From contig DVHJ01000027.1 in NCBI GenBank assembly GCA_018712145.1, forward strand, positions 1 to 64,000: a DNA stretch of 64,000 nt, given 5' to 3'. Below are positions 1-64,000 of the stretch, piece by piece. The translations under genes and the position numbers were made by a program. Source of the DNA: Candidatus Faecousia faecigallinarum (lineage in GTDB: Bacteria; Bacillota; Clostridia; Oscillospirales; Oscillospiraceae). The notes beneath the pieces were generated by a model. The model made no database searches and was not told where the DNA came from. It saw only the letters and a list, made by a program, of their open reading frames with translations. How positions within the stretch are numbered: position 1 is the stretch's first letter; the number at the start of each line of letters is the position of its first letter.

Positions 1-143
1 CATCCCAGTCATCGTCGTACCGGTCATCCCAGTCATCGTCGTACCGGTCATCCCAGTCATCGTCGTACCGGTCATCCCAGTCATCGTCGTGCCGGTCGTC
101 CCAGTCATCGTCGTACCGGTCGTCCCAGTCATCGTCATACTGT
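1..143 (-). repeat. Coding tandem repeat, 24-nt unit encoding YDDDWDDR, about 6 copies in window
   Basis: Repeated 'catcccagtcatcgtcgtaccggt' units in frame with the lipoprotein CDS. Confidence 0.9.
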
Positions 144-1447
144 CCGCCGGTATTCTGGCCCAACTGCTCCCGATCCACTTCTGTGACCGCGCCGGAAATC
201 GCATGGACTTCGCACTCATACTTCACGTTGCCGGAAACAAACTCCAGGTCATATTCCCCGTCGTCCAGGCTGCTCTCCATGAATTCGGCTTCCGTCAATC
301 CAAAGTGGGCCAGGGCCAATTCCTTGGCACGCTCCATGCCGATGTAGCTGCCGCTCCCCGATAGAGTCTCCCGGTCTACCTCGGTCACTGCGCCGGAAAT
401 GGCGTGGACTTCGCACTCATACTTCACGCCCCCGGCGACAAATTCCAAGTCATACTCCCCGTCGTCCAGGCTGCTCTCCATGAATTCGGCTTCCGTCAAT
501 CCAAAGTGGGCCAATGCCAGTTCCTTGGCCTTCTCCATGCCGATGTAGCTGCCGCTCCCCGGCAAGTTCTCCCGCTCCACCTCGGTCACTGCGCCGGTGC
601 GGGCATCCACCTCGCACTCGTATTTCACGCCGCCGGAGACAAACTCAATGTCATATTCTCCGTCATCCAGCTGGCACTCCTTGTCAACGAACTCCGCTTC
701 GGTGAGACCGAAGTGGGCCAGGGCCAGTTCCTTGGCCTTCTCCATGCCGATGTAGCTGGCATCTTCCTTAACCTCGGCCTCCGCCTCCTTCACCCGTCCG
801 GTGTAAATGTCCACCTCACACTCATACTCCACACCGCCGGAAATGAATTCGATGTCATATTCCCCATCGTCCAACCGGCACTCGTTTTCCACGAACTCTG
901 CCTCGGTGACGCCAAAGTGGGCCAGGGCCAATTCCTTGGCCTTCTCCAGGGTAATCGCGCCGGTTTCGTCCACATCGCCCTGAGCCAGGGTCACCGGATC
1001 GGTACTCAGACCGCAGGCGGCAACCGCTTCCCGGGCCTCTTCCGATACGTCTTCCAGAAAGTCATCGTCCGGGTAAGCCGAGCCGGACTCCAGGGTAATC
1101 ACGATGTTCTTGGCTTCCCCATTTTCCCCGGGGGCAAAGTAGCCGCCTTCGTTGATCTCCACAATCACGTCCCGGATCACATCTTCGCATTCCCGGCCTT
1201 CGTAGCCGCTGAGACCGTTTACCACCTGCTGGCCGTCTTCATTCACGCCCACCAGTTCCAGCACCCGGCCTCTGCCGTCATAGTGCATTTCAATTTCCGG
1301 GTTTACCCGGACCAGCAAAGTGCCCGCTTGTTCACTGAGTGCGGCGCTGCCGGGCTGGTTGCCGGCGTTGCAGCCCAAAAGGCTCAGGCCCAGGGCGGCG
1401 GCGGTAGCCAAAACCGCGGTTTTCTTCCAAAATGTGGTTTTCATCAT
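1..1447 (-). CDS. Lipoprotein with RsgI-like mid domain, four PepSY-like repeats and a YDDDWDDR tandem-repeat tail; 3' end outside window
   Basis: Own reverse-strand translation from ATGATGAAA (1447), SD GAGGAG: MMKTTFWKKTAVLATAAALGLSLLGCNAGN (lipobox LLGC), then VRVNPEIEMHYDGRGRVLELVGVN, then 4x 'KAKELALAHFGxTEAEF...DDGEYDxEFxxGxVxYECEV'. Absent from the ORF track because it is open at the window edge. Confidence 0.85.
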   Translation of the reverse strand, partial: MMKTTFWKKTAVLATAAALGLSLLGCNAGNQPGSAALSEQAGTLLVRVNPEIEMHYDGRGRVLELVGVNEDGQQVVNGLSGYEGRECEDVIRDVIVEINEGGYFAPGENGEAKNIVITLESGSAYPDDDFLEDVSEEAREAVAACGLSTDPVTLAQGDVDETGAITLEKAKELALAHFGVTEAEFVENECRLDDGEYDIEFISGGVEYECEVDIYTGRVKEAEAEVKEDASYIGMEKAKELALAHFGLTEAEFVDKECQLDDGEYDIEFVSGGVKYECEVDARTGAVTEVERENLPGSGSYIGMEKAKELALAHFGLTEAEFMESSLDDGEYDLEFVAGGVKYECEVHAISGAVTEVDRETLSGSGSYIGMERAKELALAHFGLTEAEFMESSLDDGEYDLEFVSGNVKYECEVHAISGAVTEVDREQLGQNTGGQYDDDWDDRYDDDWDDRHDDDWDDRYDDDWDDRYDDDWDDRYDDDWD

Positions 1448-1454
1448 TCATTCT

Positions 1455-1700
1455 CCTCTTCAATATTTTCTGGTTTGGTTACATTCATAGGATACGTGCT
1501 CTGCCCGGAGAAACCGGGGTTGCCGGGGAAATTTTTTCTCCCCGCTGGTTACATAAGTAGGTTACGGGGCAGGATGGGAAAAACCGGGGTTGCCGGGAAA
1601 TTTTTTTACTGCCGGCCTTTCCGCTGCCTGCATAGATAGACTACGCAGCCGGATGGGGAAAACCGGGGTGGGCGAAAATTTTTTGCCCCCGGCCGGTGGT
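1455..1700 (-). repeat. Three imperfect ~70-75 bp upstream repeats, each with ACCCCGG-N17-CGTA
   Basis: Minus strand reads ACCCCGG TTTTCCCCATCCGGCTG CGTA, ACCCCGG TTTTTCCCATCCTGCCC CGTA and ACCCCGG TTTCTCCGGGCAGAGCA CGTA. Confidence 0.75.
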
Positions 1701-1776
1701 TTACAACCGCTTGGGGCTATGGTAAAATAGCTTTATCGGCCATACCGGCCACAGATGAACATAAGGAGCGATAGTT

Positions 1777-2865
1777 ATGCCTTTTGCCCTGCGACCCTAC
1801 AGCCCCCCTGACTTCAGCCAGGAAAAATTCCGCAGCGCCCCCAACGCCACCCTCGCCCCTTGCCCCAAGGACGGCGTGGCTCCCATGGGCTACCACGCCA
1901 TGAGCATTTTCCCCGAGTATTTCAAAGTGGACGGCCAGTGGCTCCTGGCAGAGGAGAGCCGGATGGACTGCGTACCGGTATATGCCGGCGGCGCCATCGC
2001 CGTGAAAGAATTCCGCCTGCTGAAGGCCGGGGAGATGGTCTTCACCGGCCGGACAGAAAATGCCCAGGACGGCATTTATGTCCACGCCAACGGCTTCCAG
2101 GAAGCCGCCGCCCAGCAGGAGGTATTCGCTTTCCGGCAGAACCGTTCCCGGGAGACGGCCTTCTCCAAAGATTACGATGAGATCTACGGTTTGCTCCGCC
2201 ATGAGCGGGAGCACGGCAAAATCGTCTGGGTCATGGGCCCGGCTTTTGCCTTCGACTATGACGCCCGCTGCGCCTTTGCCAAGCTGGTAGAGGGGGGCTA
2301 CGTTCACGCGGTGCTGGCCGGCAACGCCTTGGCCACCCACGATTTGGAGGGCGCTTATCTCCACACCGCCCTGGGTCAGAACATCTATACCACGGAAAAT
2401 CAGCCCAACGGCCACTATAATCACCTGGATTTGCTGAACCGGGTACGGTACCACGGCTCCATTGCCAAATTTATCGCCGAGGAGCACATTGACAACGGCA
2501 TTATCTATGCCTTGGAGAAGCATCATATCCCCTACGTCCTGGGTGGCTCCATCCGGGACGACGGGCCGCTGCCCCCGGTGTACGCCGATGTGTACGCCGC
2601 CCAGGACGCCATGCGCAACCAGATCCGGGGAGCCACCACCGTCATCTGCATGGCCACCATGCTCCATACCATCGCCACCGGGAATATGACCCCCTCCTTC
2701 CGGGTGATGCCGGACGGCACCGTGCGGCAGGTTTACTTCTACTGCGTGGACATTGCCGAGTTTGTGGTCAACAAGCTGGCCGACCGGGGCAGCCTATCCG
2801 CCAAAGGCGTTGTCACCAATGTCCAGGACTTTGTGGTCAACATTAGCAAGGGCCTGGGATTGTAA
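1777..2865 (+). CDS. LOR/SDH-domain (TIGR00300-like) protein, possible ornithine cyclodeaminase-type enzyme
   Basis: GKIVWVMGPAFAFDYDARCAFAKLVEGGYVHAVLAGNALATHDLEGA and downstream segments resemble the archaeal/bacterial TIGR00300 family. Confidence 0.65.
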   Translation: MPFALRPYSPPDFSQEKFRSAPNATLAPCPKDGVAPMGYHAMSIFPEYFKVDGQWLLAEESRMDCVPVYAGGAIAVKEFRLLKAGEMVFTGRTENAQDGIYVHANGFQEAAAQQEVFAFRQNRSRETAFSKDYDEIYGLLRHEREHGKIVWVMGPAFAFDYDARCAFAKLVEGGYVHAVLAGNALATHDLEGAYLHTALGQNIYTTENQPNGHYNHLDLLNRVRYHGSIAKFIAEEHIDNGIIYALEKHHIPYVLGGSIRDDGPLPPVYADVYAAQDAMRNQIRGATTVICMATMLHTIATGNMTPSFRVMPDGTVRQVYFYCVDIAEFVVNKLADRGSLSAKGVVTNVQDFVVNISKGLGL

Positions 2866-2884
2866 CCCATCGGAAACTGCACAA

Positions 2885-2917
2885 TACAGCAGCAGGCGAA
2901 ATTCGCCTGCTGCTGTA
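2885..2917. terminator. Perfect inverted repeat between convergent genes, likely terminator
   Basis: tacagcagcaggcgaa-a-ttcgcctgctgctgta followed by a T-rich run on +. Confidence 0.75.
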
Positions 2918-2931
2918 CGTTTTTGTTTTCT

Positions 2932-4089
2932 TCACCGCCGGGCGGCGTAGGCCTTGGCAATGGCCTGCAGGGCTGCCGCCAGGGTTTGCCGGGGACAAGC
3001 CAGGTTCATCCGCACAAAGCCGGTTCCCTCCGGCCCGAACCAGTCCCCGGCATTCATGGCCACCCCCGCCTGCCAGGTGAAAAAGTGGGTGAGGGCCTCC
3101 TGATCCATGCCCATGGCCCGGCAGTCCAGCCACATGAGATATGTACCTTCCGGCTGCACCAGCCGGATATCCGGGGTATTTTCCCTCAAAAAATCCGCCA
3201 AATACCGGATATTCCCCGCCAAATAGGCCAGCAGCTGGGTCAAATATTCGTCCCCGTGGGTATAGGCGGCAATATAGGCGTACATGCCCAGCAGGTTCAT
3301 GCTGCCCCCGTGATTCACCGCCAACGCTTCCTTGAACCGGGCTGCCAAGGCCGGATCCGGAGAAATCACCGAGGCGGCCTTCATCCCCGCCAGGTTGAAG
3401 GTTTTGCTGGGGGCCACTGCCACCAGGCAGTTTTGGGTCACCGACCCCGCCGGGATGTGACAGGCCCCAGGATAGACAAAGTCCCCGTGAATTTCATCGG
3501 CAAACAGCACCACCTGGTGCCGCTGGCAAATCTGGGCCACCTGCTCCAGCTCTTCTCGGGTAAATACCCGGCCCACCGGGTTGTGAGGATTGCACAAGAG
3601 CATGAGCTTCGCCTTGGGATCGGCGGCCCGGCGCTCCAAATCCGCAAAATCCATGGCATAGCGGCCATTTTCCAGCACCAGGGCATTGTTGGATACCACC
3701 CTACCCTGGTCCTCCACCGCCCCGGTAAAGGGGCCGTACACCGGCCGCTGGAGAATCACCTGGTCCCCCGGCTGGGTGAAGGCGGCTACCGCCGTGTACA
3801 ATGCCGGCACCACGCTGGTCACCGGGATCACCTCCGCCTGGCCAATGTCCCAGCCGTGGCGGCGCAGTTGCCAGGCGGCAGTGGACTGGCGGAAGGTTTC
3901 GGGCACCGCCGTGTAGGCATACAGGCCAAAAGCCGCCTTTTCCATCACCGCATCGATTACCGGCTTGGGGCACCGGAAGTCCATATCCGCCACCCACATG
4001 GGGATGGCCTGGGGATTTCCGGGGATGTGATCCCACTTTACGCTGTCCGTGCCTTTCCGGCAGATTGGCTCATCAAAACAGTATTGCAT
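2932..4089 (-). CDS. MalY/PatB-family PLP-dependent aminotransferase / C-S lyase
   Basis: KWDHIPGNPQAIPMWVADMDFRCPKPVIDAV, LLCNPHNPVGRVFTREEL, APSKTFNLAGMK. Confidence 0.88.
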   Translation of the reverse strand: MQYCFDEPICRKGTDSVKWDHIPGNPQAIPMWVADMDFRCPKPVIDAVMEKAAFGLYAYTAVPETFRQSTAAWQLRRHGWDIGQAEVIPVTSVVPALYTAVAAFTQPGDQVILQRPVYGPFTGAVEDQGRVVSNNALVLENGRYAMDFADLERRAADPKAKLMLLCNPHNPVGRVFTREELEQVAQICQRHQVVLFADEIHGDFVYPGACHIPAGSVTQNCLVAVAPSKTFNLAGMKAASVISPDPALAARFKEALAVNHGGSMNLLGMYAYIAAYTHGDEYLTQLLAYLAGNIRYLADFLRENTPDIRLVQPEGTYLMWLDCRAMGMDQEALTHFFTWQAGVAMNAGDWFGPEGTGFVRMNLACPRQTLAAALQAIAKAYAARR

Positions 4090-4149
4090 ATTGCTCAGCC
4101 CCTTTCTGCCGCTATGATACCGGAAAATTCCCCAAAAGGCAACGAGATT

Positions 4150-5103
4150 TTACGGCGTATCCAAATCCCGGTAGGCGTAAATCCGCTGCCAGCCGCCGTC
4201 CTCCCCCCGGACAACGGAGCTGCGGTGGCGGTTTAATAGCCGGACAATGTTGTACACGTCAATCCAAATTTCGCTGTTGCACTCCTTTTGGCTCTCGTCA
4301 AAAATCAGTTGCAAGCCGAAATGCAGGTGCACCGTCTCAATGTTGTTGACGTTTTCCCGGGTGGAGTAGCCTGTCCGGCCCATGAAGCCGATGACCTGCC
4401 CCGCTTGAACCTGATCCCCCTCCTGCAAGCCCGGGGCAAAGGGTTGGTCCTTTTGCAGGTGGGCATAATAATAGTACCGCCGCCGGTCATTGGAACGGAT
4501 ACCCACCCGCCAGCCGCCGTACTGGTTCCAGCCCATGGCCTCTACCACGCCCCCTTCCACTGCCACGATGGGGGTGCCCAGGCTGCCCATTAAATCGTTG
4601 CCCAGGTGCTTCCGGGCAAAGCCGTAGCTCCGGCCCACGCCGAAATCGTCGCAGTGGCTATAGCCATACCCGGCGGCAATGGGGGAAAAGGCCTTCAGGC
4701 CATAGCTGGCCTTCCACACCTGCTGCCCGTTTTCCTCCACCAGGATGGCGAAGTTGCCCACCAGGCCCCCCAGGGCCGCGTCATAGGCCTCCAGATAGTA
4801 GTCATAGTATTTATACAGCGCCCCCAGCAGCTCCTCCGGACTTTTTCCGGTGGAGAAGTCCTGCCACGCCGTGTCCACGGCGGCTTTGGTTACCTTTCCG
4901 CCGGTTCGGCAGGCCGCCAGGGCCAGCAGCTGGATCCAGCTCACCGGGCAGTCTATCTCCTGGGACCGGATATCCAGGGCCAAGGCCCGGTCCATGGCTT
5001 CATAGGAAACCTGAAAATCCACCCACTGGATTGGCCCGGCCGCCGCCACCGGTCCGGCCAGGAGAATCACCGCCAAAATACCAGAAAAAAGCCGCCGTTT
5101 CAC
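4150..5103 (-). CDS. Secreted M23-family peptidase (LytM-like); GTG start
   Basis: Signal peptide KRRLFSGILAVILLAGPVAAA; HLGNDLMGSLGTPIVAVEGG; VHLHFGLQL. Confidence 0.85.
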   Translation of the reverse strand: MKRRLFSGILAVILLAGPVAAAGPIQWVDFQVSYEAMDRALALDIRSQEIDCPVSWIQLLALAACRTGGKVTKAAVDTAWQDFSTGKSPEELLGALYKYYDYYLEAYDAALGGLVGNFAILVEENGQQVWKASYGLKAFSPIAAGYGYSHCDDFGVGRSYGFARKHLGNDLMGSLGTPIVAVEGGVVEAMGWNQYGGWRVGIRSNDRRRYYYYAHLQKDQPFAPGLQEGDQVQAGQVIGFMGRTGYSTRENVNNIETVHLHFGLQLIFDESQKECNSEIWIDVYNIVRLLNRHRSSVVRGEDGGWQRIYAYRDLDTP

Positions 5104-5140
5104 ACAAAACCACCTCTGGGGTATTGTGTGAAACGGCGGC
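5085..5140 (-). terminator. 16-bp perfect stem plus T6 on minus strand, overlapping the start codon of the M23 gene
   Basis: gccgccgtttcacaca (5091-5106) pairs with tgtgtgaaacggcggc (5125-5140); aaaaaa at 5085-5090. Confidence 0.75.
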
Positions 5141-5154
5141 AGATTTATGCGCCA

Positions 5155-6153
5155 TTACCGGGGCAGGTGTTGCTGCAAAATTTCCGTGAGCTTTTCCGTG
5201 CGAATGTTGGACGGCACCGGACCCTGGTTGGTCACCGCCTGGCCGTCCGGCAAAAAGGTCAAGCTGCATGGGCTGTGGGAAATGATCTCATCAATGGCCA
5301 GAATATCTCCAGGCAGCGCCATCAGGGCAAAGGGGAACTGATGCTCTGTCCGTGCAGCAGCCGCTGCCTGGGCAACCTGATTTTTTTCCGGTTCCCCGGC
5401 GTTCTGGGGGTACAAAAAGACCACCAGCGGCTCCAGCGCCGCCGCCTGATCCACCTGTTGGGGCAGGACGGACAGATCCGGGCCGTAGGGCAGATGCACC
5501 CCGTACAGCATTCGCTGTTCCTCCAGTGCCTGGCACAGCTCCAAGGACAGTGGTTCCAACCCCTGGACGGAAATCAACAGGTTCGGCAGTTCCGCCAGCC
5601 GGGCCAGGTCAAGGTCCGGCCCCCGGCCGCCGGTGGTAAACAGGACAAAGGCGCAATCCGGGTTTTCCCGGAGGAGCATTTCCAGCTCTCCTTGCGCCAA
5701 GCGGCAGTCCCACAGGAAAAACACATGCACCCCCAGCCCGGCGGCCTCGCTCACCACCCGCTGGACGTACACCCGGCCCAAACCCCCATTCCCGGCATAA
5801 ATTTCCAAAGCCCAGGGGACGTTAAATCCCCGCTGTTCCTCCACTTCCCGAATCCGCCGGGCGCCCCGGCTGCACCCCTCCAGGCCCACATTCAGGCCGA
5901 AGGTCACCAAGCTCTGCCGGTTACACCGGGTCAGCGCCCGATTGATCACCTCATAGTAGGGGCTGGTCTCATCCTCCAGGACTTGCCGGCAGAGGGTGAG
6001 GAACTGCCGCTCAAAGGTTCCCCGGGCAAACAGCAGGGCCAAATCCACCGCATTGCGGGCGGTGCGGTGGGAGTCCCGCTCCATGTCCCGCAAGGCCCGG
6101 TAGACGGTATTTTCCAGAATGGTGCGGTTAAGATCCAGTTTGCGCAAGGCCAT
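5155..6153 (-). CDS. Radical-SAM-like TIM-barrel protein lacking the CxxxCxxC motif; function unknown
   Basis: Start taken at MALRKLD. REVEEQRGFNVPWALEI, ENPDCAFVLFTTGG, NLLISVQGLE match the spacing of strands in radical SAM proteins, but no Cys triad follows VPWALEI. Confidence 0.5.
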   Translation of the reverse strand: MALRKLDLNRTILENTVYRALRDMERDSHRTARNAVDLALLFARGTFERQFLTLCRQVLEDETSPYYEVINRALTRCNRQSLVTFGLNVGLEGCSRGARRIREVEEQRGFNVPWALEIYAGNGGLGRVYVQRVVSEAAGLGVHVFFLWDCRLAQGELEMLLRENPDCAFVLFTTGGRGPDLDLARLAELPNLLISVQGLEPLSLELCQALEEQRMLYGVHLPYGPDLSVLPQQVDQAAALEPLVVFLYPQNAGEPEKNQVAQAAAAARTEHQFPFALMALPGDILAIDEIISHSPCSLTFLPDGQAVTNQGPVPSNIRTEKLTEILQQHLPR

Positions 6154-6248
6154 GCCCTCCTGATTTCCGGCGTTTCTCCGCCTATCATACCCCGGTTCGG
6201 CGGCAGCGCATAGGGACAAATTCCGCCGGCTGTCCCAAAAAGGCAGGC

Positions 6249-6956
6249 TTATCCTTCCCCGGCCAGATAGGCCCGGAACCGGGCCTGACTGGCCGGGGTG
6301 AGCCGGGGCCAGTTCTCCCCGATGGCGGGGTCATGGAGCCGCTGCTCGGCCTGCTTTCTGGCTTGCACCGCCGCCTCCATGTCGTCGAACACCCCCAGGA
6401 AGTACCGCTTCCGCCGGAAGTCGATATAGGCCCACCACTTCCCCGTCTGCTTATGGTGATACACGCCGGTACAGCCGCTGGTGTTGTTGGCCCGCAGGCC
6501 CTTGGTGGCCACCAGGGCGCTGAGGGAGGTACTGTCCACCATGTCCCGGCGGGCGGAAACACAGTTCGGGCGGCTCTCCCGGTACAGGCAGCCGCAGCTC
6601 TGCACCCCACTCCGGCGCAGCTCATTCACCGAGTACAGCGCCGTGTTGCCGCAGTCGCACCGGCACTGCCACACCACCGAACCTCCGGCGTCCCGCCGGT
6701 CCGTGGGGGCCTGGGCCACCAGGCGGCCAAACCGCTGGCCGGTGATGTCCAGCGCCTTCAGTTTACCTGCCCGCTCCCGGCGCAGGCAGCCGCAGCTTTT
6801 GGTGTGGCCCAGTTTCACCTTGTCCGCAGGCAGCACCACGGTGTTGCCGCAGTCGCATTGAAAGCGCCAGAAGGCCTTGTGCCGCTGGTTGACGTGGCTG
6901 AATTCCAGGGCCACCAAACGGCCAAACCGCTGGCCCTGAATGTTGGAAATGGCCAT
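6249..6956 (-). CDS. AP2-domain protein with duplicated 'GQRFGRLVA...CDCGN...SCGCL' zinc-ribbon-like modules
   Basis: Two copies of GQRFGRLVA-CxCG-SCGCL plus C-terminal SGCTGVYHHKQTGKWWAYIDFRRKRYFLGVFDDMEAAVQARKQAE. Confidence 0.8.
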   Translation of the reverse strand: MAISNIQGQRFGRLVALEFSHVNQRHKAFWRFQCDCGNTVVLPADKVKLGHTKSCGCLRRERAGKLKALDITGQRFGRLVAQAPTDRRDAGGSVVWQCRCDCGNTALYSVNELRRSGVQSCGCLYRESRPNCVSARRDMVDSTSLSALVATKGLRANNTSGCTGVYHHKQTGKWWAYIDFRRKRYFLGVFDDMEAAVQARKQAEQRLHDPAIGENWPRLTPASQARFRAYLAGEG

Positions 6957-6983
6957 GGTATCCTCCTTTCCTGGCCCTTGGGG

Positions 6984-7280
6984 CTAATTGTTGCCCTGGG
7001 CCGGTTCCGCCGGACGCAGATATCCGCTTTTTTCCAGGTCGGCCAAAAATTTTTCCAAACCCGGGCGGATCCGCTCCGGCGGTGCGCCGTAGCGCTGGGC
7101 GGCGGCTTGGGTCATCTCCGCCAGGGTCATATTTTGGGCCAGCAGGGTCCAGAAATAAGCGCCGGTGGCGTTAAGCTGCTTGACATAGGGGCATTTGCCC
7201 CTGGCTTCCCGGGTGGCCACCAGCAGATGCTCCCCGCAGACCTGGACCAGGATCACCCCGGGCTGGATATTATGGGTCAT
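6984..7280 (-). CDS. PqqD-family protein
   Basis: LVATREARGKCPYVKQLNATGAYFWTLLAQNMTLAEMTQAAAQRYGAPPERIRPGLEKFLADLEKSGYL. Confidence 0.8.
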   Translation of the reverse strand: MTHNIQPGVILVQVCGEHLLVATREARGKCPYVKQLNATGAYFWTLLAQNMTLAEMTQAAAQRYGAPPERIRPGLEKFLADLEKSGYLRPAEPAQGNN

Positions 7281-8013
7281 TGCGCTCCCCCTCCCATTGC
7301 AAAATGGTATCGTGGGTCAGCCGGGCGGAAGCCTCGTCCCCCCGGTTGGCCAGCAGCCAAACCGGCACGGTGGCCAGCAGCTGCTCCTCCAGGGCGCAGG
7401 CCTGCTCCACTGCCGCCGCCGTGGCTGCGGAAAAAAGAAATTGACAAAACAGGGGGGCCGCCGCCTGGGCCGGGGCCAGGGGGGCAATGGTATTCTCCCG
7501 GCCCTGGGCCAGGTAGATCACGCCCCCCAGGGGGGCGGCTTCTCCCCGGCCCATCCCCTCCTTCCCGGTCCAGGGGGAGGGGTACACCCAGATTTGGCCG
7601 TCTTCGGCCCAGGCCAGGATGGGCTTATCCCCGTTGAGCATCTGGATTTGCTCCCCGTAGAGGCTCTTCCACAGGATGTACTGGGTGGTTTTCCCGGTGC
7701 CGCTGGGGGCGGTGAAGATCCAGGCCCGGCCCCGCCAGATAAAGGCGGTGCCGTGGAAGACGCACCGCCGGTAGGGCAGCAGGGTATCAGCAGTGGCGGG
7801 GGCCAGGGCGTGAAACTCCACCAGGGCGGGGCTGGACATGGGGGGATAGGCCTGCCGGGCCTGGTTTAGGTCCTCCTCTGTCAGGGCCACCGGGGGCAGC
7901 TGGCTCCGGCCCTGGGCGGCAAAGGCCCGGAAATACCGGGCGGTCTGGGCCTCCCTGGCATGGTAGTCCACCAGGAGTCCCGCCAGGCAGGCGGTAAAGG
8001 CGTGTTGTTCCAT
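7270..8013 (-). CDS. HPr kinase-like P-loop protein
   Basis: FHGTAFIWRGRAWIFTAPSGTGKTTQYILWKSLYG...MLNGDKPIL; overlaps the PqqD gene by 11 nt. Confidence 0.7.
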   Translation of the reverse strand: MEQHAFTACLAGLLVDYHAREAQTARYFRAFAAQGRSQLPPVALTEEDLNQARQAYPPMSSPALVEFHALAPATADTLLPYRRCVFHGTAFIWRGRAWIFTAPSGTGKTTQYILWKSLYGEQIQMLNGDKPILAWAEDGQIWVYPSPWTGKEGMGRGEAAPLGGVIYLAQGRENTIAPLAPAQAAAPLFCQFLFSAATAAAVEQACALEEQLLATVPVWLLANRGDEASARLTHDTILQWEGERNDP

Positions 8014-8023
8014 CTGTCGTCCT

Positions 8024-8069
8024 CAAAAAAAGCGGCGTGGATGATGGGCTCCCCCATCCTCCACGCCGC
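8024..8069 (-). terminator. Rho-independent terminator between small ORF and HprK-like gene
   Basis: gcggcgtggatgatggg / cccatcctccacgccgc with one mismatch, followed on minus by T7. Confidence 0.85.
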
Positions 8070-8077
8070 AGTGTGTT

Positions 8078-8275
8078 TTACCTATAGCCTACGATGATGC
8101 CGTTGCCGTCCACAATGGCCACCCGGCCGTCCGCCAGAGGGACGTCCACCAGGCCTTGGATGACTCCTTCTTCCGAAGGACGAATCGGGTCAACCACGCC
8201 GTTCAATACGGCGCTGTCAATCATGGCCGGATCCAGGTATTCGCCGATGTTCGTTCCCGTCGGGTACATACGCAT
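8078..8275 (-). CDS. Small ORF, 65 aa, unknown; candidate peptide precursor
   Basis: MRMYPTGTNIGEYLDPAMIDSAVLNGVVDPIRPSEEGVIQGLVDVPLADGRVAIVDGNGIIVGYR; GTGAGGG near ATG; lies between surface protein and terminator. Confidence 0.45.
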   Translation of the reverse strand: MRMYPTGTNIGEYLDPAMIDSAVLNGVVDPIRPSEEGVIQGLVDVPLADGRVAIVDGNGIIVGYR

Positions 8276-8284
8276 CCCTCACTT

Positions 8285-11200
8285 TCACAAAATCAAAATC
8301 CCAAGGCTGACAAAGGACTCCGCTTCGCCCTCCACCCGGGTGCCGTCCAGGGTCACCCAGTAGGGGGTGACGGTGAAGCTGTCCATAAAGCCCAGATTGC
8401 CGGCGCTCCAGCTGCCGCTGAACTGGTAACTGACGTTCCCCTGGCTGAAGAACCAGCCCAGCAGGGAGCGTTTCTCGGTTTTCTCCCCGGCAACCACCGT
8501 GCCGGTTTCGCCGTTGCAGTCGTAGGCAAAGCCCACCTGGGCAAACCGGTCGGTGTCCAGGGTCACCGTGGTTTTCAGCTTGCCGCCGGACCGGCTGACG
8601 CTCACCTGGGGCGCGTCCACATACTTGGCGTAGACGGTCATGTCCCCCTGAACGTCGGAAAAGCCGGCGGGCAGGGTGCAGGCGCTGTCGGCAAACCATC
8701 CGGCAAAGACTTTCCCGCTTTGGCCGGCGTAGGTAATCCGGCCGGTCTGGTCGCCGGGCTCCACGGTTTGGGTCACGGTGCTGCCGCCGTCCACCTTGGT
8801 GACGGTGTACTCCCGGGTATTGTCCCAGGACATGGCGTAACTGGGCAGCAGGGTCAGGGTCTGGGCGGCAGGCTGGGCATAGCGCTCAACCGTGCTCTCC
8901 ACTGGCGCATCCTCCGGGTGCAGGCCATCATCATTCCCGTCGGTATATGTGCCGTTACCAAAGCACATGGTCCGCTGGGTGGTGCCTGTGACCTTCACCC
9001 CGTCGGGCGTGACAAAGAAGGGGGTGAAGACAAACTCCTCGCCGGCTGCAATCTCCCCGGTATAGGCCTGGAGGTGCAGCCACCCCTCTGCCGCCGCCGT
9101 GCCCTTAAAGAAGCTTTCCGGCGTCAGCGTTTGATAAGGCTGCCCGTCTCTTGTCACCTCGACCTGCTGATACACCGCGTTCTCCGCGCTGACCGCTTCC
9201 TCCTGGTCGGTTTCGCCCACCACGAAGCCGACGTACTGGTAGTTGGTATCGTCGATGGCGGTGGCCATGTACACCTTCTTCACCTGGTCGCCATAATAGG
9301 TGTTGTAGATGGAGTAGGTCTTGGGCTGCAGGTAAGCGTCGTCCACTTCCTTGACATAGTAAGTCTCGTCTGCCTGGGGATGGAGCTCCAGGCCGCAGGT
9401 ATCGCCACTCAGGGGTGTCTCAAACGTCTGGTCGGTGTACAGGCCGCCGTAGAGGTAACCGTCATTCACCGTATCGGTGACGTCGAAGTTCTCCACCACG
9501 TCGTAGTCCGTGGTCCACCCGGTGGACTGATGATAGACATGGAACCGGTTATACCGGTAGTAGAACCGGAACTGGAGACCATCTTGGGTCAGCTCGCCGC
9601 TGGGGTTGCCCTCCCCTTCCCAAGGCTGGTCGTTGACGGTGATGCGGTCCAGCACATAGCCATCGGGAATCGGGTCCAGAGGAGCGGCGTCATAGGTTTG
9701 CCCAATGGTTCCGGTGACGGTGCTCTCCTGGGTGGTCGTTTCGGTTCCGCCCCGCACCAGGATGTGGGCGGTGTACACCAGGGCGTGGGTGTCATCCTTG
9801 GTGTACCAGAAAGTCAGCACATTCTCCCCCCCAGCCGTCACCACCAGCCGCTTCTGGTAGGCGTCGGGGAGGTAGCCGGCAATGGTTTCGGCGTACTCGG
9901 TGACTACCGCGTGGCGGTTGTCCGAAACGGTTTTTTCCTCACTGCGTTCCTCGTTGGTAACGGCGTCCAGGTACCGGACGGTGTAGGGAACCGCCCCTTT
10001 TTCCTCGTAGACAAAGATAAACTCGTTTTCGCCTTCAATGTCCATGGTCATAGTGTGGCTGGCGGTCTGGGGGAAGTAGCCCTCCTGGTAATCCTCGTAC
10101 AGCTCCTCGCCACCCTTGGCCGTAAAGGTTCTGTTGGTACCGGCCAGGGCGTAGCCCTCCAGCGGGTCGGCAATGGGCGTGTCGTCCGCCAGCTGGAAAC
10201 GGACGGTGTACGCCACCGGCACATGGGAGCTCCACTTGGCGTAGATATCCAAATCCTGGCGGACAGGCATGTTTTCAAAGGAGAAGGCCTTCTCCACGCC
10301 GTTGTCCAGGTAGAACCAGCCCACAAATTCATAATCACCATTGATGGGCTCGTCCGGCGCCGTGGCAAACCTGCCGTGGGCAACGGTCTGGGCTTCAACA
10401 ATTTGCTCGGCCATGGTGTTGTCGGTAAACACCCGCACGGTGTGATCCACCGGCACCCAGTTGGCATAGAGCATAACATCATTGGCGGGCATGGTCTCGG
10501 TGGCGAAATCCACCCAGCTGTCCTCGGTAAAGAAGGGGGCGTCGTACCAGCCTTCAAACCGGTAGGCGTTGGGTTCCAGATTAGCCGGGTATTCCGGTAT
10601 AAAGTCATAGCCCTGGAAGGATTCCTCGTATTTCAGGGTCTTGGCTGCATCCGTCAACTCACCATCGTAGTTGTAGAAACGGAGGGTGTAGCTGTTCCGG
10701 TCGTAGTAGAATGTTGCGCCATTGTAATTCTCGCCTATTGGCGTACTCATCCCGCGATTAACGGTGAAGCCTTCAATATCCACAAATTCTTCTTCGGAGA
10801 CTTGAAGGCCTCCATCTCCACTATATCGAAAATTAGTGGTGAACAGGTTAACCGTATAGTCTTCATCTAGGTCTTGACCGATATATTCTGCACTTACCCA
10901 CTCTGAGGAGCTGCTGCTCGATGCATAGTACGTTCTGTTTTCCGCCGGCATGGCGCTTAAATAGGATGTCCAAGGACTGTCTCCGTCAGTAGAACGGCTC
11001 CACAGGAAGGTGTTGGCATTGCTGATGTCCTGGAATTCCTGGACGATATTTGCGCCCCACTTGGCGGTGATGGTGCCCAGCAGCTCACTGTCCCAATAAC
11101 CTGCCTCACTGAAGGTCAGGGTAAATGCCGTGCGGTCATAGTAGACGTTCAGGATGGAGGTGCCGTCCGCCGCCACGGTAATGTTATCAGCCCGGACAAA

Positions 11201-12457
11201 AGTCCAAAGGTTGGCATCCACATCCCCGCTATAGCAGGATTCGTTGTGGGTGTGCTCCACCTTGCCGCAGGCATAGCAGGAAGCATCATGGGTGTGGTTG
11301 CATTCCAGGGAAATCTCCTGGGTGTCCGCTTTCTCCCAGTTTCCCCTCCAGTCCTCCTCATATGCGCAGTACCAGGTTCCGCCCAGGTAGAGGTAGTAGT
11401 GGATTTCCTGCCGCCCCCAGCTGTCTGTCGTATAGGTATAAATCCCGTCGGCGCTGGGCGTTTCCAGCTGGTCTGGCTCTGCGGTTTTCTGCAGTTCGTA
11501 GTTGGTGAACCAGCTGCTCTCCACCGAATAGCAGTCCAGGGTATGGGTATGGGTGCACCGGATGCATGTATCGGTGTGGGTGTGCTCCTCTTTGCCGCAG
11601 GTCAGCGGGTTGTAGGTCATCTCCTGGCCGGGGATGCCGACGGTTTCCCGGCTGGTCAGGTAGGAATAGTCCTTGTCATTGGCATTTTCGCCCCAGAACA
11701 CCAGGGTTACCTTGGCCGACTCCGGCGCTTGCCACCGGGCGGTATAGCTGGTATTCTCCGCCGGCATGGTTTCGGGAATGGCATCCGGCGTCCAGCCGAG
11801 GAAGGTATAGCCCGGGCGGGTGGGGGTTCCCACCTCCCCGATGGCCGCGCCGTACCGGGCATAGACCGGCTCCACGCCGTAGCCGCCGCCCAGGTCGAAG
11901 GTCATCAGGTAGTAGTTCCGGTCATAGTAAATGTCCACCTGGGTGCTGCCGTCGGCGGCAACCGTCAGGGTTTGGTCATAGGGCAGGGCGTAGAAGCCTT
12001 CGTACGCCTTTGCCAGATTGCCGCCCACCTGGCTGCCCGTCAAGGCCTGGTGGGATTCCGGTTCATGTAAAGTATAGTAATCGTTCTCCGCATTCTGCCA
12101 GAAGTGGTTCACGGTGACATTCACCAGCGCCGGGACGTAGGTCACGGTGAGGGTGACGTCGCTCTGGACATTGGTCAGATTCAGCTCAACCGCCTCAGCA
12201 GTAAAGTTTACCCCCGGCGTCTCCGGGGTTATAAAACTGGCCGCGTAGCCCGTCACCGCCGGGTTGGGCACTGTCTGGCTCAGATCGGTCCCTTGGCCAA
12301 TGGACGCGGTCCAGGAATTGGCCGCAATTTCGCCGTCTTGGAACACATACCGGATTTCCACGGTGACGTTCTCCTCCGCTGCGAAAACCGCTGGCGCCAA
12401 CCCCGCCACCATGACCAGGGCCAGCAGCAGCGCGATGATGCGTTTTGCTTGTTTCAT
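8285..12457 (-). CDS. 1390-aa secreted repeat protein with InlB-like (Listeria-Bacteroides) and MucBP-like repeats
   Basis: Signal peptide MKQAKRIIALLLALVMVAGLAPAVFAAEE; GYTFLGWTPDAIPETMPAENTSYTARW-type repeats; YTVRYLDAVTNEERSEEKTV...GYLPDAYQK-type segments. Confidence 0.85.
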   Translation of the reverse strand: MKQAKRIIALLLALVMVAGLAPAVFAAEENVTVEIRYVFQDGEIAANSWTASIGQGTDLSQTVPNPAVTGYAASFITPETPGVNFTAEAVELNLTNVQSDVTLTVTYVPALVNVTVNHFWQNAENDYYTLHEPESHQALTGSQVGGNLAKAYEGFYALPYDQTLTVAADGSTQVDIYYDRNYYLMTFDLGGGYGVEPVYARYGAAIGEVGTPTRPGYTFLGWTPDAIPETMPAENTSYTARWQAPESAKVTLVFWGENANDKDYSYLTSRETVGIPGQEMTYNPLTCGKEEHTHTDTCIRCTHTHTLDCYSVESSWFTNYELQKTAEPDQLETPSADGIYTYTTDSWGRQEIHYYLYLGGTWYCAYEEDWRGNWEKADTQEISLECNHTHDASCYACGKVEHTHNESCYSGDVDANLWTFVRADNITVAADGTSILNVYYDRTAFTLTFSEAGYWDSELLGTITAKWGANIVQEFQDISNANTFLWSRSTDGDSPWTSYLSAMPAENRTYYASSSSSSEWVSAEYIGQDLDEDYTVNLFTTNFRYSGDGGLQVSEEEFVDIEGFTVNRGMSTPIGENYNGATFYYDRNSYTLRFYNYDGELTDAAKTLKYEESFQGYDFIPEYPANLEPNAYRFEGWYDAPFFTEDSWVDFATETMPANDVMLYANWVPVDHTVRVFTDNTMAEQIVEAQTVAHGRFATAPDEPINGDYEFVGWFYLDNGVEKAFSFENMPVRQDLDIYAKWSSHVPVAYTVRFQLADDTPIADPLEGYALAGTNRTFTAKGGEELYEDYQEGYFPQTASHTMTMDIEGENEFIFVYEEKGAVPYTVRYLDAVTNEERSEEKTVSDNRHAVVTEYAETIAGYLPDAYQKRLVVTAGGENVLTFWYTKDDTHALVYTAHILVRGGTETTTQESTVTGTIGQTYDAAPLDPIPDGYVLDRITVNDQPWEGEGNPSGELTQDGLQFRFYYRYNRFHVYHQSTGWTTDYDVVENFDVTDTVNDGYLYGGLYTDQTFETPLSGDTCGLELHPQADETYYVKEVDDAYLQPKTYSIYNTYYGDQVKKVYMATAIDDTNYQYVGFVVGETDQEEAVSAENAVYQQVEVTRDGQPYQTLTPESFFKGTAAAEGWLHLQAYTGEIAAGEEFVFTPFFVTPDGVKVTGTTQRTMCFGNGTYTDGNDDGLHPEDAPVESTVERYAQPAAQTLTLLPSYAMSWDNTREYTVTKVDGGSTVTQTVEPGDQTGRITYAGQSGKVFAGWFADSACTLPAGFSDVQGDMTVYAKYVDAPQVSVSRSGGKLKTTVTLDTDRFAQVGFAYDCNGETGTVVAGEKTEKRSLLGWFFSQGNVSYQFSGSWSAGNLGFMDSFTVTPYWVTLDGTRVEGEAESFVSLGILIL

Positions 12458-12725
12458 GATTGTTTACCTCCTTGCCGTGTGTCGATTTGGGGTTGCGCGC
12501 CGGCAGACGCGCTTGCCAGTTTGGCGGCAATCTCCCGATGCCGCGCCGAACCGGCCGGGTGCACCGTAAGAACCGGCGCTGTGTACGGTTTATTCCCGTG
12601 CCGTTTGTTCCCGTGAATCCTGTCCGCCTCCCTCCTGCGCTCGCCTCCTTTGGGGCCTTGGTTGTCTCCCGCAAGGGTATGCTTTTCCGCCCGCGGTGGC
12701 ATACTAATTCCACCCCAACCAGGCC

Positions 12726-12751
12726 TTTCGCAGAGTTAGCCACTCTGCGAA
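12726..12751. repeat. 26-bp palindromic repeat, copy 1
   Basis: tttcgcagagt-tagcc-actctgcgaa; exact reverse complement at 14564-14589. Confidence 0.9.
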
Positions 12752-12776
12752 GGTTGAATATACCGTTACAGGGTTT

Positions 12777-12805
12777 ATATTACCGCAATCCCAAAATTTT
12801 TGCAA
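12777..12805 (-). promoter_or_regulatory. Predicted sigma-A-type promoter for the surface protein
   Basis: Minus strand TTGCAA-N17-TAATAT. Confidence 0.6.
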
Positions 12806-12981
12806 GGGTTTTCCAGAAATTTTTGAAAAGAATCTGGATTGTTTTTGGAGAAGCGCTGGTAAATGCTGCCAATTCCCGCATTTCCGGCGATACTTTTCCT
12901 GGCTGCGCAGTCGCCGGCGCAGTCAGCAGGGGGGATGCTCCTGCCATATTCCATCACAAAAAAATATAGGGAGGCGCGACA

Positions 12982-14076
12982 ATGGCGAAAGGAGAAAACA
13001 TTTTTCGACGCAAGGATGGCCGCTGGGAGGCACGATACCGCAAGGGCTACACCCCGGCCGGCAAAATCCGCTACGGCTACTGCTACGGCAAAACCTACGC
13101 GGAAGCAAAGGAGAAGGTGAACCGGTGCAAGGCGGCGCTGGCCGCCGGATGCCCGCCACCGGCCAATGGCCGGAACCGGTTCTCCTGGTACTGCGGGCAG
13201 TGGTTGGAGAGCAAACGCGGGACGGTGAAGGAATCCACCTATATCAAATATATTTCCGTGGTGGATAAGTATATTCGCCCCCGGCTGGGGAGCCTGTATC
13301 CCCTGGCCATCACCTCTGCCGCAGTGGGGAAGTTTTCCGCTGGGCTGGCCGATACCCTTTCTCCCAAGACAGTGAAAGATATTCTGGCGGTTCTCCGGGC
13401 AATCGTCCAATATACCGCCAAACAGTTCCCCGGCATATTTCCGGCGGTAGATATCCCCGCCCCCCGGCAGACCCGGGGGCAGATACGGGTACTCTCCCCG
13501 GAAGAGCAAGCTAAACTGGTCAATTACCTATCCCAGGAGATGGATTGCTGTAAATTTGGCGTGCTGCTGGCCCTGCGCACCGGTATGCGCATTGGCGAGC
13601 TGTGCGCCCTGACCTGGGCGGACATTTCCCTGACGGACAATACCGTCTATATCCGAAGTACCATGCAGCGCATCCGCAATCTGGGGGAAACCGGCGGGAA
13701 AACCCGGGTGATTACCGGGCCGCCCAAGAGCGAGGCAGCCGTCCGGGTAATCCCCATCACGGAGCAGACCGCAGCGCTGTGCAGCCGGATGGCGGCCACC
13801 GGGTATGTCCTTACCGGTGGAGAACAGTATATGGAGCCCCGGACGCTGCAATACCGGCTGAAGCGCTATACCCAGGACTGCGGCCTGGAGGGGGTACATT
13901 TCCACACCCTGCGCCACACCTTTGCCACCCGGTGCGTGGAGGCTGGCTTTGAGCTGAAATCCCTCAGCGAGATTTTGGGCCATTCCACTGTTGCGGTGAC
14001 CATGAACCGGTATGTCCATGCTTCTCTGGACCTAAAGCGGGACAACATGCGCAAGCTGGCGGCAGTGGGCCTGTAA
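12982..14076 (+). CDS. Tyrosine recombinase / phage-type integrase with N-terminal arm-binding domain
   Basis: NIFRRKDGRWEARYRKGYTPAGKIRYGYCYGKTY; LALRTGMRIGELCALTWADI; HTLRHTFATRCVEAG; LGHSTVAVTMNRYVHA. Confidence 0.93.
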   Translation: MAKGENIFRRKDGRWEARYRKGYTPAGKIRYGYCYGKTYAEAKEKVNRCKAALAAGCPPPANGRNRFSWYCGQWLESKRGTVKESTYIKYISVVDKYIRPRLGSLYPLAITSAAVGKFSAGLADTLSPKTVKDILAVLRAIVQYTAKQFPGIFPAVDIPAPRQTRGQIRVLSPEEQAKLVNYLSQEMDCCKFGVLLALRTGMRIGELCALTWADISLTDNTVYIRSTMQRIRNLGETGGKTRVITGPPKSEAAVRVIPITEQTAALCSRMAATGYVLTGGEQYMEPRTLQYRLKRYTQDCGLEGVHFHTLRHTFATRCVEAGFELKSLSEILGHSTVAVTMNRYVHASLDLKRDNMRKLAAVGL

Positions 14077-14276
14077 TTTTTCCGCCGTCAGCCGGAGGTG
14101 TCAACCCCGGCCGGCGAACTCCCAAGGCGGGGCTGCCTCATGGTGGGGCAGCCCTGCAATCCTGTGCAGAAAACTGGCCGCCGTTCACAGGCATTGAGGC
14201 GCAACGGCATGTGGAAAGCTTCCGGTTGCCTGGAAATGTGTCCTTGCAACCGCAGAAGCCTTCCTGTTTTTAGCCT

Positions 14277-14460
14277 GTCATTGCGAGGAGCGCAGCGACG
14301 TGGCAATCCGTTCTCCTCGCAGTAATGCAAAATGGAAAGCAGCACCTAAGGCAAATCCGCAACTTTTCCGAATTCGCCCAAGCAGCAGCCAACTTGCTAG
14401 GCTCTCCTGCGGGGAAGCGGATTGCCACACCAGTGACACCGGTCACTGGTTCGCAATGAC
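14277..14460. repeat. MITE-like noncoding element with terminal inverted repeats
   Basis: Left GTCATTGCGAggagcgcagcgacgTGGCAATCCG; right CGGATTGCCAcaccagtgacaccggtcactggtTCGCAATGAC. Confidence 0.7.
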
Positions 14461-14563
14461 GTGCAAAAGGCTGGTGGGCGTTTGCGGGATGTACTGCCAG
14501 GGAGAAAATTGGGAGGTGTCCGCGGGAGATGGGCGCTGCCGCAAGGCTGGCAGAGCGGTGCCT

Positions 14564-14589
14564 TTCGCAGAGTGGCTAACTCTGCGAAA
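14564..14589. repeat. 26-bp palindromic repeat, copy 2 (inverted relative to copy 1)
   Basis: ttcgcagagtggctaactctgcgaaa; followed by T6 on plus, so it could also act as a terminator. Confidence 0.9.
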
Positions 14590-14661
14590 TTTTTTGACCT
14601 CCGGCGCCAAAATGTCTGGCTTTCCTTGCAAAGATTAAGAAAAAATTAAGCGGTATGCATA

Positions 14662-14690
14662 TTGCAACTTCGTGGTTTTTCCGGTATTAT
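14662..14690 (+). promoter_or_regulatory. Predicted sigma-A-type promoter for the glycosyltransferase
   Basis: TTGCAA-N17-TATTAT, 54 bp upstream of ATG 14745. Confidence 0.65.
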
Positions 14691-14744
14691 GTCAGGGAAA
14701 GACGAATCTTCCGCCGTCTACGGACGCGCTGACAGGAGGCCACC

Positions 14745-15947
14745 ATGGAACGCTGGATTGATGTGTTAAGTCTGGTGTTGAAGCTATTCACCTTATATAC
14801 TGCGGTCACCGGTTTATTTTTTCTACTACCCCAGAAGTCCTACCGGCGGTGCGATCCCAAGACCCGCTTTGCCGTGCTCATCCCCGCCCGCAATGAGGAA
14901 GCGGTTATCGGCCACACCGTGGCGCAGTTTCTGAAACAGACATACCCCGAATCCCTGTACGACCTGTACATCATCCCCAATAACTGTACCGACGGCACTG
15001 CCGAGGCGGCCCGCCGGGCCGGGGCCAAGGTGATGGTTTGCACCGTTCCCGTGCGCACCAAGGGCCAGGTGCTCAAATGGGCCTTCCAGCAGCTGGAACC
15101 TATGGCCTACGATGCCTACTGCATCTTTGATGCGGATAACCTGGTGGATCCGAATTTCCTGGCCCGGATGAACGACGCCTTTTGTGCCGGTGCCAGACTG
15201 GCCAAAGGCCTGCAAAAGGCCTCTAATCCAGACGAAACCTGGATTACCGGCTGCTATGACCTGTATGTGGAAAACTTTAATCTCCTCTATAGCCGTCCCC
15301 GGGGACGGCTGGGCTTGTCCGCCAAGCTCATTGGCACCGGCTTTGCCGTCAGCCGCAGCCTGCTAAACGAGGCCGGCGGCTTCACCACCGTCACCCTCAC
15401 CGAGGATACGGAGTTTGCGGTCCAATGCGCCCTGCTGGGAGAGAAGGTGTGGTGGGTGCCGGAGGCCGTCACCTATGATGAAGAACCCCTGAGCTTCCGT
15501 GTATCCATGGTGCAGCGCCGCCGGTGGTCCAGCGGCGTTATGCAGACCTTTCAAGTATACTTGCCCCGGCTGCTGAAAGCTATCTTCACCGGCGGCCGGC
15601 CCCTGCTGTGCTTTGACATCACCATGCTCATTGCCGGCCCTGCCATGCAGGTCCTGGGCCTGATTCCCGGCGTGTACGTCCTCTGGCAGACCATCGCCGC
15701 CGGCAACTGGCTGGCCCTGGGGATCAGTGTAGTCTCCTTCTGGGTGGGCATGATGGCCACCGCCCTGTTCTTGGCCGTGGTGGGCAAGCGCCCAGTGGCC
15801 AAAATGTGGAAGACGATTTTGCTCTATCCCCTGTTCACCGCCTCCTGGTATCCCCTGCACATCCTGTCGGTGTTCAGAAAGGCTCGGGTGTGGAAGCCCA
15901 TTGCCCATCAGGGCTCCAAGCCCATTGCGCAGCTGTCCGTCCGCTGA
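14745..15947 (+). CDS. Membrane glycosyltransferase family 2
   Basis: FAVLIPARNEEAVIG, CIFDADNLVDPNFL, TEDTEFAVQCALLG, QRRRWSSG. Confidence 0.9.
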   Translation: MERWIDVLSLVLKLFTLYTAVTGLFFLLPQKSYRRCDPKTRFAVLIPARNEEAVIGHTVAQFLKQTYPESLYDLYIIPNNCTDGTAEAARRAGAKVMVCTVPVRTKGQVLKWAFQQLEPMAYDAYCIFDADNLVDPNFLARMNDAFCAGARLAKGLQKASNPDETWITGCYDLYVENFNLLYSRPRGRLGLSAKLIGTGFAVSRSLLNEAGGFTTVTLTEDTEFAVQCALLGEKVWWVPEAVTYDEEPLSFRVSMVQRRRWSSGVMQTFQVYLPRLLKAIFTGGRPLLCFDITMLIAGPAMQVLGLIPGVYVLWQTIAAGNWLALGISVVSFWVGMMATALFLAVVGKRPVAKMWKTILLYPLFTASWYPLHILSVFRKARVWKPIAHQGSKPIAQLSVR

Positions 15948-15961
15948 CGCACATAAAAAAT

Positions 15962-15995
15962 GCCCCATCGGAAAGCCACTTCTTTCCGATGGGGC
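15962..15995. terminator. Bidirectional terminator
   Basis: gccccatcggaaag-ccactt-ctttccgatggggc between convergent genes, A/T runs either side. Confidence 0.85.
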
Positions 15996-16007
15996 GTTTC
16001 ATTTTGT

Positions 16008-17552
16008 TTAAGGTTCTGTTGGTTCTGTGGTTTCTGTTGGCGGTTCCGTTGATCCTGTCCAATCCGTCCATGCGTCCGCCAGCTGGCGGCTGTTGGCCGT
16101 GTGGAATACGTTGTCCAGTCCAGGCAAAAGGCCGGAAACGCTGCCCCGGGTGGTATACACCGCATAGGTCCGGAATAGCAGCGGGCACAGTTGGCCGTCT
16201 TCCATCACGGCGGAAAACAGGTCGTAGTAATTGCCGCTGTTTTCCAAGGCCTTCAGGCACAGCTGATAGAGTTCGCCATCCGCCATACCACCATAGCCCA
16301 GGGCGCCATCTTCCTGGAAAAAGACAGATAGGTCAAAGGTTGGCGACAGCCGCACCTCTGCCAGGTAGAAATCAAAGTTGCCCACCGCCAGGGCTTGAAG
16401 ATAATCCTCCTGGCTCTCCGGCGCATTCACCGTCACGGTTAAGCCACAATCGGTGAGCTGCTGGGCAATGGTCTGGGCCACGGTCACCCGGAGGGGATTG
16501 CTGCCGTCCGCCAGCAGGGTGGCCTGGGTATTCCGCAGGCCCGCCTGAGACAGGGCTGCGGTAAAAGCGGCGGCGTCATAGCCATACTGGGCCGCCAGGG
16601 CGCTGTCATAGCAAGCCGCCTCCGGGGAAGCTGGTAAGTAGGCCTCCTGAGCAAAACCATGGTAAATTTCCGCCAAGGCCCGCCGGTTCACCCCATGAGT
16701 CAGGGCAGCCCGGACGGTTCCGTTGGCAAAGGGGCTACTACCGGAAGCGTTGCAGCCCAGGTAAAGCAGTATTCCGGTGGGACAGTCCCACAGCTCATAG
16801 TCGCACCGGTAGGCCACATAGTCCGCAGCGCCGGGATCGGCACAGACCAGATCCGTTTTACCGAATTCAAACTGATCCCGCAGGGCGCCGGAAGTGTCCG
16901 CCTGGGACAGGACAATGCTGCTCACCGTCACTGCCGGGGTATAGTCGCTCCACCAATTCTGCCGCCGGGTCAGGCTGCTGCCGGACAAGGCGTATGGCCC
17001 GGTGCCCAGGGGTTCATTTGCGGCGACGTCGGCAGCCCGGACAATGGGAATATCCAACAGTACCGGCAGATTGCCGTAGGCGGTGTCCAGGGTGATGCGC
17101 ACCGTGCGGCTGTCCTGGGCCGTCAAACCAGTGACATGGCTCAGCCGGCCGCCGTACACAGGGCTGTCCATGGCCACCTGCAAGCTGGCCACCACATCCT
17201 GGGCCGTGAGAGCAGAACCGTCGGAAAAGGTGGCCTCCGCCAGGATAAAGGTATAGGTTTTTCCATCCGGGGCGCTGGAATACTGCTGGCACAGCACCGG
17301 CTCGGCCTGGTATTGGGCCGTCACGGTGAACAGGCCCTGGTACAATAGGGCCATTACCGGCCGGTTAATCAGGGCAGTACAAGTGTAGGGATTAAACCCG
17401 GCCTCCATCCGGCAGGACAGGCCAAAACTGGCCTGGGCCGGAACCGTGGCGGTCTCCTCCGATATCTCTCCCGGTTGGGTAGTCTCCACCGGGGTCTGGG
17501 CACATCCGGCCAGCATGGCCAGCGCCAGGACAAGCAAGACCAAGCGCTTCAT
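16008..17552 (-). CDS. ABC transporter substrate-binding lipoprotein (SBP_bac_5-like)
   Basis: MKRLVLLVLALAMLAGCAQT lipobox; GKTYTFILAEATFSDGSALTAQDVVASLQ; NGTVRAALTHGVNRRAL. Confidence 0.85.
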   Translation of the reverse strand: MKRLVLLVLALAMLAGCAQTPVETTQPGEISEETATVPAQASFGLSCRMEAGFNPYTCTALINRPVMALLYQGLFTVTAQYQAEPVLCQQYSSAPDGKTYTFILAEATFSDGSALTAQDVVASLQVAMDSPVYGGRLSHVTGLTAQDSRTVRITLDTAYGNLPVLLDIPIVRAADVAANEPLGTGPYALSGSSLTRRQNWWSDYTPAVTVSSIVLSQADTSGALRDQFEFGKTDLVCADPGAADYVAYRCDYELWDCPTGILLYLGCNASGSSPFANGTVRAALTHGVNRRALAEIYHGFAQEAYLPASPEAACYDSALAAQYGYDAAAFTAALSQAGLRNTQATLLADGSNPLRVTVAQTIAQQLTDCGLTVTVNAPESQEDYLQALAVGNFDFYLAEVRLSPTFDLSVFFQEDGALGYGGMADGELYQLCLKALENSGNYYDLFSAVMEDGQLCPLLFRTYAVYTTRGSVSGLLPGLDNVFHTANSRQLADAWTDWTGSTEPPTETTEPTEP

Positions 17553-18355
17553 GGCCGGTCTCCTTCCGGCAGCCAGATTACCGCCGCCAAAGAACCCCGG
17601 TGGTCGCCTACCACCCGGTGGGACCAGAAGCGGCGATTTTGACAGGCGGTGCAGTCCGGACAAATCTCCAGGGTGACTACCCCTGCTCTGCGCAGCCAAA
17701 TTTCATTTAGCTGTTTGAGGTTCACATGATACTTTGGACCATTCCCGGCGATGGCCGGCAGGGCTTCCTCCCCCAAGGCCTTGACCATGGCCGCCGGTAC
17801 ATCCTCCCCGGTCTCAAAGCAGCAGGGGCCGATGCAGGGACCGATTGCCGCCTGAATATCTTCCGGACGGGTGCCGAAGGCGGAAGTCATGGCCTCCACC
17901 GCCTTGGCCGCAATTCCCCCGGCAGTTCCCCGCCAGCCGGCGTGTACCGCCCCCACTGCCCGGTGCACCGGATCGTGGAGCAGCACCGGCGTACAGTCTG
18001 CGGAAAACACCGTAAGCACCACCCCAGGCTCGTTGGTAATCAGGCCGTCCCGCTCCCCGGGCACCGGGGCAAACAACCCTTGGCCCCGGTCGGCCCGGCC
18101 CACCCGGGCCACGATGGCCGAATGGGTCTGCCGGGTGAACACGGTATCCGCCGGAGAAAAGCCCAGGGCTGACCCCAGAATTTCATAATTCCGCAGGACA
18201 TTTTCCGGAGAATCTCCCCGGTTTGTGCCCAAATTCAAACTTTCCAGGTAGCCGGTACTGCATCCGCCCCGGCGGGTGGTAAAAGCGTGGGGCACAGTCA
18301 GGACCTGGCTGCCCAGGTACTCCAAACTGCCCTGGGTTTTGGTGTAAAACGGCAC
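17549..18355 (-). CDS. Laccase-domain (YlmD/YfiH, PF02578-type) protein; GTG start
   Basis: VPHAFTTRRGGCSTG; FSADCTPVLLHDPVHRAVGAVHAGWRGTAGGI; AIGPCIGPCCFE; AGGAG upstream of GTG. Confidence 0.9.
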   Translation of the reverse strand: MPFYTKTQGSLEYLGSQVLTVPHAFTTRRGGCSTGYLESLNLGTNRGDSPENVLRNYEILGSALGFSPADTVFTRQTHSAIVARVGRADRGQGLFAPVPGERDGLITNEPGVVLTVFSADCTPVLLHDPVHRAVGAVHAGWRGTAGGIAAKAVEAMTSAFGTRPEDIQAAIGPCIGPCCFETGEDVPAAMVKALGEEALPAIAGNGPKYHVNLKQLNEIWLRRAGVVTLEICPDCTACQNRRFWSHRVVGDHRGSLAAVIWLPEGDRP

Positions 18356-18371
18356 GGCTCGCTCCTTTCCC

Positions 18372-21125
18372 TTATGCCCGGCCTTGGGCAATGTCCTTAT
18401 CCCGGCAGCATTTCTTGTACTTCTTCCCGCTGCCACAGGGGCAGGGATCGTTGGGGCCCACCTTGTTGGTTTTCCGTACCGGTTGCTTTTTCACCGTCTT
18501 GTCGCTGGTGCTGGCACTGGCGGCGGATTCCTTGGCCACCTTCTCCCGCTTCAGTTCCTCGTCCGTCTTAATCCGGGCCAGGAAAATCCGGCGCACCGTC
18601 TCCTCCCGAATGGCCTGGATCATGGCCTCAAACATTTCATAGCCTTCCTTTTTGTAGGCCACCACAGGATCGGTCTGGGCATAAGCCCGCAAGCCAATGC
18701 CCTGTTTCAGGTCGTCCATGGCATCGATTTGATCCATCCAGTATTCGTCCACCACCCGGAGCATCACCACCCGCTCCAGCTCCCGCATGAGCTTCTCACC
18801 GTAGAACTGTTCCTTCTTCTCATATTGGGCCAGGGCAGTTTCATAGAGCTTGTCGCAGAGCTGCCCTTGGGAAAGGCCAATCAGGTCTCCGGCGGACAGG
18901 GCGTCCTTGGGAAAGTAAATGGGGGCAAAGTGACCCAGCAAAGCCTCCATGGCCGGCTGGCCCAAATCCCCGGACTGGGCCATCTCTGTGGCCACCTGGC
19001 TCTCCACCAGCTGGCGGAGCATGGACAGCACATTCTCCCGGAGGTTTTCCCCGTCCAGCACCTTCCGCCGCTGGGCATAGATCACCTCACGCTGGGTGTT
19101 CATCACATCATCGTATTCCAGCACATTCTTTCTGGCCCGGAAGTTCCGGCTTTCCACGTTTTTCTGGGCAGTTTCCACTGCATTGGACAGGATTTTCTGG
19201 TCGATCGGGGTATCCTCATCAATGCCCAGGGTGTCCATCAAGCCCATAATCCGGCTGGAGCCGAACAGACGCATTACATCATCCTCCAGGCTCAGGTAGA
19301 ACCGGCTTTCGCCGGGATCCCCCTGGCGGCCGGAGCGGCCCCGGAGCTGATTGTCGATCCGCCGGGACTCATGGCGCTCCGTGCCGATGATGAACAGGCC
19401 GCCGGCAGCCCGCACCTTTTCCGCCTCGGCGCCGGTCTGCTGCCGGTATTGGGCCAGCAGCGTCTCATACTGTTTCCGGATATCCAAAATCTCCGGGTTG
19501 TCTGTTTCGCCATAGGCGTTGGCCTCGGCAATCAGCTCCTCCGGCGCCCCCTGGCGGCGCAGGTCGCTGAGGGCCAGGTATTCGGCATTGCCGCCCAACA
19601 TAATGTCCGTACCACGGCCGGCCATATTGGTGGCGATGGTCACCGCTCCCAGTTTGCCGGCCTGGGCCACAATTTGGGCTTCCTTTTCGTGGTACTTGGC
19701 GTTCAGAACAGTGTGGGGGATGTTCTCCCGCTTCAGGAGCTTGGAGACCAGCTCGCTTTTTTCAATGGAAATGGTGCCCACCAGCACCGGCTGTCCCTTC
19801 TCATGGCACTGCTTAATCTGCCCCACAATGGCCCGGAGCTTTCCGGCTTCGGTTTTATACACCACATCCGGGTGATCAATCCGCACCACCGGCCGGTTGG
19901 TGGGGATCTCCACCACGTCCAGTTTGTAAATGGCGGAGAACTCCTCCTCCTCGGTCAGGGCTGTGCCGGTCATGCCAGAGAGCTTGTCATACAGCCGGAA
20001 AAAATTCTGGAAGGTGATGGTGGCCAGGGTTTTGGATTCGTTGGCCACCGTCACCCCTTCCTTGGCCTCAATGGCCTGATGCAGGCCCTCATTGTACCGG
20101 CGGCCGTACATCAGCCGGCCGGTAAACTCATCCACGATGATGATCTGGCCGTCCTTCACCACATAGTCGATATCCTTTTTCATCAGGCCCCGGGCTTTCA
20201 TGGCCTGGTTGATGTGGTGGTTCAGGGTGGTATTCTCCGCATCGGCCAAATTTTCTACGCCGAAGAACTTCTCCGCCTTGGCAATGCCGGCGGCGGTGAG
20301 GGAGACACTGCGGCTCTTTTCGTCTACAATGTAATCGCAGTCGTAATCGTCCTGCACTTCTTTCTCATCGGTTTTGGCAAACACCTGCTTGCGCAGGCCG
20401 GAGACGAAAAAGTCTGCCATTTCATACAGCTTGGTGGACACCTCCCCCTGGCCGGAGATGATCAGGGGCGTCCGGGCCTCGTCGATGAGGATGGAGTCCA
20501 CCTCGTCCACAATGGCAAAGCTGTGGCCCCGCTGCACCAGCTCCTCTTTGTAAATGGCCATATTGTCCCGGAGATAGTCAAAGCCCAGCTCGTTGTTGGT
20601 GCAGTAGGTCACGTCTGCAGCATAGGCCTGACGGCGCTGGACCGGCGTCATGCCGGGAATCACCAACCCCACGGTGAGACCCAGGAACCGGTAGACTTTG
20701 CCCATCCACTCCGAGTCCCGCTTGGCCAGGTATTCATTGACGGTGACAATATGCACGCCCTTCCCGGCCAGGGCGTTGAGGTAAGCCGGGAGAATGGCCA
20801 CCAGGGTTTTTCCCTCGCCGGTTTTCATTTCCGCAATCCGGCCCTGGTGCAAAATAATGCCGCCCACCAGCTGCACGGTGTAAGGCCGCATACCCAGCAC
20901 CCGCCAGGCCGCCTCCCGGCACACGGCAAAGGCCTCCGGCAGCAGGTCGTCCAAGGTCTCCCCGCTTTCCAAGCGCCCGCGGAATGCCTGGGTTTTCTCC
21001 CTGAGCTGTCCATCGGAAAGCTTTTCCATCTCCGGCCCCAGGGCCTCAATCTGATCCACCAGCGGCTGAAGCCGCTTAACCTCCCGCTGGGAGCGGGTAC
21101 CGAAAATTTTCGTGATAATTCCCAT
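18372..21125 (-). CDS. secA: Preprotein translocase SecA
   Basis: [47 protein letters not shown]-terminal [13 protein letters not shown]. Confidence 0.98.
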
Positions 21126-21387
21126 GTGATTTTCCCTTTCTTTGCCCACAGAGCCGATTGCGCCGCCGGCGCCGCCCTGGGGTAAACCGCCGGTACGGCG
21201 GCAAATGGTTCGCCCATCAAGGGGCTGTCGGTGGACATTATACCATAGGCCGCTGGAAAAAGACAGTAAAAAATGCATTTTCCTGGGCAACCGCCTGAGG
21301 AAAACGCCATTTCTGTTAAACGTCAGCCGGCGTTGTGCGGAAAAGACGCGCAACGCCGGCCGAACACACCCATATACCCGAAGGGAG

Positions 21388-22197
21388 CTACCGGTACAGT
21401 CCCTTTAGCTGGTGCAGCCGGGACAGCCGCCGGGCGGACTCCGCCCCCATCTGCTGAGACAGGGCTACCGCCAGCGCATCCACCACAGCGGCCGGCGCAG
21501 TCATGGTGTGGTAGGCCCGGGGGTCCCCCCGGTAGACATACAGATTTATTTCCCCCTGGTCCTCCTCCGGCGCCGCCCTGCGGCTGGTGAAGGCCAAGGT
21601 GCGGTAACCGGCCTGATGCCGGTATTCCAAAATCAACCTGCCTTCCTGGGAGACTTTAGAAAAGCTAAACAGGATCACCAGATCCCCCCGCCCCGCCTGG
21701 GCCAACCCCTCAGCCACCTCCGAACCGCCGGAGGGCAGCAGGATTGTATCGATTCCCAACCGGCGCAACCGGAAAAAGAGCAGCTGCCCCAAGGCCGCCG
21801 AGGCGCTTTTGGCGTGGATAAACACCCGGCGGGCAGAGACGATTTCCTGCACCGCCGCAGAAAACGCCGCCTCATCCAGCCCAGTCAAAGTTTTCTCCAA
21901 ATATTGTTGCTGCTGGGCCATCCAACCGGCCAAGGTAAATTCCCCGGCATCGCTGAGGGTGCGGGCCATTTTGGCGGCAGGTCCCTCCCCGGCGGATTGG
22001 CGCAGCACCAGTTGCTTCAGTTCTTTAAAATCCTTGCATCCCACATGGCGGACAAAGCGGGAGACCGTGGCCTCACATACCCCCAGCTGCCGGGCCAACT
22101 GCCCGATGGAGGAAAAGAGGAACCCCTCCGGATTGCTGCGGATATAGTCCAGAATTTTTCTATCCGCCTGGGTCAGGCAGGAAACCGTCAGTTCCAT
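21388..22197 (-). CDS. MurR/RpiR-family regulator (HTH + SIS)
   Basis: [51 protein letters not shown]-like C-terminus. Confidence 0.9.
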
Positions 22198-22208
22198 GGT
22201 CCTCCCTC

Positions 22209-22967
22209 CTACAGCAGTGCCAATAGCGCCTGGGCAAGACAGCCGTTGGCGGCAAAGATATCTCCGTCCGGCCGGAAGGTCAGGGCTTTCCCCTGACGGG
22301 TGCTGACCGTTCCCCCGGCCTCCTGCACCAGGAGCATTCCGGCGGCATAGTCCCAGGGCTTAAGATGATCCTCATAAAAGCCCTCCAACCGGCCGCAGGC
22401 CACAGCGCACAACTCCAGGGAAGCCGCCCCCATCCGCCGGATATCCTGGCAGGCAGCATACACCCTAGCCATCCGGCGGAAGGTCTCAGGCGCCTCCTGC
22501 CTAGCCCCGGGGGCGGTGCCCACCGCCACCAAAGCCTCCGCCAGGGCGGCGGTCTGGCTCACCCGAATGGGCCTGCCGTTCAGGAACGCTCCATTCCCCT
22601 CTCGGGCGGAGAACAGCTCTCTGGTATAGGGGTTATACACTACCCCCAGCACCGGCCGTCCTGCCTCCACCAGGGCCAGGGAAATGGCGCTGTAGCCCAG
22701 ATGATGGATCAGATTGGCTGTGCCATCCACCGGATCCAGCACCCACACCGGACCCTGAAAATCCCAGCAGTGAGACGGCTGCTCCTCCCCAAGAAAGTCT
22801 ACCTTGGGAAATTGCTTAGTCAAGGCCTGGCGGAGAAACCCTTGCACAGTGGCATCTGTCTGGGTAACATAATCCCTAAGGCCTTTTTCCTGCCGTTGGC
22901 CGGACAGGGTTTCGTCAAAAAACAGTTCTCCCGCCTGGCGCACCAGTCGGCTGATTTCCGCCAACAT
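22209..22967 (-). CDS. Inositol monophosphatase-family phosphatase
   Basis: DFLGEEQ; VWVLDPVDGTANLIHHLGYSAISLAL; KPWDYAAGMLLVQEAGG. Confidence 0.92.
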   Translation of the reverse strand: MLAEISRLVRQAGELFFDETLSGQRQEKGLRDYVTQTDATVQGFLRQALTKQFPKVDFLGEEQPSHCWDFQGPVWVLDPVDGTANLIHHLGYSAISLALVEAGRPVLGVVYNPYTRELFSAREGNGAFLNGRPIRVSQTAALAEALVAVGTAPGARQEAPETFRRMARVYAACQDIRRMGAASLELCAVACGRLEGFYEDHLKPWDYAAGMLLVQEAGGTVSTRQGKALTFRPDGDIFAANGCLAQALLALL

Positions 22968-22987
22968 CCGTCTTCCCGTCCTTTCTG

Positions 22988-23848
22988 CTAAGCCACCGGA
23001 GCAAACACCGCTCCGGTGGGGGAAATCACCACATCGCCATGGTTTGTCCGCTCCACCGGCGGACTGCCGGTGAGCACCTGCACATAGTCTCCGCCCAGGG
23101 CATGGATTTCCTTTAAGGCTCGCTTCAGTACCCCGGCGGTGCTCACCTGGAAGGCTGCCTGGGCCGCCACCGTGATGCGGTAGCGCCCGGCTGCCATTTG
23201 GCTGGCCAGGCCCGCCAAAGTGGCCGTTTCCCCGCTGAACTGGGTGTAAATACAGCCGTATTGTACCGCCTGGTGGGTATCGCTCCCGGCCACCACCGGC
23301 AGACCCAGGCGGCTACCCAGGGCAAAGGTCAGGTTCCTGGTGCGCTCTAACCCCTCCGCCACATCTTTTCCGTTCAGATCCAGAAAATCCAAGCGCCGGA
23401 GCTGTACTTCCGGCAGCTCCGGAATATGCCCCCCTGTCCGGTAGGGATGCCCCGCGCCCACCAGCACCGGATACCGGCGGAACAGATCCATGAGCTGGGC
23501 AAAGGGCAGAAACGAACCTGGGGTTTTGTGGGACTCCAGCTGCCGGTTCAGCGCCAGAATATCCTCTGCCCTGCCTAAACACAGGACATGGCCGCCCTCA
23601 GCAACGTCTGTCTCCATGCCGGGAAAAATCCGCAATCCATTGGGCAGGACCAGGGTATCCCCCGCCCGGCAGCTTTTCTCCAGGAGATAGCGGTACAGCC
23701 GGTCAAACTCCAGGGTGTTAAAATGCTCCGTCAGGCAAAGCGCATCCAATCCGGCGGCCTTGGCTGCATCAAACAGCCAGTCGGTATACTGGGTGGAAAA
23801 CGGTAGTTTTTTCGCCAACTTTCCGTGGGTGTGAAAGTCCAGATTCAA
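22988..23848 (-). CDS. PHP-domain phosphoesterase-like protein
   Basis: MNLDFHTHGKL; LCLTEHFNT; IFPGMETDVAEGGHVLCLG; VVAGSDTHQAV. Confidence 0.85.
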   Translation of the reverse strand: MNLDFHTHGKLAKKLPFSTQYTDWLFDAAKAAGLDALCLTEHFNTLEFDRLYRYLLEKSCRAGDTLVLPNGLRIFPGMETDVAEGGHVLCLGRAEDILALNRQLESHKTPGSFLPFAQLMDLFRRYPVLVGAGHPYRTGGHIPELPEVQLRRLDFLDLNGKDVAEGLERTRNLTFALGSRLGLPVVAGSDTHQAVQYGCIYTQFSGETATLAGLASQMAAGRYRITVAAQAAFQVSTAGVLKRALKEIHALGGDYVQVLTGSPPVERTNHGDVVISPTGAVFAPVA

Positions 23849-23863
23849 CGAAATACCTCTTTT

Positions 23864-24691
23864 CTACAGCATGGTGGATACCAGCATGGCCACCGCCATC
23901 CACAGGAAAGACAGGGCCAAAAACAAGAAGTCATTGTAGCCCACCTTCAAGGTGGACAGCTTCATTTTTTTCACCGCTTTATTCACTGCCGCATACCGGT
24001 AGCCCTTGATCTCCAAGGCCTCCACTGTGGTGCGCGCCCGTTTTGCGGTGTTGAGCATCAGGGGGTAAAAGGCATGGATAATCACCTTCACCTGGTAGCA
24101 CAGATACTTCACCTTCCCCCACAGGGTATCGCTGTCCGGTGGATTGCCCCGCATCCGGTAGGACAGCAAAATATTCTGAAACTCCTCCATCAGCATAGGC
24201 AGCACTCGATAGGCATAGGCAATGGAAAAGGATAGCCGCTCCGGGCAACCGTACCACATCAGGCCGTTAGACAGCCGGTCCGGATCCAGACCGGAAAACA
24301 CGGTAACCGAGGCCAGGGAACAGGTAGCCACTTTTAAGGTCAACACCAACAGCGGCGTCACGGTAGAGGCATCGCCGCCAAACAGCAGCGACACCACCAG
24401 CAGGTAGCCGGTCTGGGAAAAGACGCCCACGGCAAACAGGAACAAGACCAGCCCGGCCACCCGGGCCAGTTTCGTGGTGACCAGCACCAGCAAAAAGCTG
24501 GCCAGGAGAAACCACAGCTGGTGGACAAACCAGGGGGCAAGGCCAAAAAACAGATACCACAACAGCAAAATCCGGGGATCCAATTGGGCAATCACTGTGT
24601 TATTGTTGCCGTAAGCGTTTTTGAGTACTTGATTCCGGAGGAAATCCATGGAAAACTTGTCCAAGACGTTTTCCGACAGCTTTTTATTCAT
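23864..24691 (-). CDS. ECF transporter T component (EcfT)
   Basis: Start MNKKLSENVLDKF; RVLPMLMEEFQNILLSYRMRG; LMLNTAKRARTTVEALEIKGY. Confidence 0.85.
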   Translation of the reverse strand: MNKKLSENVLDKFSMDFLRNQVLKNAYGNNNTVIAQLDPRILLLWYLFFGLAPWFVHQLWFLLASFLLVLVTTKLARVAGLVLFLFAVGVFSQTGYLLVVSLLFGGDASTVTPLLVLTLKVATCSLASVTVFSGLDPDRLSNGLMWYGCPERLSFSIAYAYRVLPMLMEEFQNILLSYRMRGNPPDSDTLWGKVKYLCYQVKVIIHAFYPLMLNTAKRARTTVEALEIKGYRYAAVNKAVKKMKLSTLKVGYNDFLFLALSFLWMAVAMLVSTML

Positions 24692-26385
24692 CGGCTTACC
24701 TCCACAAACGACTGCAAAAAGTCCTCCACCGTATAGCACCGCGCCCGGCTGTCCAGGGCCTGACCCATGGTAAATATCTCCGGCGGGCGAATGCCCACCA
24801 TTTCTGCCAGCTGCCGGTTGCCAAAAATTTCATCCCGGTTACCGTCAGCCACTACCTTGCCCTGATAGAGCACCACAATCCGCTGGGCCCACTGGCTCAC
24901 CAGCTGCATGTCGTGGGTGGCAATGATTACGGTTTGCGTGACTGCCTTGATGTCCGTGAGCATGTCCATAATCTCCCGCCGGGTGGCAATGTCCAGGTTG
25001 GCGGTAGGCTCGTCCAGCAGCAATACCTCCGGATTCAGGGCAATGCCAATGGCCAAACTGGCCCGGCGCATCTGCCCGCCGGACAGTAGCCGCCCATCCC
25101 GGTCTTTTAACCCGGTGAGGCGGAACCGCTCCAGCAATGCCTGAGTCCTGGCGGGATAGTCCGGCACCCGCCGTACCTGCATCGCATAGGCGATATCTGC
25201 CTGTAGGGTGTCTTTGATAAACATTTCCTCGGGATTTTGATACACCAGCGAAATTTTCCGGGATAGGGCCTGGGGCTTTTTCTTCCGGATACTCTCCCCG
25301 GACAGAAAAATTTCCCCGTCGCTGGGCTTCAGCAGACCCACCATCAGTTTCATCATGGTGGACTTGCCTGCGCCGTTGGAGCCGATGAGGGCAACCTTTT
25401 CTCCCCGCCGGATGTCCAGGTTCAAGCCGTCAAACACCCGCCTAGGCTCGCCGGTCACCGTGGCATAGGCCAGAGAAACCTGGCGGAACTCCACTGCCGG
25501 CCCGGCGGAAACCGGCTCCGCCGCTGGCCGGACCGGTTCCTGCCACCGCAAATGGCCAAAAGCCGTCTTCCCCTCCTCCACGGTAGTGGGCAAGGCGCCG
25601 CCTGCCGGCAGGCGGCCGGCTTCCCGCAGGGCATGGGCGGCAATGGTCACCTGAGGCGGGAAGATGTTGCAGGCCCGCAGCTCCTCCACCCGGCGTAACG
25701 CTTCCGCCACCGGCAGCTTCCAGGCGATACCGCCGTCCTTCATCAACATAACATGCTTGCAGTAATCGGCAATGTACTCCGTGTGGTGCTCAATCACAAT
25801 GATGGTTTTGCCGTGCTTTTCGTTCAGGGTTTTGAGCACCCGATAGATCCGGTCGGCATGGCCGGGGTCCAGCTGCGCAATCGGCTCATCCAGAATCAGC
25901 ACCTCCGGCCGAAGGGATACCGCCCCGGCCAAGGCCAGCAGGTGGGTCTGTCCCCCGGACAGCTGCCAGATATAATCCTCCTCCCGGCCGGACAGGCCGC
26001 ACATCTTCAAAGCCTCCCGGCCTCTGGCCAGATGGTCCGGCATGGCATAGTTGAGGCAAGCATAGGCAGCGTCATCCAACACCGTGGGCCGGACAATTTG
26101 ATTTTCAAAATCCTGGTATACATATCCCGCTTTGCTGGCCAGGGTACCCACGTCGGCAGCCAGAGTATCCAAGCCGTCTACCGTCACTTTGCCTTGGAAG
26201 TCCCCGGTAATAAAGTGGGGGATCAACCCGTTGAGGGTTTTGCAAAAGGTGGACTTCCCGCAACCGTTGTTGCCAACGATTGCCAGGAAGTCCCCTTTCT
26301 CCACCTGCACACAAATGTTCTTCAGGATGGGGCGGTCAGCAGCGGGATAGGAATAGGTTAAATTCTCTATCTCGATCACGCTCAT
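24688..26385 (-). CDS. ECF transporter fused double ATPase
   Basis: Start MSVIEIENLTYSYP; two Walker A motifs (GNNGCGKST, GSNGAGKST) and two signatures (LSGGQTHLLALA, LSGGQMRRASLA). Confidence 0.93.
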   Translation of the reverse strand: MSVIEIENLTYSYPAADRPILKNICVQVEKGDFLAIVGNNGCGKSTFCKTLNGLIPHFITGDFQGKVTVDGLDTLAADVGTLASKAGYVYQDFENQIVRPTVLDDAAYACLNYAMPDHLARGREALKMCGLSGREEDYIWQLSGGQTHLLALAGAVSLRPEVLILDEPIAQLDPGHADRIYRVLKTLNEKHGKTIIVIEHHTEYIADYCKHVMLMKDGGIAWKLPVAEALRRVEELRACNIFPPQVTIAAHALREAGRLPAGGALPTTVEEGKTAFGHLRWQEPVRPAAEPVSAGPAVEFRQVSLAYATVTGEPRRVFDGLNLDIRRGEKVALIGSNGAGKSTMMKLMVGLLKPSDGEIFLSGESIRKKKPQALSRKISLVYQNPEEMFIKDTLQADIAYAMQVRRVPDYPARTQALLERFRLTGLKDRDGRLLSGGQMRRASLAIGIALNPEVLLLDEPTANLDIATRREIMDMLTDIKAVTQTVIIATHDMQLVSQWAQRIVVLYQGKVVADGNRDEIFGNRQLAEMVGIRPPEIFTMGQALDSRARCYTVEDFLQSFVEVSR

Positions 26386-26387
26386 GG

Positions 26388-27251
26388 TTAGGCAGCCTTT
26401 TCCCGTTTGCCAGCCTTTGCCTTCAGGACAATCAGGGCAAGCACCGCCACTACACCGGCAGCCACCATGGCCACGGCAATGGCCGTCTGGCTCTCTGCCC
26501 AGCTGGCTTCCCAATCCACCAGCGCCGTTCCGCTTTCGGCCAGGAGCTCCGCCCCGGCGGCAGCGGCAAAAGCAATGGCTGCGCCCAACAGTACCTTAAC
26601 GTTAATCCGGCCCAAACCGGTTTTGCCGTCCCGGGGCCGCATGCCCAGCAGCGGCTCCATCTTGCCGTAGAGCTTAGGGACCAGGAACATGGTGGGCAGC
26701 AGGCAGAACAGGATGCCAGAAAACAGCAAGTCGTTGAGGAAGGCAAATCCCTCGGTGGCAAAGACACTTTCCGGCAGGCCTGCCACAGCCTCAAAGTCGG
26801 ACACGGCAAACTGTACCTTGAAAATGTCGATTACCGTGCCCATCAGCAGCTGCAATGCCGTGCCGGTGATGGCAGCCACCGCCACCATTTTCCGGTTTTG
26901 GGGATTCTTCACCATCCGTCCGGCAATGTACACGCCAATGGTGACGGTGATAAACTTTTCCAGCTCACCCAGGCCGCCAAACTGGCCCAGCATAATCTCA
27001 CTGAACACCAGTTCGCCAGTAGCCGCCCCCAAGGCAGCGGACATGGGATCAAACAGCATGGCCAAGGTCAGGGGAATAAAGAGGAAGTATTCCACGGAAA
27101 ACTCCACAATCCCTGCCTGAAACTGGGGGATCAGCTCGGTGAATAATGTCGCCAGTCCGTACAACGCCATGGTCAGTACAAAGACCATCAGCTTTTGGGA
27201 CTGTGTCGCGCTCTGTGTTTTCGTCATCTCCACAATCATTTCCTCCTGCAA
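26388..27251 (-). CDS. Putative ECF transporter S component
   Basis: Hydrophobic 287-aa protein directly upstream of the ECF ATPase and EcfT genes. Confidence 0.65.
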   Translation of the reverse strand: MQEEMIVEMTKTQSATQSQKLMVFVLTMALYGLATLFTELIPQFQAGIVEFSVEYFLFIPLTLAMLFDPMSAALGAATGELVFSEIMLGQFGGLGELEKFITVTIGVYIAGRMVKNPQNRKMVAVAAITGTALQLLMGTVIDIFKVQFAVSDFEAVAGLPESVFATEGFAFLNDLLFSGILFCLLPTMFLVPKLYGKMEPLLGMRPRDGKTGLGRINVKVLLGAAIAFAAAAGAELLAESGTALVDWEASWAESQTAIAVAMVAAGVVAVLALIVLKAKAGKREKAA

Positions 27252-27364
27252 TCTGTTTCGTATTCCTGGGCAGCGCTTATGCCGCTGGTATCCAGCCGCT
27301 TTTCCCGAATCCCAGCGCTGTGACTACCTGAATACAGTTTACCAAGCGCCCACCTGGCCTTCCA

Positions 27365-27425
27365 CCAGGATTGGGTAAAGTGGAAATAAAATTTTCTTAA
27401 AATAAAAAAAGAAAATTTTACCTAC
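27365..27425 (-). promoter_or_regulatory. AT-rich inverted repeat upstream of ECF operon; candidate RpiR operator
   Basis: Minus strand AAAATTTTCTT-TTTTTATTTT-AAGAAAATTTT. Confidence 0.4.
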
Positions 27426-27491
27426 ATGCAGAAGAAAACTTTTCCCCCACCGCAAACGAACGCCGGGGGAAAAAACGCTCCGCAAGGAACG

Positions 27492-28619
27492 CTACGCCTT
27501 TTTCGGCGTACACAGAAACATCAGAAAAAACAATGCCAGCAGATATACCGGATATGTCCAGGCCGGGAAATTTTGTAGCAGCAAACCCGCCACCGGCGGC
27601 AGCAAGGTAATGGCCAGATAGGACACAGCCATTTGCAGCCCCATCATCCCCTGGGCAACTCCCCGGGCAAACCGGACCGGCGTCAGGTGTAGGAGGTTGG
27701 GAAACACCGGTCCATTGCCAAAGCCAATGAGAAACAATGCGGCAGCGCCGCCCCAGGCCGGCAGAGGAATCAGCAGCAGGACCACCCCGGCGCCGGCCAG
27801 CAGCTGCCCCCACAACAAAATCCGCCGGCTACCCAGCCGCCTGGCCGTCAGGCCGGAGGCAAACCGGCCCAGGGTCATCCCGGCATAGTATACCCCCAGG
27901 CATTGCGCAGAAGCCCCCGGGTCAAGCGCCCTGGCTTCCACCAGGTAGGTACTCGCCCAGATACCCGCCGCGTACTCCATGCCGCAGGAACCCACAAAAG
28001 CAAACAAGGTACGTGCCGCCCCAGGCAACCGCAATAACCGGCTCAGCGGCTGGCGTTCCTCTGTTTCCTCCGCCGGAGTGTGGCCCCGCCGCCACAGAGG
28101 GAGGCTGGCCACCAGGATCAGGCAGATCACTCCCTGCATACCCGCCGTGGCCAGGTAGCCCCCACGCCAGGTGGTCTTGGCCAAGGCCGCAGCCATCATA
28201 TAAGGGCTAAGAGTGACGCCAATGCCATAAAAGCAATGGAGCATACTCATCTGCCCCGGGCCGTAATGCAGGGCCACATAGGCATTTAACCCTGCATCCA
28301 CGCAGCCAGCCCCCAGACCCAGGGGAACCGCCAGCAGGCACAGCTGCCAAAAGGCCGTTGCCTGGGAAAAGCCCAGCAGGGCCAACCCGGTCATGCCTAC
28401 GCTGACTGCTGTCACCGTTCCCACAGAAAACCGGCGGAAAATTCGCCCAGTCATTAGGCTGGAGACAATGGAAAAGCCAGAAATCAAGCTGGTGACAATT
28501 CCCCCGGCTCCCACTGCCGCCCCTACGTCCCGGCCCATTACCGTCCAGGCCGCGCCAAACATGGAGTCCGGAAGGCCAAGACTGATAAAGGCCAGACAGA
28601 TGATGACCAACAGTGCCAC
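27492..28619 (-). CDS. MFS transporter
   Basis: Multi-TM; LPDSMFGAAWTVMGRDVGA; GYLAT; gene starts 4 nt after the trpS stop. Confidence 0.85.
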   Translation of the reverse strand: MALLVIICLAFISLGLPDSMFGAAWTVMGRDVGAAVGAGGIVTSLISGFSIVSSLMTGRIFRRFSVGTVTAVSVGMTGLALLGFSQATAFWQLCLLAVPLGLGAGCVDAGLNAYVALHYGPGQMSMLHCFYGIGVTLSPYMMAAALAKTTWRGGYLATAGMQGVICLILVASLPLWRRGHTPAEETEERQPLSRLLRLPGAARTLFAFVGSCGMEYAAGIWASTYLVEARALDPGASAQCLGVYYAGMTLGRFASGLTARRLGSRRILLWGQLLAGAGVVLLLIPLPAWGGAAALFLIGFGNGPVFPNLLHLTPVRFARGVAQGMMGLQMAVSYLAITLLPPVAGLLLQNFPAWTYPVYLLALFFLMFLCTPKKA

Positions 28620-28623
28620 GGAT

Positions 28624-29709
28624 TTATCCCTGGTATCGAGCCACGTGAGCAGCCATCAATCCGGCGTCGCCAAAATAGTCAATGCGCATGGCCTTTTTCA
28701 CTGCGGCCAGCGTCTGGGCCGCGTGGGCCTGGGCCACCGTGCTGCCATGGCGAAGGATTTCGTAGACCTGGGGAATGTCTTTTTCCCACTGGGCCCGGCG
28801 CTGCCGGATCGGCGCCAATTCTGCCTGCAAAATGGCATTGAGGAATTTCTTCACTTTAACATCCCCAAGCCCACCCCGCTGGTAGTGGGCCTTCAGTTCA
28901 TCCAAGTTGCCATATTCCGGCAAGAAGGCAGCAAAATGCTCATCCCGGCAGAAGGCGTCCAAATACGTAAATACCGCGTTGCCTTCCAGGCAGCCAGGGT
29001 CGGAGACCTTCAGGTGGTTGGGATCGGTGAACATGCTCATCACCTTATCCTTCACCGCCTTTTCCGTATCCGCCAAATAAATGCAGTTGCCCAGGGATTT
29101 GCTCATTTTCGCCTTGCCGTCGGTGCCGGGCAACCGGCAGCAGATCTGATTGGCGGGCAGCAGCGCCTCCGGCTCCACCAGCGTCTCCCCATAGGTGAGG
29201 TTAAACCGGCGGACAATTTCCCGGGCCTGCTCCAGCATTGGCAGCTGATCCTCACCCACCGGCACCGTGGTGGCCTGGAAGGCGGTGATATCCGCTGCCT
29301 GACTGATGGGGTAGGTGAAAAAGCCAACCGGAATGCTGGCTTCAAAATTCCGCAGCTGAATCTCAGCCTTCACCGTTGGGTTCCGCTGGAGACGGGACAC
29401 GGTAACCAAATTCATATAGTAAAAAGTCAGTTCCGTCAACTCAGACACCATGGACTGAATAAACAGGGTAGACTTGGCTGGATCCAGTCCGCAGGCTAAG
29501 TAGTCCAGGGCCACCTCGATCAGATTTTCCCGAATTTTGTCGGGATGGTCGGCATTGTCCGTCAGCGCCTGGGCGTCAGCAATCATGATATAGACCTTAC
29601 TGTACTCGCCGGAATTCTGCAGCTCCACCCGGCGTTTCAGAGAGCCCACGTAGTGACCCAAGTGCAGCCGGCCAGTTGGCCGGTCACCGGTCAAAATAAT
29701 TTTTTCCAT
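28624..29709 (-). CDS. trpS: Tryptophan--tRNA ligase
   Basis: [17 protein letters not shown] (HIGH region); [11 protein letters not shown] (KMSKS). Confidence 0.95.
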
Positions 29710-29742
29710 AAAATAAGCCTCCTGAACAAGGATAATCAGCCC

Positions 29743-30330
29743 TTAAATTGTGCCGGGCTTGGCCAAAATCTGAGCTGCCCCTTGGACGCTCTGCCGCAGC
29801 AGATAAGTAAATCGTTCTGGAGGCATACAGTTCCGGCTGGACAGCCAGCGGAGGATAGCGGCAATCAGTGCGTCGCTGAAAAAGTTGACAAAGAAATCCG
29901 TATCCTCTCCCTGCCCGGCAAACAGATCCTGGGCATAGACCCGCATCACCGGATCCAATATCTCCCGGAAATAGTCCTGAAAGGAGTTTTGCCCCTGGAC
30001 CGACAGCGCGTTGCGGTAGAAAGCCCGATTTTCATAAAAATACTGGCATAGCGCCTGGACAAGACTCCAACTGCCGCCCATGCCCCGCTGCTGCACAGTC
30101 GCCAGAAACTCCCCTTGAAATACCCAGTTGACCAGGTCATACTTGTCCCGGAAGTGGTAGTAAAAGCTCTTCCGGTTCATCTGGCAGGCCTGGCAGATAT
30201 CCCCCACACTGATTTTGGCGAAGGGCGTGGTAGACATCAGCTCTTTCATGGCGTTGGCCAAAATCCGTTTTGTCTGGTTGGAATCCGCCAAAGAAAAGCC
30301 CTCCTTCTGCGTGCTGGAAGATTTACCCAC
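29743..30330 (-). CDS. TetR-family regulator
   Basis: KRILANAMKELMSTTPFAKISVGDICQACQMNRKSFYYHFRDKYDLVNW. Confidence 0.9.
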   Translation of the reverse strand: MGKSSSTQKEGFSLADSNQTKRILANAMKELMSTTPFAKISVGDICQACQMNRKSFYYHFRDKYDLVNWVFQGEFLATVQQRGMGGSWSLVQALCQYFYENRAFYRNALSVQGQNSFQDYFREILDPVMRVYAQDLFAGQGEDTDFFVNFFSDALIAAILRWLSSRNCMPPERFTYLLRQSVQGAAQILAKPGTI

Positions 30331-30439
30331 AGTATAGCCAAAAAAGCGGTTCGTGTCAACGCGGTATCAGGCCAACTGAAAAAACCTGGGCAGAATTTTG
30401 TGCCCGGCTGCTTTGCGCCAGAAGCAGCACCCCATGCAA

Positions 30440-30489
30440 AAATAAAAAAGTCAGGGGTTGTCTCAGTACAAATGTTGAGACAACCCCTG
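30440..30489 (-). terminator. Terminator of the opp operon
   Basis: Minus strand CAGGGGTTGTCTCA-N10-TGAGACAACCCCTG then T-rich tract. Confidence 0.88.
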
Positions 30490-30503
30490 GTATACAACAT
30501 GGA

Positions 30504-30791
30504 TTAACCCCGGAAACCGCCCATCAGCAGGTAGCCCAGCAGGCAGATCAGCAATAAAGCCAGCAGGCACACCGGTAGAATGGTCAGCAGCCCGGCCAGC
30601 ATCATGGCCTTCAGGTCGCCTTTCTCCAGCGTAAGATGTTCATCCTTTTCTACCAGATCCTCAATGGGAGGTAAGTCCTCTGGTTTCTCGGGCTGGTTGG
30701 GATCCACTTCCGGTGCCTCTTGTGCGCCCTTCCGCCGCTCCCTGGCCCATTTCATCGCCCGGTCAATCTTACGCTGTAACAGCAAGCTCAA
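30504..30791 (-). CDS. Small single-TM protein at end of opp operon
   Basis: 95 aa; overlaps oppF stop; charged N-terminus and LLTILPVCLLALLLICLLGYLL. Confidence 0.65.
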   Translation of the reverse strand: MSLLLQRKIDRAMKWARERRKGAQEAPEVDPNQPEKPEDLPPIEDLVEKDEHLTLEKGDLKAMMLAGLLTILPVCLLALLLICLLGYLLMGGFRG

Positions 30792-32324
30792 CCCTCCTTA
30801 GGGGAATTCTCCAATGCGTGGTGGCAAGCCACAAAGTGATTGGGACGCAGCTCCTGCAGCTCCGGCACCACCTGCTTGCAAATTTCCGTGCAATACTTGC
30901 AACGGGTGTGGAATTTGCAACCTTTGGGGGGATTCACCGGGCTGGGAATATCGCCCTCCAGAATCTCGGGATTCCGGCTGGCGTCTTCGTCCGTGGTGGG
31001 GATGGCGTTCAGCAAGGCCTCGGTGTAAGGATGCAGCGGATGGGCGAAAATGTCATCCGCCGGTGCCAGCTCCACCATATTGCCCAGGTACATTACGCCG
31101 ATCCGGTCAGAAATGTACTTAACCACCGACAGGTCGTGGGTGATAAACATATAGGTGAGGTTCTGCTTCTCCTTCAACTCCAGCAGCAGGTTAATGATCT
31201 GAGCCTGGATGGAAACGTCCAGGGCGGAAACCGCTTCGTCGCAGACCACAAACTTGGGCCGCAGAGCCAGGGCCCGGGCAATGCCAATTCTCTGCCGCTG
31301 GCCGCCGGAGAACTGGTGGGGATAACGATGGAGGAAATAGCCGGCCAAGCCGCACTCGTCCATGACCCGGATAACCTCTTCCTGCATCCGCTCGTTGTTG
31401 GTGCGGTAGAACTTATGGGCGATCATGCCCTCGCCAATGATCTGGCCCACCGTCATTCTGGGATTCAGGGAGGAATATGGGTCCTGGAAAATCAGCTGCA
31501 GGTCGCTGCGCAGGTGACGCATTTCATTGTAATTGAGCCGGGCCAGGTCGATGCCGTTGCTGTGGTATGCCTCATAGGTGGCATAGTCGGGATGGCCCTC
31601 ATAGTTTGCCCGCATTTTTGCAATTCGTGCATGAACCTCGTCAATTCGCTTGTTGATTTCTGCAATTTCTGCATCGCAGGCCTTCAGCTTCTCCTGGGCT
31701 TTGGACAGGGCTGCGTCATTGGCTTTTTTCCCATTTTCCTTGGCCTTATTCACTTTAAAGGCAATCTCATCCACATCCAGCTGCAGATCCGCCCGCTTTT
31801 CCATGGCGTCCCGCAGCTCCCGGGAGATCTTATACTCTTCCAGGTAAATGTCGGCCACCGGCTGGATGTCCTCCGCCACCACCAGGCCGCCCACCAGGGT
31901 AGCCAGGTCCAGCATGGCGTCGTTGGCCTCTTTCCGCAGGCGGGTCATCTCCCCGTGGCGGGCATATTGCTCCTTCTCCGGGAGGGCCTCGTACTCCTTC
32001 ATGAACTCCTCGAATTTCTTCCGGGAAGCGAGCATATGCTCTTTCCGCTTCGCCATGTGGCGGAAGGTATCGTAGGCGTACTGGGGCGCAATCTCGTCAA
32101 TGCTCCGGCCGAAATACATGGTGCGGCCGTCGGTCTGCTTGTACAGCTGAAGCAGGGAGCGGCCCAGGGTGGACTTGCCGCAGCCGGACTCGCCCACCAG
32201 GCCAAAGGTTTCGCCCTCATAGATGTCGATGGTAATGCCGTCGTTGGCTTTTACGGCCAGGCCTCTTTTTCCCACCGGAAAATACTGCTTCAAATTGGTA
32301 ATTTGCAACAGCACCTTGCGATCT

Positions 32325-32335
<11 letters not shown>
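30788..32335 (-). CDS. oppF: Oligopeptide ABC transporter ATPase (OppF type) with coiled-coil insertion
   Basis: GLVGESGCGKSTLGRSLL; LIFQDPYSSLNPRMTV; FSGGQRQRIGIARALAL; ~180-aa charged insertion before the Q-loop. Confidence 0.9.
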
Positions 32336-33314
<979 letters not shown>

Positions 33315-33328
33315 TGTCTTCTACCTCC

Positions 33329-35281
33329 TTACTTATCCCGGTCCGACTTGGGGTCCATCACGTCCCGGATGGTATCGCCAATGAGGTTGATGGAAATGGT
33401 ACAGACGGCCAGCAACAGCGCCGGGAAGAACCATTGCCACCAGAAGTTACGAATTACCGTTGAGTTATTGGCGCCGTTGAGCATGTTGCCCCAGGTGGGT
33501 CTGGGGTACTGCACGCCGAAGCCTAAGTAGGACAGAGAGGACTCCGTCAGCATGCAGGTGGCGAAGTTCAGGGACAGGTCCACCAGGATCACGGAAAACA
33601 CGTTGGGCAAAATGTGCTTAAATGCAATCCGGCTCTCCCGAACGCCCATGGCCTTGGCCGCCGTGACGAACTCCTTCTCCCGCTCGGCCAGAATCTGAGC
33701 GCGGATCAGCTTCGCCAGGCTGGTCCAGGACAGTGCGCCCAAAATCAGCATGATGATGAAAATCTTGGTGTTTTCCGTCAGCGGCGAGCGCTGCAGCACG
33801 CAGGAAAGAATCAGCGCAAAGGGCAGGAAGGGGATGGAGCCAAAAACTTCCGTCACCCGCATCAGCAGCAGGTCCACCTTGCCGCCGGCATAGCCGGAAA
33901 TACAGCCCACAATGATGGCGATGATGGAGGAAACGATAACCGCCACCGCGCCGACCGTCATGGTCATTTTCCCGCCGTGGACGCACCGGGCAAACACATC
34001 CGCCCCGTGGCCGTCGGTGCCAAAGAGATAGCCGCTCAGGCCCCATTTGGCCTGGATGCTGCTGTCCTCCTTCAGCATGTAGTTCTGGAAAGAGGTGACA
34101 ATCAGCTTGTCGCCGTTCTTGGCGCTGCCGGGGATATTCAGCTGCTTTAAGTGGTTGGAGCCCCAGCCATAGACATTGCCCTTATTGGTCAGGCCGGTGT
34201 AATGGTTGGTGCCGCCGCCAATTTGGATGAAATACTCATCCGCCGCCAGGGCGGGCAGGTTCTTTTCCCCGTAGTTAAAGGAGCCGGTAAAAATCACTTC
34301 CCGGGCGGCGGCCCGCTCGGTGTCATTGGTGGCCGCAGCATCGGCTTCCGGATCCACCAGCATCAGGCAAGCCGTACCGGAGGTGGCAGCGATGGCCTCC
34401 ACCTTCCGCTGGCCCACATACCGGGCAAGGCTGAGGTTGGGATCGCCGTTCACGGTATCATAAAGACCCTTCAGGTTACCGGCGGTAAACTTCCCCTCCG
34501 TGGTCACGGCCAACAGATAAGCGTTGGTGTAGGAAACGTCGGCAATATTGTCCAGGGCCATAATTGCCCGCATGTTCAGGCAGGTGTTGGAGTTGCCAAA
34601 CACCTTTGCCGTGCCGTCCTTGAACAAAATGGCCGTAGACTGGTAGCCGCACTTGACATCCTTCACATTGTCAATGTCCACCTTCGCATCCGGCAGGATT
34701 TCCGCCACCGGCGCGTCGCGGTCGGTATAAGCAGAGCCAGGATATTGGCCCAGCTTATTGTCGCCCCAGCCGTAAACATTGCCCTGATCGTCAATGGCGA
34801 TGCAGTGGTCATAGCCGGCGGCGGCAAACAGGATATTAGCATCCTGCACAGCCTGGGGAATATCCGCCACGTCGATACCGGTGGTGCCGAGACTGGTGTT
34901 GCCCCACACGTACACGTCGCCGGAATTGGACAGGCCCAAGGAGAAGCTGGCGTAGCTGCTGATGGTTTTCACATCATTGGCCAATGCCTTAGGCACGTTG
35001 AGCATATCAAAGCCGGGCGCGACATTTTGCTGCCGGGTTTCCGTGTAATTCAAGTCCAGGGGCACAAAAAGCGGTCCGATAAAGGCCAGGGCAAACATGA
35101 AAATCATCACAAAGACGCAGAACATAGCCAGTTTTCGGGACTTAAAATCCCGGAGAATCTGCCGGCCGGGGCTGACAATCTCCTCCACCGCCATGGCGTC
35201 CACTTCCTTGGCCGGGCCCATCACGCCCCGCTTCCCCCAGCGGAAGAGTGTAGAGAAAACACCGGATTTTTTCTGTTTCAT
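33329..35281 (-). CDS. oppC: Oligopeptide ABC transporter permease (OppC type) with RCC1-like insertion
   Basis: OppC N-terminus/TM1, then repeats GDVYVWGNTSLG, GNVYGWGDNKLGQYPG, GNVYGWGSNHLKQLN, then GTDGHGADVFARCVHGGKMTM and BPD_transp_1-like domain. Confidence 0.88.
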   Translation of the reverse strand: MKQKKSGVFSTLFRWGKRGVMGPAKEVDAMAVEEIVSPGRQILRDFKSRKLAMFCVFVMIFMFALAFIGPLFVPLDLNYTETRQQNVAPGFDMLNVPKALANDVKTISSYASFSLGLSNSGDVYVWGNTSLGTTGIDVADIPQAVQDANILFAAAGYDHCIAIDDQGNVYGWGDNKLGQYPGSAYTDRDAPVAEILPDAKVDIDNVKDVKCGYQSTAILFKDGTAKVFGNSNTCLNMRAIMALDNIADVSYTNAYLLAVTTEGKFTAGNLKGLYDTVNGDPNLSLARYVGQRKVEAIAATSGTACLMLVDPEADAAATNDTERAAAREVIFTGSFNYGEKNLPALAADEYFIQIGGGTNHYTGLTNKGNVYGWGSNHLKQLNIPGSAKNGDKLIVTSFQNYMLKEDSSIQAKWGLSGYLFGTDGHGADVFARCVHGGKMTMTVGAVAVIVSSIIAIIVGCISGYAGGKVDLLLMRVTEVFGSIPFLPFALILSCVLQRSPLTENTKIFIIMLILGALSWTSLAKLIRAQILAEREKEFVTAAKAMGVRESRIAFKHILPNVFSVILVDLSLNFATCMLTESSLSYLGFGVQYPRPTWGNMLNGANNSTVIRNFWWQWFFPALLLAVCTISINLIGDTIRDVMDPKSDRDK

Positions 35282-35293
35282 CTTTGCTCCTCC

Positions 35294-36337
35294 TTACGCG
35301 TTGACGCGGATTCTGGGGTCAACCAGGCCATAGATAATATCCGTCACCAGGTTGCCCAACAGGCTGATGAGCACATAGAACATCTGCAATGCCAGCACCA
35401 CTTCAAAGTCGCTTTTATTCAGGCTGTCTATGTACAGGCGGCCCACGCCATTCAAGCCAAAAATATTTTCAATCATGATGGAACCGGAGAAAATACTCAG
35501 GAACCAACCAATCACCAGGGTAACAATGGGAATCAATGCGTTCCGGAAGGCATGGGAGTAGATAACCGTCTTTTCCCGCACGCCCTTGGCCCGGGCCGTC
35601 CGGATGCAGTCCAGGGACAGAGCCTCAATCATGGAGGCCCGGACGTACCGGGTCAGGCCGCCCAGGGAGCAGAAGGTCATGACAATGAGCGGCAGGGCCA
35701 GGTGATACATTTTATCCCAGAAGGCGTCCACGGGGTTGTCAAAAATCTTACCGATGGAGGACATGCCGCCGGCCGGGAACCAACCCAAAAGCGACACGAA
35801 TATCCAGATAAACAAAATCGCGATAATAAACACCGGTAAGCTGTATCCAATTACGGTAAACACCTGCACGCCTGTATCCAATTTTGATCCCTTTTTCACG
35901 GCGCAGACAATGCCCAGGGGGATACAAATGGCCAGGCCCGCGATGGTGGCAAAGATATTGATGAACACCGTGTTCCCCATGGGGGGCATGACTACATCCA
36001 CCACATCCTTGTTCTGGACATAGGAGCGGCCAAGATACCCAGTCAACAAGCCGCGCAGTTCGGGCTCATCCCATTCATTTACGGGAGAGAAGGGATACAC
36101 GCCCATCCAACGCAGATAGCGGATAAAGAGGTTGCCATCCGTACCATACTGCCGTTGATACTTAGCGTACAACTCATCATAGTCCAAGTTGGCCTGCCGG
36201 TTATTCTGAATCTCTGCCCGGGCTTGGGCAGCGGCCCGGTCTGTGGGGATCATGTTGTACACCATATACATGAGGAAGCTCAGGATCAGAACCACCAGAA
36301 GCATATAGCCAAGACGTTTTAAGACATATTTTACCAT
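35294..36337 (-). CDS. oppB: Oligopeptide ABC transporter permease (OppB type)
   Basis: MVKYVLKRLGYMLLVVLILSFLMYMVYNMIPTD; ARAKGVREKTVIYSHAFRNALIPIVT. Confidence 0.92.
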   Translation of the reverse strand: MVKYVLKRLGYMLLVVLILSFLMYMVYNMIPTDRAAAQARAEIQNNRQANLDYDELYAKYQRQYGTDGNLFIRYLRWMGVYPFSPVNEWDEPELRGLLTGYLGRSYVQNKDVVDVVMPPMGNTVFINIFATIAGLAICIPLGIVCAVKKGSKLDTGVQVFTVIGYSLPVFIIAILFIWIFVSLLGWFPAGGMSSIGKIFDNPVDAFWDKMYHLALPLIVMTFCSLGGLTRYVRASMIEALSLDCIRTARAKGVREKTVIYSHAFRNALIPIVTLVIGWFLSIFSGSIMIENIFGLNGVGRLYIDSLNKSDFEVVLALQMFYVLISLLGNLVTDIIYGLVDPRIRVNA

Positions 36338-36397
36338 AGCGCCAAGCCTCCGTTGTCTTTCTTCTTTGTTTCGCACCGCCGGTTCCGGCCGGCGGAT

Positions 36398-36473
36398 TCA
36401 CGAAACAGCCAAAAAAATGGTGATTTATCACAGCTTCCAGGACTGAAATCGCCATTTTTTTAGCTGTTTCGTG
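36398..36473 (-). other. Long imperfect inverted repeat in oppA-oppB intergenic region
   Basis: cacgaaacagccaaaaaaatgg ... ccatttttttagctgtttcgtg. Confidence 0.65.
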
Positions 36474-36488
36474 GCTAGAGAGGGGAAA

Positions 36489-36516
36489 GGGGGGCAATAG
36501 CTTGCTATTGCCCCCC
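36489..36516 (-). terminator. Stem-loop after oppA, likely attenuator or 3' stabiliser
   Basis: ggggggcaatag-cttg-ctattgcccccc. Confidence 0.75.
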
Positions 36517-36550
36517 AGGGGTTACTTACACTACCGTCAGCAACGCAGGA

Positions 36551-38794
36551 TTACGCGTCCAGCCAGTAGAAATCAGCCGCATCCTTCATGTAGGCGACGG
36601 AATAAGCGTCGTACATACTGGGATCAATGGTCCAGTTCCAGGAGTAGTCAAAGATCGCAGAGGTGTAGCCGGTGGCGAAGTTAAAGGCCGAGTACATGGG
36701 AGGACCCTGATAGCCGGCGCCAGGATTCTGATCCAGCTCAGCAGTCATCGCTTCAAAGGGGCCTGCAGTCCACTGCACTTCCATGCCGATGTTGGCAGTG
36801 ATTTCGCTGCCGGACCAAGCGGTCTTCAGCTGCTCGGAGAATTCATTATCCTCGGTGCTGAACCAGTTGATCACCAGGGGCATGTAGTACTCGCCGTTCA
36901 CTTCCACGGTCTTGTAGGCGCCGTTCTGGCTGGTATAGTTCAGGTTGGCGTCACTCAGGTCGGCAGCGGACAGCTTCTTGTAGCGCACACCCTCGGTGTA
37001 CTCGCCGCCCTCGGCATTGTAGACCCAGCCGCCCTCTTCCAGGGCAGCGATGGCGGAAGCCTCAGACACAGCATACTGATCCAACAGGATGGTGTCGGCA
37101 TTGGCCACGTAAGCAGCGGAACCGGTGTAGTAGGGGCCATTCACCACAGTGCCGTAGCCGCCGGTGAATTCCTGGGCAAAGGCGTTCCGGTCGATGGAGT
37201 AAGCAACGGCCTCACGCACTTCTCTGAAGCTCAGAGGGCCAAAGTCATTGCGGAAGTGCAGCTTGCCGTAGCCGGCCCGGTCGTAGTAAGTAGAAGAGAA
37301 CTGATCCGGGTTCTCCTCCACCAGCTTCAGAGCCTCAGCCGTGGCGGCGCCGCCGGTGATGTCCTGGAGCAGGTCGATTCTGCCGGTGGTCAGCCATTCG
37401 TTCTGGGTTTCGTCAACAACCTTCACGTAGGAAACCACTTCCACGGAAGGCTTCTTGCCCTCATAGTTGCCCTTGAAGTAGGGGTTGAGGGTCAGGGTGG
37501 CCGTCAGCTCAGAGTCATTGTAGCTGTCCACCACGTAGGGGCCGGCAAAGGGATAGGAGATATCATCCCGGGAAGCCACGATATGGGCCGCCATGGTGTA
37601 GCTGTCGCCGTCCTTCGCGTAGAACTCATCGCTCAGGTAGCAGCCCTCGCCGTCGTCCAGAATGTCGCAGTCGCCCAGCCACAAAGGCAGATAATCCGGG
37701 CCAAAGGAAGCATAGGCAATGTCATAGTAGTAGGGCAGGTAAGCCGCATCCACGGTAACAGAGAAGGTGTAATCGTCAATCAGCCGCAGGCCGGTAAAGA
37801 CCTTGTTGCCCACGCCGTCATCCGGGCCGGTGTAAGCGGCGAAATCTGCATAGCCCACGAAGTTCATACCGCCGCGGTGGTCGTTTTGCGCAGCCTCTGC
37901 CGCCACGGGGGTGGAGAAGACCATGGTCCAGGCCAGGTAGTTCTTGGCGGTGATGGGGGAACCGTCGCTGAACTGCATATCCTCGTAGATCTTAATGGTG
38001 AAGGTCTCGGAGCCGTCCTCGTTATTGGTGACCTCGTAGTTCTCCACCACGGTGGGGTTCCACGCATAGGTGCCTTCCTTGGTGGCAACCGTCGTCGACA
38101 GCATCAGGCCGCCGGTCATGTTGGTGATGTCCAGGTCGGAAGCAATCGGATTGGTCTTGCCAAAATTAGCATACCGGAAGCAGCCGGACAAGTCGGTGGC
38201 GTTGCCCATGACCACAGAGTTCTCACCCTTGCTGGTGTCAATGGTCACCTCAACGATAGCCTGAGAGGCGCCCCAGTAGGGGTTCACTTCGTAGTTCTGG
38301 ATCTTGCTGTTGTACACATGGTAGTACTGGTTGGAGTACAGAGGCAGCTCCGGCAGCATGTAGTTCCATCTCTGGATGTACAGCTTCCACCACTCGTTGT
38401 AGATCTTCTCGGCAGTGTCGAAGTCCTCATTGCCTTCGATAGGAGTGGTGTTGTACACCATAGCCATGGACAGGAAATCCATACCCAGCTCGTATTGCTC
38501 GCCATCCATAGTGATGTAAGCCAGGCCGTCGTACTCCTCAACCATGTCGATGGTCACATCATCGCCGAACTGCTCGTACAGAGAGATATAGTCAGTGCCG
38601 TACTCGTAGTCCTCGATGGCGCCCCGCTCCGGCTCAGTCTCCACCGGATCCGTGGCATCCTCAGTGCCGTCCGTTCCCTCGGTAGTATCAGAGGTGCCGG
38701 AGGGCTCGGTGCTGTCGTTGCCGCTCTCGTTACAGCCGCTCATCAGCGCGGCAACCATAACGATGACCAACAACAGGGCCAACAGTTTTTTCAT
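36551..38794 (-). CDS. oppA: Oligopeptide-binding lipoprotein (OppA type)
   Basis: MKKLLALLLVIVMVAALMSGCNES lipobox; FTIKIYEDMQFSDGSPITAKNYLAW; FREVREAVAYSIDRNAFA. Confidence 0.9.
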   Translation of the reverse strand: MKKLLALLLVIVMVAALMSGCNESGNDSTEPSGTSDTTEGTDGTEDATDPVETEPERGAIEDYEYGTDYISLYEQFGDDVTIDMVEEYDGLAYITMDGEQYELGMDFLSMAMVYNTTPIEGNEDFDTAEKIYNEWWKLYIQRWNYMLPELPLYSNQYYHVYNSKIQNYEVNPYWGASQAIVEVTIDTSKGENSVVMGNATDLSGCFRYANFGKTNPIASDLDITNMTGGLMLSTTVATKEGTYAWNPTVVENYEVTNNEDGSETFTIKIYEDMQFSDGSPITAKNYLAWTMVFSTPVAAEAAQNDHRGGMNFVGYADFAAYTGPDDGVGNKVFTGLRLIDDYTFSVTVDAAYLPYYYDIAYASFGPDYLPLWLGDCDILDDGEGCYLSDEFYAKDGDSYTMAAHIVASRDDISYPFAGPYVVDSYNDSELTATLTLNPYFKGNYEGKKPSVEVVSYVKVVDETQNEWLTTGRIDLLQDITGGAATAEALKLVEENPDQFSSTYYDRAGYGKLHFRNDFGPLSFREVREAVAYSIDRNAFAQEFTGGYGTVVNGPYYTGSAAYVANADTILLDQYAVSEASAIAALEEGGWVYNAEGGEYTEGVRYKKLSAADLSDANLNYTSQNGAYKTVEVNGEYYMPLVINWFSTEDNEFSEQLKTAWSGSEITANIGMEVQWTAGPFEAMTAELDQNPGAGYQGPPMYSAFNFATGYTSAIFDYSWNWTIDPSMYDAYSVAYMKDAADFYWLDA

Positions 38795-39589
38795 TTCTTT
38801 TCCTCCTTGATTAATTTTTCAGCTGAACTTCAGCTGTCATAATACTCGCCGCCCAGAGAGGCCGGCAAGGTATTAACATGGAATAGTATACTACCCGCCG
38901 GGTAAAAATGCAAGCGGTAGCATCCATCTTTCCGTGGATTTTATGCATTTCGTCATTTTCTCCATGCGGTGCAAAGCCCGCCGGAAACCATCCGGATCTT
39001 TTGTGCAAATTACCCCAACCAGGAACCAGGATTACCAGAGAAAACCTTGGGCGGCAGGCAAACTTGCCGCCTGCGTTGCACGGTTTCTTCATTCCTTAGC
39101 TTGCGCTTCACTATACCACATCGTTTTCCAAAAATCAAGTATTTTCTATGCCGCCAGTCCAATTCTCGCTAAAATTATCGAAAATGCACAGTTTTATCCC
39201 CCTTGATTTGGATTTTCTTTTTGCATACTCTCCATATTTTTCAGATAATAACACCTTTATCTGGCAATTCGCGAGGCATGTAAATTGCACTCTGGGCAAA
39301 ATGCCGCAGAAAAATGCGTTTCTCTCCGGACATGGTAATTTTTTTCAGCGAAAATGATAAATTATCCAGCCTATCCGCCTGTGCAAAAGCAAATGGCTCC
39401 CTCAAGCGGACATGTTCATTCTCCGCTTTTTTCTGGGAAAACTGCCCAAAATGAAATTTTTGCCCGGTGACAAGAAAGAGCGGCGCTGTTGCGCATTTTC
39501 CATTGCGCCCCGCCGGAAAACATGATAGGATATAAGCAGAATATTGCGCCGCTGCCAGACGGCGGCATTGGTAAAGGAAGCATTCTATC

Positions 39590-40663
39590 ATGTATGAACT
39601 GATCAACGAAAAGACCCTGGCCGAATATGAGGCCTTTATTGCCGGTCATCCCAAGGGGCATTTCGCCCAATCCAGCCTGTGGGGCAAACAAAAATCCGCC
39701 TGGACCTGGCGGGCTGTGGCCGTGCGGGACAAAGATGGCCGGATCTGCGGGGCCATGGCCTTTCTCATCCGGAAGATGCCCGGGTTCGGCGTGAGCATGC
39801 TCTATGCCTGCCGGGGTCCGGTGTGCGACCTGGATGACCGGGAGACCTTCGCCCAGCTGGTGGACGGAGCCAAAGCCCTGGCTAAGCAGTACCGGGGCTA
39901 TGTGATTAAAATTGATCCGGACGTCCCCTGCCAGAACCAGGAATTCCGGGCGATGCTGGAGTCCTTCGGCTTCCGGGTAATGCAGGAGGGGAAAAATTTT
40001 GAGGGTATTCAGCCCAAATTTGTCTTCCGTCTGGATATCGCCGGGAAAACCGAGGAGGAGCTCCTGGCCTCCTTCACCCAAAAGCACCGGTACAATATCC
40101 GCTTGGCCGGCCGGAAAGGGGTGGAGGTTCGGGTCTGCGGCCAGGAAATGGTACATGACTTCACCCAGATCATGATTGAAACCGGTATGCGAGACAATTT
40201 TGTCACCCGGAATGAAGCCTATTTTGCTCACCTGCTGGACAACCTTGGGGAGCATGCCCGGCTGTACATGGCTTTCTACGAGGGAAAACCCATTGCAGGC
40301 ACCCTGGCCATCTGGTTCGGCGATAAAGTATGGTACCTCTACGGCGCCTCCTCCAACGAGCACCGGAACCTGATGCCCAACTATTTGCTGCAATGGAACA
40401 TGATCCAGTGGGCCGTGGAAAAAGGCTGCCGGATTTACGATTTCCGGGGCATTTCCGGGGATTTGGACGAGTCCAACCCGCTGTATGGCCTGTATAAGTT
40501 CAAAAAAGGGTTCAACGGGGAATTTACCGAGTTCGTGGGAGAATTTGATCTGATCCTCAATAAGCCTTTATATGTCATGATCGACAAAGCCACAAAGATT
40601 TACCAGCACCGGAACGTGCTGAAATACCGCCGGGAGAACCGGGACAAGGCCCCCAAGGGGTAA
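39590..40663 (+). CDS. FemAB-family peptidoglycan bridge aminoacyltransferase-like protein
   Basis: HPKGHFAQSSLWGKQKSAWTWRAVAV; HRYNIRLAGRKGVEVR; YDFRGISGDLDESNPLYGLYKFKKGFNGEFTEFVGEFDL. Confidence 0.9.
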   Translation: MYELINEKTLAEYEAFIAGHPKGHFAQSSLWGKQKSAWTWRAVAVRDKDGRICGAMAFLIRKMPGFGVSMLYACRGPVCDLDDRETFAQLVDGAKALAKQYRGYVIKIDPDVPCQNQEFRAMLESFGFRVMQEGKNFEGIQPKFVFRLDIAGKTEEELLASFTQKHRYNIRLAGRKGVEVRVCGQEMVHDFTQIMIETGMRDNFVTRNEAYFAHLLDNLGEHARLYMAFYEGKPIAGTLAIWFGDKVWYLYGASSNEHRNLMPNYLLQWNMIQWAVEKGCRIYDFRGISGDLDESNPLYGLYKFKKGFNGEFTEFVGEFDLILNKPLYVMIDKATKIYQHRNVLKYRRENRDKAPKG

Positions 40664-40670
40664 GGGAGAA

Positions 40671-41759
40671 TTGGCCATGCAGGCATACATCATAGAGAAA
40701 GCCGCGCTGGAGAAAAATGTGCAGATTCTGCTGCGGAAAGCGGCGGGCAAAACCGTCTGGGGCGTGGTAAAGGGCAACGGCTACGGCCTGGGCGCCGGGG
40801 CGTTTGCCCAATTGTTGGCCGCCTACGGGATAAACCACTTTGCCGTTACCGCCTTGGCGGAGGCTCGGGCCCTCTACGGCGTAGGGCTATCCCCCATCCT
40901 GATGCTCCGGGGCACCAACGACGAGGCCGAACTGGACGAGCTGATGGACATGGAAGTAATCTGCACCATCGGTTCCTGGGCAGATGCCCAGGCCATAGAC
41001 CGGGTGGCTGCCCGGCGGGGCGCCGTGGCAAAAGCGCACCTGAAAATCGACACCGGCATGGGCCGGTACGGCTTCCTACCAGAGGAGGCGGACCGGGCAG
41101 CGGCAGTATATGCCACTTTCCCCCACATCGCTGTCACCGGGGTGTACACCCATTTCCACACCGCCGGCAACCGGCAGGTCACCCAGCAGCAGTACGCCGC
41201 TTTCCAGCAGGTGCTCACCTACCTCCGGGCGCAGGGGTGTGAAACCGGCATGGTGCACTGCTGCAACTCCCTGGCCTTCTGGCACTACCCCCAGATGCAC
41301 TGCGACGCAGTGCGCCTGGGTTCCGCCCTTCTGGGCCGGGTGGGCTATGCCCAGCAGGCGGGCCTGACCCGGCTGGGCTATGTTCAAGCAGAGGTAGAAG
41401 AGCTGCGCCGCCTGCCCAAGGGCCACAACGTGGGCTACGGCGGGGACTGCAAGTTGAAGCGAAACACGGTAATTGCCATCGTGGGGGTAGGATACTTCCA
41501 CGGCTTTGCCGTGGAGCGGGGCTACGACGTATTTCGCCCCAGGGATTGCCTGCGCTCCATGGGCCGCTACCTCAAGTATATGCTCCACCGCCGCCGGTTG
41601 ACCGTGACCATTGCCGGGCAGCAGTGCCCGGTGCTGGGCCACGTGGGGATGGTGAACCTGGTGGCCGACGTCACCGGCGTGGCCTGTAAGCTCCATGATC
41701 CGGTGATTGTGCAGGTCAATCCCCTGGATTTGAAGGGGATAGACGTCACGTTTGTCTAG
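40671..41759 (+). CDS. alr: Alanine racemase
   Basis: GVVKGNGYGLGAG; LKIDTGMGRYGF; VRLGSALLGR; VLGHVGMVNLVADVT. Confidence 0.9.
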   Translation: MAMQAYIIEKAALEKNVQILLRKAAGKTVWGVVKGNGYGLGAGAFAQLLAAYGINHFAVTALAEARALYGVGLSPILMLRGTNDEAELDELMDMEVICTIGSWADAQAIDRVAARRGAVAKAHLKIDTGMGRYGFLPEEADRAAAVYATFPHIAVTGVYTHFHTAGNRQVTQQQYAAFQQVLTYLRAQGCETGMVHCCNSLAFWHYPQMHCDAVRLGSALLGRVGYAQQAGLTRLGYVQAEVEELRRLPKGHNVGYGGDCKLKRNTVIAIVGVGYFHGFAVERGYDVFRPRDCLRSMGRYLKYMLHRRRLTVTIAGQQCPVLGHVGMVNLVADVTGVACKLHDPVIVQVNPLDLKGIDVTFV

Positions 41760-41811
41760 GCGAATCCCACATTCACGCAAACCATATACAATAGAGAAGG
41801 GTGTGAACTGC

Positions 41812-43509
41812 ATGTACAAAAAAATCCTGACCCTGGCGTTATCCGCCGCCCTGCTGCTCTCCGGCTGCACCTGGGTGGGGCAGAACCTGGATGAAGTTCT
41901 GGCCGCCCTGGAGACCACCCAACCGGCCGCCACCACCCCAACCACCAGCGGCGGCGAAACCACCGATGTCCCGGCGGATGACGCTTCTCCCGGCGGGCTG
42001 GCCCGCCTCCAAGCCCAGTACACCCGGCCCGACCTGGACGAATACCTGGCCCTGGCGGAGGAGGCCTACACTCTGGGAGAAACCAGCAGCAGCCTCAGCG
42101 CCGTCGTCCGGAAAGTCAATCAGCTCTATGACGCCTATGACGAGTTTTACACCATGCTCTACCTGGCAGACATCAGCTACAGCATGGATCTCTCTGATAC
42201 CAGCTGGCAAGCGGAATACGACTTCTGTATGTCGGCCAGCACCCAGGTGGACGAGAGCATAGAGCTGCTCTACGCCAGCTTGGCCCAGTCCCCAATCTTG
42301 GATGAGTTGGAAGGCCAGCTCTTTGGCGATGGGTTTTTCGATGGCTATGACCAGCCCGGCAGCGCCTGGCCGGAGGAATTCACCCGCCTGCTGGAGGAAG
42401 AGGCTCAGTTGCTCACCGAGTACTACGACCAGTCCGATGTCATGGCCGGCCTGGACCCTTATGCCCCGGACTACTTCGACCAGGCAGCCCAAACCCTGGG
42501 GCCGGTGATGCTTGACCTGATCAGCGTACGCCAGGAGATGGCCGACCTGTGGGGGTACGAAAGCTACGAGGCGTTCGCCTGGGACTTCTACTACTACCGG
42601 GACTATACCACAGAGCAAGTGGACAGCTACCTGGAGGACATCCGGCAGTATCTGGTGCCGGTGTACACCCAGTTATGGGGGCAGGATGACATTTACGATA
42701 TCTTCGACGGCAGTTACGACGCCAGCCAATGCCTGGCCTATGTCTCTTCCGCCGCAGAAAACATGGGAGGCATCATTGAAGACGCCTATGCCCTCATGGC
42801 CGGGGACGGGCTGTATGATCTTTCCGCCAGCCCCAACAAATACCCCGGTTCCTTTGAAGTCTACCTCATCAGCTTCGATGTGCCCTTTGTGTTCCTGAAC
42901 CCCGGGGGAGACATTACGGATTTGACGGCCTTTGCCCACGAATTCGGCCATTTTGCCAACGACTACGCAGCAGAGGGCGCTTATCTGTCCGCCGATGTGG
43001 CAGAGATCATGTCCCAAGCCATGGAATACCTGTCCCTGGACTATGCCACCGCGCCGGACGAGGATACCTTGGCGCTGGTCCGGCAGGCCAAGCTGGCCGA
43101 CAGCCTGTCTACCTATGTAGAGCAGGCCGCTTACTACAGTTTTGAACGGGAAATGTACGCCATGGACAACCCCACCCTGGAAGATCTGAACGCCGCTTAT
43201 GCCGAAGTGGCCCAGGCCTTTGGCTTTGACACCGTAGGGTGGGCCCCAGGCGAGTGGGCCACGGTGCCCCACTTTTTCACCCAGCCATTTTACATCCTGA
43301 GCTACGTGGTGTCCAACGACGCAGCTATGCAGATCTACCAAATGGAGCAGGAGGAGGCCGGCAGCGGCTTGGCCCTGTACACGGACATGCTCTACCTGTG
43401 GGAGAGTACCTCACCCCTGACTTTCCTGGAGGAGCAGGGGTTAGGCAGTCCCTTTGCCAGCGGCCGGGTGGAAGCCCTGGCTGGCTATTTTCAGGCAGCG
43501 CTGTGCTAG
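41812..43509 (+). CDS. Secreted M3-family oligoendopeptidase-like lipoprotein
   Basis: MYKKILTLALSAALLLSGCTW lipobox; DLTAFAHEFGHFAND (HExxH-type HEFGH). Confidence 0.87.
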   Translation: MYKKILTLALSAALLLSGCTWVGQNLDEVLAALETTQPAATTPTTSGGETTDVPADDASPGGLARLQAQYTRPDLDEYLALAEEAYTLGETSSSLSAVVRKVNQLYDAYDEFYTMLYLADISYSMDLSDTSWQAEYDFCMSASTQVDESIELLYASLAQSPILDELEGQLFGDGFFDGYDQPGSAWPEEFTRLLEEEAQLLTEYYDQSDVMAGLDPYAPDYFDQAAQTLGPVMLDLISVRQEMADLWGYESYEAFAWDFYYYRDYTTEQVDSYLEDIRQYLVPVYTQLWGQDDIYDIFDGSYDASQCLAYVSSAAENMGGIIEDAYALMAGDGLYDLSASPNKYPGSFEVYLISFDVPFVFLNPGGDITDLTAFAHEFGHFANDYAAEGAYLSADVAEIMSQAMEYLSLDYATAPDEDTLALVRQAKLADSLSTYVEQAAYYSFEREMYAMDNPTLEDLNAAYAEVAQAFGFDTVGWAPGEWATVPHFFTQPFYILSYVVSNDAAMQIYQMEQEEAGSGLALYTDMLYLWESTSPLTFLEEQGLGSPFASGRVEALAGYFQAALC

Positions 43510-43528
43510 CCGGCAGAAGGCGGGAGCC

Positions 43529-43915
43529 ATGAACCCATTATATCAGGCGGCCAAGCAGGTTTGGGGGAGCCGGACCCTGTCTCCCTTTGTCGAGGCGGGA
43601 AGCGTCGCCGCTGCCATCCAGTCCGGCAGCGGCAGGATTTACACCGGTGTGTGCATCGACACTGCTTGCGCTTTGGGCATGTGCGCCGAGCGTAGCGCCA
43701 TTGCTGCCATGATTACCGGCGGCGACAGCCGCATTGACCGCCTGGCAGTGATTATGCCAGACGGGGCTTTGGGACTACCCTGCGGAGCCTGCCGGGAATT
43801 GATGATGCAGCTGGATGGCAAGGACATTCAAATTCTCACCAACCTGGCGCCGGAGACCTATATCTCCTTGGGGCAACTGATGCCCCAGTGGTGGAGCAGC
43901 CTGCCGGAGGAATAA
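43529..43915 (+). CDS. Cytidine deaminase-like protein
   Basis: CALGMCAERSAIAAMITGG; LPCGACRELMMQ. Confidence 0.88.
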   Translation: MNPLYQAAKQVWGSRTLSPFVEAGSVAAAIQSGSGRIYTGVCIDTACALGMCAERSAIAAMITGGDSRIDRLAVIMPDGALGLPCGACRELMMQLDGKDIQILTNLAPETYISLGQLMPQWWSSLPEE

Positions 43916-43921
43916 CGCTCA

Positions 43922-43956
43922 TTGCCCCAAGTCCCCGGCACGGAGACTTGGGGCAA
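43922..43956. terminator. Inverted repeat, terminator 1 of a pair
   Basis: ttgccccaagtc ... gacttggggcaa between convergent genes. Confidence 0.7.
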
Positions 43957-43961
43957 ACCAT

Positions 43962-44011
43962 TTGGGGCTGTTTCTGCATGATTTCGGAAAATCATGCAGA
44001 AACAGCCCCAA
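43962..44011. terminator. Long perfect inverted repeat, terminator 2 of a pair
   Basis: ttggggctgtttctgcatgattt ... aaatcatgcagaaacagccccaa. Confidence 0.8.
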
Positions 44012-44017
44012 TCCATT

Positions 44018-44596
44018 TCACCGCAGCTGATCCAGGTTCAAGCTGAATGCCGGAAGGAACTCTGCCATAAAGTACTCCAATTCCGGCAAGGCCATGGCCG
44101 TCAGCGCTGCGTGGGTCTGCCGGGCAGCGGATTCAAACTCCTGGTTGCCCGCCTTCAGCTCCTCCACACATTTAATATAGGCCGACAGCTTGTCTGCCGC
44201 CTTCACAATGGACCTTACCTCATCCTCCTCTTCCAGCACCAATGTGCGATAACTATCCCGAAGCGCGTCCGGCAGCATACTCAAGAGCTTTTCCCCGCTG
44301 ACCCGCTCCACCTGCTTGTAGGCATTTTTGATTTCCGGGTTAAAATACTTCACCGGCGTAGGCAAGTCTCCCGTGAGAATCTCCGACGCGTCGTGGTACA
44401 GCGCCGCCACGGCGCACCGGTCCGGGGCCGGGCCAGGCAAGCCCAGCACCTGACGGCGGATCAGCGCCAGCCCGTGGGCCAGCACCGCTACCATGTGGCT
44501 GTGCTCCTGAACATTTTCCGTGAAGCTGTTGCGCATCAGCCCCCATCGGGTAATATACCGCATCCGGGACAGGAGCGCGTAAAACTCATTGGCCAT
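44018..44596 (-). CDS. yfbR: 5'-deoxynucleotidase (YfbR-like HD hydrolase)
   Basis: MANEFYALLSRMRYITRWGLMRNSFTENVQEHSHMVAVLAHGLA; ALYHDASEILTGDLPTPVKY. Confidence 0.93.
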   Translation of the reverse strand: MANEFYALLSRMRYITRWGLMRNSFTENVQEHSHMVAVLAHGLALIRRQVLGLPGPAPDRCAVAALYHDASEILTGDLPTPVKYFNPEIKNAYKQVERVSGEKLLSMLPDALRDSYRTLVLEEEDEVRSIVKAADKLSAYIKCVEELKAGNQEFESAARQTHAALTAMALPELEYFMAEFLPAFSLNLDQLR

Positions 44597-45233
44597 GGCC
44601 CATTTCCTCCACCAGCGCTGGCAGCTCCTCCGGCGTCCGGCAAAGGCAGGCAGCGCCGGACTCCACCAGCGTCTGCCTATCCCGGTAGCCCCAAAGCGCA
44701 CTGATACAAGGCAAGCCCGCCGCCCGGGCGGTGGCCACATCCACCTCCGAATCCCCTACGTATACCGCCCTGTCCGCCCCCAGGGCAGCCATGGCCTTGC
44801 GCACCATGTCCGGGGCTGGCTTCCGGGGTGTCTCCGGGGATTCCCCCAGGGCATAGTCAAAGGTGGGAAAATAGGTTTTCCACAGGGTTTTCGTGGCACC
44901 ATCCGGCTTGTTGGACACAATGGCCAGGGAAAACCCTGCCGATTTCAGGACTTCTGCCGCAGCCACAATGCCTGGGTAAGGCCGGGTGGTTTCATTGCAA
45001 TGCCGGGGATAGTAGTCCCGGTAGTAGGCCATGATCTCCCCAAAATTCTCCGGCTCGCCGCCCACTGCCATGCGCATCTGATTCACCGCTCCGTTACCCA
45101 CAAACTGCCGCACCTCTTCCAGAGTGCGCTCCGGCAGGCCGAAAGCCCGCAAGGTAGCGTTGGTGGCCTGCCACAGATCCTCCAGAGTGTACAACAGCGT
45201 GCCGTCTAAGTCAAAGATAACCGCCTTGTTCAT
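44586..45233 (-). CDS. HAD hydrolase (phosphoglycolate phosphatase-like)
   Basis: AVIFDLDGTLLYTLEDL; KPAPDMVRKAM; VYVGDSEVDVATARAAG. Confidence 0.9.
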   Translation of the reverse strand: MNKAVIFDLDGTLLYTLEDLWQATNATLRAFGLPERTLEEVRQFVGNGAVNQMRMAVGGEPENFGEIMAYYRDYYPRHCNETTRPYPGIVAAAEVLKSAGFSLAIVSNKPDGATKTLWKTYFPTFDYALGESPETPRKPAPDMVRKAMAALGADRAVYVGDSEVDVATARAAGLPCISALWGYRDRQTLVESGAACLCRTPEELPALVEEMGHGQ

Positions 45234-45269
45234 GGCATTTTCTCCTGTCCAGCCGCCCCACCGGGCAGC

Positions 45270-46475
45270 TTAATTGATCTGTAGAATATATCCTTTTAAA
45301 TACCACGCGCTTTCCGCCGCCAGCTCCGCCGGGTGGTCCCGGCTCTGCATCATCGTTTCCACCAAGCGGGCCGGACGGCCCAGGTCCCCGGCGGCCTCCC
45401 GGAGCATCTGCAAAAACAGCGGCGGGGTCATGAACTGGCTACAGGACCAGGTGGCCAGGTAGCCTCCAGGCGCCACCAGCTGCATACACCGCAGGTTCAG
45501 TTCTTTGTAGCCCCGGTAGGCATTGTCCAGCGCCTTCCGGCTCTTGGCAAAGGCCGGTGGATCGCAGATCACCAGGTCATACTGCCGCCCGGCATAGGCT
45601 TTCACCAGGTCAAACACATTGGCGCACACCGTGTTTACCTGCACCCCGTTCAGCGCCGCGTTCCGCTGCAGCAGGTTCAGGGCTTCCTGGGAAACGTCCA
45701 CCGCCTCCACCGACTTTGCCCCGTACAGGGCCGCGTGTATGGCAAAGCCTCCGGTGTGGCAGCACAAATCCAGCACCCTTGCCCCCGGGCAGTAGGGCCG
45801 GATCCGCCCCCGGTTTTCCTGCTGGTCCAGAAAATGGCCGGTTTTCTGGCCACCCTGCAAATCCGCCAGCATAAGCGCGTCATGTTCCCGGAACTGCACC
45901 TTCCCCGGCACCTGGCCGTACAGGCACCGGGTATACAGAGGCAGCCCTTCCTTCTCCCGCACCGAAAGGTCGTTTCTGGCGTAAATCCCCAGGGGATGGA
46001 TCAGCTCCACCAGGATCTCCACAATGGTATCCAGCCAGGCCTCCATGCCCAGGCTCACCACCTGCACCGTGAGGTAATCGCCAAATTTGTCCACCGTCAA
46101 GCCGGGCAAGCCGTCGGAGTCCCCAAACACCACCCGGCAGGCCTGACTCAGGCCCAGACTCTGACGGTAAGCCCAGCTGGCAGCAAGGCGGCGGCGGAAG
46201 AATTCCCGATCTACCGCCTCATCCTTTGTCCGGGTGAGCACCCGCACCACAATTTTTGAATCCCCGTTGAAAAAGCCTTTGGCCACAAACCTGCCCCGGG
46301 CATCAATGACCGCCGCTACGCCGCCGTTTTGGCAATCCTCCCCGGCCCAGGCAATCTCGTTGTCGTAAATCCACCGTTTGCCCCGGAAAATATCCTTTTC
46401 CTCTCCGGGACGCAGGCATACCTGCCCCATGGTGTGTCCCCCGGCCTTTTCCGCCGGGGTCTGCGGTTGTCTCAT
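45270..46475 (-). CDS. Class I rRNA methyltransferase (RlmI-like, PUA + Rossmann)
   Basis: GRIRPYCPGARVLDLCCHTGGFAIHAALYGA; LVICDPPAFAKSRK. Confidence 0.92.
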   Translation of the reverse strand: MRQPQTPAEKAGGHTMGQVCLRPGEEKDIFRGKRWIYDNEIAWAGEDCQNGGVAAVIDARGRFVAKGFFNGDSKIVVRVLTRTKDEAVDREFFRRRLAASWAYRQSLGLSQACRVVFGDSDGLPGLTVDKFGDYLTVQVVSLGMEAWLDTIVEILVELIHPLGIYARNDLSVREKEGLPLYTRCLYGQVPGKVQFREHDALMLADLQGGQKTGHFLDQQENRGRIRPYCPGARVLDLCCHTGGFAIHAALYGAKSVEAVDVSQEALNLLQRNAALNGVQVNTVCANVFDLVKAYAGRQYDLVICDPPAFAKSRKALDNAYRGYKELNLRCMQLVAPGGYLATWSCSQFMTPPLFLQMLREAAGDLGRPARLVETMMQSRDHPAELAAESAWYLKGYILQIN

Positions 46476-47161
46476 GGCAATTCCTCCAAAAATGCCAGCA
46501 TATCCCTGAAACTGCCTTGGGGGCAGTCCGGCATCTCTCCCCGGCTAATGAGGCAATCGGCTACCAGGAAGGCAGACATTCCCGCTTGACTTGCCGCCTG
46601 CACATCCTCCTGCACATCGTTGCCCACCATAAGGCAGGGGCCGGTAAGTCCCAGCTTCTCTTGGATTTCTTGGTAATACCGGGGATTGGGCTTGCAGAAG
46701 CTGGAATTTTCATAATCCGTCACCAGATCAAAATCCTGGGGCCGCAGGCCCACCCAACTCAACCGGGTGGCCACCCCACTGGGGGGAAACAGCGGGTTGG
46801 TGGCCAACACCACCACCTCCGCTTTCTGCCGGGCCAAAGCAACTGCCTGCCGGGCCAACGGATTTGGCTGGGTGTAGGCGGCAGCTTGGTGAAATTCTGT
46901 GGAGTAAAACCGGTTAAACATAGGGATATCCCGGTAAACTCCCTGGCCCATCCGTTCCCCGAAGGTCTGCCAGAAGGCCTGGGCATTGGGCCGGGTGCCG
47001 TCGTTTTTCACCATGGCCGCCACCCCTTTCCACAGGGCAGGTACCAGCTGATCTACCGGGTATCCGGTGGTTTCCGCCAGCAGGCGGAAATACTGCCTGG
47101 TAAATTCGTCATTGTCCATGGGCAGCAGGGTGCCGTCCAAGTCAAAAAGTATCCCTTGCAT
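46472..47161 (-). CDS. HAD-family hydrolase
   Basis: ILFDLDGTLLPMDNDEFTRQYF; KPNPRYYQEI; LMVGNDVQEDVQAA. Confidence 0.9.
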   Translation of the reverse strand: MQGILFDLDGTLLPMDNDEFTRQYFRLLAETTGYPVDQLVPALWKGVAAMVKNDGTRPNAQAFWQTFGERMGQGVYRDIPMFNRFYSTEFHQAAAYTQPNPLARQAVALARQKAEVVVLATNPLFPPSGVATRLSWVGLRPQDFDLVTDYENSSFCKPNPRYYQEIQEKLGLTGPCLMVGNDVQEDVQAASQAGMSAFLVADCLISRGEMPDCPQGSFRDMLAFLEELP

Positions 47162-47169
47162 CGTTCCTC

Positions 47170-48624
47170 CTAGTGCGCTGCTTGCAATGCCTGCCGGTCG
47201 ATTTTCCCGTTCTGGTTCAGCGGCAGGCGTTCTAAAATCTGTACCCGGCCGGGTACCATATAATCCGACAGCTTCTCCCGGAGCATGACCCGGATCTCTT
47301 TGGCTGTAACGTCCACCCCGGGGACAAGTTCACAATACAGCACAATGCGCTTGCCATCGTACAGGCAGCAGCTGAGCTGCACCGGAGGCAGGCTATTGGC
47401 TGCCGCCTCAATTTCCCCCAGCTCAATGCGCCGGCCCATATGTTTAATCTGATTGTCCCGCCGGGCGGCAAAAACCAGATTCCCCTTTTCGTCATACCGG
47501 GCCATATCACCGGTGCGGAAATACCGCCGGGTCACCCCATCCCCCAGATCCAGGATGGGAAAGGCATCCTTATCCCTGCCGCCAACATATCCCTGGGCCA
47601 GGGCAGGGCTGGCAATGTACAGCTCCCCCACCTGGCCCGGCGCTTGAATCGGGTTTCCCGTCTCATCCACCAGGTGAACCACACAGTTTGGCATCGGGCA
47701 GCCAATGGGCAGCGCCTGGCCCAGGGGGCCGCTTACCTGCCAGTAGCAGGCAACACCGGCAATCTCCGTGGAGCCATACAGATTCACATATGCGATATAG
47801 GGCAATGCCGCCCGCCATCGCTTCAGCTGCTTCACCGGGAAGGATTCCCCCACAAAAAACACCCGCTTTAACGTGGTAGGCAGAACCTCCGAAAACGTAT
47901 TGAGCTGGCTCACCAACGACAGGGCAGAGGGTACCCAGCAGATGAAGTCCACCCGCCGGGAGTTGAGGTACTGAATCAGCCGCACCGGGAAGGTAAACAG
48001 CTCCGCCGGAAGCACCTCCATGGCCGCACCGAAGGCCGCCATGACATAGATATCCTTAGCCGAAGCGTCGAAAAAAAACGGGGTTTGATTGCCCAGCACA
48101 TTCTCCTGGCTAAAACCGAAAGTAGTCTGGTAAGCCTCCAGGAAGCTGAGGACAGCGCCATGGGTCTTTGCCACCCCTTTGGGCACGCCGGTAGAGCCGG
48201 AGGTGTAGATGAGGTAGGCTGTATCCCCCGGCCCACAGTTCAGCCCCGGCAAAGTTCGGCATGGGGCGGCATCCAAGACCGCCTCATCCACCACAAAATC
48301 TCCGCCGGGGCCATGGCTGATTACCACTGCCGCGCCACAGTCATCCAGAATGCGGCTGCGCTTCTCCTCCGGCGCGTCAGGGTCCAGGGGAACATAGGGA
48401 CAGCCGGCATACATGGCGCCAAAAAACAACGCCACGGTCCAGGCCTCATGGCGGGCCAACACCGCCACCGGCCGGCCAGCCAGGCCCATTGCCGCCAGGC
48501 AGCAGCCCAATTGCCTGGCACGGCGGTTCAAGGCAGCAAAAGTAAAGCAGCACACTTCATCCGCCACTGCCCGGCGCTGGGGAAACCGGCTTGCCGTTTC
48601 TGCAAACCGCGTCAATAAATTCAT
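47170..48624 (-). CDS. Standalone amino-acid adenylation / DltA-like AMP-binding protein
   Basis: AYLIYTSGSTGVPKGVAKTH; NLYGSTEIAGVACYW; YFRTGDMARYDEKGNLVFAARRDNQIKHMGRRIELGEIE; NQNGKIDRQAL. Confidence 0.88.
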   Translation of the reverse strand: MNLLTRFAETASRFPQRRAVADEVCCFTFAALNRRARQLGCCLAAMGLAGRPVAVLARHEAWTVALFFGAMYAGCPYVPLDPDAPEEKRSRILDDCGAAVVISHGPGGDFVVDEAVLDAAPCRTLPGLNCGPGDTAYLIYTSGSTGVPKGVAKTHGAVLSFLEAYQTTFGFSQENVLGNQTPFFFDASAKDIYVMAAFGAAMEVLPAELFTFPVRLIQYLNSRRVDFICWVPSALSLVSQLNTFSEVLPTTLKRVFFVGESFPVKQLKRWRAALPYIAYVNLYGSTEIAGVACYWQVSGPLGQALPIGCPMPNCVVHLVDETGNPIQAPGQVGELYIASPALAQGYVGGRDKDAFPILDLGDGVTRRYFRTGDMARYDEKGNLVFAARRDNQIKHMGRRIELGEIEAAANSLPPVQLSCCLYDGKRIVLYCELVPGVDVTAKEIRVMLREKLSDYMVPGRVQILERLPLNQNGKIDRQALQAAH

Positions 48625-48747
48625 GCGTATCCCTTCTCCACAGCCCGAATATACGAGCCAGTTTTTTCTTCAGTATAGCCGAAACCGGCAGGTTCTGTCA
48701 ACGGGTTCTGCCTCGCGCCGGTACAAATGGCTGTCTCATTTTGCAAC

Positions 48748-48810
48748 ATACTCCCCATAGAGTAGACACACGAAATAACAAAAATTTCGAAACTACACTA
48801 TGGGGAGTAT
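48748..48810. repeat. 18-bp inverted repeat (1 mismatch) in an AT-rich island
   Basis: atactccccatagagtag ... ctacactatggggagtat with inner cgaaat/atttcg. Confidence 0.75.
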
Positions 48811-48877
48811 AATATTAAAATTTATGAGGAACTTATGGAAGCTGTTAAGACACTTTCCATTGAAGAGAGAAAAACCG

Positions 48878-50128
48878 TCACCGGTTTTGCCGGGCATGCC
48901 GCTGCCGCCGCCACACACCCCACATGCGGAAAATCGTAGAACTGAGCAAAACACCTACTGCTAGCGCGCCGGCCAGCGCGCCAGTATGCAAACCGTGGCG
49001 CAGGAAGTTGTCAATATCGCCGCGAACCACATAGTCCATGGTATAGTAGATATCCGCGCCGGGCACCAGAGGGAACAGAGCGGCCAGTAAGTAAGAGGTA
49101 GCAGGATATTTCCGCACCCGGGCCATGACTTCGGCATAGGCCGAAGCCAGTGCGGCAGAAACCAGAAACGCGGTCACATCCGACAGGCCCAAATGGCTGC
49201 CCAGCCGGTAAGTCAGCCAGCTGAGCACGCCGCCCAGGATACACAGGACAGTCCCCGGCCCATGGACGTTGAACAGCAGGCAGACCCCCAAGCTACCGAC
49301 ACAACTGGCAAGGCACTGTACCGCCAGGCTGTAATCCACCAAGCCGGTACTTCCAGCCAACTCGCCCCAGAGGCTCCGGGCCAGGGAGACCGCAGCGCCG
49401 GTACCAACCGCCAAGGCGATGGCAGTGATTAACACTTGCACCAACCGGTTCACGCCTGACATGGTGTCCCCATAAATGACGTCCCGAACGCTGTTGGTAA
49501 ACAACAACCCTGGCACCAACAGCATCAGTGCGCCGATGATTACCGCATCCACATTTTGGGCAAATCCCGGAAGCGCCAACCCATGGGCCAGCAGCGCCGA
49601 GACAAATCCGGCGAATACCGTTTTAAAAAACAGGTTCGCATGCAGGCGGCTCATGAATCGCAGGCACAGGCCCACGGCAACGCCGCAAATGCCGGCGCAC
49701 AAAGCGTCCCATAGCGTTCCCCGGAAAAACAGGGAGAATCCGGAAGCAGTCAAAAAAGACGCCAGCAACTGGGCCGGCATCCGGTAGCGCCTGACCCCGG
49801 CCATTTCCCGGCGGAGCATGGCCATTGCCTCCTGTACCGGTGGTGTTTCCTGGCAGATTCTGCGGCACAGGGCGCTGTAGCGCTCTACGCCGTCTAAATC
49901 CGTTGTACCGTCGTTACTCCGGCGCATTCTGGTCAGGTGCCGCTCATCCGGCGTTTCCAAGCTGGCAATGATACAGTTGGGGATGGCAAAGGCCTCCCCC
50001 TGAACGCCGTAGGCGTCCATCAGCCGGAGGATGGATTCCTCTACCCGGTAAGTTTCAGCGCCGCAGCGCTGAAGCTGAAAGGCCAGGTCAACCGCCAGCT
50101 CCAAAATTTCTTCCTCTTTCAACCACAT
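48878..50128 (-). CDS. Threonine/serine exporter-like protein (ThrE family)
   Basis: Start MWLKEEEILELAVDLAFQLQRCGAETYRVEESI; LVPGLLFTNSVRDVIYGDTMSGVNRL; LLAALFPLVPGADIYYT. Confidence 0.9.
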   Translation of the reverse strand: MWLKEEEILELAVDLAFQLQRCGAETYRVEESILRLMDAYGVQGEAFAIPNCIIASLETPDERHLTRMRRSNDGTTDLDGVERYSALCRRICQETPPVQEAMAMLRREMAGVRRYRMPAQLLASFLTASGFSLFFRGTLWDALCAGICGVAVGLCLRFMSRLHANLFFKTVFAGFVSALLAHGLALPGFAQNVDAVIIGALMLLVPGLLFTNSVRDVIYGDTMSGVNRLVQVLITAIALAVGTGAAVSLARSLWGELAGSTGLVDYSLAVQCLASCVGSLGVCLLFNVHGPGTVLCILGGVLSWLTYRLGSHLGLSDVTAFLVSAALASAYAEVMARVRKYPATSYLLAALFPLVPGADIYYTMDYVVRGDIDNFLRHGLHTGALAGALAVGVLLSSTIFRMWGVWRRQRHARQNR

Positions 50129-50224
50129 CGCCTCCCAGGCTCCGGCCAGTATATCCGGCGGCAGCGAAAAAAGCAAGGGAAATCCCTCGCCTGAGGGATA
50201 ATCTGTGTTGATCTGCCTACCGGC

Positions 50225-51121
50225 TTACTTTTTGGTCCGGTCAGCAAAAAACTCCCGGGTTTGCACAGCATTGGCCCGGATTTCCCCTTGTAAAGCCTCC
50301 AAGGTGGGGAACTTCCGCTCTGGCCGGAGATAATGCCACAATTCCAGGGTCACCTCCTGGCCGTATAGGTCGCCGTGATAATCCAGAAGCCACGGCTCCA
50401 CCGTGAGTGTGCTGCCGCCTACGGTGGGCCGGACGCCGATATTGGTCACAGCCATGTATACGCCGGTGGCCGTGCGTACCCGGCAGGCGTATACGCCCCG
50501 GGGGGGCAGTAGCAGCTCTGGATCTGGCACCAGATTGGCGGTGGGAATGCCCATTGTCCGGCCCAGATGTTGACCCTGCACCACTTTGCCAGACAGCAAA
50601 TGGGGATGGCCCAAAAACCGCCTGGCCCGGTCCAGATCTCCCTCGGCCAAGAGTTGACGAATGTACGTGGAGGAAACGGGAATGCCGTCCAAGCGGTACT
50701 CCGGTGCAACAGCGCAGCTCAAGCCCATCCGGGCCGCCATTTCCTGTAGCCGTGCGGCCGTCCCCTGGCCGCCGGCGCCAAATCGGAAATCGTGGCCGCA
50801 AATCAGTCCCACCGCGTGGTACCGGTTCACCAAAATATCCTGCAGAAAATCCGTCCAGGCCATATCCCGCATGGCCTCATCAAACTGCAGGGTAAGCACT
50901 TCCTCCACCCCATACAGCTGCGACATCAGCTTTTTCCGGTCCGGCAAGCTGCTCAACAGCCGCACCGGCGTGCCCAACACCAGGGTGTCCGGGTGCCGGT
51001 CAAAGGTCAGGGCAGCTGCCTGGCAGCCAAGGCGGTCAGCCTCTTGGCGGCACCGGGACAGCAGCTGCCCGTGGCCCAGGTGTACACCGTCAAAAAAGCC
51101 CAGGGCAATCACTCGTTCCAA
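50225..51121 (-). CDS. ribF: Bifunctional riboflavin kinase/FAD synthetase
   Basis: ALGFFDGVHLGHGQLL; SSTYIRQLLAEGDLDRARRFLGHPHLLSGKVVQGQHLGRTMGIPTANL. Confidence 0.95.
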   Translation of the reverse strand: MERVIALGFFDGVHLGHGQLLSRCRQEADRLGCQAAALTFDRHPDTLVLGTPVRLLSSLPDRKKLMSQLYGVEEVLTLQFDEAMRDMAWTDFLQDILVNRYHAVGLICGHDFRFGAGGQGTAARLQEMAARMGLSCAVAPEYRLDGIPVSSTYIRQLLAEGDLDRARRFLGHPHLLSGKVVQGQHLGRTMGIPTANLVPDPELLLPPRGVYACRVRTATGVYMAVTNIGVRPTVGGSTLTVEPWLLDYHGDLYGQEVTLELWHYLRPERKFPTLEALQGEIRANAVQTREFFADRTKK

Positions 51122-51122
51122 C

Positions 51123-51998
51123 TCAATTCACCTCGAAAAAGCTTTTGATGGTTTTCATCTCTCCGCCGGCGCACCGGGCCAGCGCCAGAAACTCTCCGCC
51201 GCCGTAAAGGCGGTAATCGCCAGAGGGCAGAGCGGTAGAAAATACGCCACCATTGCGGCAGATCCGCTCTTGCTTAGGCGACAGCTCTACCTTTGGACAG
51301 TGGGGAAATAAGGAGTCCACCGGCCGAAGCAGCCGTTCCACCGGATCGCCGGCTTCTGCCATGTCCAGTAGGCACTCCAGCGATATCGCATCGTCAAGGC
51401 TGTAGGCCCCGGCTTGTGTCCGGCGCAGCGCCGCCATGGTTCCACCGCAGCCCAATGCCAGGCCAATGTCTTTGCACAGGGTGCGAATATAGGTTCCCTT
51501 GGAACAGTCCACCAGAAATGTGTAGTCCCTGTCCTGAACTTGTACCAATTCCAACCGGTAAATTTCAATGGGGCGGGGAGCCCGCTCTATGTGCCGGCCC
51601 TGCCGGGCCAAGGTGTAGAGTTTTTTTCCGTCCACCTTTACGGCGGAATACATGGGGGGAACTTGCATCTGCCGGCCCAGAAACCGGCGGAACATTGCCT
51701 CTACGTCTTCCCGGCCCACGGTGACCGGCCGGGTTTCCAGCACCGTTCCGGTGGTGTCCTCCGTATCGGTGAGCAGGCCCAGACGCAGGGTGGCCATGTA
51801 CTGCTTTCTGGCGTTTTCCAAAAACGCTGCCCCCCGGGTAGCCCGGCCCACCATCACCGGCAGTACGCCGGTGGCCATGGGATCCAAGGTGCCGCCGTGA
51901 CCCACCCGGCGGGTGCCGAATACCCGGCGCAGGCGGGCCGCCACATCCTGGCTGGTCCACCCCTGGGGTTTGTCAATGATGATGATACCCGATGCCAT
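51123..51998 (-). CDS. truB: tRNA pseudouridine synthase B
   Basis: GIIIIDKPQGWTSQDVAARLRRVFGTRRVGHGGTLDPMATGVLPV; SKGTYIRTLCKDIG. Confidence 0.96.
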   Translation of the reverse strand: MASGIIIIDKPQGWTSQDVAARLRRVFGTRRVGHGGTLDPMATGVLPVMVGRATRGAAFLENARKQYMATLRLGLLTDTEDTTGTVLETRPVTVGREDVEAMFRRFLGRQMQVPPMYSAVKVDGKKLYTLARQGRHIERAPRPIEIYRLELVQVQDRDYTFLVDCSKGTYIRTLCKDIGLALGCGGTMAALRRTQAGAYSLDDAISLECLLDMAEAGDPVERLLRPVDSLFPHCPKVELSPKQERICRNGGVFSTALPSGDYRLYGGGEFLALARCAGGEMKTIKSFFEVN

Positions 51999-52020
51999 GG
52001 CTGCTGTCCTTTCTGCCGGG

Positions 52021-52980
52021 TTATAAAATGCCCTGCTTTTCCAAAACCGCCAGCACCATTTTCCTGGCCTGGGCTTGGTCGCAGGAAAGGGTAGCGCCTG
52101 CCGCTCCCCGGTGGCCGCCGCCCCCTAAGGCCAGGGCAATGGCCGCCGCGTCGTAGGCCGGCGTGGCGCGAATGGACAGCTTGGTGTCCCCGTTTTCCGT
52201 GGTACGGAAGGTCACGGCCAACTCCACGCCTTCCAAATTCCGGGGGAAGTTGGAGATATCCTCCATATCGTCTTCGGTCACCCCAGCCTCCCGCTCTGCC
52301 AGCAGGGGAATGAGGCACAAGGCAACCTTCCCGTTGCGCAATAGCTCCATGTGTTGGCTGAGGTAGGCGTTCAGCCGCATCCGGGCTGGCCGTACCGTTT
52401 CGAACAGTGCCCGGTTGATGGCGTAGGCATTGGCCCCTGCTTCCAGACAGGCCGCCGCCGCCCGCAGGGTGCGGGCGGTGGTGTTGGCATAGCGGAAACA
52501 GCCGGTATCTGTGGACAGCGCCACATATAGCGCTTCCGCCATGGCCTTATCCAGCCGGACCCCCATGGCCAGCAATACCCGCAAAACAATCTCTCCACAG
52601 GCTGCCGCGCCAGAATCCACAATGCCCCGGTAAGCAAAGCCAAGATTGGAGCCGTGATGATCCAGCAGCAGCTCCACCGGCAGTTTTTCCGCCCCAGGGC
52701 AGAGCATTCCCGGGCTGGCCACGTCCACGCTGACGATAACGCTGTCCTCCGGCGGCGCCGCCACTGTCAGGCCCCGGTGATAGGGCTGGTACCGGGCGGT
52801 GAGCTGAGGATTGCGCAGGATATACGCCTCCTTCCCCAAGCTCCGCAGGCCCCGGCAGAGGGCAGCAGCGCACCCGGCGGTATCCCCATCCGGGCGGCGG
52901 TGGGTTAAAATGAGAAATCCGTCTCTCGCCAGAAAGAAACGGGCGGTCTCCTCAATGGTCAACTTCTGCATTGCCGTCAT
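52021..52980 (-). CDS. DHH/DHHA1 phosphoesterase (NrnA-like)
   Basis: LILTHRRPDGDTAGCAAALCRGL; LLLDHHGSN; ALGGGGHRGAAGATL. Confidence 0.92.
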   Translation of the reverse strand: MTAMQKLTIEETARFFLARDGFLILTHRRPDGDTAGCAAALCRGLRSLGKEAYILRNPQLTARYQPYHRGLTVAAPPEDSVIVSVDVASPGMLCPGAEKLPVELLLDHHGSNLGFAYRGIVDSGAAACGEIVLRVLLAMGVRLDKAMAEALYVALSTDTGCFRYANTTARTLRAAAACLEAGANAYAINRALFETVRPARMRLNAYLSQHMELLRNGKVALCLIPLLAEREAGVTEDDMEDISNFPRNLEGVELAVTFRTTENGDTKLSIRATPAYDAAAIALALGGGGHRGAAGATLSCDQAQARKMVLAVLEKQGIL

Positions 52981-53326
52981 CCTCTGTCGTTTCCAGGCGG
53001 TTTAGCAGCTCAAGCATATGAGCGCCCCGCAAAATGGAGTCATCCTGCTGCCATTGCAGTTCCGGCGTGTGGCGCAGCTGCAGCGCTGCGCCTAAGGCAC
53101 GGCGGAGATAACCGCTGGCCGACTTTAGGCCCTGCATGGCCTCTGCGGCCCGGGGGCTGTCCAGGAAGCTGACATACACCTTGGCATACCGGAGATCGGG
53201 GGTCGTCTCCACCCTGGTGACCGACACCATGGTTGCCTGCACCCGGGGATCTTTTACCCCACGGAGCAGGGCGGCCAGCTCCCGCTGAATTTCTTCGTTG
53301 ATCCGTCCCATTCGATTGGACGCCAT
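52952..53326 (-). CDS. rbfA: Ribosome-binding factor A
   Basis: Start MASNRMGRINEEIQRELAALLRGVKDPRVQATMVSVTRVETTPDLRYAKVYVSFL. Confidence 0.94.
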   Translation of the reverse strand: MASNRMGRINEEIQRELAALLRGVKDPRVQATMVSVTRVETTPDLRYAKVYVSFLDSPRAAEAMQGLKSASGYLRRALGAALQLRHTPELQWQQDDSILRGAHMLELLNRLETTEDDGNAEVDH

Positions 53327-53354
53327 CGCTCCCGCCTCCTTTTGTATAGTTGCT

Positions 53355-55712
53355 TCAGGGCTTAATTTCCTCCATGACAAAGCACTCGAAAACGTCGCCC
53401 TCTTTAATGTCGTTAAATTTCTCGATGGACATGCCACACTCGTAACCGGCAGCCACTTCTTTCACCGAGTCTTTGAACCGCTGCAGGGAGCCAACCGTTC
53501 CCTGGTGCAGAACCACGTTATCCCGCAAAATGCGCACCTGGGCATCTCGGGAAACCCGCCCGTCTTTTACATAGCAGCCAGCTACCGTGCCAACAGCAGA
53601 GACCTTGTAGGTCTGCCGCACTTCCGCGTGGCCAATCACCGTCTCTTTGTATTTGGGGGCCAGCATGCCCTTCAAGGCGGCTTCAATTTCATCAATGGCG
53701 TCGTAGATCACCCGGTACATCCGAACGTCTACCTTGGCCCGGGCGGCGCTGGCCTGGGCGGCGGCGTCCGGCCGGACGTTGAAGCCGATGACGATGGCAT
53801 TGGCCGTAGAGGCCAGCAAAATGTCGGACTCGTTTACCGCGCCGACACCGGCATGAATGACCTTAACCCGGACCTCATCGTTGGACAGCTTCAGCAAGCT
53901 GGCCTTCAGTGCTTCGGCAGAACCCTGCACGTCTGCTTTGACGATCAGGTTCAGTTCCTTCATCTCGCCCTCCTGCATCTTGGCAAAGAGGTTATCCAGG
54001 GTGACCTTGGTATTCAGTTTAGCGGCGGCGTCTTTCTCCGCCTGGCGGCGCTGCTCCACCAGCTCCCGGGCCATGCGCTCATCGGAAACGGCGTTGAATT
54101 CGTCGCCGGGGGCGGGCACATCAGCCAGGCCGGTGATTTCCACCGGGATGGAGGGGCCGGCGGTTTTTACCGTGCGGCCCTTGTCGTCGGTCATCACCCG
54201 GACCCGGCCCACCGCTGTACCGGCAATGATCACATCGCCCTGTTTCAAGGTACCGTTTTGCACCAGCAGGGTAGCAATGGGGCCGCGGCTCCGATCCAGC
54301 CGGGCCTCGATCACGGTGCCCTTGGCCGGGCGGTTGGGGTTGGCCTTCAACTCCTGCACTTCGGCGGTGAGTACCACCATCTCCAGCAGCTCGTCAATGC
54401 CGGTGCCCTGCTTGGCCGAAATGGGGCAGACCACAGTTTCGCCGCCCCACTCCTCCGGGATCAGGTCATACTCGGTGAGCTGCTGCTTGATCCGGTCGGG
54501 ATTGGCGCCAGGCTTATCCATCTTGTTGATGGCCACAATAATGGGAATCTTTGCCGCCTTGGCATGGTTAATGGCTTCTACCGTCTGGGGCATGATGCCG
54601 TCGTCGGCAGCCACCACCAAAATGGCAATGTCGGTACACATGGCGCCCCGGGCCCGCATGGAGGTAAAGGCGGCGTGGCCGGGGGTATCCAGGAAGGTGA
54701 TGAGATTCTCCCCCACCCGCACGGTGTATGCGCCAATGTGCTGGGTAATCCCGCCGGCCTCACCGGAAACCACATTGGTTTTCCGGATGGCGTCCAGCAG
54801 GCTGGTTTTGCCATGGTCTACGTGGCCCATGACCACCACCACCGGGCTGCGGGGCTGCAGCTCCTGGGCGGTGTCCACATGGTCGTCAATGAGCTGCTCT
54901 TCAATGGTGACGGTGACCTCCCGTTCTACCCGGCAGCCCATCTCCGTGGCCACAAACTCTGCGGTGTCAAAGTCAATGTTCTGATTGATGGAGGCCACTA
55001 CCCCATTTTTCAGCAGGGTTTTGATGACCTCCGCCGCCGTCTTCTTCATCCGGCTGGCCAGTTCGCCTACCGTGATCTCATCCGGGATTTTTACCGTCAG
55101 GGGCGTTTTCTTAATCACTTCCAGGCGCAGGCGGCGCATTTTCTCCTGCTCTTCGCTTTTGGCTTTGCTGCTCTGGAACTTGCCGCCCTTTTTGTTGCTC
55201 TTGGACTTCCCACCGCCGATTTTCTGCTTGCCGCCGGAGAAGTTCTGCACCCGCTCGGATACCAGGGTATCCACCCGGTCGTCAAACCGCTCGGCATTCA
55301 CCCGGACGGCGGAGGTATCCACCACCCGGCGCTCCCGGCGGCGCTCCGGCTGCTTGGCAGCGGGGGCGCCTTCTGCCGGCTTGGTTTCGGCAGGCTTCCC
55401 CTCGTTGGGTTTGGCCTCGGGCTTGCCGGGCTTATCCTGCCGGGGGGCAGGCTTCTGGGGCCGGGCGGTCTTGCCGGCGTCCCGGGCCGGTTCCGCCTTG
55501 GTCTTTTGGGCGGCGGCAAACACCTGCTCCAGGGAAGCAATCTGGTTGTTCTGGGTAACATGGTCAAAAAATGCGTTCAGCTGCTCGTCGGTGAGCACCT
55601 GGCTGTAACTTCTGGGCCGTTCCGAATACTTGCCCACAATATCGGCCACTTCTTTGGGGGCCATACCTAGATCCGCCGCAACTTCGCGGACGCGATACTT
55701 GATCAAACTCAT
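53355..55712 (-). CDS. infB: Translation initiation factor IF-2
   Basis: [42 protein letters not shown]. Confidence 0.98.
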
Positions 55713-56185
55713 GATTTCGCACCTCCATCATTCGTCTTACGCTGCCTGGTTTGTCCGGATTTGGCGGACTGTTTGCCGCCCCGGCGCAGGTTCTGCCGGT
55801 GAGCCCGGGCTTCTTTCTGCCGCTGGCGCAGCCGGGCAGCCTGGTTTTCCATTTCTGTCATGGCGCTGCCGTATTGAGCGGGATCCTCCAGGGCTTGTAA
55901 AAATGCCAGTGCCAAGGCCGCGTCGGTAAAGGCCGCCATGGCCACCACCGTCCTGCCCAGGGCGGAGCCTAGTTCCGCTTTCGTCAAGGGAACGGTAACC
56001 AGAATCTGGCCGGTGCCGGCCACAAAGGCAGCAGCCCGCCGGCGGGTGTTGTCCGGCGCGTCGCCGGCCAAGATCACCAGCCGGGCCTTCCCGGCCCGGG
56101 CGGCGGCGCCCACCGGTTCCTCTCCAGCTTCCAGCCGCCCAGCCTTCTTGGCCAGGCTGAGATACTGGGCTGCATTAGGTTTCAT
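55709..56185 (-). CDS. L7Ae/L30e-family protein (YlxQ-like) with basic C-terminal extension
   Basis: [42 protein letters not shown]; synteny nusA-ylxR-ylxQ-infB. Confidence 0.85.
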
Positions 56186-56447
56186 GGCCCGCCTCCATTT
56201 CCCGGCTCAGCCGCTCCAGCACCTCCGGTGGGATGGGAACCTCTAAATTCCGCTCCAACGCCTTGGAGCGCACGGCTTTTTTCAGGCATTCCGGGTTGGG
56301 GCATACATAGGCCCCCCGGCCTGGCGCTTTGCCCCGGAAGTCCAGGCTCACTGTCCCTTCCGGTGAGCGCACCACTCGAAGCATCTCCCGCTTCGGTTTG
56401 CGCTCCCGGCAGCCCATGCACTGGCGCATGGGAATTCTTTTTTCCAC
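56175..56447 (-). CDS. YlxR/RnpM-family protein
   Basis: PMRQCMGCRERKPKREMLRVVRSPEGTVSLDFRGKAPGRGAYVCPNPECLKKA. Confidence 0.93.
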   Translation of the reverse strand: MEKRIPMRQCMGCRERKPKREMLRVVRSPEGTVSLDFRGKAPGRGAYVCPNPECLKKAVRSKALERNLEVPIPPEVLERLSREMEAGHET

Positions 56448-56491
56448 GGCGGTCCCCCCCTGTCATATACATTTTTATAATATATTTTGCC

Positions 56492-57628
56492 TCACTGGGC
56501 AGCTTCTTCCTCCGGACTGTCTTCCACTGCCTTTGAGGCAGGTTTGATGTCGATTTTATAACTGGTCAGCCGGGCGGCCAAGCGGGCGTTCTGCCCCTCC
56601 TTGCCAATGGCCAGGCTTAGCTGATTGTCGGGCACGATCACCCGGCAGGCTTTTTGGCCAGGGAGCAATTCCACGGAAATCACGTCTGCCGGGCTGAGGG
56701 CTGCCGCCACATACTGGCAGGGATCCTCAGACCAGACGATAATGTCCATTTTTTCGCCCTTCAGCTCCTCCACAATGGCACCCACCCGGCCGCCCCGGGG
56801 GCCTACGCAGGTGCCCACCGGGTCAAGATCCGGCTGCACCGCCCGAACGGCGATCTTTGTCCGGGAGCCGGCCTCCCGGGCAATGTTCCGCACTTCGATC
56901 AATCCCTCGGCAATCTCCGGCACCTCCAGCTCAAACAGCCGGCGCACCAAGTTGGGATGGGTGCGGGATACGCAGACCTGGGGGCCCCGATTGGCCCGGC
57001 GCACGTCCACCACGTACACCCGGAGCATCTGTCCCTCCTGGTAGGTTTCCCCGGGGATTTGCTCCCCGGCCCGGAGAATGGCCTCGGACTGCTCGCTGCC
57101 CACGCCCACTTGGACATATACATCCCGGGACACCGGGTCAATCCGCAGCACGGTGGCAGTAAGCAGCTCCTGAGCCTTAGAGGAGTAGCTATCGTATACT
57201 GCGCCACGCTCTGCTTCCCGGATACCCTGGATGATCACCTGTTTGGCGGTTTGGGCGGCAATCCGGCCGAAGGCCTCCACCTTCACCGGAATACTCAGCA
57301 CTTGTCCCACCTGAGCGCCGGCGTCCACACTCCGGGCAGCGTCCAGGGCAATTTCAGCGGCGGGATTTTCCACTTCCTCCACCACGGTTTTCTGCTGTAC
57401 CATGGACATTTTATTTTCGGTCAGTTCCACCACCACGGTTTCCGCCGGGGTTTCCTTATGATCTTCCCGGTCTTTGCGGTAGGCGTTGACCAACGCCTGC
57501 TTAATCCGCTCCACCATGTAGTCTACGGGGATACCCCGTTCTGCCTCCAGCGCTTTCAGCGCGGAGAAAATCACATCCGGCTGGCAGAGCTGAACCTCCT
57601 GTGCCGGCTTTTTCCGATTTCTGGCCAT
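56492..57628 (-). CDS. nusA: Transcription termination/antitermination factor NusA
   Basis: VCVSRTHPNLVRRLFELEVPEIAEGLIEVRNIAREAGSRTKIAVRAVQPDLDPVGTCVGPRGGRVGAIVEEL. Confidence 0.97.
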   Translation of the reverse strand: MARNRKKPAQEVQLCQPDVIFSALKALEAERGIPVDYMVERIKQALVNAYRKDREDHKETPAETVVVELTENKMSMVQQKTVVEEVENPAAEIALDAARSVDAGAQVGQVLSIPVKVEAFGRIAAQTAKQVIIQGIREAERGAVYDSYSSKAQELLTATVLRIDPVSRDVYVQVGVGSEQSEAILRAGEQIPGETYQEGQMLRVYVVDVRRANRGPQVCVSRTHPNLVRRLFELEVPEIAEGLIEVRNIAREAGSRTKIAVRAVQPDLDPVGTCVGPRGGRVGAIVEELKGEKMDIIVWSEDPCQYVAAALSPADVISVELLPGQKACRVIVPDNQLSLAIGKEGQNARLAARLTSYKIDIKPASKAVEDSPEEEAAQ

Positions 57629-57643
57629 GATTTCTCCCTCCTG

Positions 57644-58096
57644 TCAGAATTCTACCCGGAGGCGCACCAGGGCGATCTCCGATTTTGTAAAGGTAATGGG
57701 CCCGGCGGCAGTATCCAGAGTGACGTCTCCGCCGGTATAGCCTGCCAGAATGCCGGGAAACTCTTTTGCCCCGTTTTTGGGCCGGTACAGTTTCACCAGC
57801 ACCGGGCTGCCCATGAACCGCTGGAAATCCTGGGGACGCTTCAGCGCCCGTTCCAGGCCGGCGGAGCACACCTCAAAATGGTAGCTGTCGGGGATGGGGT
57901 CCCGCTCGTCCAGGATAGGGTCCATGGCACGGGATAGCGCTTCGCAGTCGGCGATGTCCACGCCGCCTTCCTTATCAATGTAAATGCGCAGGAACCAGTC
58001 GGCTCCCTCCCGCACATATTCCACGTCCCACAGCTCCAGGCCCAGACGGTCTGCCAGGGGTTTAGCCAGGGATTCCACCAGCTCGGTGATTTTCAC
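57644..58096 (-). CDS. rimP: Ribosome maturation factor RimP (GTG start preferred)
   Basis: VKITELVESLAKPLADRLGLELWDVEYVREGADWFLRIYIDKEGGVDIADCEALSRAMDPILDE. Confidence 0.93.
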   Translation of the reverse strand: MKITELVESLAKPLADRLGLELWDVEYVREGADWFLRIYIDKEGGVDIADCEALSRAMDPILDERDPIPDSYHFEVCSAGLERALKRPQDFQRFMGSPVLVKLYRPKNGAKEFPGILAGYTGGDVTLDTAAGPITFTKSEIALVRLRVEF

Positions 58097-58120
58097 TGCA
58101 CACACGCCTTTCTCAAGCAA

Positions 58121-58148
58121 GAAAGAGAGGGGCGAACCCCTCTCTTTC
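58121..58148 (-). other. Leader stem-loop of rimP-nusA-infB transcript
   Basis: gaaagagagggg-cgaa-cccctctctttc between promoter and rimP start. Confidence 0.7.
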
Positions 58149-58172
58149 GTAAGTCTACGTTAGATTAACGGT

Positions 58173-58201
58173 ATTATACCACTGCTGCAGCAATATTGCA
58201 A
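58173..58201 (-). promoter_or_regulatory. Sigma-A-type promoter of the rimP-nusA-infB operon
   Basis: Minus strand TTGCAA-N17-TATAAT. Confidence 0.75.
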
Positions 58202-58271
58202 GGGCTTTATCCAATATTTTTCCGGAATTTCCAGAAAAAATATCCGGTTCTTCCCCGATACTGCAAAAATT

Positions 58272-59144
58272 TTACCGTCCGCCGCCGCTGAGGAAGAACA
58301 GAGCCAGCATCCCCGGGCCGGTATGGGCGCCGGTGAGGGGCTCGTGCATGGAGATAATCAATTCCTTAGGTTTGGCGATGGCTTCCACCATTTGGGCCAG
58401 AGTTTGGGCATCGGCCAAACAATCCCCGTGGGAAATATACACCCGCTGGGTTTCCGGCGCGGCAGCCCGCTTCCGGTACAGCTCGGCAAAAACCTCCATG
58501 GCCCGTTTCCGTCCCCGCACCTTATTGCACACCGTAATATGGCCATGCTCATCTCCACGCAAGATGGGCTTTAGATGGAGCATGGTGCCCAAGGTGGCTG
58601 CCACGCCGGATACCCGGCCGGTGCGCCGCAGGAACATCAGGTCATCCACGGTGAAGTATTCGCATAAATTCTCCCGGTCCTTTTCCAGCGCTTGGCAGGT
58701 GGCGGTCAGATCGAGACCGGCAGCCCGGTAATCCGCCGCCCGGCCGATGAGCAGACCGGTACCCAGGCCGGCCCCCAGGGAGTCGAACACCCGCACGGTG
58801 CGCTGGGGAAACTCCTCGGCCAGCAATTGGGCCGCCTGGAGGGCGGAACTCACCGTACCGCTGATGCCGGAGGACAGGGTGATATACAAAATATCCTCCC
58901 CCGCCGCCAAGGTGGGGCGGAAAGCCTCCATAATCTGGCCCGCCGGCAGGAGGGAAGTCTTGACCACACCCTTATTCCGCAGGTAATCATAGTAGGCCTT
59001 CCCGTCGAAAGCTTCCGGATATTTGGGGCAGGGGACCAGTTTGCCCTCCATCTCAATGGAAAACGATATGGTCTGCACCTGGAACTGCTCCAGCTGTGCC
59101 CGGGGGAGATTGCAGGCAGAGTCGCCAAAAATCACAAAGCCCAT
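58272..59144 (-). CDS. DegV-family protein
   Basis: VIFGDSACNLPRAQLEQ; LYITLSSGISGTVSSALQAAQLL; HLKPILRGDEHGHI. Confidence 0.92.
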   Translation of the reverse strand: MGFVIFGDSACNLPRAQLEQFQVQTISFSIEMEGKLVPCPKYPEAFDGKAYYDYLRNKGVVKTSLLPAGQIMEAFRPTLAAGEDILYITLSSGISGTVSSALQAAQLLAEEFPQRTVRVFDSLGAGLGTGLLIGRAADYRAAGLDLTATCQALEKDRENLCEYFTVDDLMFLRRTGRVSGVAATLGTMLHLKPILRGDEHGHITVCNKVRGRKRAMEVFAELYRKRAAAPETQRVYISHGDCLADAQTLAQMVEAIAKPKELIISMHEPLTGAHTGPGMLALFFLSGGGR

Positions 59145-59289
59145 GGGTTGAACGCGCCTCCCTATCTAGTATTGCATATTAGTATAGCTGATTTCCGTGA
59201 ATATGTAAAGGCGTATTTTCTGTTTTTTCTTGCGACAGAGGGAAGATCGTGGTATAATTTTTCCACATTTTTTCGCGGGGGTGGCGGGC

Positions 59290-59862
59290 TTGGCTTACGA
59301 TAAGCAGGAGGTAGCAGATAAGCTGCGGTATTGGCAGGCATTTATGCAGCAGTTTCATCTGCCAACCTGGGAGGAACTGCCGGATTTGGCGCTGTACATG
59401 GACCAGGTGGTGGCCCTGGTGGGGCGGTATGTGAACCTGCAGCCCCACTCCGGGCCAAAAGAGCCACTACTCACCGCCAGCGCCGTAAACAACTATGTGC
59501 GGCTGAAGCTGATCCCGCCCCCGGTGAAGAAGCGGTACAGCCGGGTACACCTGGCATACCTCATTGTGATCTGCTTGCTGAAGGGCTCTATGAGCTTGTC
59601 CAGCATCCAGCAGATGTTCCCGGCGGACATGGATGAGGCGGCGGTAAAGCAGAATTATCAGAACTTTCTCGTGCGGTATCGGGCGGCCTATCTGCGGTGC
59701 GTGGAGCAGCTGGAGCAGCTGGCTGCCCCGGTGCTGGACCCACAGGAGGAAAGCCCGGATCAGGTGGATTCGCTGGTGCTGTCTACCGCTGTGGCGGCCA
59801 CCTTATATAAACTGGTGACGGATAAGCTCCTGGCCCTGCAGCTGCCCAAAGCGGAACCCTAG
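59290..59862 (+). CDS. DUF1836-like protein; start codon uncertain
   Basis: LAYDKQEVADKLRYWQAFMQQFHLPTWEELPDLALYMDQVV; TASAVNNYVRLKLIPPPVKKRYSRVHLAYLIVICLLKGSMSLSSIQQMF. Confidence 0.75.
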   Translation: MAYDKQEVADKLRYWQAFMQQFHLPTWEELPDLALYMDQVVALVGRYVNLQPHSGPKEPLLTASAVNNYVRLKLIPPPVKKRYSRVHLAYLIVICLLKGSMSLSSIQQMFPADMDEAAVKQNYQNFLVRYRAAYLRCVEQLEQLAAPVLDPQEESPDQVDSLVLSTAVAATLYKLVTDKLLALQLPKAEP

Positions 59863-60204
59863 GGGAGGCCCCTTGCCGGGCAGCCGGTGCGGCAATGCCC
59901 CACGCAAAAATAGATTCCGGTGGAACTGAGGCAAAATTTGGGATTTTGCCTCAGTTTCTTTTTTGTGGCATTATCCAGTCATGTCATTGTGCAAAACGCC
60001 AAATTTTATGAGTAAAAAAACGCCGAAAAACCAGGATAAAGCGGTACCTTGCTCTGCCCGGTTTGTCCGCCCGGCGAAAAGGTGGAAAATTTCCCGGAAA
60101 TTTACCAGGAAAGCACCGCCAACCAGTTGAAAAAATGCACAGCAGTGTTGAGCAAAATGCACAAAGCTCAATCAAAAACAAGCAGGACATCCGACAAATT
60201 TGCC

Positions 60205-60234
60205 TTGACAGCGTAGTTAAATATATGTTAAACT
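60205..60234 (+). promoter_or_regulatory. Predicted promoter upstream of small ORF and secreted-protein gene
   Basis: TTGACA-N18-TAAACT. Confidence 0.5.
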
Positions 60235-60309
60235 AACGACATACCGGAGGCAGCGATGGGAATTTGTCAGACGGAACCCAGATTGATTGCATCGAAGGAG
60301 GCCAGTGGT

Positions 60310-60405
60310 ATGTCATATCCATTGCGAAACCAAGCACCAATGTACAGCCGGACCCCCGGACATACCGGGCTTCCGGCCACAAAAAGAGGACGTTGTTATC
60401 TGTAA
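60310..60405 (+). CDS. Small ORF, 31 aa (49 aa if the ATG at 60256 is used)
   Basis: AAGGAGG 8 nt upstream of ATG; MSYPLRNQAPMYSRTPGHTGLPATKRGRCYL. Confidence 0.35.
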   Translation: MSYPLRNQAPMYSRTPGHTGLPATKRGRCYL

Positions 60406-60441
60406 CTTAACTTGAAACTTATTATACGAGGAGGATTTTGT

Positions 60442-61227
60442 ATGAAAAAGTGGCTAAGTCTCTTTTTGTGCTTTGCTCTGCTTGCGGCCCTGCCCGCCGC
60501 CAGGGCGGAGGGGGCGTTGCAAGCCCAGGACAGTGATTTCACCAACAGCACGGTGGAACGGGTAAAATCCGAGATCCTGTCCGCCCAGATCACCAGCTCT
60601 GCCGAAGTACTGTCGGTGGCGTTGGATCATCTTGACGCAGACATTACCGTTGACGGTATGACCACCACAATTCTCGACGATGGACGTTTGCAAATCACTC
60701 AAATTCTCTCGCCGGACAATGCGGATGAAATTGCCGCCCACAGCGGCGCCGCCGCCGGCGCCAGCGATATGGCTTGTTCAACCCTGCTGGTGCTGAAGCC
60801 GGACGGCACAGAGGCAACGTGGACCCATGACATGAGTGATTCTGGCGGCATAAACGAATACTCTGTATTTGCCGTCCATACGGCGTATTTTGAAGTAATG
60901 CCTACTGGGGAGTTGTATGGACACGCCGTCAGGGTGACCACCATAACAACAGAATTTTTTTATGGAACTGCAATACGTGCAAATCGCTTTCATCACAAAT
61001 TCGAAGCGTACCATCTTTCCTTTGAGCTTTTGGAATCTGAAGTGTTCGGTGCAGTGTCCACACCAGAACCCAATCGTATCTATAGCAATTCTGTTTATAG
61101 CCAATGGCTTCGAATTGGAAACATGTATAATTTTCGCTCCTATTCCTTTATCGAAATTGGTGAGACAACATTTTGCCTCGCTGTAATAAATGAATTAGCA
61201 TCCAACCCTTGGTATGCCGACATGTGA
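60442..61227 (+). CDS. Secreted protein of unknown function
   Basis: Signal peptide MKKWLSLFLCFALLAALPAARA; good SD (ACGAGGAGG). Confidence 0.75.
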   Translation: MKKWLSLFLCFALLAALPAARAEGALQAQDSDFTNSTVERVKSEILSAQITSSAEVLSVALDHLDADITVDGMTTTILDDGRLQITQILSPDNADEIAAHSGAAAGASDMACSTLLVLKPDGTEATWTHDMSDSGGINEYSVFAVHTAYFEVMPTGELYGHAVRVTTITTEFFYGTAIRANRFHHKFEAYHLSFELLESEVFGAVSTPEPNRIYSNSVYSQWLRIGNMYNFRSYSFIEIGETTFCLAVINELASNPWYADM

Positions 61228-61252
61228 TAACGGACGCAGGAGGTGCATAGAA

Positions 61253-61972
61253 ATGTCAAATAAATCAATAAAACTATTATGTGTAATTTTGTTTTGCTTT
61301 TTCCTAGCCGCCTGCGCCGGAGGCGCCCAGGAGGAAGAAAACACCCTGTTGGAATACCCGGGGGTATCCTGGGAAGCCACCCCGGAGGAGGTTATCCAGG
61401 CCATGGGCTTTCCCGCCGGCGAAGTGCTAACCGAAACCGTGGAGGATGGCTACAACCTGGGAATGGAGAACTGGGATTGCTTTGGGCAGGAGGCCCAGCG
61501 CATCGTCTTCCACTTTGAAGCGGATGAGGCCGGCAGGGACCGGCTGCACGCCATCGAAATCACTTACCCGGAGGATGGGGACATGGACGCCGTCCGGCAG
61601 GCCATGGAGGCCGAATACGGCCCGGGCGTCACCACATACGCCACTTCCTATATCTTGCCGGCAGCAGCGGCAAATGCGGATACGGAAGCGCAAAACGTTG
61701 TGGTGACCGAGCCGGTCGCCGCCAACGAAGGGGATCTTTTCTGGCTGTCCCCTTCGGTCACGGCATACTGCTCTCCCGAGGCCCTGGAAGCCGCGGAGGA
61801 TTATGTCCATCAGCAACAGGCCCAGCAGGGAACGCCAACGCTGCCGGAGGCGGAACTTTCCGCCTATTGGTCCGCCCAGTATCCGGTTTTTGCGCGTTTT
61901 TCCCCATCGGCAAGGCGCATTTCCATTAACGCTTACTTGCTGCAGTACCTGCAGCAATGGGAAGCCGGCTGA
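61253..61972 (+). CDS. Lipoprotein, tandem family member 1
   Basis: MSNKSIKLLCVILFCFFLAACAGG lipobox; EEENTLLEYPGVSWEATPEEVIQAMGFP. Confidence 0.85.
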   Translation: MSNKSIKLLCVILFCFFLAACAGGAQEEENTLLEYPGVSWEATPEEVIQAMGFPAGEVLTETVEDGYNLGMENWDCFGQEAQRIVFHFEADEAGRDRLHAIEITYPEDGDMDAVRQAMEAEYGPGVTTYATSYILPAAAANADTEAQNVVVTEPVAANEGDLFWLSPSVTAYCSPEALEAAEDYVHQQQAQQGTPTLPEAELSAYWSAQYPVFARFSPSARRISINAYLLQYLQQWEAG

Positions 61973-62045
61973 GTTTTTCGTTATCCCTCCCGCCTCAGAC
62001 TGCTCCGGGACCGGGTAAAGACACATAAAAAGAGGTGGATAAAGC

Positions 62046-62744
62046 ATGAAGAAAAAATTTTTCTGTATAGCCGTGGCGGCGCTCTGCCTTTCCTTAGCCG
62101 CCTGCGCCGGAAGCACCCAAGAGGAAGAAAATACCCTGCTGGAATACCCGGGGATATCCTGGGAGGCCACCCCGGAGGAAGTCATCCAGGCCATGGGCTT
62201 TCCCGAAGACCGGGTACAAACCGAAACTATCGATGACGGCTATAATCTGGGGGTGGAAAACTGGGACTGCTTCGGCCAAGAGGCCCAGCGCATCGTCTTC
62301 CACTTTGCGCCAGATGCAGCCGGGCGAAACTGGATACAGCAGATTATGATCTTCTACCCGGAGGATGTGGACATGGCGGCTGTCCAGCAGGCCATGGTGG
62401 CAGAGTACGGCCCGGGCGTCGGTACATACCCCACCTCCCATATCCTGCGCGCCGAAGGAACTGCCGGTGAAGGGGAAACCTACGTGGCCGCCACCGAAGA
62501 AGTGACCGGGGAAGATGGCCACCACTACTGGTTATCCCCTTCCGTGGAAGAATACTGTTCCCCGGAGGCATTGCAGGCAATGGACGCTGCTAACCAACCG
62601 GCGGAGGTTCAGCTAACCGAGGAAGCGCGTTCGACCTATTGGTCTACCCATTATCCAGTGTTGGTAGCCTGCTCCTCTGCAGGAAATCGGGTCTGGTTTG
62701 ACGCAGCCTTTCTATGCTATCTTCGCCCGTATGAAACAGGCTAA
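62046..62744 (+). CDS. Lipoprotein, tandem family member 2
   Basis: LSLAACAGSTQEEENTLLEYPGISWEATPEEVIQAMGFPEDRVQT. Confidence 0.87.
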   Translation: MKKKFFCIAVAALCLSLAACAGSTQEEENTLLEYPGISWEATPEEVIQAMGFPEDRVQTETIDDGYNLGVENWDCFGQEAQRIVFHFAPDAAGRNWIQQIMIFYPEDVDMAAVQQAMVAEYGPGVGTYPTSHILRAEGTAGEGETYVAATEEVTGEDGHHYWLSPSVEEYCSPEALQAMDAANQPAEVQLTEEARSTYWSTHYPVLVACSSAGNRVWFDAAFLCYLRPYETG

Positions 62745-62815
62745 GTTTTTCGCCATCCCTCCCGCCCAGGCTGCCCTGGGGCGGGCAGCGGCACAGAAAA
62801 AGAGGTGAGTAAATC

Positions 62816-63589
62816 ATGAAGAAACAGATTTTGTGTATTGTGGTAGCAGCGGCGTTGTGCCTTTCCTTCGCCGCCTGCGCTAGGGGCACCCAAGAGGAAG
62901 AAAATACCCTGCTGGAATACCCGGGGGTATCCTGGGAAGCTACCCCGGAAGAGGTCATCCAGGCCATGGGCTTCCCCGAAGACCGGGTGCAAACCGGAAG
63001 CGACGGGGAGACGGCCTACGTAGGCATAGAAGACTGGACCTGCTTTGGCGTGCCCGCCCAATCCATCGTATTCCGCTTTGACACCGACAGCGCCGGCCGG
63101 AACTGGCTATGGAACGTTGAGATTGTTTATCCGGAGGACGCGGATATGGCAGCCGTCCGCCAGGCCATGACGGCGGAGTACGGGCAGCCGGTGGACAGTT
63201 ATACCACCGTATGGACCCAGTCGGTCACCGATTTCGACGATCCGGAGGTTCGGGATTTTACGGTGATGCAGCAAACGGAATCACTGCCTGAAAATGCCGG
63301 CCGCTGGTTATCCCCCACCGGGGCGGAGTACTACGCCGACGAGGTAGGGCAGGCGCTTCACGAGAGACTCAACCAAATCTCCCAGGAAAACTACGGCCGG
63401 GACTGGACAGACGAAGAATTTTCCATCTATTGGGAAAACCGGCCCTTGGTCATGGTGGATTGCACGGAAACCGCCTTTGCAGAGTGGGACCTAGCAACGT
63501 CTGGCACAGACACGCCTGACTATACCAGCAATATCGTGTTCTTCAACGCCACCGCTTTGATCGCGGCCAACGGGTACGTGGCGCCCTAG
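62816..63589 (+). CDS. Lipoprotein, tandem family member 3
   Basis: LSFAACARGTQEEENTLLEYPGVSWEATPEEVIQAMGFPEDRVQT. Confidence 0.87.
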   Translation: MKKQILCIVVAAALCLSFAACARGTQEEENTLLEYPGVSWEATPEEVIQAMGFPEDRVQTGSDGETAYVGIEDWTCFGVPAQSIVFRFDTDSAGRNWLWNVEIVYPEDADMAAVRQAMTAEYGQPVDSYTTVWTQSVTDFDDPEVRDFTVMQQTESLPENAGRWLSPTGAEYYADEVGQALHERLNQISQENYGRDWTDEEFSIYWENRPLVMVDCTETAFAEWDLATSGTDTPDYTSNIVFFNATALIAANGYVAP

Positions 63590-63601
63590 CCCTTGGACCG
63601 G

Positions 63602-63648
63602 AAGCCGCCGGTCACAAAAACCGCACAACATATCCGGCGGCTTTTTCT
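63602..63648 (+). terminator. Terminator after lipoprotein 3
   Basis: aagccgccgg ... ccggcggctt followed by T run. Confidence 0.8.
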
Positions 63649-63669
63649 TGGAAATTCGGTAAATTTTTA

Positions 63670-63698
63670 TTGGCGACTATAAAGTAATTCGTTATTAT
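63670..63698 (+). promoter_or_regulatory. Predicted promoter for lipoprotein 4
   Basis: TTGGCG-N17-TATTAT. Confidence 0.55.
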
Positions 63699-63735
63699 AC
63701 TAATGTGTTTAAAGATTGGGGGAAGCGGATAAATC

Positions 63736-64000
63736 ATGAAGAAACAGATTTTGTGTATTGTGGTAGCAGCGGCGTTGTGCCTTTCCTTCGCCGCCTGCGC
63801 TAGGGGCACCCAAGAGGAAGAAAATACCCTGCTGGAATACCCGGGGGTATCCTGGGAGGCCACCCCGGAGGAGGTTATCCAGGCCATGGGCTTCCCCGAA
63901 GATGCGGTGCAGAGCAGCTCGGATGAGGACGGCTATAACATGGGCGTGGAGAACTGGGATTGCTTTGGCGTGAACGCTCAGTCCATTGCATTCCGCTTTC
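63736..64000 (+). CDS. Lipoprotein, tandem family member 4, truncated by window end
   Basis: atgaagaaacagattttgtgtattgtggtagcagcg..., 5' region near-identical to member 3; missing from ORF track because it is open at the edge. Confidence 0.87.
   Translation, partial: MKKQILCIVVAAALCLSFAACARGTQEEENTLLEYPGVSWEATPEEVIQAMGFPEDAVQSSSDEDGYNMGVENWDCFGVNAQSIAFRF

Follow-up and report, generated by a model that had tools for sequence, protein, structure and literature searches.

The window analysed here is a 64,000-nucleotide stretch of DNA in which a gene for a tyrosine recombinase is bracketed by two 26-bp inverted repeats, with a large surface-protein gene on the left and a glycosyltransferase gene on the right (Table 1). 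The right repeat is the exact reverse complement of the left, as is the 21-bp recombination site that it contains, which consists of 7-bp arms (CGCAGAG and CTCTGCG) flanking a 7-bp centre, TTAGCCA. Together the repeats delimit a segment of 1.86 kb, with 1837 bp between site starts, and the source contig is unbroken at either site. An exact inverted pair around the recombinase had been reported in the initial annotation, and both copies are indeed present. Searches for further copies found two matches to the 26-mer in the window with up to three mismatches, where shuffled sequences give an expectation of 0.00, and in the 1.9-Mb genome the pattern TTCGCAGAGT-N5-ACTCTGCGAA occurs solely at the two cassette sites. 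The 26-mer was also considered as a dispersed repeat, a reading that was rejected because the genome holds these two copies only.

Table 1. Coordinates of the segment, its internal features, and its neighbours in the window.
Feature	Position	Strand	Comment
Surface protein, 1390 aa	8285-12457	-	Listeria-Bacteroides (Flg_new) repeats
Predicted 313-nt leader of surface-protein transcript	12458-12770	-	Contains site hairpin; AAGGAGGT ribosome-binding site
Left inverted repeat, 26 bp (TTTCGCAGAGTTAGCCACTCTGCGAA)	12726-12751	+	21-bp recombination site at 12729-12749
Outward promoter TTGCAA-N17-TAATAT	12777-12805	-	-10 element 27 bp inside left site
Upstream paired arm-type repeats (putative) GCAGTCG / GCAGTCA	12907-12925	+	12-bp period
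Tyrosine recombinase, 364 aa	12982-14076	+	Pfam Phage_integrase (PF00589), E 5e-26
Downstream paired arm-type repeats (putative) GCCGTCA / GGTGTCA	14084-14103	+	13-bp period, just past recombinase stop codon
MITE-like dispersed repeat	14242-14487		Own contigs C29, C79, C82, 75-81% identity
Right site hairpin followed by T6	14563-14595	+	Terminator-like score
Right inverted repeat, 26 bp	14564-14589	-	21-bp recombination site at 14566-14586
Promoter-like TTGCAA-N17-TATTAT, outside segment	14662-14690	+	Consensus match only
Glycosyltransferase family 2 gene	14745-15947	+	Neighbour on right side

Each 26-bp copy folds into a hairpin, with a stem of 10-11 bp and a loop of 5 nt, and both can therefore be mistaken for terminators. 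The left copy has no T-run. The hairpin and T6 at the right copy are terminator-like for the recombinase transcript and, after an inversion, would be so for transcription from the flipped promoter.

The product of the enclosed gene had been called a tyrosine recombinase, and the Pfam match and an intact set of catalytic residues (R203, K249, H308, R311, H334, and Y344, all invariant across 60 homologues) bear this out; the catalytic set and the fold place it in the tyrosine recombinase superfamily. The nearest solved structure is the Tn1549 integrase, both by sequence (E 3e-17) and by fold (Foldseek E 3e-16), and the fold of lambda Int was also matched; the fold search matched the solved integrases but did not single out the N-terminal domain. 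This domain is predicted to contain a three-stranded sheet plus a helix. The sites are inverted and lie close on both sides of the recombinase, with no other comparably sized gene inside, an arrangement lacking the direct att sites and the transfer or excision genes of conjugative transposons and integrative elements.

The outward promoter, which the initial annotation had described as lying inside the left copy and directed across the site at the surface protein, is found there in that direction. It scores 8.3 bits with the matrix used here, below most of its relatives. The length of the predicted leader in Table 1 follows from a transcription start placed by the -10 element. No convincing promoter was found between the left site and the surface gene, the one match overlapping the gene start. 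The large product of this gene was proposed earlier to be a surface protein, in keeping with a start that resembles a signal peptide and with its repeats; no LPXTG or SLH anchor was detected in it by eye or with Pfam. On the other side, the promoter-like sequence outside the segment is probably the glycosyltransferase's own promoter. PADLOC returned nothing for the surface protein, the recombinase, or the glycosyltransferase, and an Rfam search of the window also found nothing.

Paired sites and the recombinase family in other genomes

A large genome collection was scanned for the pattern CGCAGAGT-N5-ACTCTGCG, which gave at least 118 stretches. Among the matches listed, these are mostly from Lachnospiraceae, Oscillospiraceae, and other Clostridia. 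All pairs 1085-1621 bp apart enclose a homologue of the recombinase, on either strand, and pairs of 572 bp or less have no homologue inside, two of them having one adjacent. Two pairs are intermediate: L102 (762 bp) encloses a recombinase fragment and L064 (921 bp) none. When the recombinase homologues were taken as the starting point, 67 of 88 were bracketed by an inverted match scoring at least 14, and a control in which left and right flanks of different loci were paired gave 4 matches out of 150. About a quarter of the homologues have no detectable inverted pair, in part because contigs end there.

The layout inside the segment is conserved. In family cassettes, an outward sigma-70 promoter sits just inside the site upstream of the recombinase, many having the form TTGACA-17-TATAAT; the distance between the -10 element and the site is most commonly about 28 bp. 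Outward promoter scores lie above the 95% shuffle level in 72% of 65 cassettes, compared with 0% for the inward direction. The short pairs (0.2-0.6 kb) are mostly mini-switches, with a promoter between the sites and no recombinase; among promoter-only invertons of this same design, 82% are above the 95% shuffle level. With matched inverted sites bracketing an outward promoter, the window segment itself has the make-up of an inverton.

In 44 of 66 cassettes, the stretch from promoter to start codon contains paired repeats of the type GC(C/A)GTCA with a 12-bp period; about 50 of 66 have them immediately past the stop codon, with a period of 12 or 13 bp (shuffled expectation for paired GTCA repeats, 0.15). 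The predicted N-terminal sheet and helix, the kinship with Tn1549 and lambda integrases, and the pairing of the repeats make it the most economical reading that these are probable arm-type sites of a two-handed integrase, held by its N-terminal domain. Terminator-like hairpins between the recombinase and the right site are moderately enriched (29/66 versus 12 in shuffled sequences). Typical segments among relatives are about 1350-1530 bp long; the window segment is longer than most, largely because the MITE-like repeat lies 3' of the recombinase. This repeat has ends around CATTGCGAGGAGCGCAGCGACGTGGCAATCC, and many genomes of the genus have copies.

Related cassettes are also found on ICE-like and plasmid DNA, the latter in more distant bacteria. 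A near-identical segment with a flip cassette is present in four Clostridia genomes of different families (L215, L216, L232, and L233; about 4140-6690 in L215), and a segment near-identical to this group occurs on a human faecal contig labelled as phage (L278). In the first four, a 262-aa gene matching erm(B) begins about 350 bp past the segment's right end, and the promoter faces away from the side of this erm(B)-like gene in all five copies. Megaplasmids of Enterococcus raffinosus and E. gilvus carry distant homologues of the recombinase, with 34-37% identity (L267-L272). Inverted repeats bracket most of these, their arms being quite unlike those of the window (CTTGGT...), and the homologues adjoin accessory Sec (secA2/secY2) and WxL surface operons, with one orientation in all strains compared.

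An alternative is a small mobile element, with the recombinase as its transposase or integrase, the 26-mers as terminal repeats, and an orientation fixed at insertion. The nearest solved relative belongs to a conjugative transposon, the family is scattered (61 of 396 genomes of the order at E<=1e-60) in varied contexts, and one cassette rides a segment common to Clostridia of different families. A single integration, however, yields direct attL and attR and not an inverted pair whose centres are identical. The same pairs are also found with nothing but a promoter in the 0.2-0.6 kb that separates them, and a plain insertion element has no need of a conserved outward promoter at a conserved spacing. 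We consider this account very unlikely, and spread by some route is compatible with inversion.

A reading in which the recombinase chiefly serves other invertons of the genome in trans, with the window segment as a degenerate or locked switch, is also highly improbable. Homologues are found in 9 of the 12 genomes or records that have short invertons, the window promoter is weaker than most of the others, and the segment contains a MITE-like repeat; but both sites are perfect, the catalytic residues are intact, and, since the genome has no further copy of the site, no target in trans with these arms is visible.

Matched centres in the site family

Across genomes the arms of the site recur and the central N5 varies by locus. 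The relationship between the two centres of a pair was examined in an unbiased test, in which partners were chosen by their arms alone, with up to three mismatches and within 2.5 kb. Among the matches listed, the N5 was exactly reverse-complementary in 48 of 48 inverted pairs, at 46 loci, and no inverted pair with an unrelated N5 was present among the arms-only partners. Three direct pairs were found in the same test and matches, all of them in one tandem array. Column-by-column comparison of 65 cassettes gave a within-pair identity of 0.97-1.00 over the central 11 bp, a value that is partly built in because these cassettes were selected through their inverted match; between pairs, identity at N5 was only 0.25-0.33. 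Site similarity in the 65 cassettes fades beyond about 25 bp.

Strand exchange by tyrosine recombinases needs a homologous overlap region, and terminators make no such demand. Inverted sites with constant arms and identical centres thus fit strand exchange by a tyrosine recombinase, and the reverse-complementary five central bases are best read as the mark of its crossover region. To judge from these sequences, matched centres would imply that strand exchange between both sites has taken place over evolutionary time. Arm variants (CGCAGAG, CGTAGAG, CGCTTAT, CGTAGAA, and others) follow the drift of the recombinase: similarity of recombinases is correlated with similarity of arms (Mantel r 0.37, P 0.001), and the correlation with similarity of centres is not significant (Mantel r 0.06, P 0.07).

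The initial annotation had cautioned that the second copy could simply be a terminator; its T6 and terminator-like score uphold the resemblance, and a plain terminator was rejected as the explanation on the strength of the spacer rule. In its general form, this reading takes the 26-mers as terminator hairpins flanking a recombinase gene, with nothing inverting, and it is the least probable of the alternatives: the copies do form stable hairpins, and the right one with its T6 scores as an intrinsic terminator, but loops of terminators need no reverse complementarity within pairs that goes with variation between loci, the left copy has no T-run, T-rich tracts beyond the site are not a family feature (9-10 of 66 cassettes on either side), and arms diverge with the recombinase where centres do not clearly do so.

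Partners were not found for all matches to the pattern. Among the matches listed, 34 outside Clostridia have none and were used as a control; partners were likewise sought, and none found, for one match from the window's own family (G331) and for three on viral contigs. In other loci there are more than two sites. L018 has sites at 4, 1457, and 1501, L099 has two right-hand sites 45 bp apart, and L103 has three direct copies 45 bp apart. These tandem sites share one centre, as if site duplication also occurs.

Outputs, orientation, and a proposed switch

Of the 57 cassettes with both sides readable, 53 have an outward-pointing neighbour on one side or both. Outward neighbours in other genomes include proteins with SLH, Flg_new, BspA-type LRR, cohesin, or dockerin domains, or with an N-methylation motif, as well as S26 signal peptidases, a sugar transferase, a sigma factor, and TetR-like regulators. 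Several have no known domain; those that could be assigned to a family are often surface or secretion genes. S26 signal-peptidase operons have related cassettes before them, in both orientations, at L202, L207, L208, L209, and L212, which come from several genera. At L009, L022, and L034, the outward neighbour is a related gene of 542-561 aa (59-91% identical). At L034 this gene encodes a large serine recombinase, and one recombinase may therefore be switching another.

Comparisons between related loci bear on whether segments have changed orientation. L287 and L288, from one genus, have recombinases that are 76% identical and cassettes on opposite sides of their targets, which are 965-997 aa long and 55% identical, with homology that runs up to the site. 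Comparable reversals beside related operons are seen for L204/L205, and for L202/L208 versus L207/L212. Each of these reversals compares different species, with a clear match confined to the target side, so that independent insertion might also account for them. A further line of indirect evidence comes from assemblies. Of 101 Clostridia sites among the matches listed, 10 are no more than 200 bp from a contig end, where 2.1 would be expected (simulated P 1.5e-5), and 0 of 34 control sites are so placed; four contig-end sites are within 7 bp, and two contig ends of one bin share a centre. Mixed orientations would be expected to break an assembly, and a repeat of 21-25 bp alone should not.

Orientation differences were also sought among near-identical copies, and none were found. 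The four ICE-like copies in different Clostridia (L215, L216, L232, and L233) have one orientation, as do three related loci in genus g139; plasmids of E. raffinosus, with four copies at one locus and two at another, are uniform at each. This uniformity would count against frequent flipping. In 60 genomes of the window's genus, no conserved flank of the window locus was found; the recombinase region and the MITE-like repeat accounted for the matches.

Taken together, these findings, which draw on about a hundred relatives, make it very probable that the window contains a self-contained phase-variation cassette, a promoter segment that can invert and that carries its own recombinase. The central proposal of the initial annotation, that such a segment controls the surface protein, gains support from the matched centres, the enclosed recombinase, and the conserved outward promoter, and from the opposite orientations and assembly breaks in other genomes. 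Sites, arm repeats, promoter, and a recombinase with intact catalytic residues, in a layout conserved among relatives, would provide the parts for inversion in this organism. In the proposed mechanism, the recombinase encoded within the segment would bind the 7-bp arms of both inverted 21-bp sites, probably helped by its N-terminal domain gripping the arm-type GC(C/A)GTCA repeats that flank the gene, and strand exchange within the 7-bp centre would invert the 1.86-kb segment. In the assembled orientation, the promoter would read left across the site into the surface-protein gene, which may depend on it for expression (ON). In the inverted orientation, it would point right into the site hairpin and T6, leaving the surface protein with no obvious promoter (OFF). 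The initial annotation also had inversion aim the promoter at the glycosyltransferase; with a hairpin and T6 in its path, and a separate promoter-like site before that gene, inversion would probably leave the gene unactivated. The expected effect is then surface protein ON or OFF, rather than a choice between two genes.

A broader reading is, in our judgement, evenly poised. It holds that the cassettes form a previously uncharacterised, widespread family of portable promoter-flip elements, in which an arm-site-using integrase of the Tn1549/lambda class has been turned into a self-inverting switch, with shared arms, a free but internally matched centre that is possibly each switch's address, promoter-only mini-switches maybe served in trans, and mainly surface outputs, across Clostridia and, more distantly, enterococci. 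Gut bacteria probably use switches of this family to turn surface genes on and off by flipping a segment. Much less is understood of phase variation in gut Clostridia than in Bacteroides or C. difficile. If the reading is correct, the site rule (CGYAGAG, a 7-bp matched centre, and an inverted partner) and the recombinase family would allow switches and their targets to be predicted from assemblies without reads, and surface proteins, pili-like and signal-peptidase operons, and glycan genes would be indicated as switchable. It would also follow that a transposon-type integrase can serve as a stable on/off switch, and the question is raised of whether, in a cell with several switches, it is the matched centre that prevents recombination between them.

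Comparison with known systems

RecV of Clostridioides difficile is a small protein that is not known to have an arm-binding domain. Its switches (cwpV/Cdi1, flg/Cdi4, and others) resemble the cassette in combining a tyrosine recombinase with short inverted repeats, and, likewise in Clostridia, they make a large cell-wall protein or a surface structure phase-variable (PMC8890394, PMC5903667, PMC2784873). RecV acts in trans on several switches of 154-230 bp that have no internal recombinase (PMC5903667), and conservation among its inverted repeats is no more than modest (PMC8890394). In contrast, the recombinase described here lies inside the segment, unlike the small switch and external recombinase of RecV or FimB/FimE, and there are strict arms around a centre that is free but matched, with paired arm-type repeats in addition. 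The FimB and FimE recombinase genes lie outside the fimS switch of E. coli. This switch is similar in that a tyrosine recombinase flips a promoter before surface-structure genes (PMC9993118); it is 314 bp long and holds only the promoter (PMC5903667).

The Tn1549 and Tn916-type integrases excise and integrate, whereas here inverted sites with identical centres surround the gene and an outward promoter is conserved. These integrases have an N-terminal arm-binding domain. They provide the nearest solved structure (PDB 6EMY, 6EMZ, 6EN0) and share a short crossover region.

Recombinase genes inside an inverted segment have precedents. One is the Hin/hix H-segment of Salmonella (PMC5903667), which differs in using a serine recombinase. 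Another, predicted in Providencia stuartii, is a putative fimbrial inverton that measures 844 bp and has imperfect repeats of 14 bp; no family was described for it (PMC5903667). Flipped promoters, and recombinases within a flipped segment (Hin and the predicted Providencia case), are already known (PMC5903667). In a limited search of the open-access literature, we found no description of a self-enclosed cassette of the integrase type that combines paired arm-type repeats with a matched-centre rule for its sites.

Invertons of hCom2, a defined gut community, were described in a read-based survey. According to that study, inverton group 139 comprises 33 invertons, 32 of them in Clostridia (Microbiome 2025;13:71, PMC11892184), and of all groups it is the one linked most strongly to one tyrosine-type invertase group, group 35; orientation shifts were seen at read level (PMC11892184). 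In an example from Clostridium sp. D5, about 230 bp separate repeats of 26 bp, and this repeat length and spacing resemble those of the short invertons found here; the main text differs in giving no site code, recombinase inside the segment, or arm-type repeats (PMC11892184). Compared by description rather than by repeat motif, group 139 and invertase group 35 may be the same family as the one described here.

Follow-up and report, generated by a model that had tools for sequence, protein, structure and literature searches.

A predicted seven-bladed RCC1-like propeller in the OppC-type permease of a clostridial peptide importer family

The window analysed here, a stretch of 64,000 nucleotides, carries an opp operon whose OppC-type permease contains an insert predicted to form a seven-bladed RCC1/BLIP-II-like propeller. 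The binding protein of the same operon, OppA, is circularly permuted. The fused permease belongs to a family conserved across loci and is thus not a one-off, a point that the preliminary description of this DNA had missed, together with the permutation of OppA and the unrelated inserts that other clostridial OppCs have in the same loop.

The gene, termed oppC-RCC1, starts with ATG and encodes an ABC permease subunit of 650 residues (33329..35281; this and all other features listed below lie on the minus strand). Pfam identified OppC_N at residues 37-89 (1.9e-10, 40.9 bits for a cut-off of 23.9) and the permease domain BPD_transp_1 at residues 455-645 (33347..33919; 2.6e-31, 109.2 bits for a cut-off of 26.4). 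As first described, the RCC1 repeats fell between the N-terminal transmembrane segment and the transport domain, and the four repeat strings quoted at that stage were all found verbatim in the frame. The proposed HMM search for RCC1-type families gave scores above the Pfam cut-offs for both RCC1_2 (four stretches, 3.2e-25, 87.6 against 22 bits) and RCC1 (two stretches, 1.1e-8, 36 against 21.7 bits). When solved structures were searched, residues 416-646 matched E. coli OppC (8z21_B, E=5e-47) and the insert matched UVR8, HERC2, RCC1 and BLIP-II. Since E. coli OppC has 302 residues, nearly all the extra length of oppC-RCC1 corresponds to the RCC1 insert. The best curated NCBIfam family, Opp4C, remained below its equivalog cut-off (287.7 against 350 bits), so that the protein is not named as this equivalog; domains and fold assign it more broadly as an OppC-type permease of a type I peptide importer, with the peptide substrate deduced from the family only.

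An AlphaFold2 model was built from an alignment of 79 rows, made up of natural homologues of full or nearly full length (mean pLDDT 88, pTM 0.81). It showed six transmembrane helices with the OppC/DppC fold, E. coli OppC being the top Foldseek match of the permease domain (8z21_B, TMt 0.70 over 227 columns), and the core recovered E. coli and M. tuberculosis OppC/DppC with E about 1e-15. Between TM1 of OppC_N (residues 50-72, 35066..35134; hydropathy 46-79) and the propeller lies a conserved linker some 30 residues long (residues 73-100, 34982..35065), in which P89 and P97 are invariant in the alignment. The propeller itself, modelled mostly at pLDDT 90-98, covers residues 101-415 (about 315 residues, 34037..34981), so that the initial estimate of some 320 residues at 34040-35010 was accurate. 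Seven three-strand units were visible from residue 104 to residue 414, and Foldseek aligned the propeller with BLIP-II (TM 0.75-0.76 by target length) and also recovered UVR8. These results agree with the RCC1-like beta-propeller originally proposed. The full-length RCC1-like model WD40_RLD scored under its Pfam cut-off (96.1 against 150 bits), blades 4 and 5 being degenerate.

With blade boundaries drawn by us, blade 1 comprises residues 101-148 (34838..34981; strands 104-109, 113-118 and 123-127), blade 2 residues 149-204 (34670..34837; strands 150-155, 159-164 and 168-173) and blade 3 residues 205-244 (34550..34669; strands 206-211, 215-220 and 225-229). Blade 4, degenerate in sequence, spans residues 245-291 (34409..34549; strands 246-251, 256-260 and 280-284), and blade 5, in which a loop at 312-327 shows weak conservation, residues 292-349 (34235..34408; strands 293-299, 303-309 and 327-333). 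They are followed by blade 6 (residues 350-390, 34112..34234; strands 351-356, 360-365 and 370-374) and by blade 7 (residues 391-415, 34037..34111; strands 392-395, 399-403 and 409-414), which runs into the GTD motif (residues 421-423, 34013..34021) that begins the OppC core and was placed by alignment to residues 80 onward of 8z21_B. The last propeller strand ends at residue 414, GTD follows seven residues later, and TM2 starts at residue 429 in the model, indicating tight coupling between the C-terminal side of the propeller and the membrane domain. The WGLKGYLFGTD junction between blade 7 and GTD is conserved among the fusions.

The GTDB collection (84,980 genomes) was searched specifically for the fusion junction, which provided the count of carriers that had been suggested: 317 candidate stretches matched and 80 loci were kept, all of them from Clostridia and mostly from gut and rumen MAGs, with isolates too (Acetatifactor muris DSM 23669, Butyrivibrio sp. 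MC2021, AE2015, AE3009 and Su6, and B. proteoclasticus). Among 60 relatives checked, full-length fusions were detected in several genomes of the same genus and in one of another family. The junction model gave strong matches in about 16 of 391 genomes sampled evenly over the class and in about 14 of 399 sampled over the phylum. Although the draft assembly of the window genome consists of 97 contigs, the fusion recurs in many genomes assembled independently and also in isolates. This recurrence rules out, to near certainty, an assembly chimera or a misannotated frame and, together with the Pfam E-values, shows that the architecture is not due to chance. In a tree of OppC proteins the 86 fused cores sampled grouped on one branch, the sole apparent exception (L109) being a fusion truncated where its contig ends. 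Support at the base of this branch was low; a single origin of the fusion is therefore likely, though unproved.

All loci with contigs long enough to cover the operon had the order oppA-oppB-oppC(RCC1)-oppD-oppF. In the window, Pfam identified oppB (35294..36376), with a putative TM1-TM2 scoop region at approximately residues 35-140 by analogy with DppB, and the ATPase genes oppD (32325..33314; ABC_tran and oligo_HPY) and oppF (30788..32335; 515 residues). The gap between Walker A and the Q-loop is 226 residues in OppF versus 46 in OppD, which reveals a charged insert of approximately 190 residues. This insert (31523-32095, inside oppF) is highly charged and coiled-coil-like; 67 OppFs of related loci had gaps of 149-245 residues, and those of L058, L099 and L104 had no insert. 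Both ATPases also carry a C-terminal cysteine cluster, CKFxxRCKYCTxxC (residues 287-300 of OppD and 473-486 of OppF), resembling the [4Fe-4S] site of E. coli DppD and DppF (PMC12136057). Near secA, at 16008-17699, a second SBP_bac_5 lipoprotein is encoded that has no neighbouring permease genes and may, as an orphan binding protein, depend on the RCC1-Opp translocator.

In the solved DppABCDF complex, the stretches between TM1 and TM2 of both DppB and DppC lie in the periplasm, and the coupling helix, found between TM4 and TM5, lies in the cytoplasm; the scoop motif, located in the TM1-TM2 region of DppB, enters the DppA cleft and contacts DppA (PMC12136057). As the propeller is inserted between TM1 and TM2 of OppC in our model, it would by homology be extracytoplasmic, on the OppA side, as had been proposed for this loop. 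The acidic character of the loop (25 K+R versus 40 D+E) and the basic N-tail (11 versus 5) agree with an outside location. The preliminary description had further suggested that the propeller may lie beside the OppA docking face. Its position on the OppA side is supported by homology and coupling to OppA is favoured by the rate covariation reported below, whereas the contact itself is inferred. The roles of built-in receptor, substrate selector or cell-wall docking module raised in that description are still conjectures.

The oppA gene (36551..38794) encodes a lipoprotein of 747 residues, identified as a circularly permuted binding protein with Pfam and with phmmer and blastp matches in swapped order. 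SBP_bac_5 scored 86.1 bits for a cut-off of 32.4, spanning only positions 12-288 of the 368 in the profile. A segment of about 80 residues that is C-terminal in canonical relatives is here N-terminal: residues 102-181 (38252..38491) matched residues 638-707 of the canonical OppA of locus L067, which is another RCC1-Opp operon (blastp, 49%, 7e-22), and residues 502-558 of PDB 9p48_A, while the main body, residues 191-741 (36572..38224), matched residues 51-614 of the former (46%). In direct comparison with 9p48_A, residues 127-183 aligned with its C-terminus (502-558) and residues 409-558 with 167-307. Body and C-terminal segment are thus both homologous to those of cluster C SBP_bac_5 proteins such as 9p48, but in the window OppA the latter precedes the body. 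The AlphaFold2 model of the permuted protein (pLDDT 87.5, pTM 0.84, the moved segment mostly above 88) predicts that it folds well despite the permutation. Foldseek aligns in sequence order, so that its OppA scores (TM about 0.4-0.6) are no test of permutation, and sequence comparison was used instead.

Among the OppAs compared, 61 were permuted, including that of the window, and 13 were canonical (L061, L066, L067, L071, L077, L080, L081, L085, L086, L094, L097, L100 and L107); both copies occurred together in none, and three were too incomplete to be classed. Permuted and canonical proteins aligned in swapped order in 422 of 480 pairs, and a colinear C-terminal match was obtained in 0 of 480. 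A junction model of the permuted form, which matches the window OppA as a single piece, found the junction in one piece in 3 of the 391 sampled genomes, and in each of the three the contig region in question also carries RCC1-OppC. Other RCC1-OppC genomes of this sample had the canonical OppA order; the permuted form was thus found beside RCC1-OppC only. In a tree of the homologous segments the permuted forms grouped together with the canonical ones basal, support for the permuted group being only 60. This is consistent with a single permutation event after the RCC1-Opp family arose. No natural circularly permuted binding protein was reported in the titles and abstracts returned by our search of the open-access literature.

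Since the propeller is placed at the site to which OppA has to dock, we tested for co-evolution of the two. A first mirror-tree correlation (r=0.88) was set aside, its alignment having mixed non-homologous OppA ends; owing to the two segment orders, the OppA alignment for the rate tests was restricted to homologous segments. The partial correlation of pairwise distances between OppA and propeller was then 0.74 for all loci, 0.71 for permuted ones only, and 0.40 without a clade of ten loci (L059, L070, L074, L075, L082, L087, L098, L103, L105 and L108). These loci have an OppB and an OppC core that evolve much faster than OppA and propeller, whose rates are ordinary, and much of the raw mirror-tree signal was driven by this one clade. 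OppA nevertheless remained the strongest link of the propeller without the fast clade. The corresponding values were 0.12-0.33 for propeller and OppC core, -0.07 to 0.22 for propeller and OppB, 0.90 for OppB and OppC core, and -0.16 for OppA and core. Recombination of the propeller with OppA as a cassette was discarded, as few strong tree conflicts were seen and rate differences explain the pattern instead.

With the topology fixed, the covariation of branch rates was 0.33 for OppA and propeller (p=1e-3, a value that treats branches as independent, which they are not fully), 0.40 for OppA and OppB scoop (rho 0.51), 0.58 for OppB core and OppC core, and -0.05 for OppA and OppC core. Covariation of the propeller with its own core (0.36) is unsurprising within one chain, and that with OppD was weak (0.22). 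The method recovered OppA-scoop and OppB core-OppC core, two contacts known from homologues, and placed the propeller with OppA. Given the incomplete independence of branches, this covariation constitutes moderate evidence, from which we infer that the propeller contacts OppA.

These observations suggest that the propeller may be a rigid outer platform that binds or orients OppA over the OppB/OppC entrance, the reading that we favour and judge to have an even chance of being correct. In this arrangement the OppB scoop motif would lie on one side and the propeller on the other, that of OppC, much as the P2 loop of MalF is placed for MalE; the propeller would raise the local occupancy of OppA, and could guide or seal the hand-over of peptide from OppA into the entrance. 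Alternatively, the propeller could be an independent domain that captures ligands at the cell surface, such as peptides, glycoconjugates or fragments of peptidoglycan, and feeds or tethers the importer with no need for contact with OppA. Propellers often serve as binding scaffolds, and BLIP-II, which has the closest structure among bacterial proteins, binds its partner tightly. Tree lengths of 21.6 and 19.2 show that the propeller evolves at about the rate of OppA, which would suit a module for recognition at the surface. However, most conserved positions of the propeller are structural residues generic to RCC1 repeats, and the homologue alignment showed neither an obvious binding face nor a conserved patch of non-structural residues. 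As the rate covariation also points to OppA, we regard independent ligand binding as unlikely, though it deserves serious consideration.

The propeller could also sense or recruit another membrane partner, such as a peptidase or a sensor kinase, making the importer a signalling receptor as well. In Gram-positive bacteria, signalling peptides are among the substrates of Opp systems (PMC10569065), and oppC-RCC1 is the one clear OppC-type permease found in the window genome; the operon, however, contains only Opp genes, with a TetR-type regulator downstream in the window, and such a role seems improbable. That the insert is mostly a structural spacer or shield with little specific function, lodged in an insertion-tolerant loop that unrelated inserts occupy in other clostridial OppCs, seems improbable too, for all 86 of the fused proteins sampled by their cores retain the propeller, with no loss seen within the clade, and its linker and junction are strongly conserved.

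If the propeller is a platform for OppA, the two unusual features of the operon might reflect a two-step co-adaptation that can still be seen today, in which the docking platform appeared first on OppC and circular permutation of OppA then moved its lipid anchor, giving rise to a distinct importer subclass. We propose this tentatively. Relocation of the anchor would change the way in which OppA is presented to the transporter.

The core of oppC-RCC1 is 31-38% identical to E. coli OppC/DppC and to the corresponding subunits of M. tuberculosis OppABCD/DppABCD (PDB 8z21, 8z1v, 8j5q and 8wd9), with which it shares the OppC_N TM1, the GTD motif, the coupling-helix region and the operon partners. 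By contrast, these proteins have 287-302 residues, a short TM1-TM2 loop and no propeller, as the preliminary description had stated for OppC in general, and their binding proteins are unpermuted. Seven-bladed RCC1-type propellers are known in BLIP-II (1jtd, 3qi0), UVR8, RPGR and HERC2, but there they are free-standing or part of unrelated proteins, and the identity of our insert to BLIP-II is about 19%. The DppB scoop likewise occupies the periplasmic TM1-TM2 region of a peptide importer permease, yet it comprises about 30 residues in the B subunit, as opposed to about 315 in the C subunit (E. coli DppABCDF, PMC12136057). In the maltose importer MalFGK2E, the P2 region of MalF is a large extracytoplasmic domain between permease TM helices that contacts MalE (PMC3150292). 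Position and proposed role are analogous to those of the propeller, but the permease family is another one and there is no homology. MalF P2 is not known to be a propeller.

The search of the open-access literature returned no description of a fusion of RCC1 repeats with a permease. The combination therefore appears undescribed, the components and the class of mechanism being known, and database architecture lists may already display it without comment. Type I peptide importers are treated as a fixed parts list, from which a propeller on the permease across hundreds of gut and rumen bacteria departs; its carriers are organisms important for gut protein use. The coexistence of canonical and permuted OppA within one family also offers a natural experiment on binding-protein docking and substrate hand-over.

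Other clostridial OppCs contained inserts in the same TM1-TM2 loop, of approximately 200 residues common to L111-L121, about 210 residues in L012 and about 375 residues in L014, in which a Pfam search found no confident domain. Such differing inserts suggest that this loop is a hot spot for extracytoplasmic insertions. RCC1-like matches were also noticed on contig C4 of genome G107 (around 50657-61510), in a single open frame reported as 29,380 residues (about 88 kb), possibly a giant RCC1-repeat protein.
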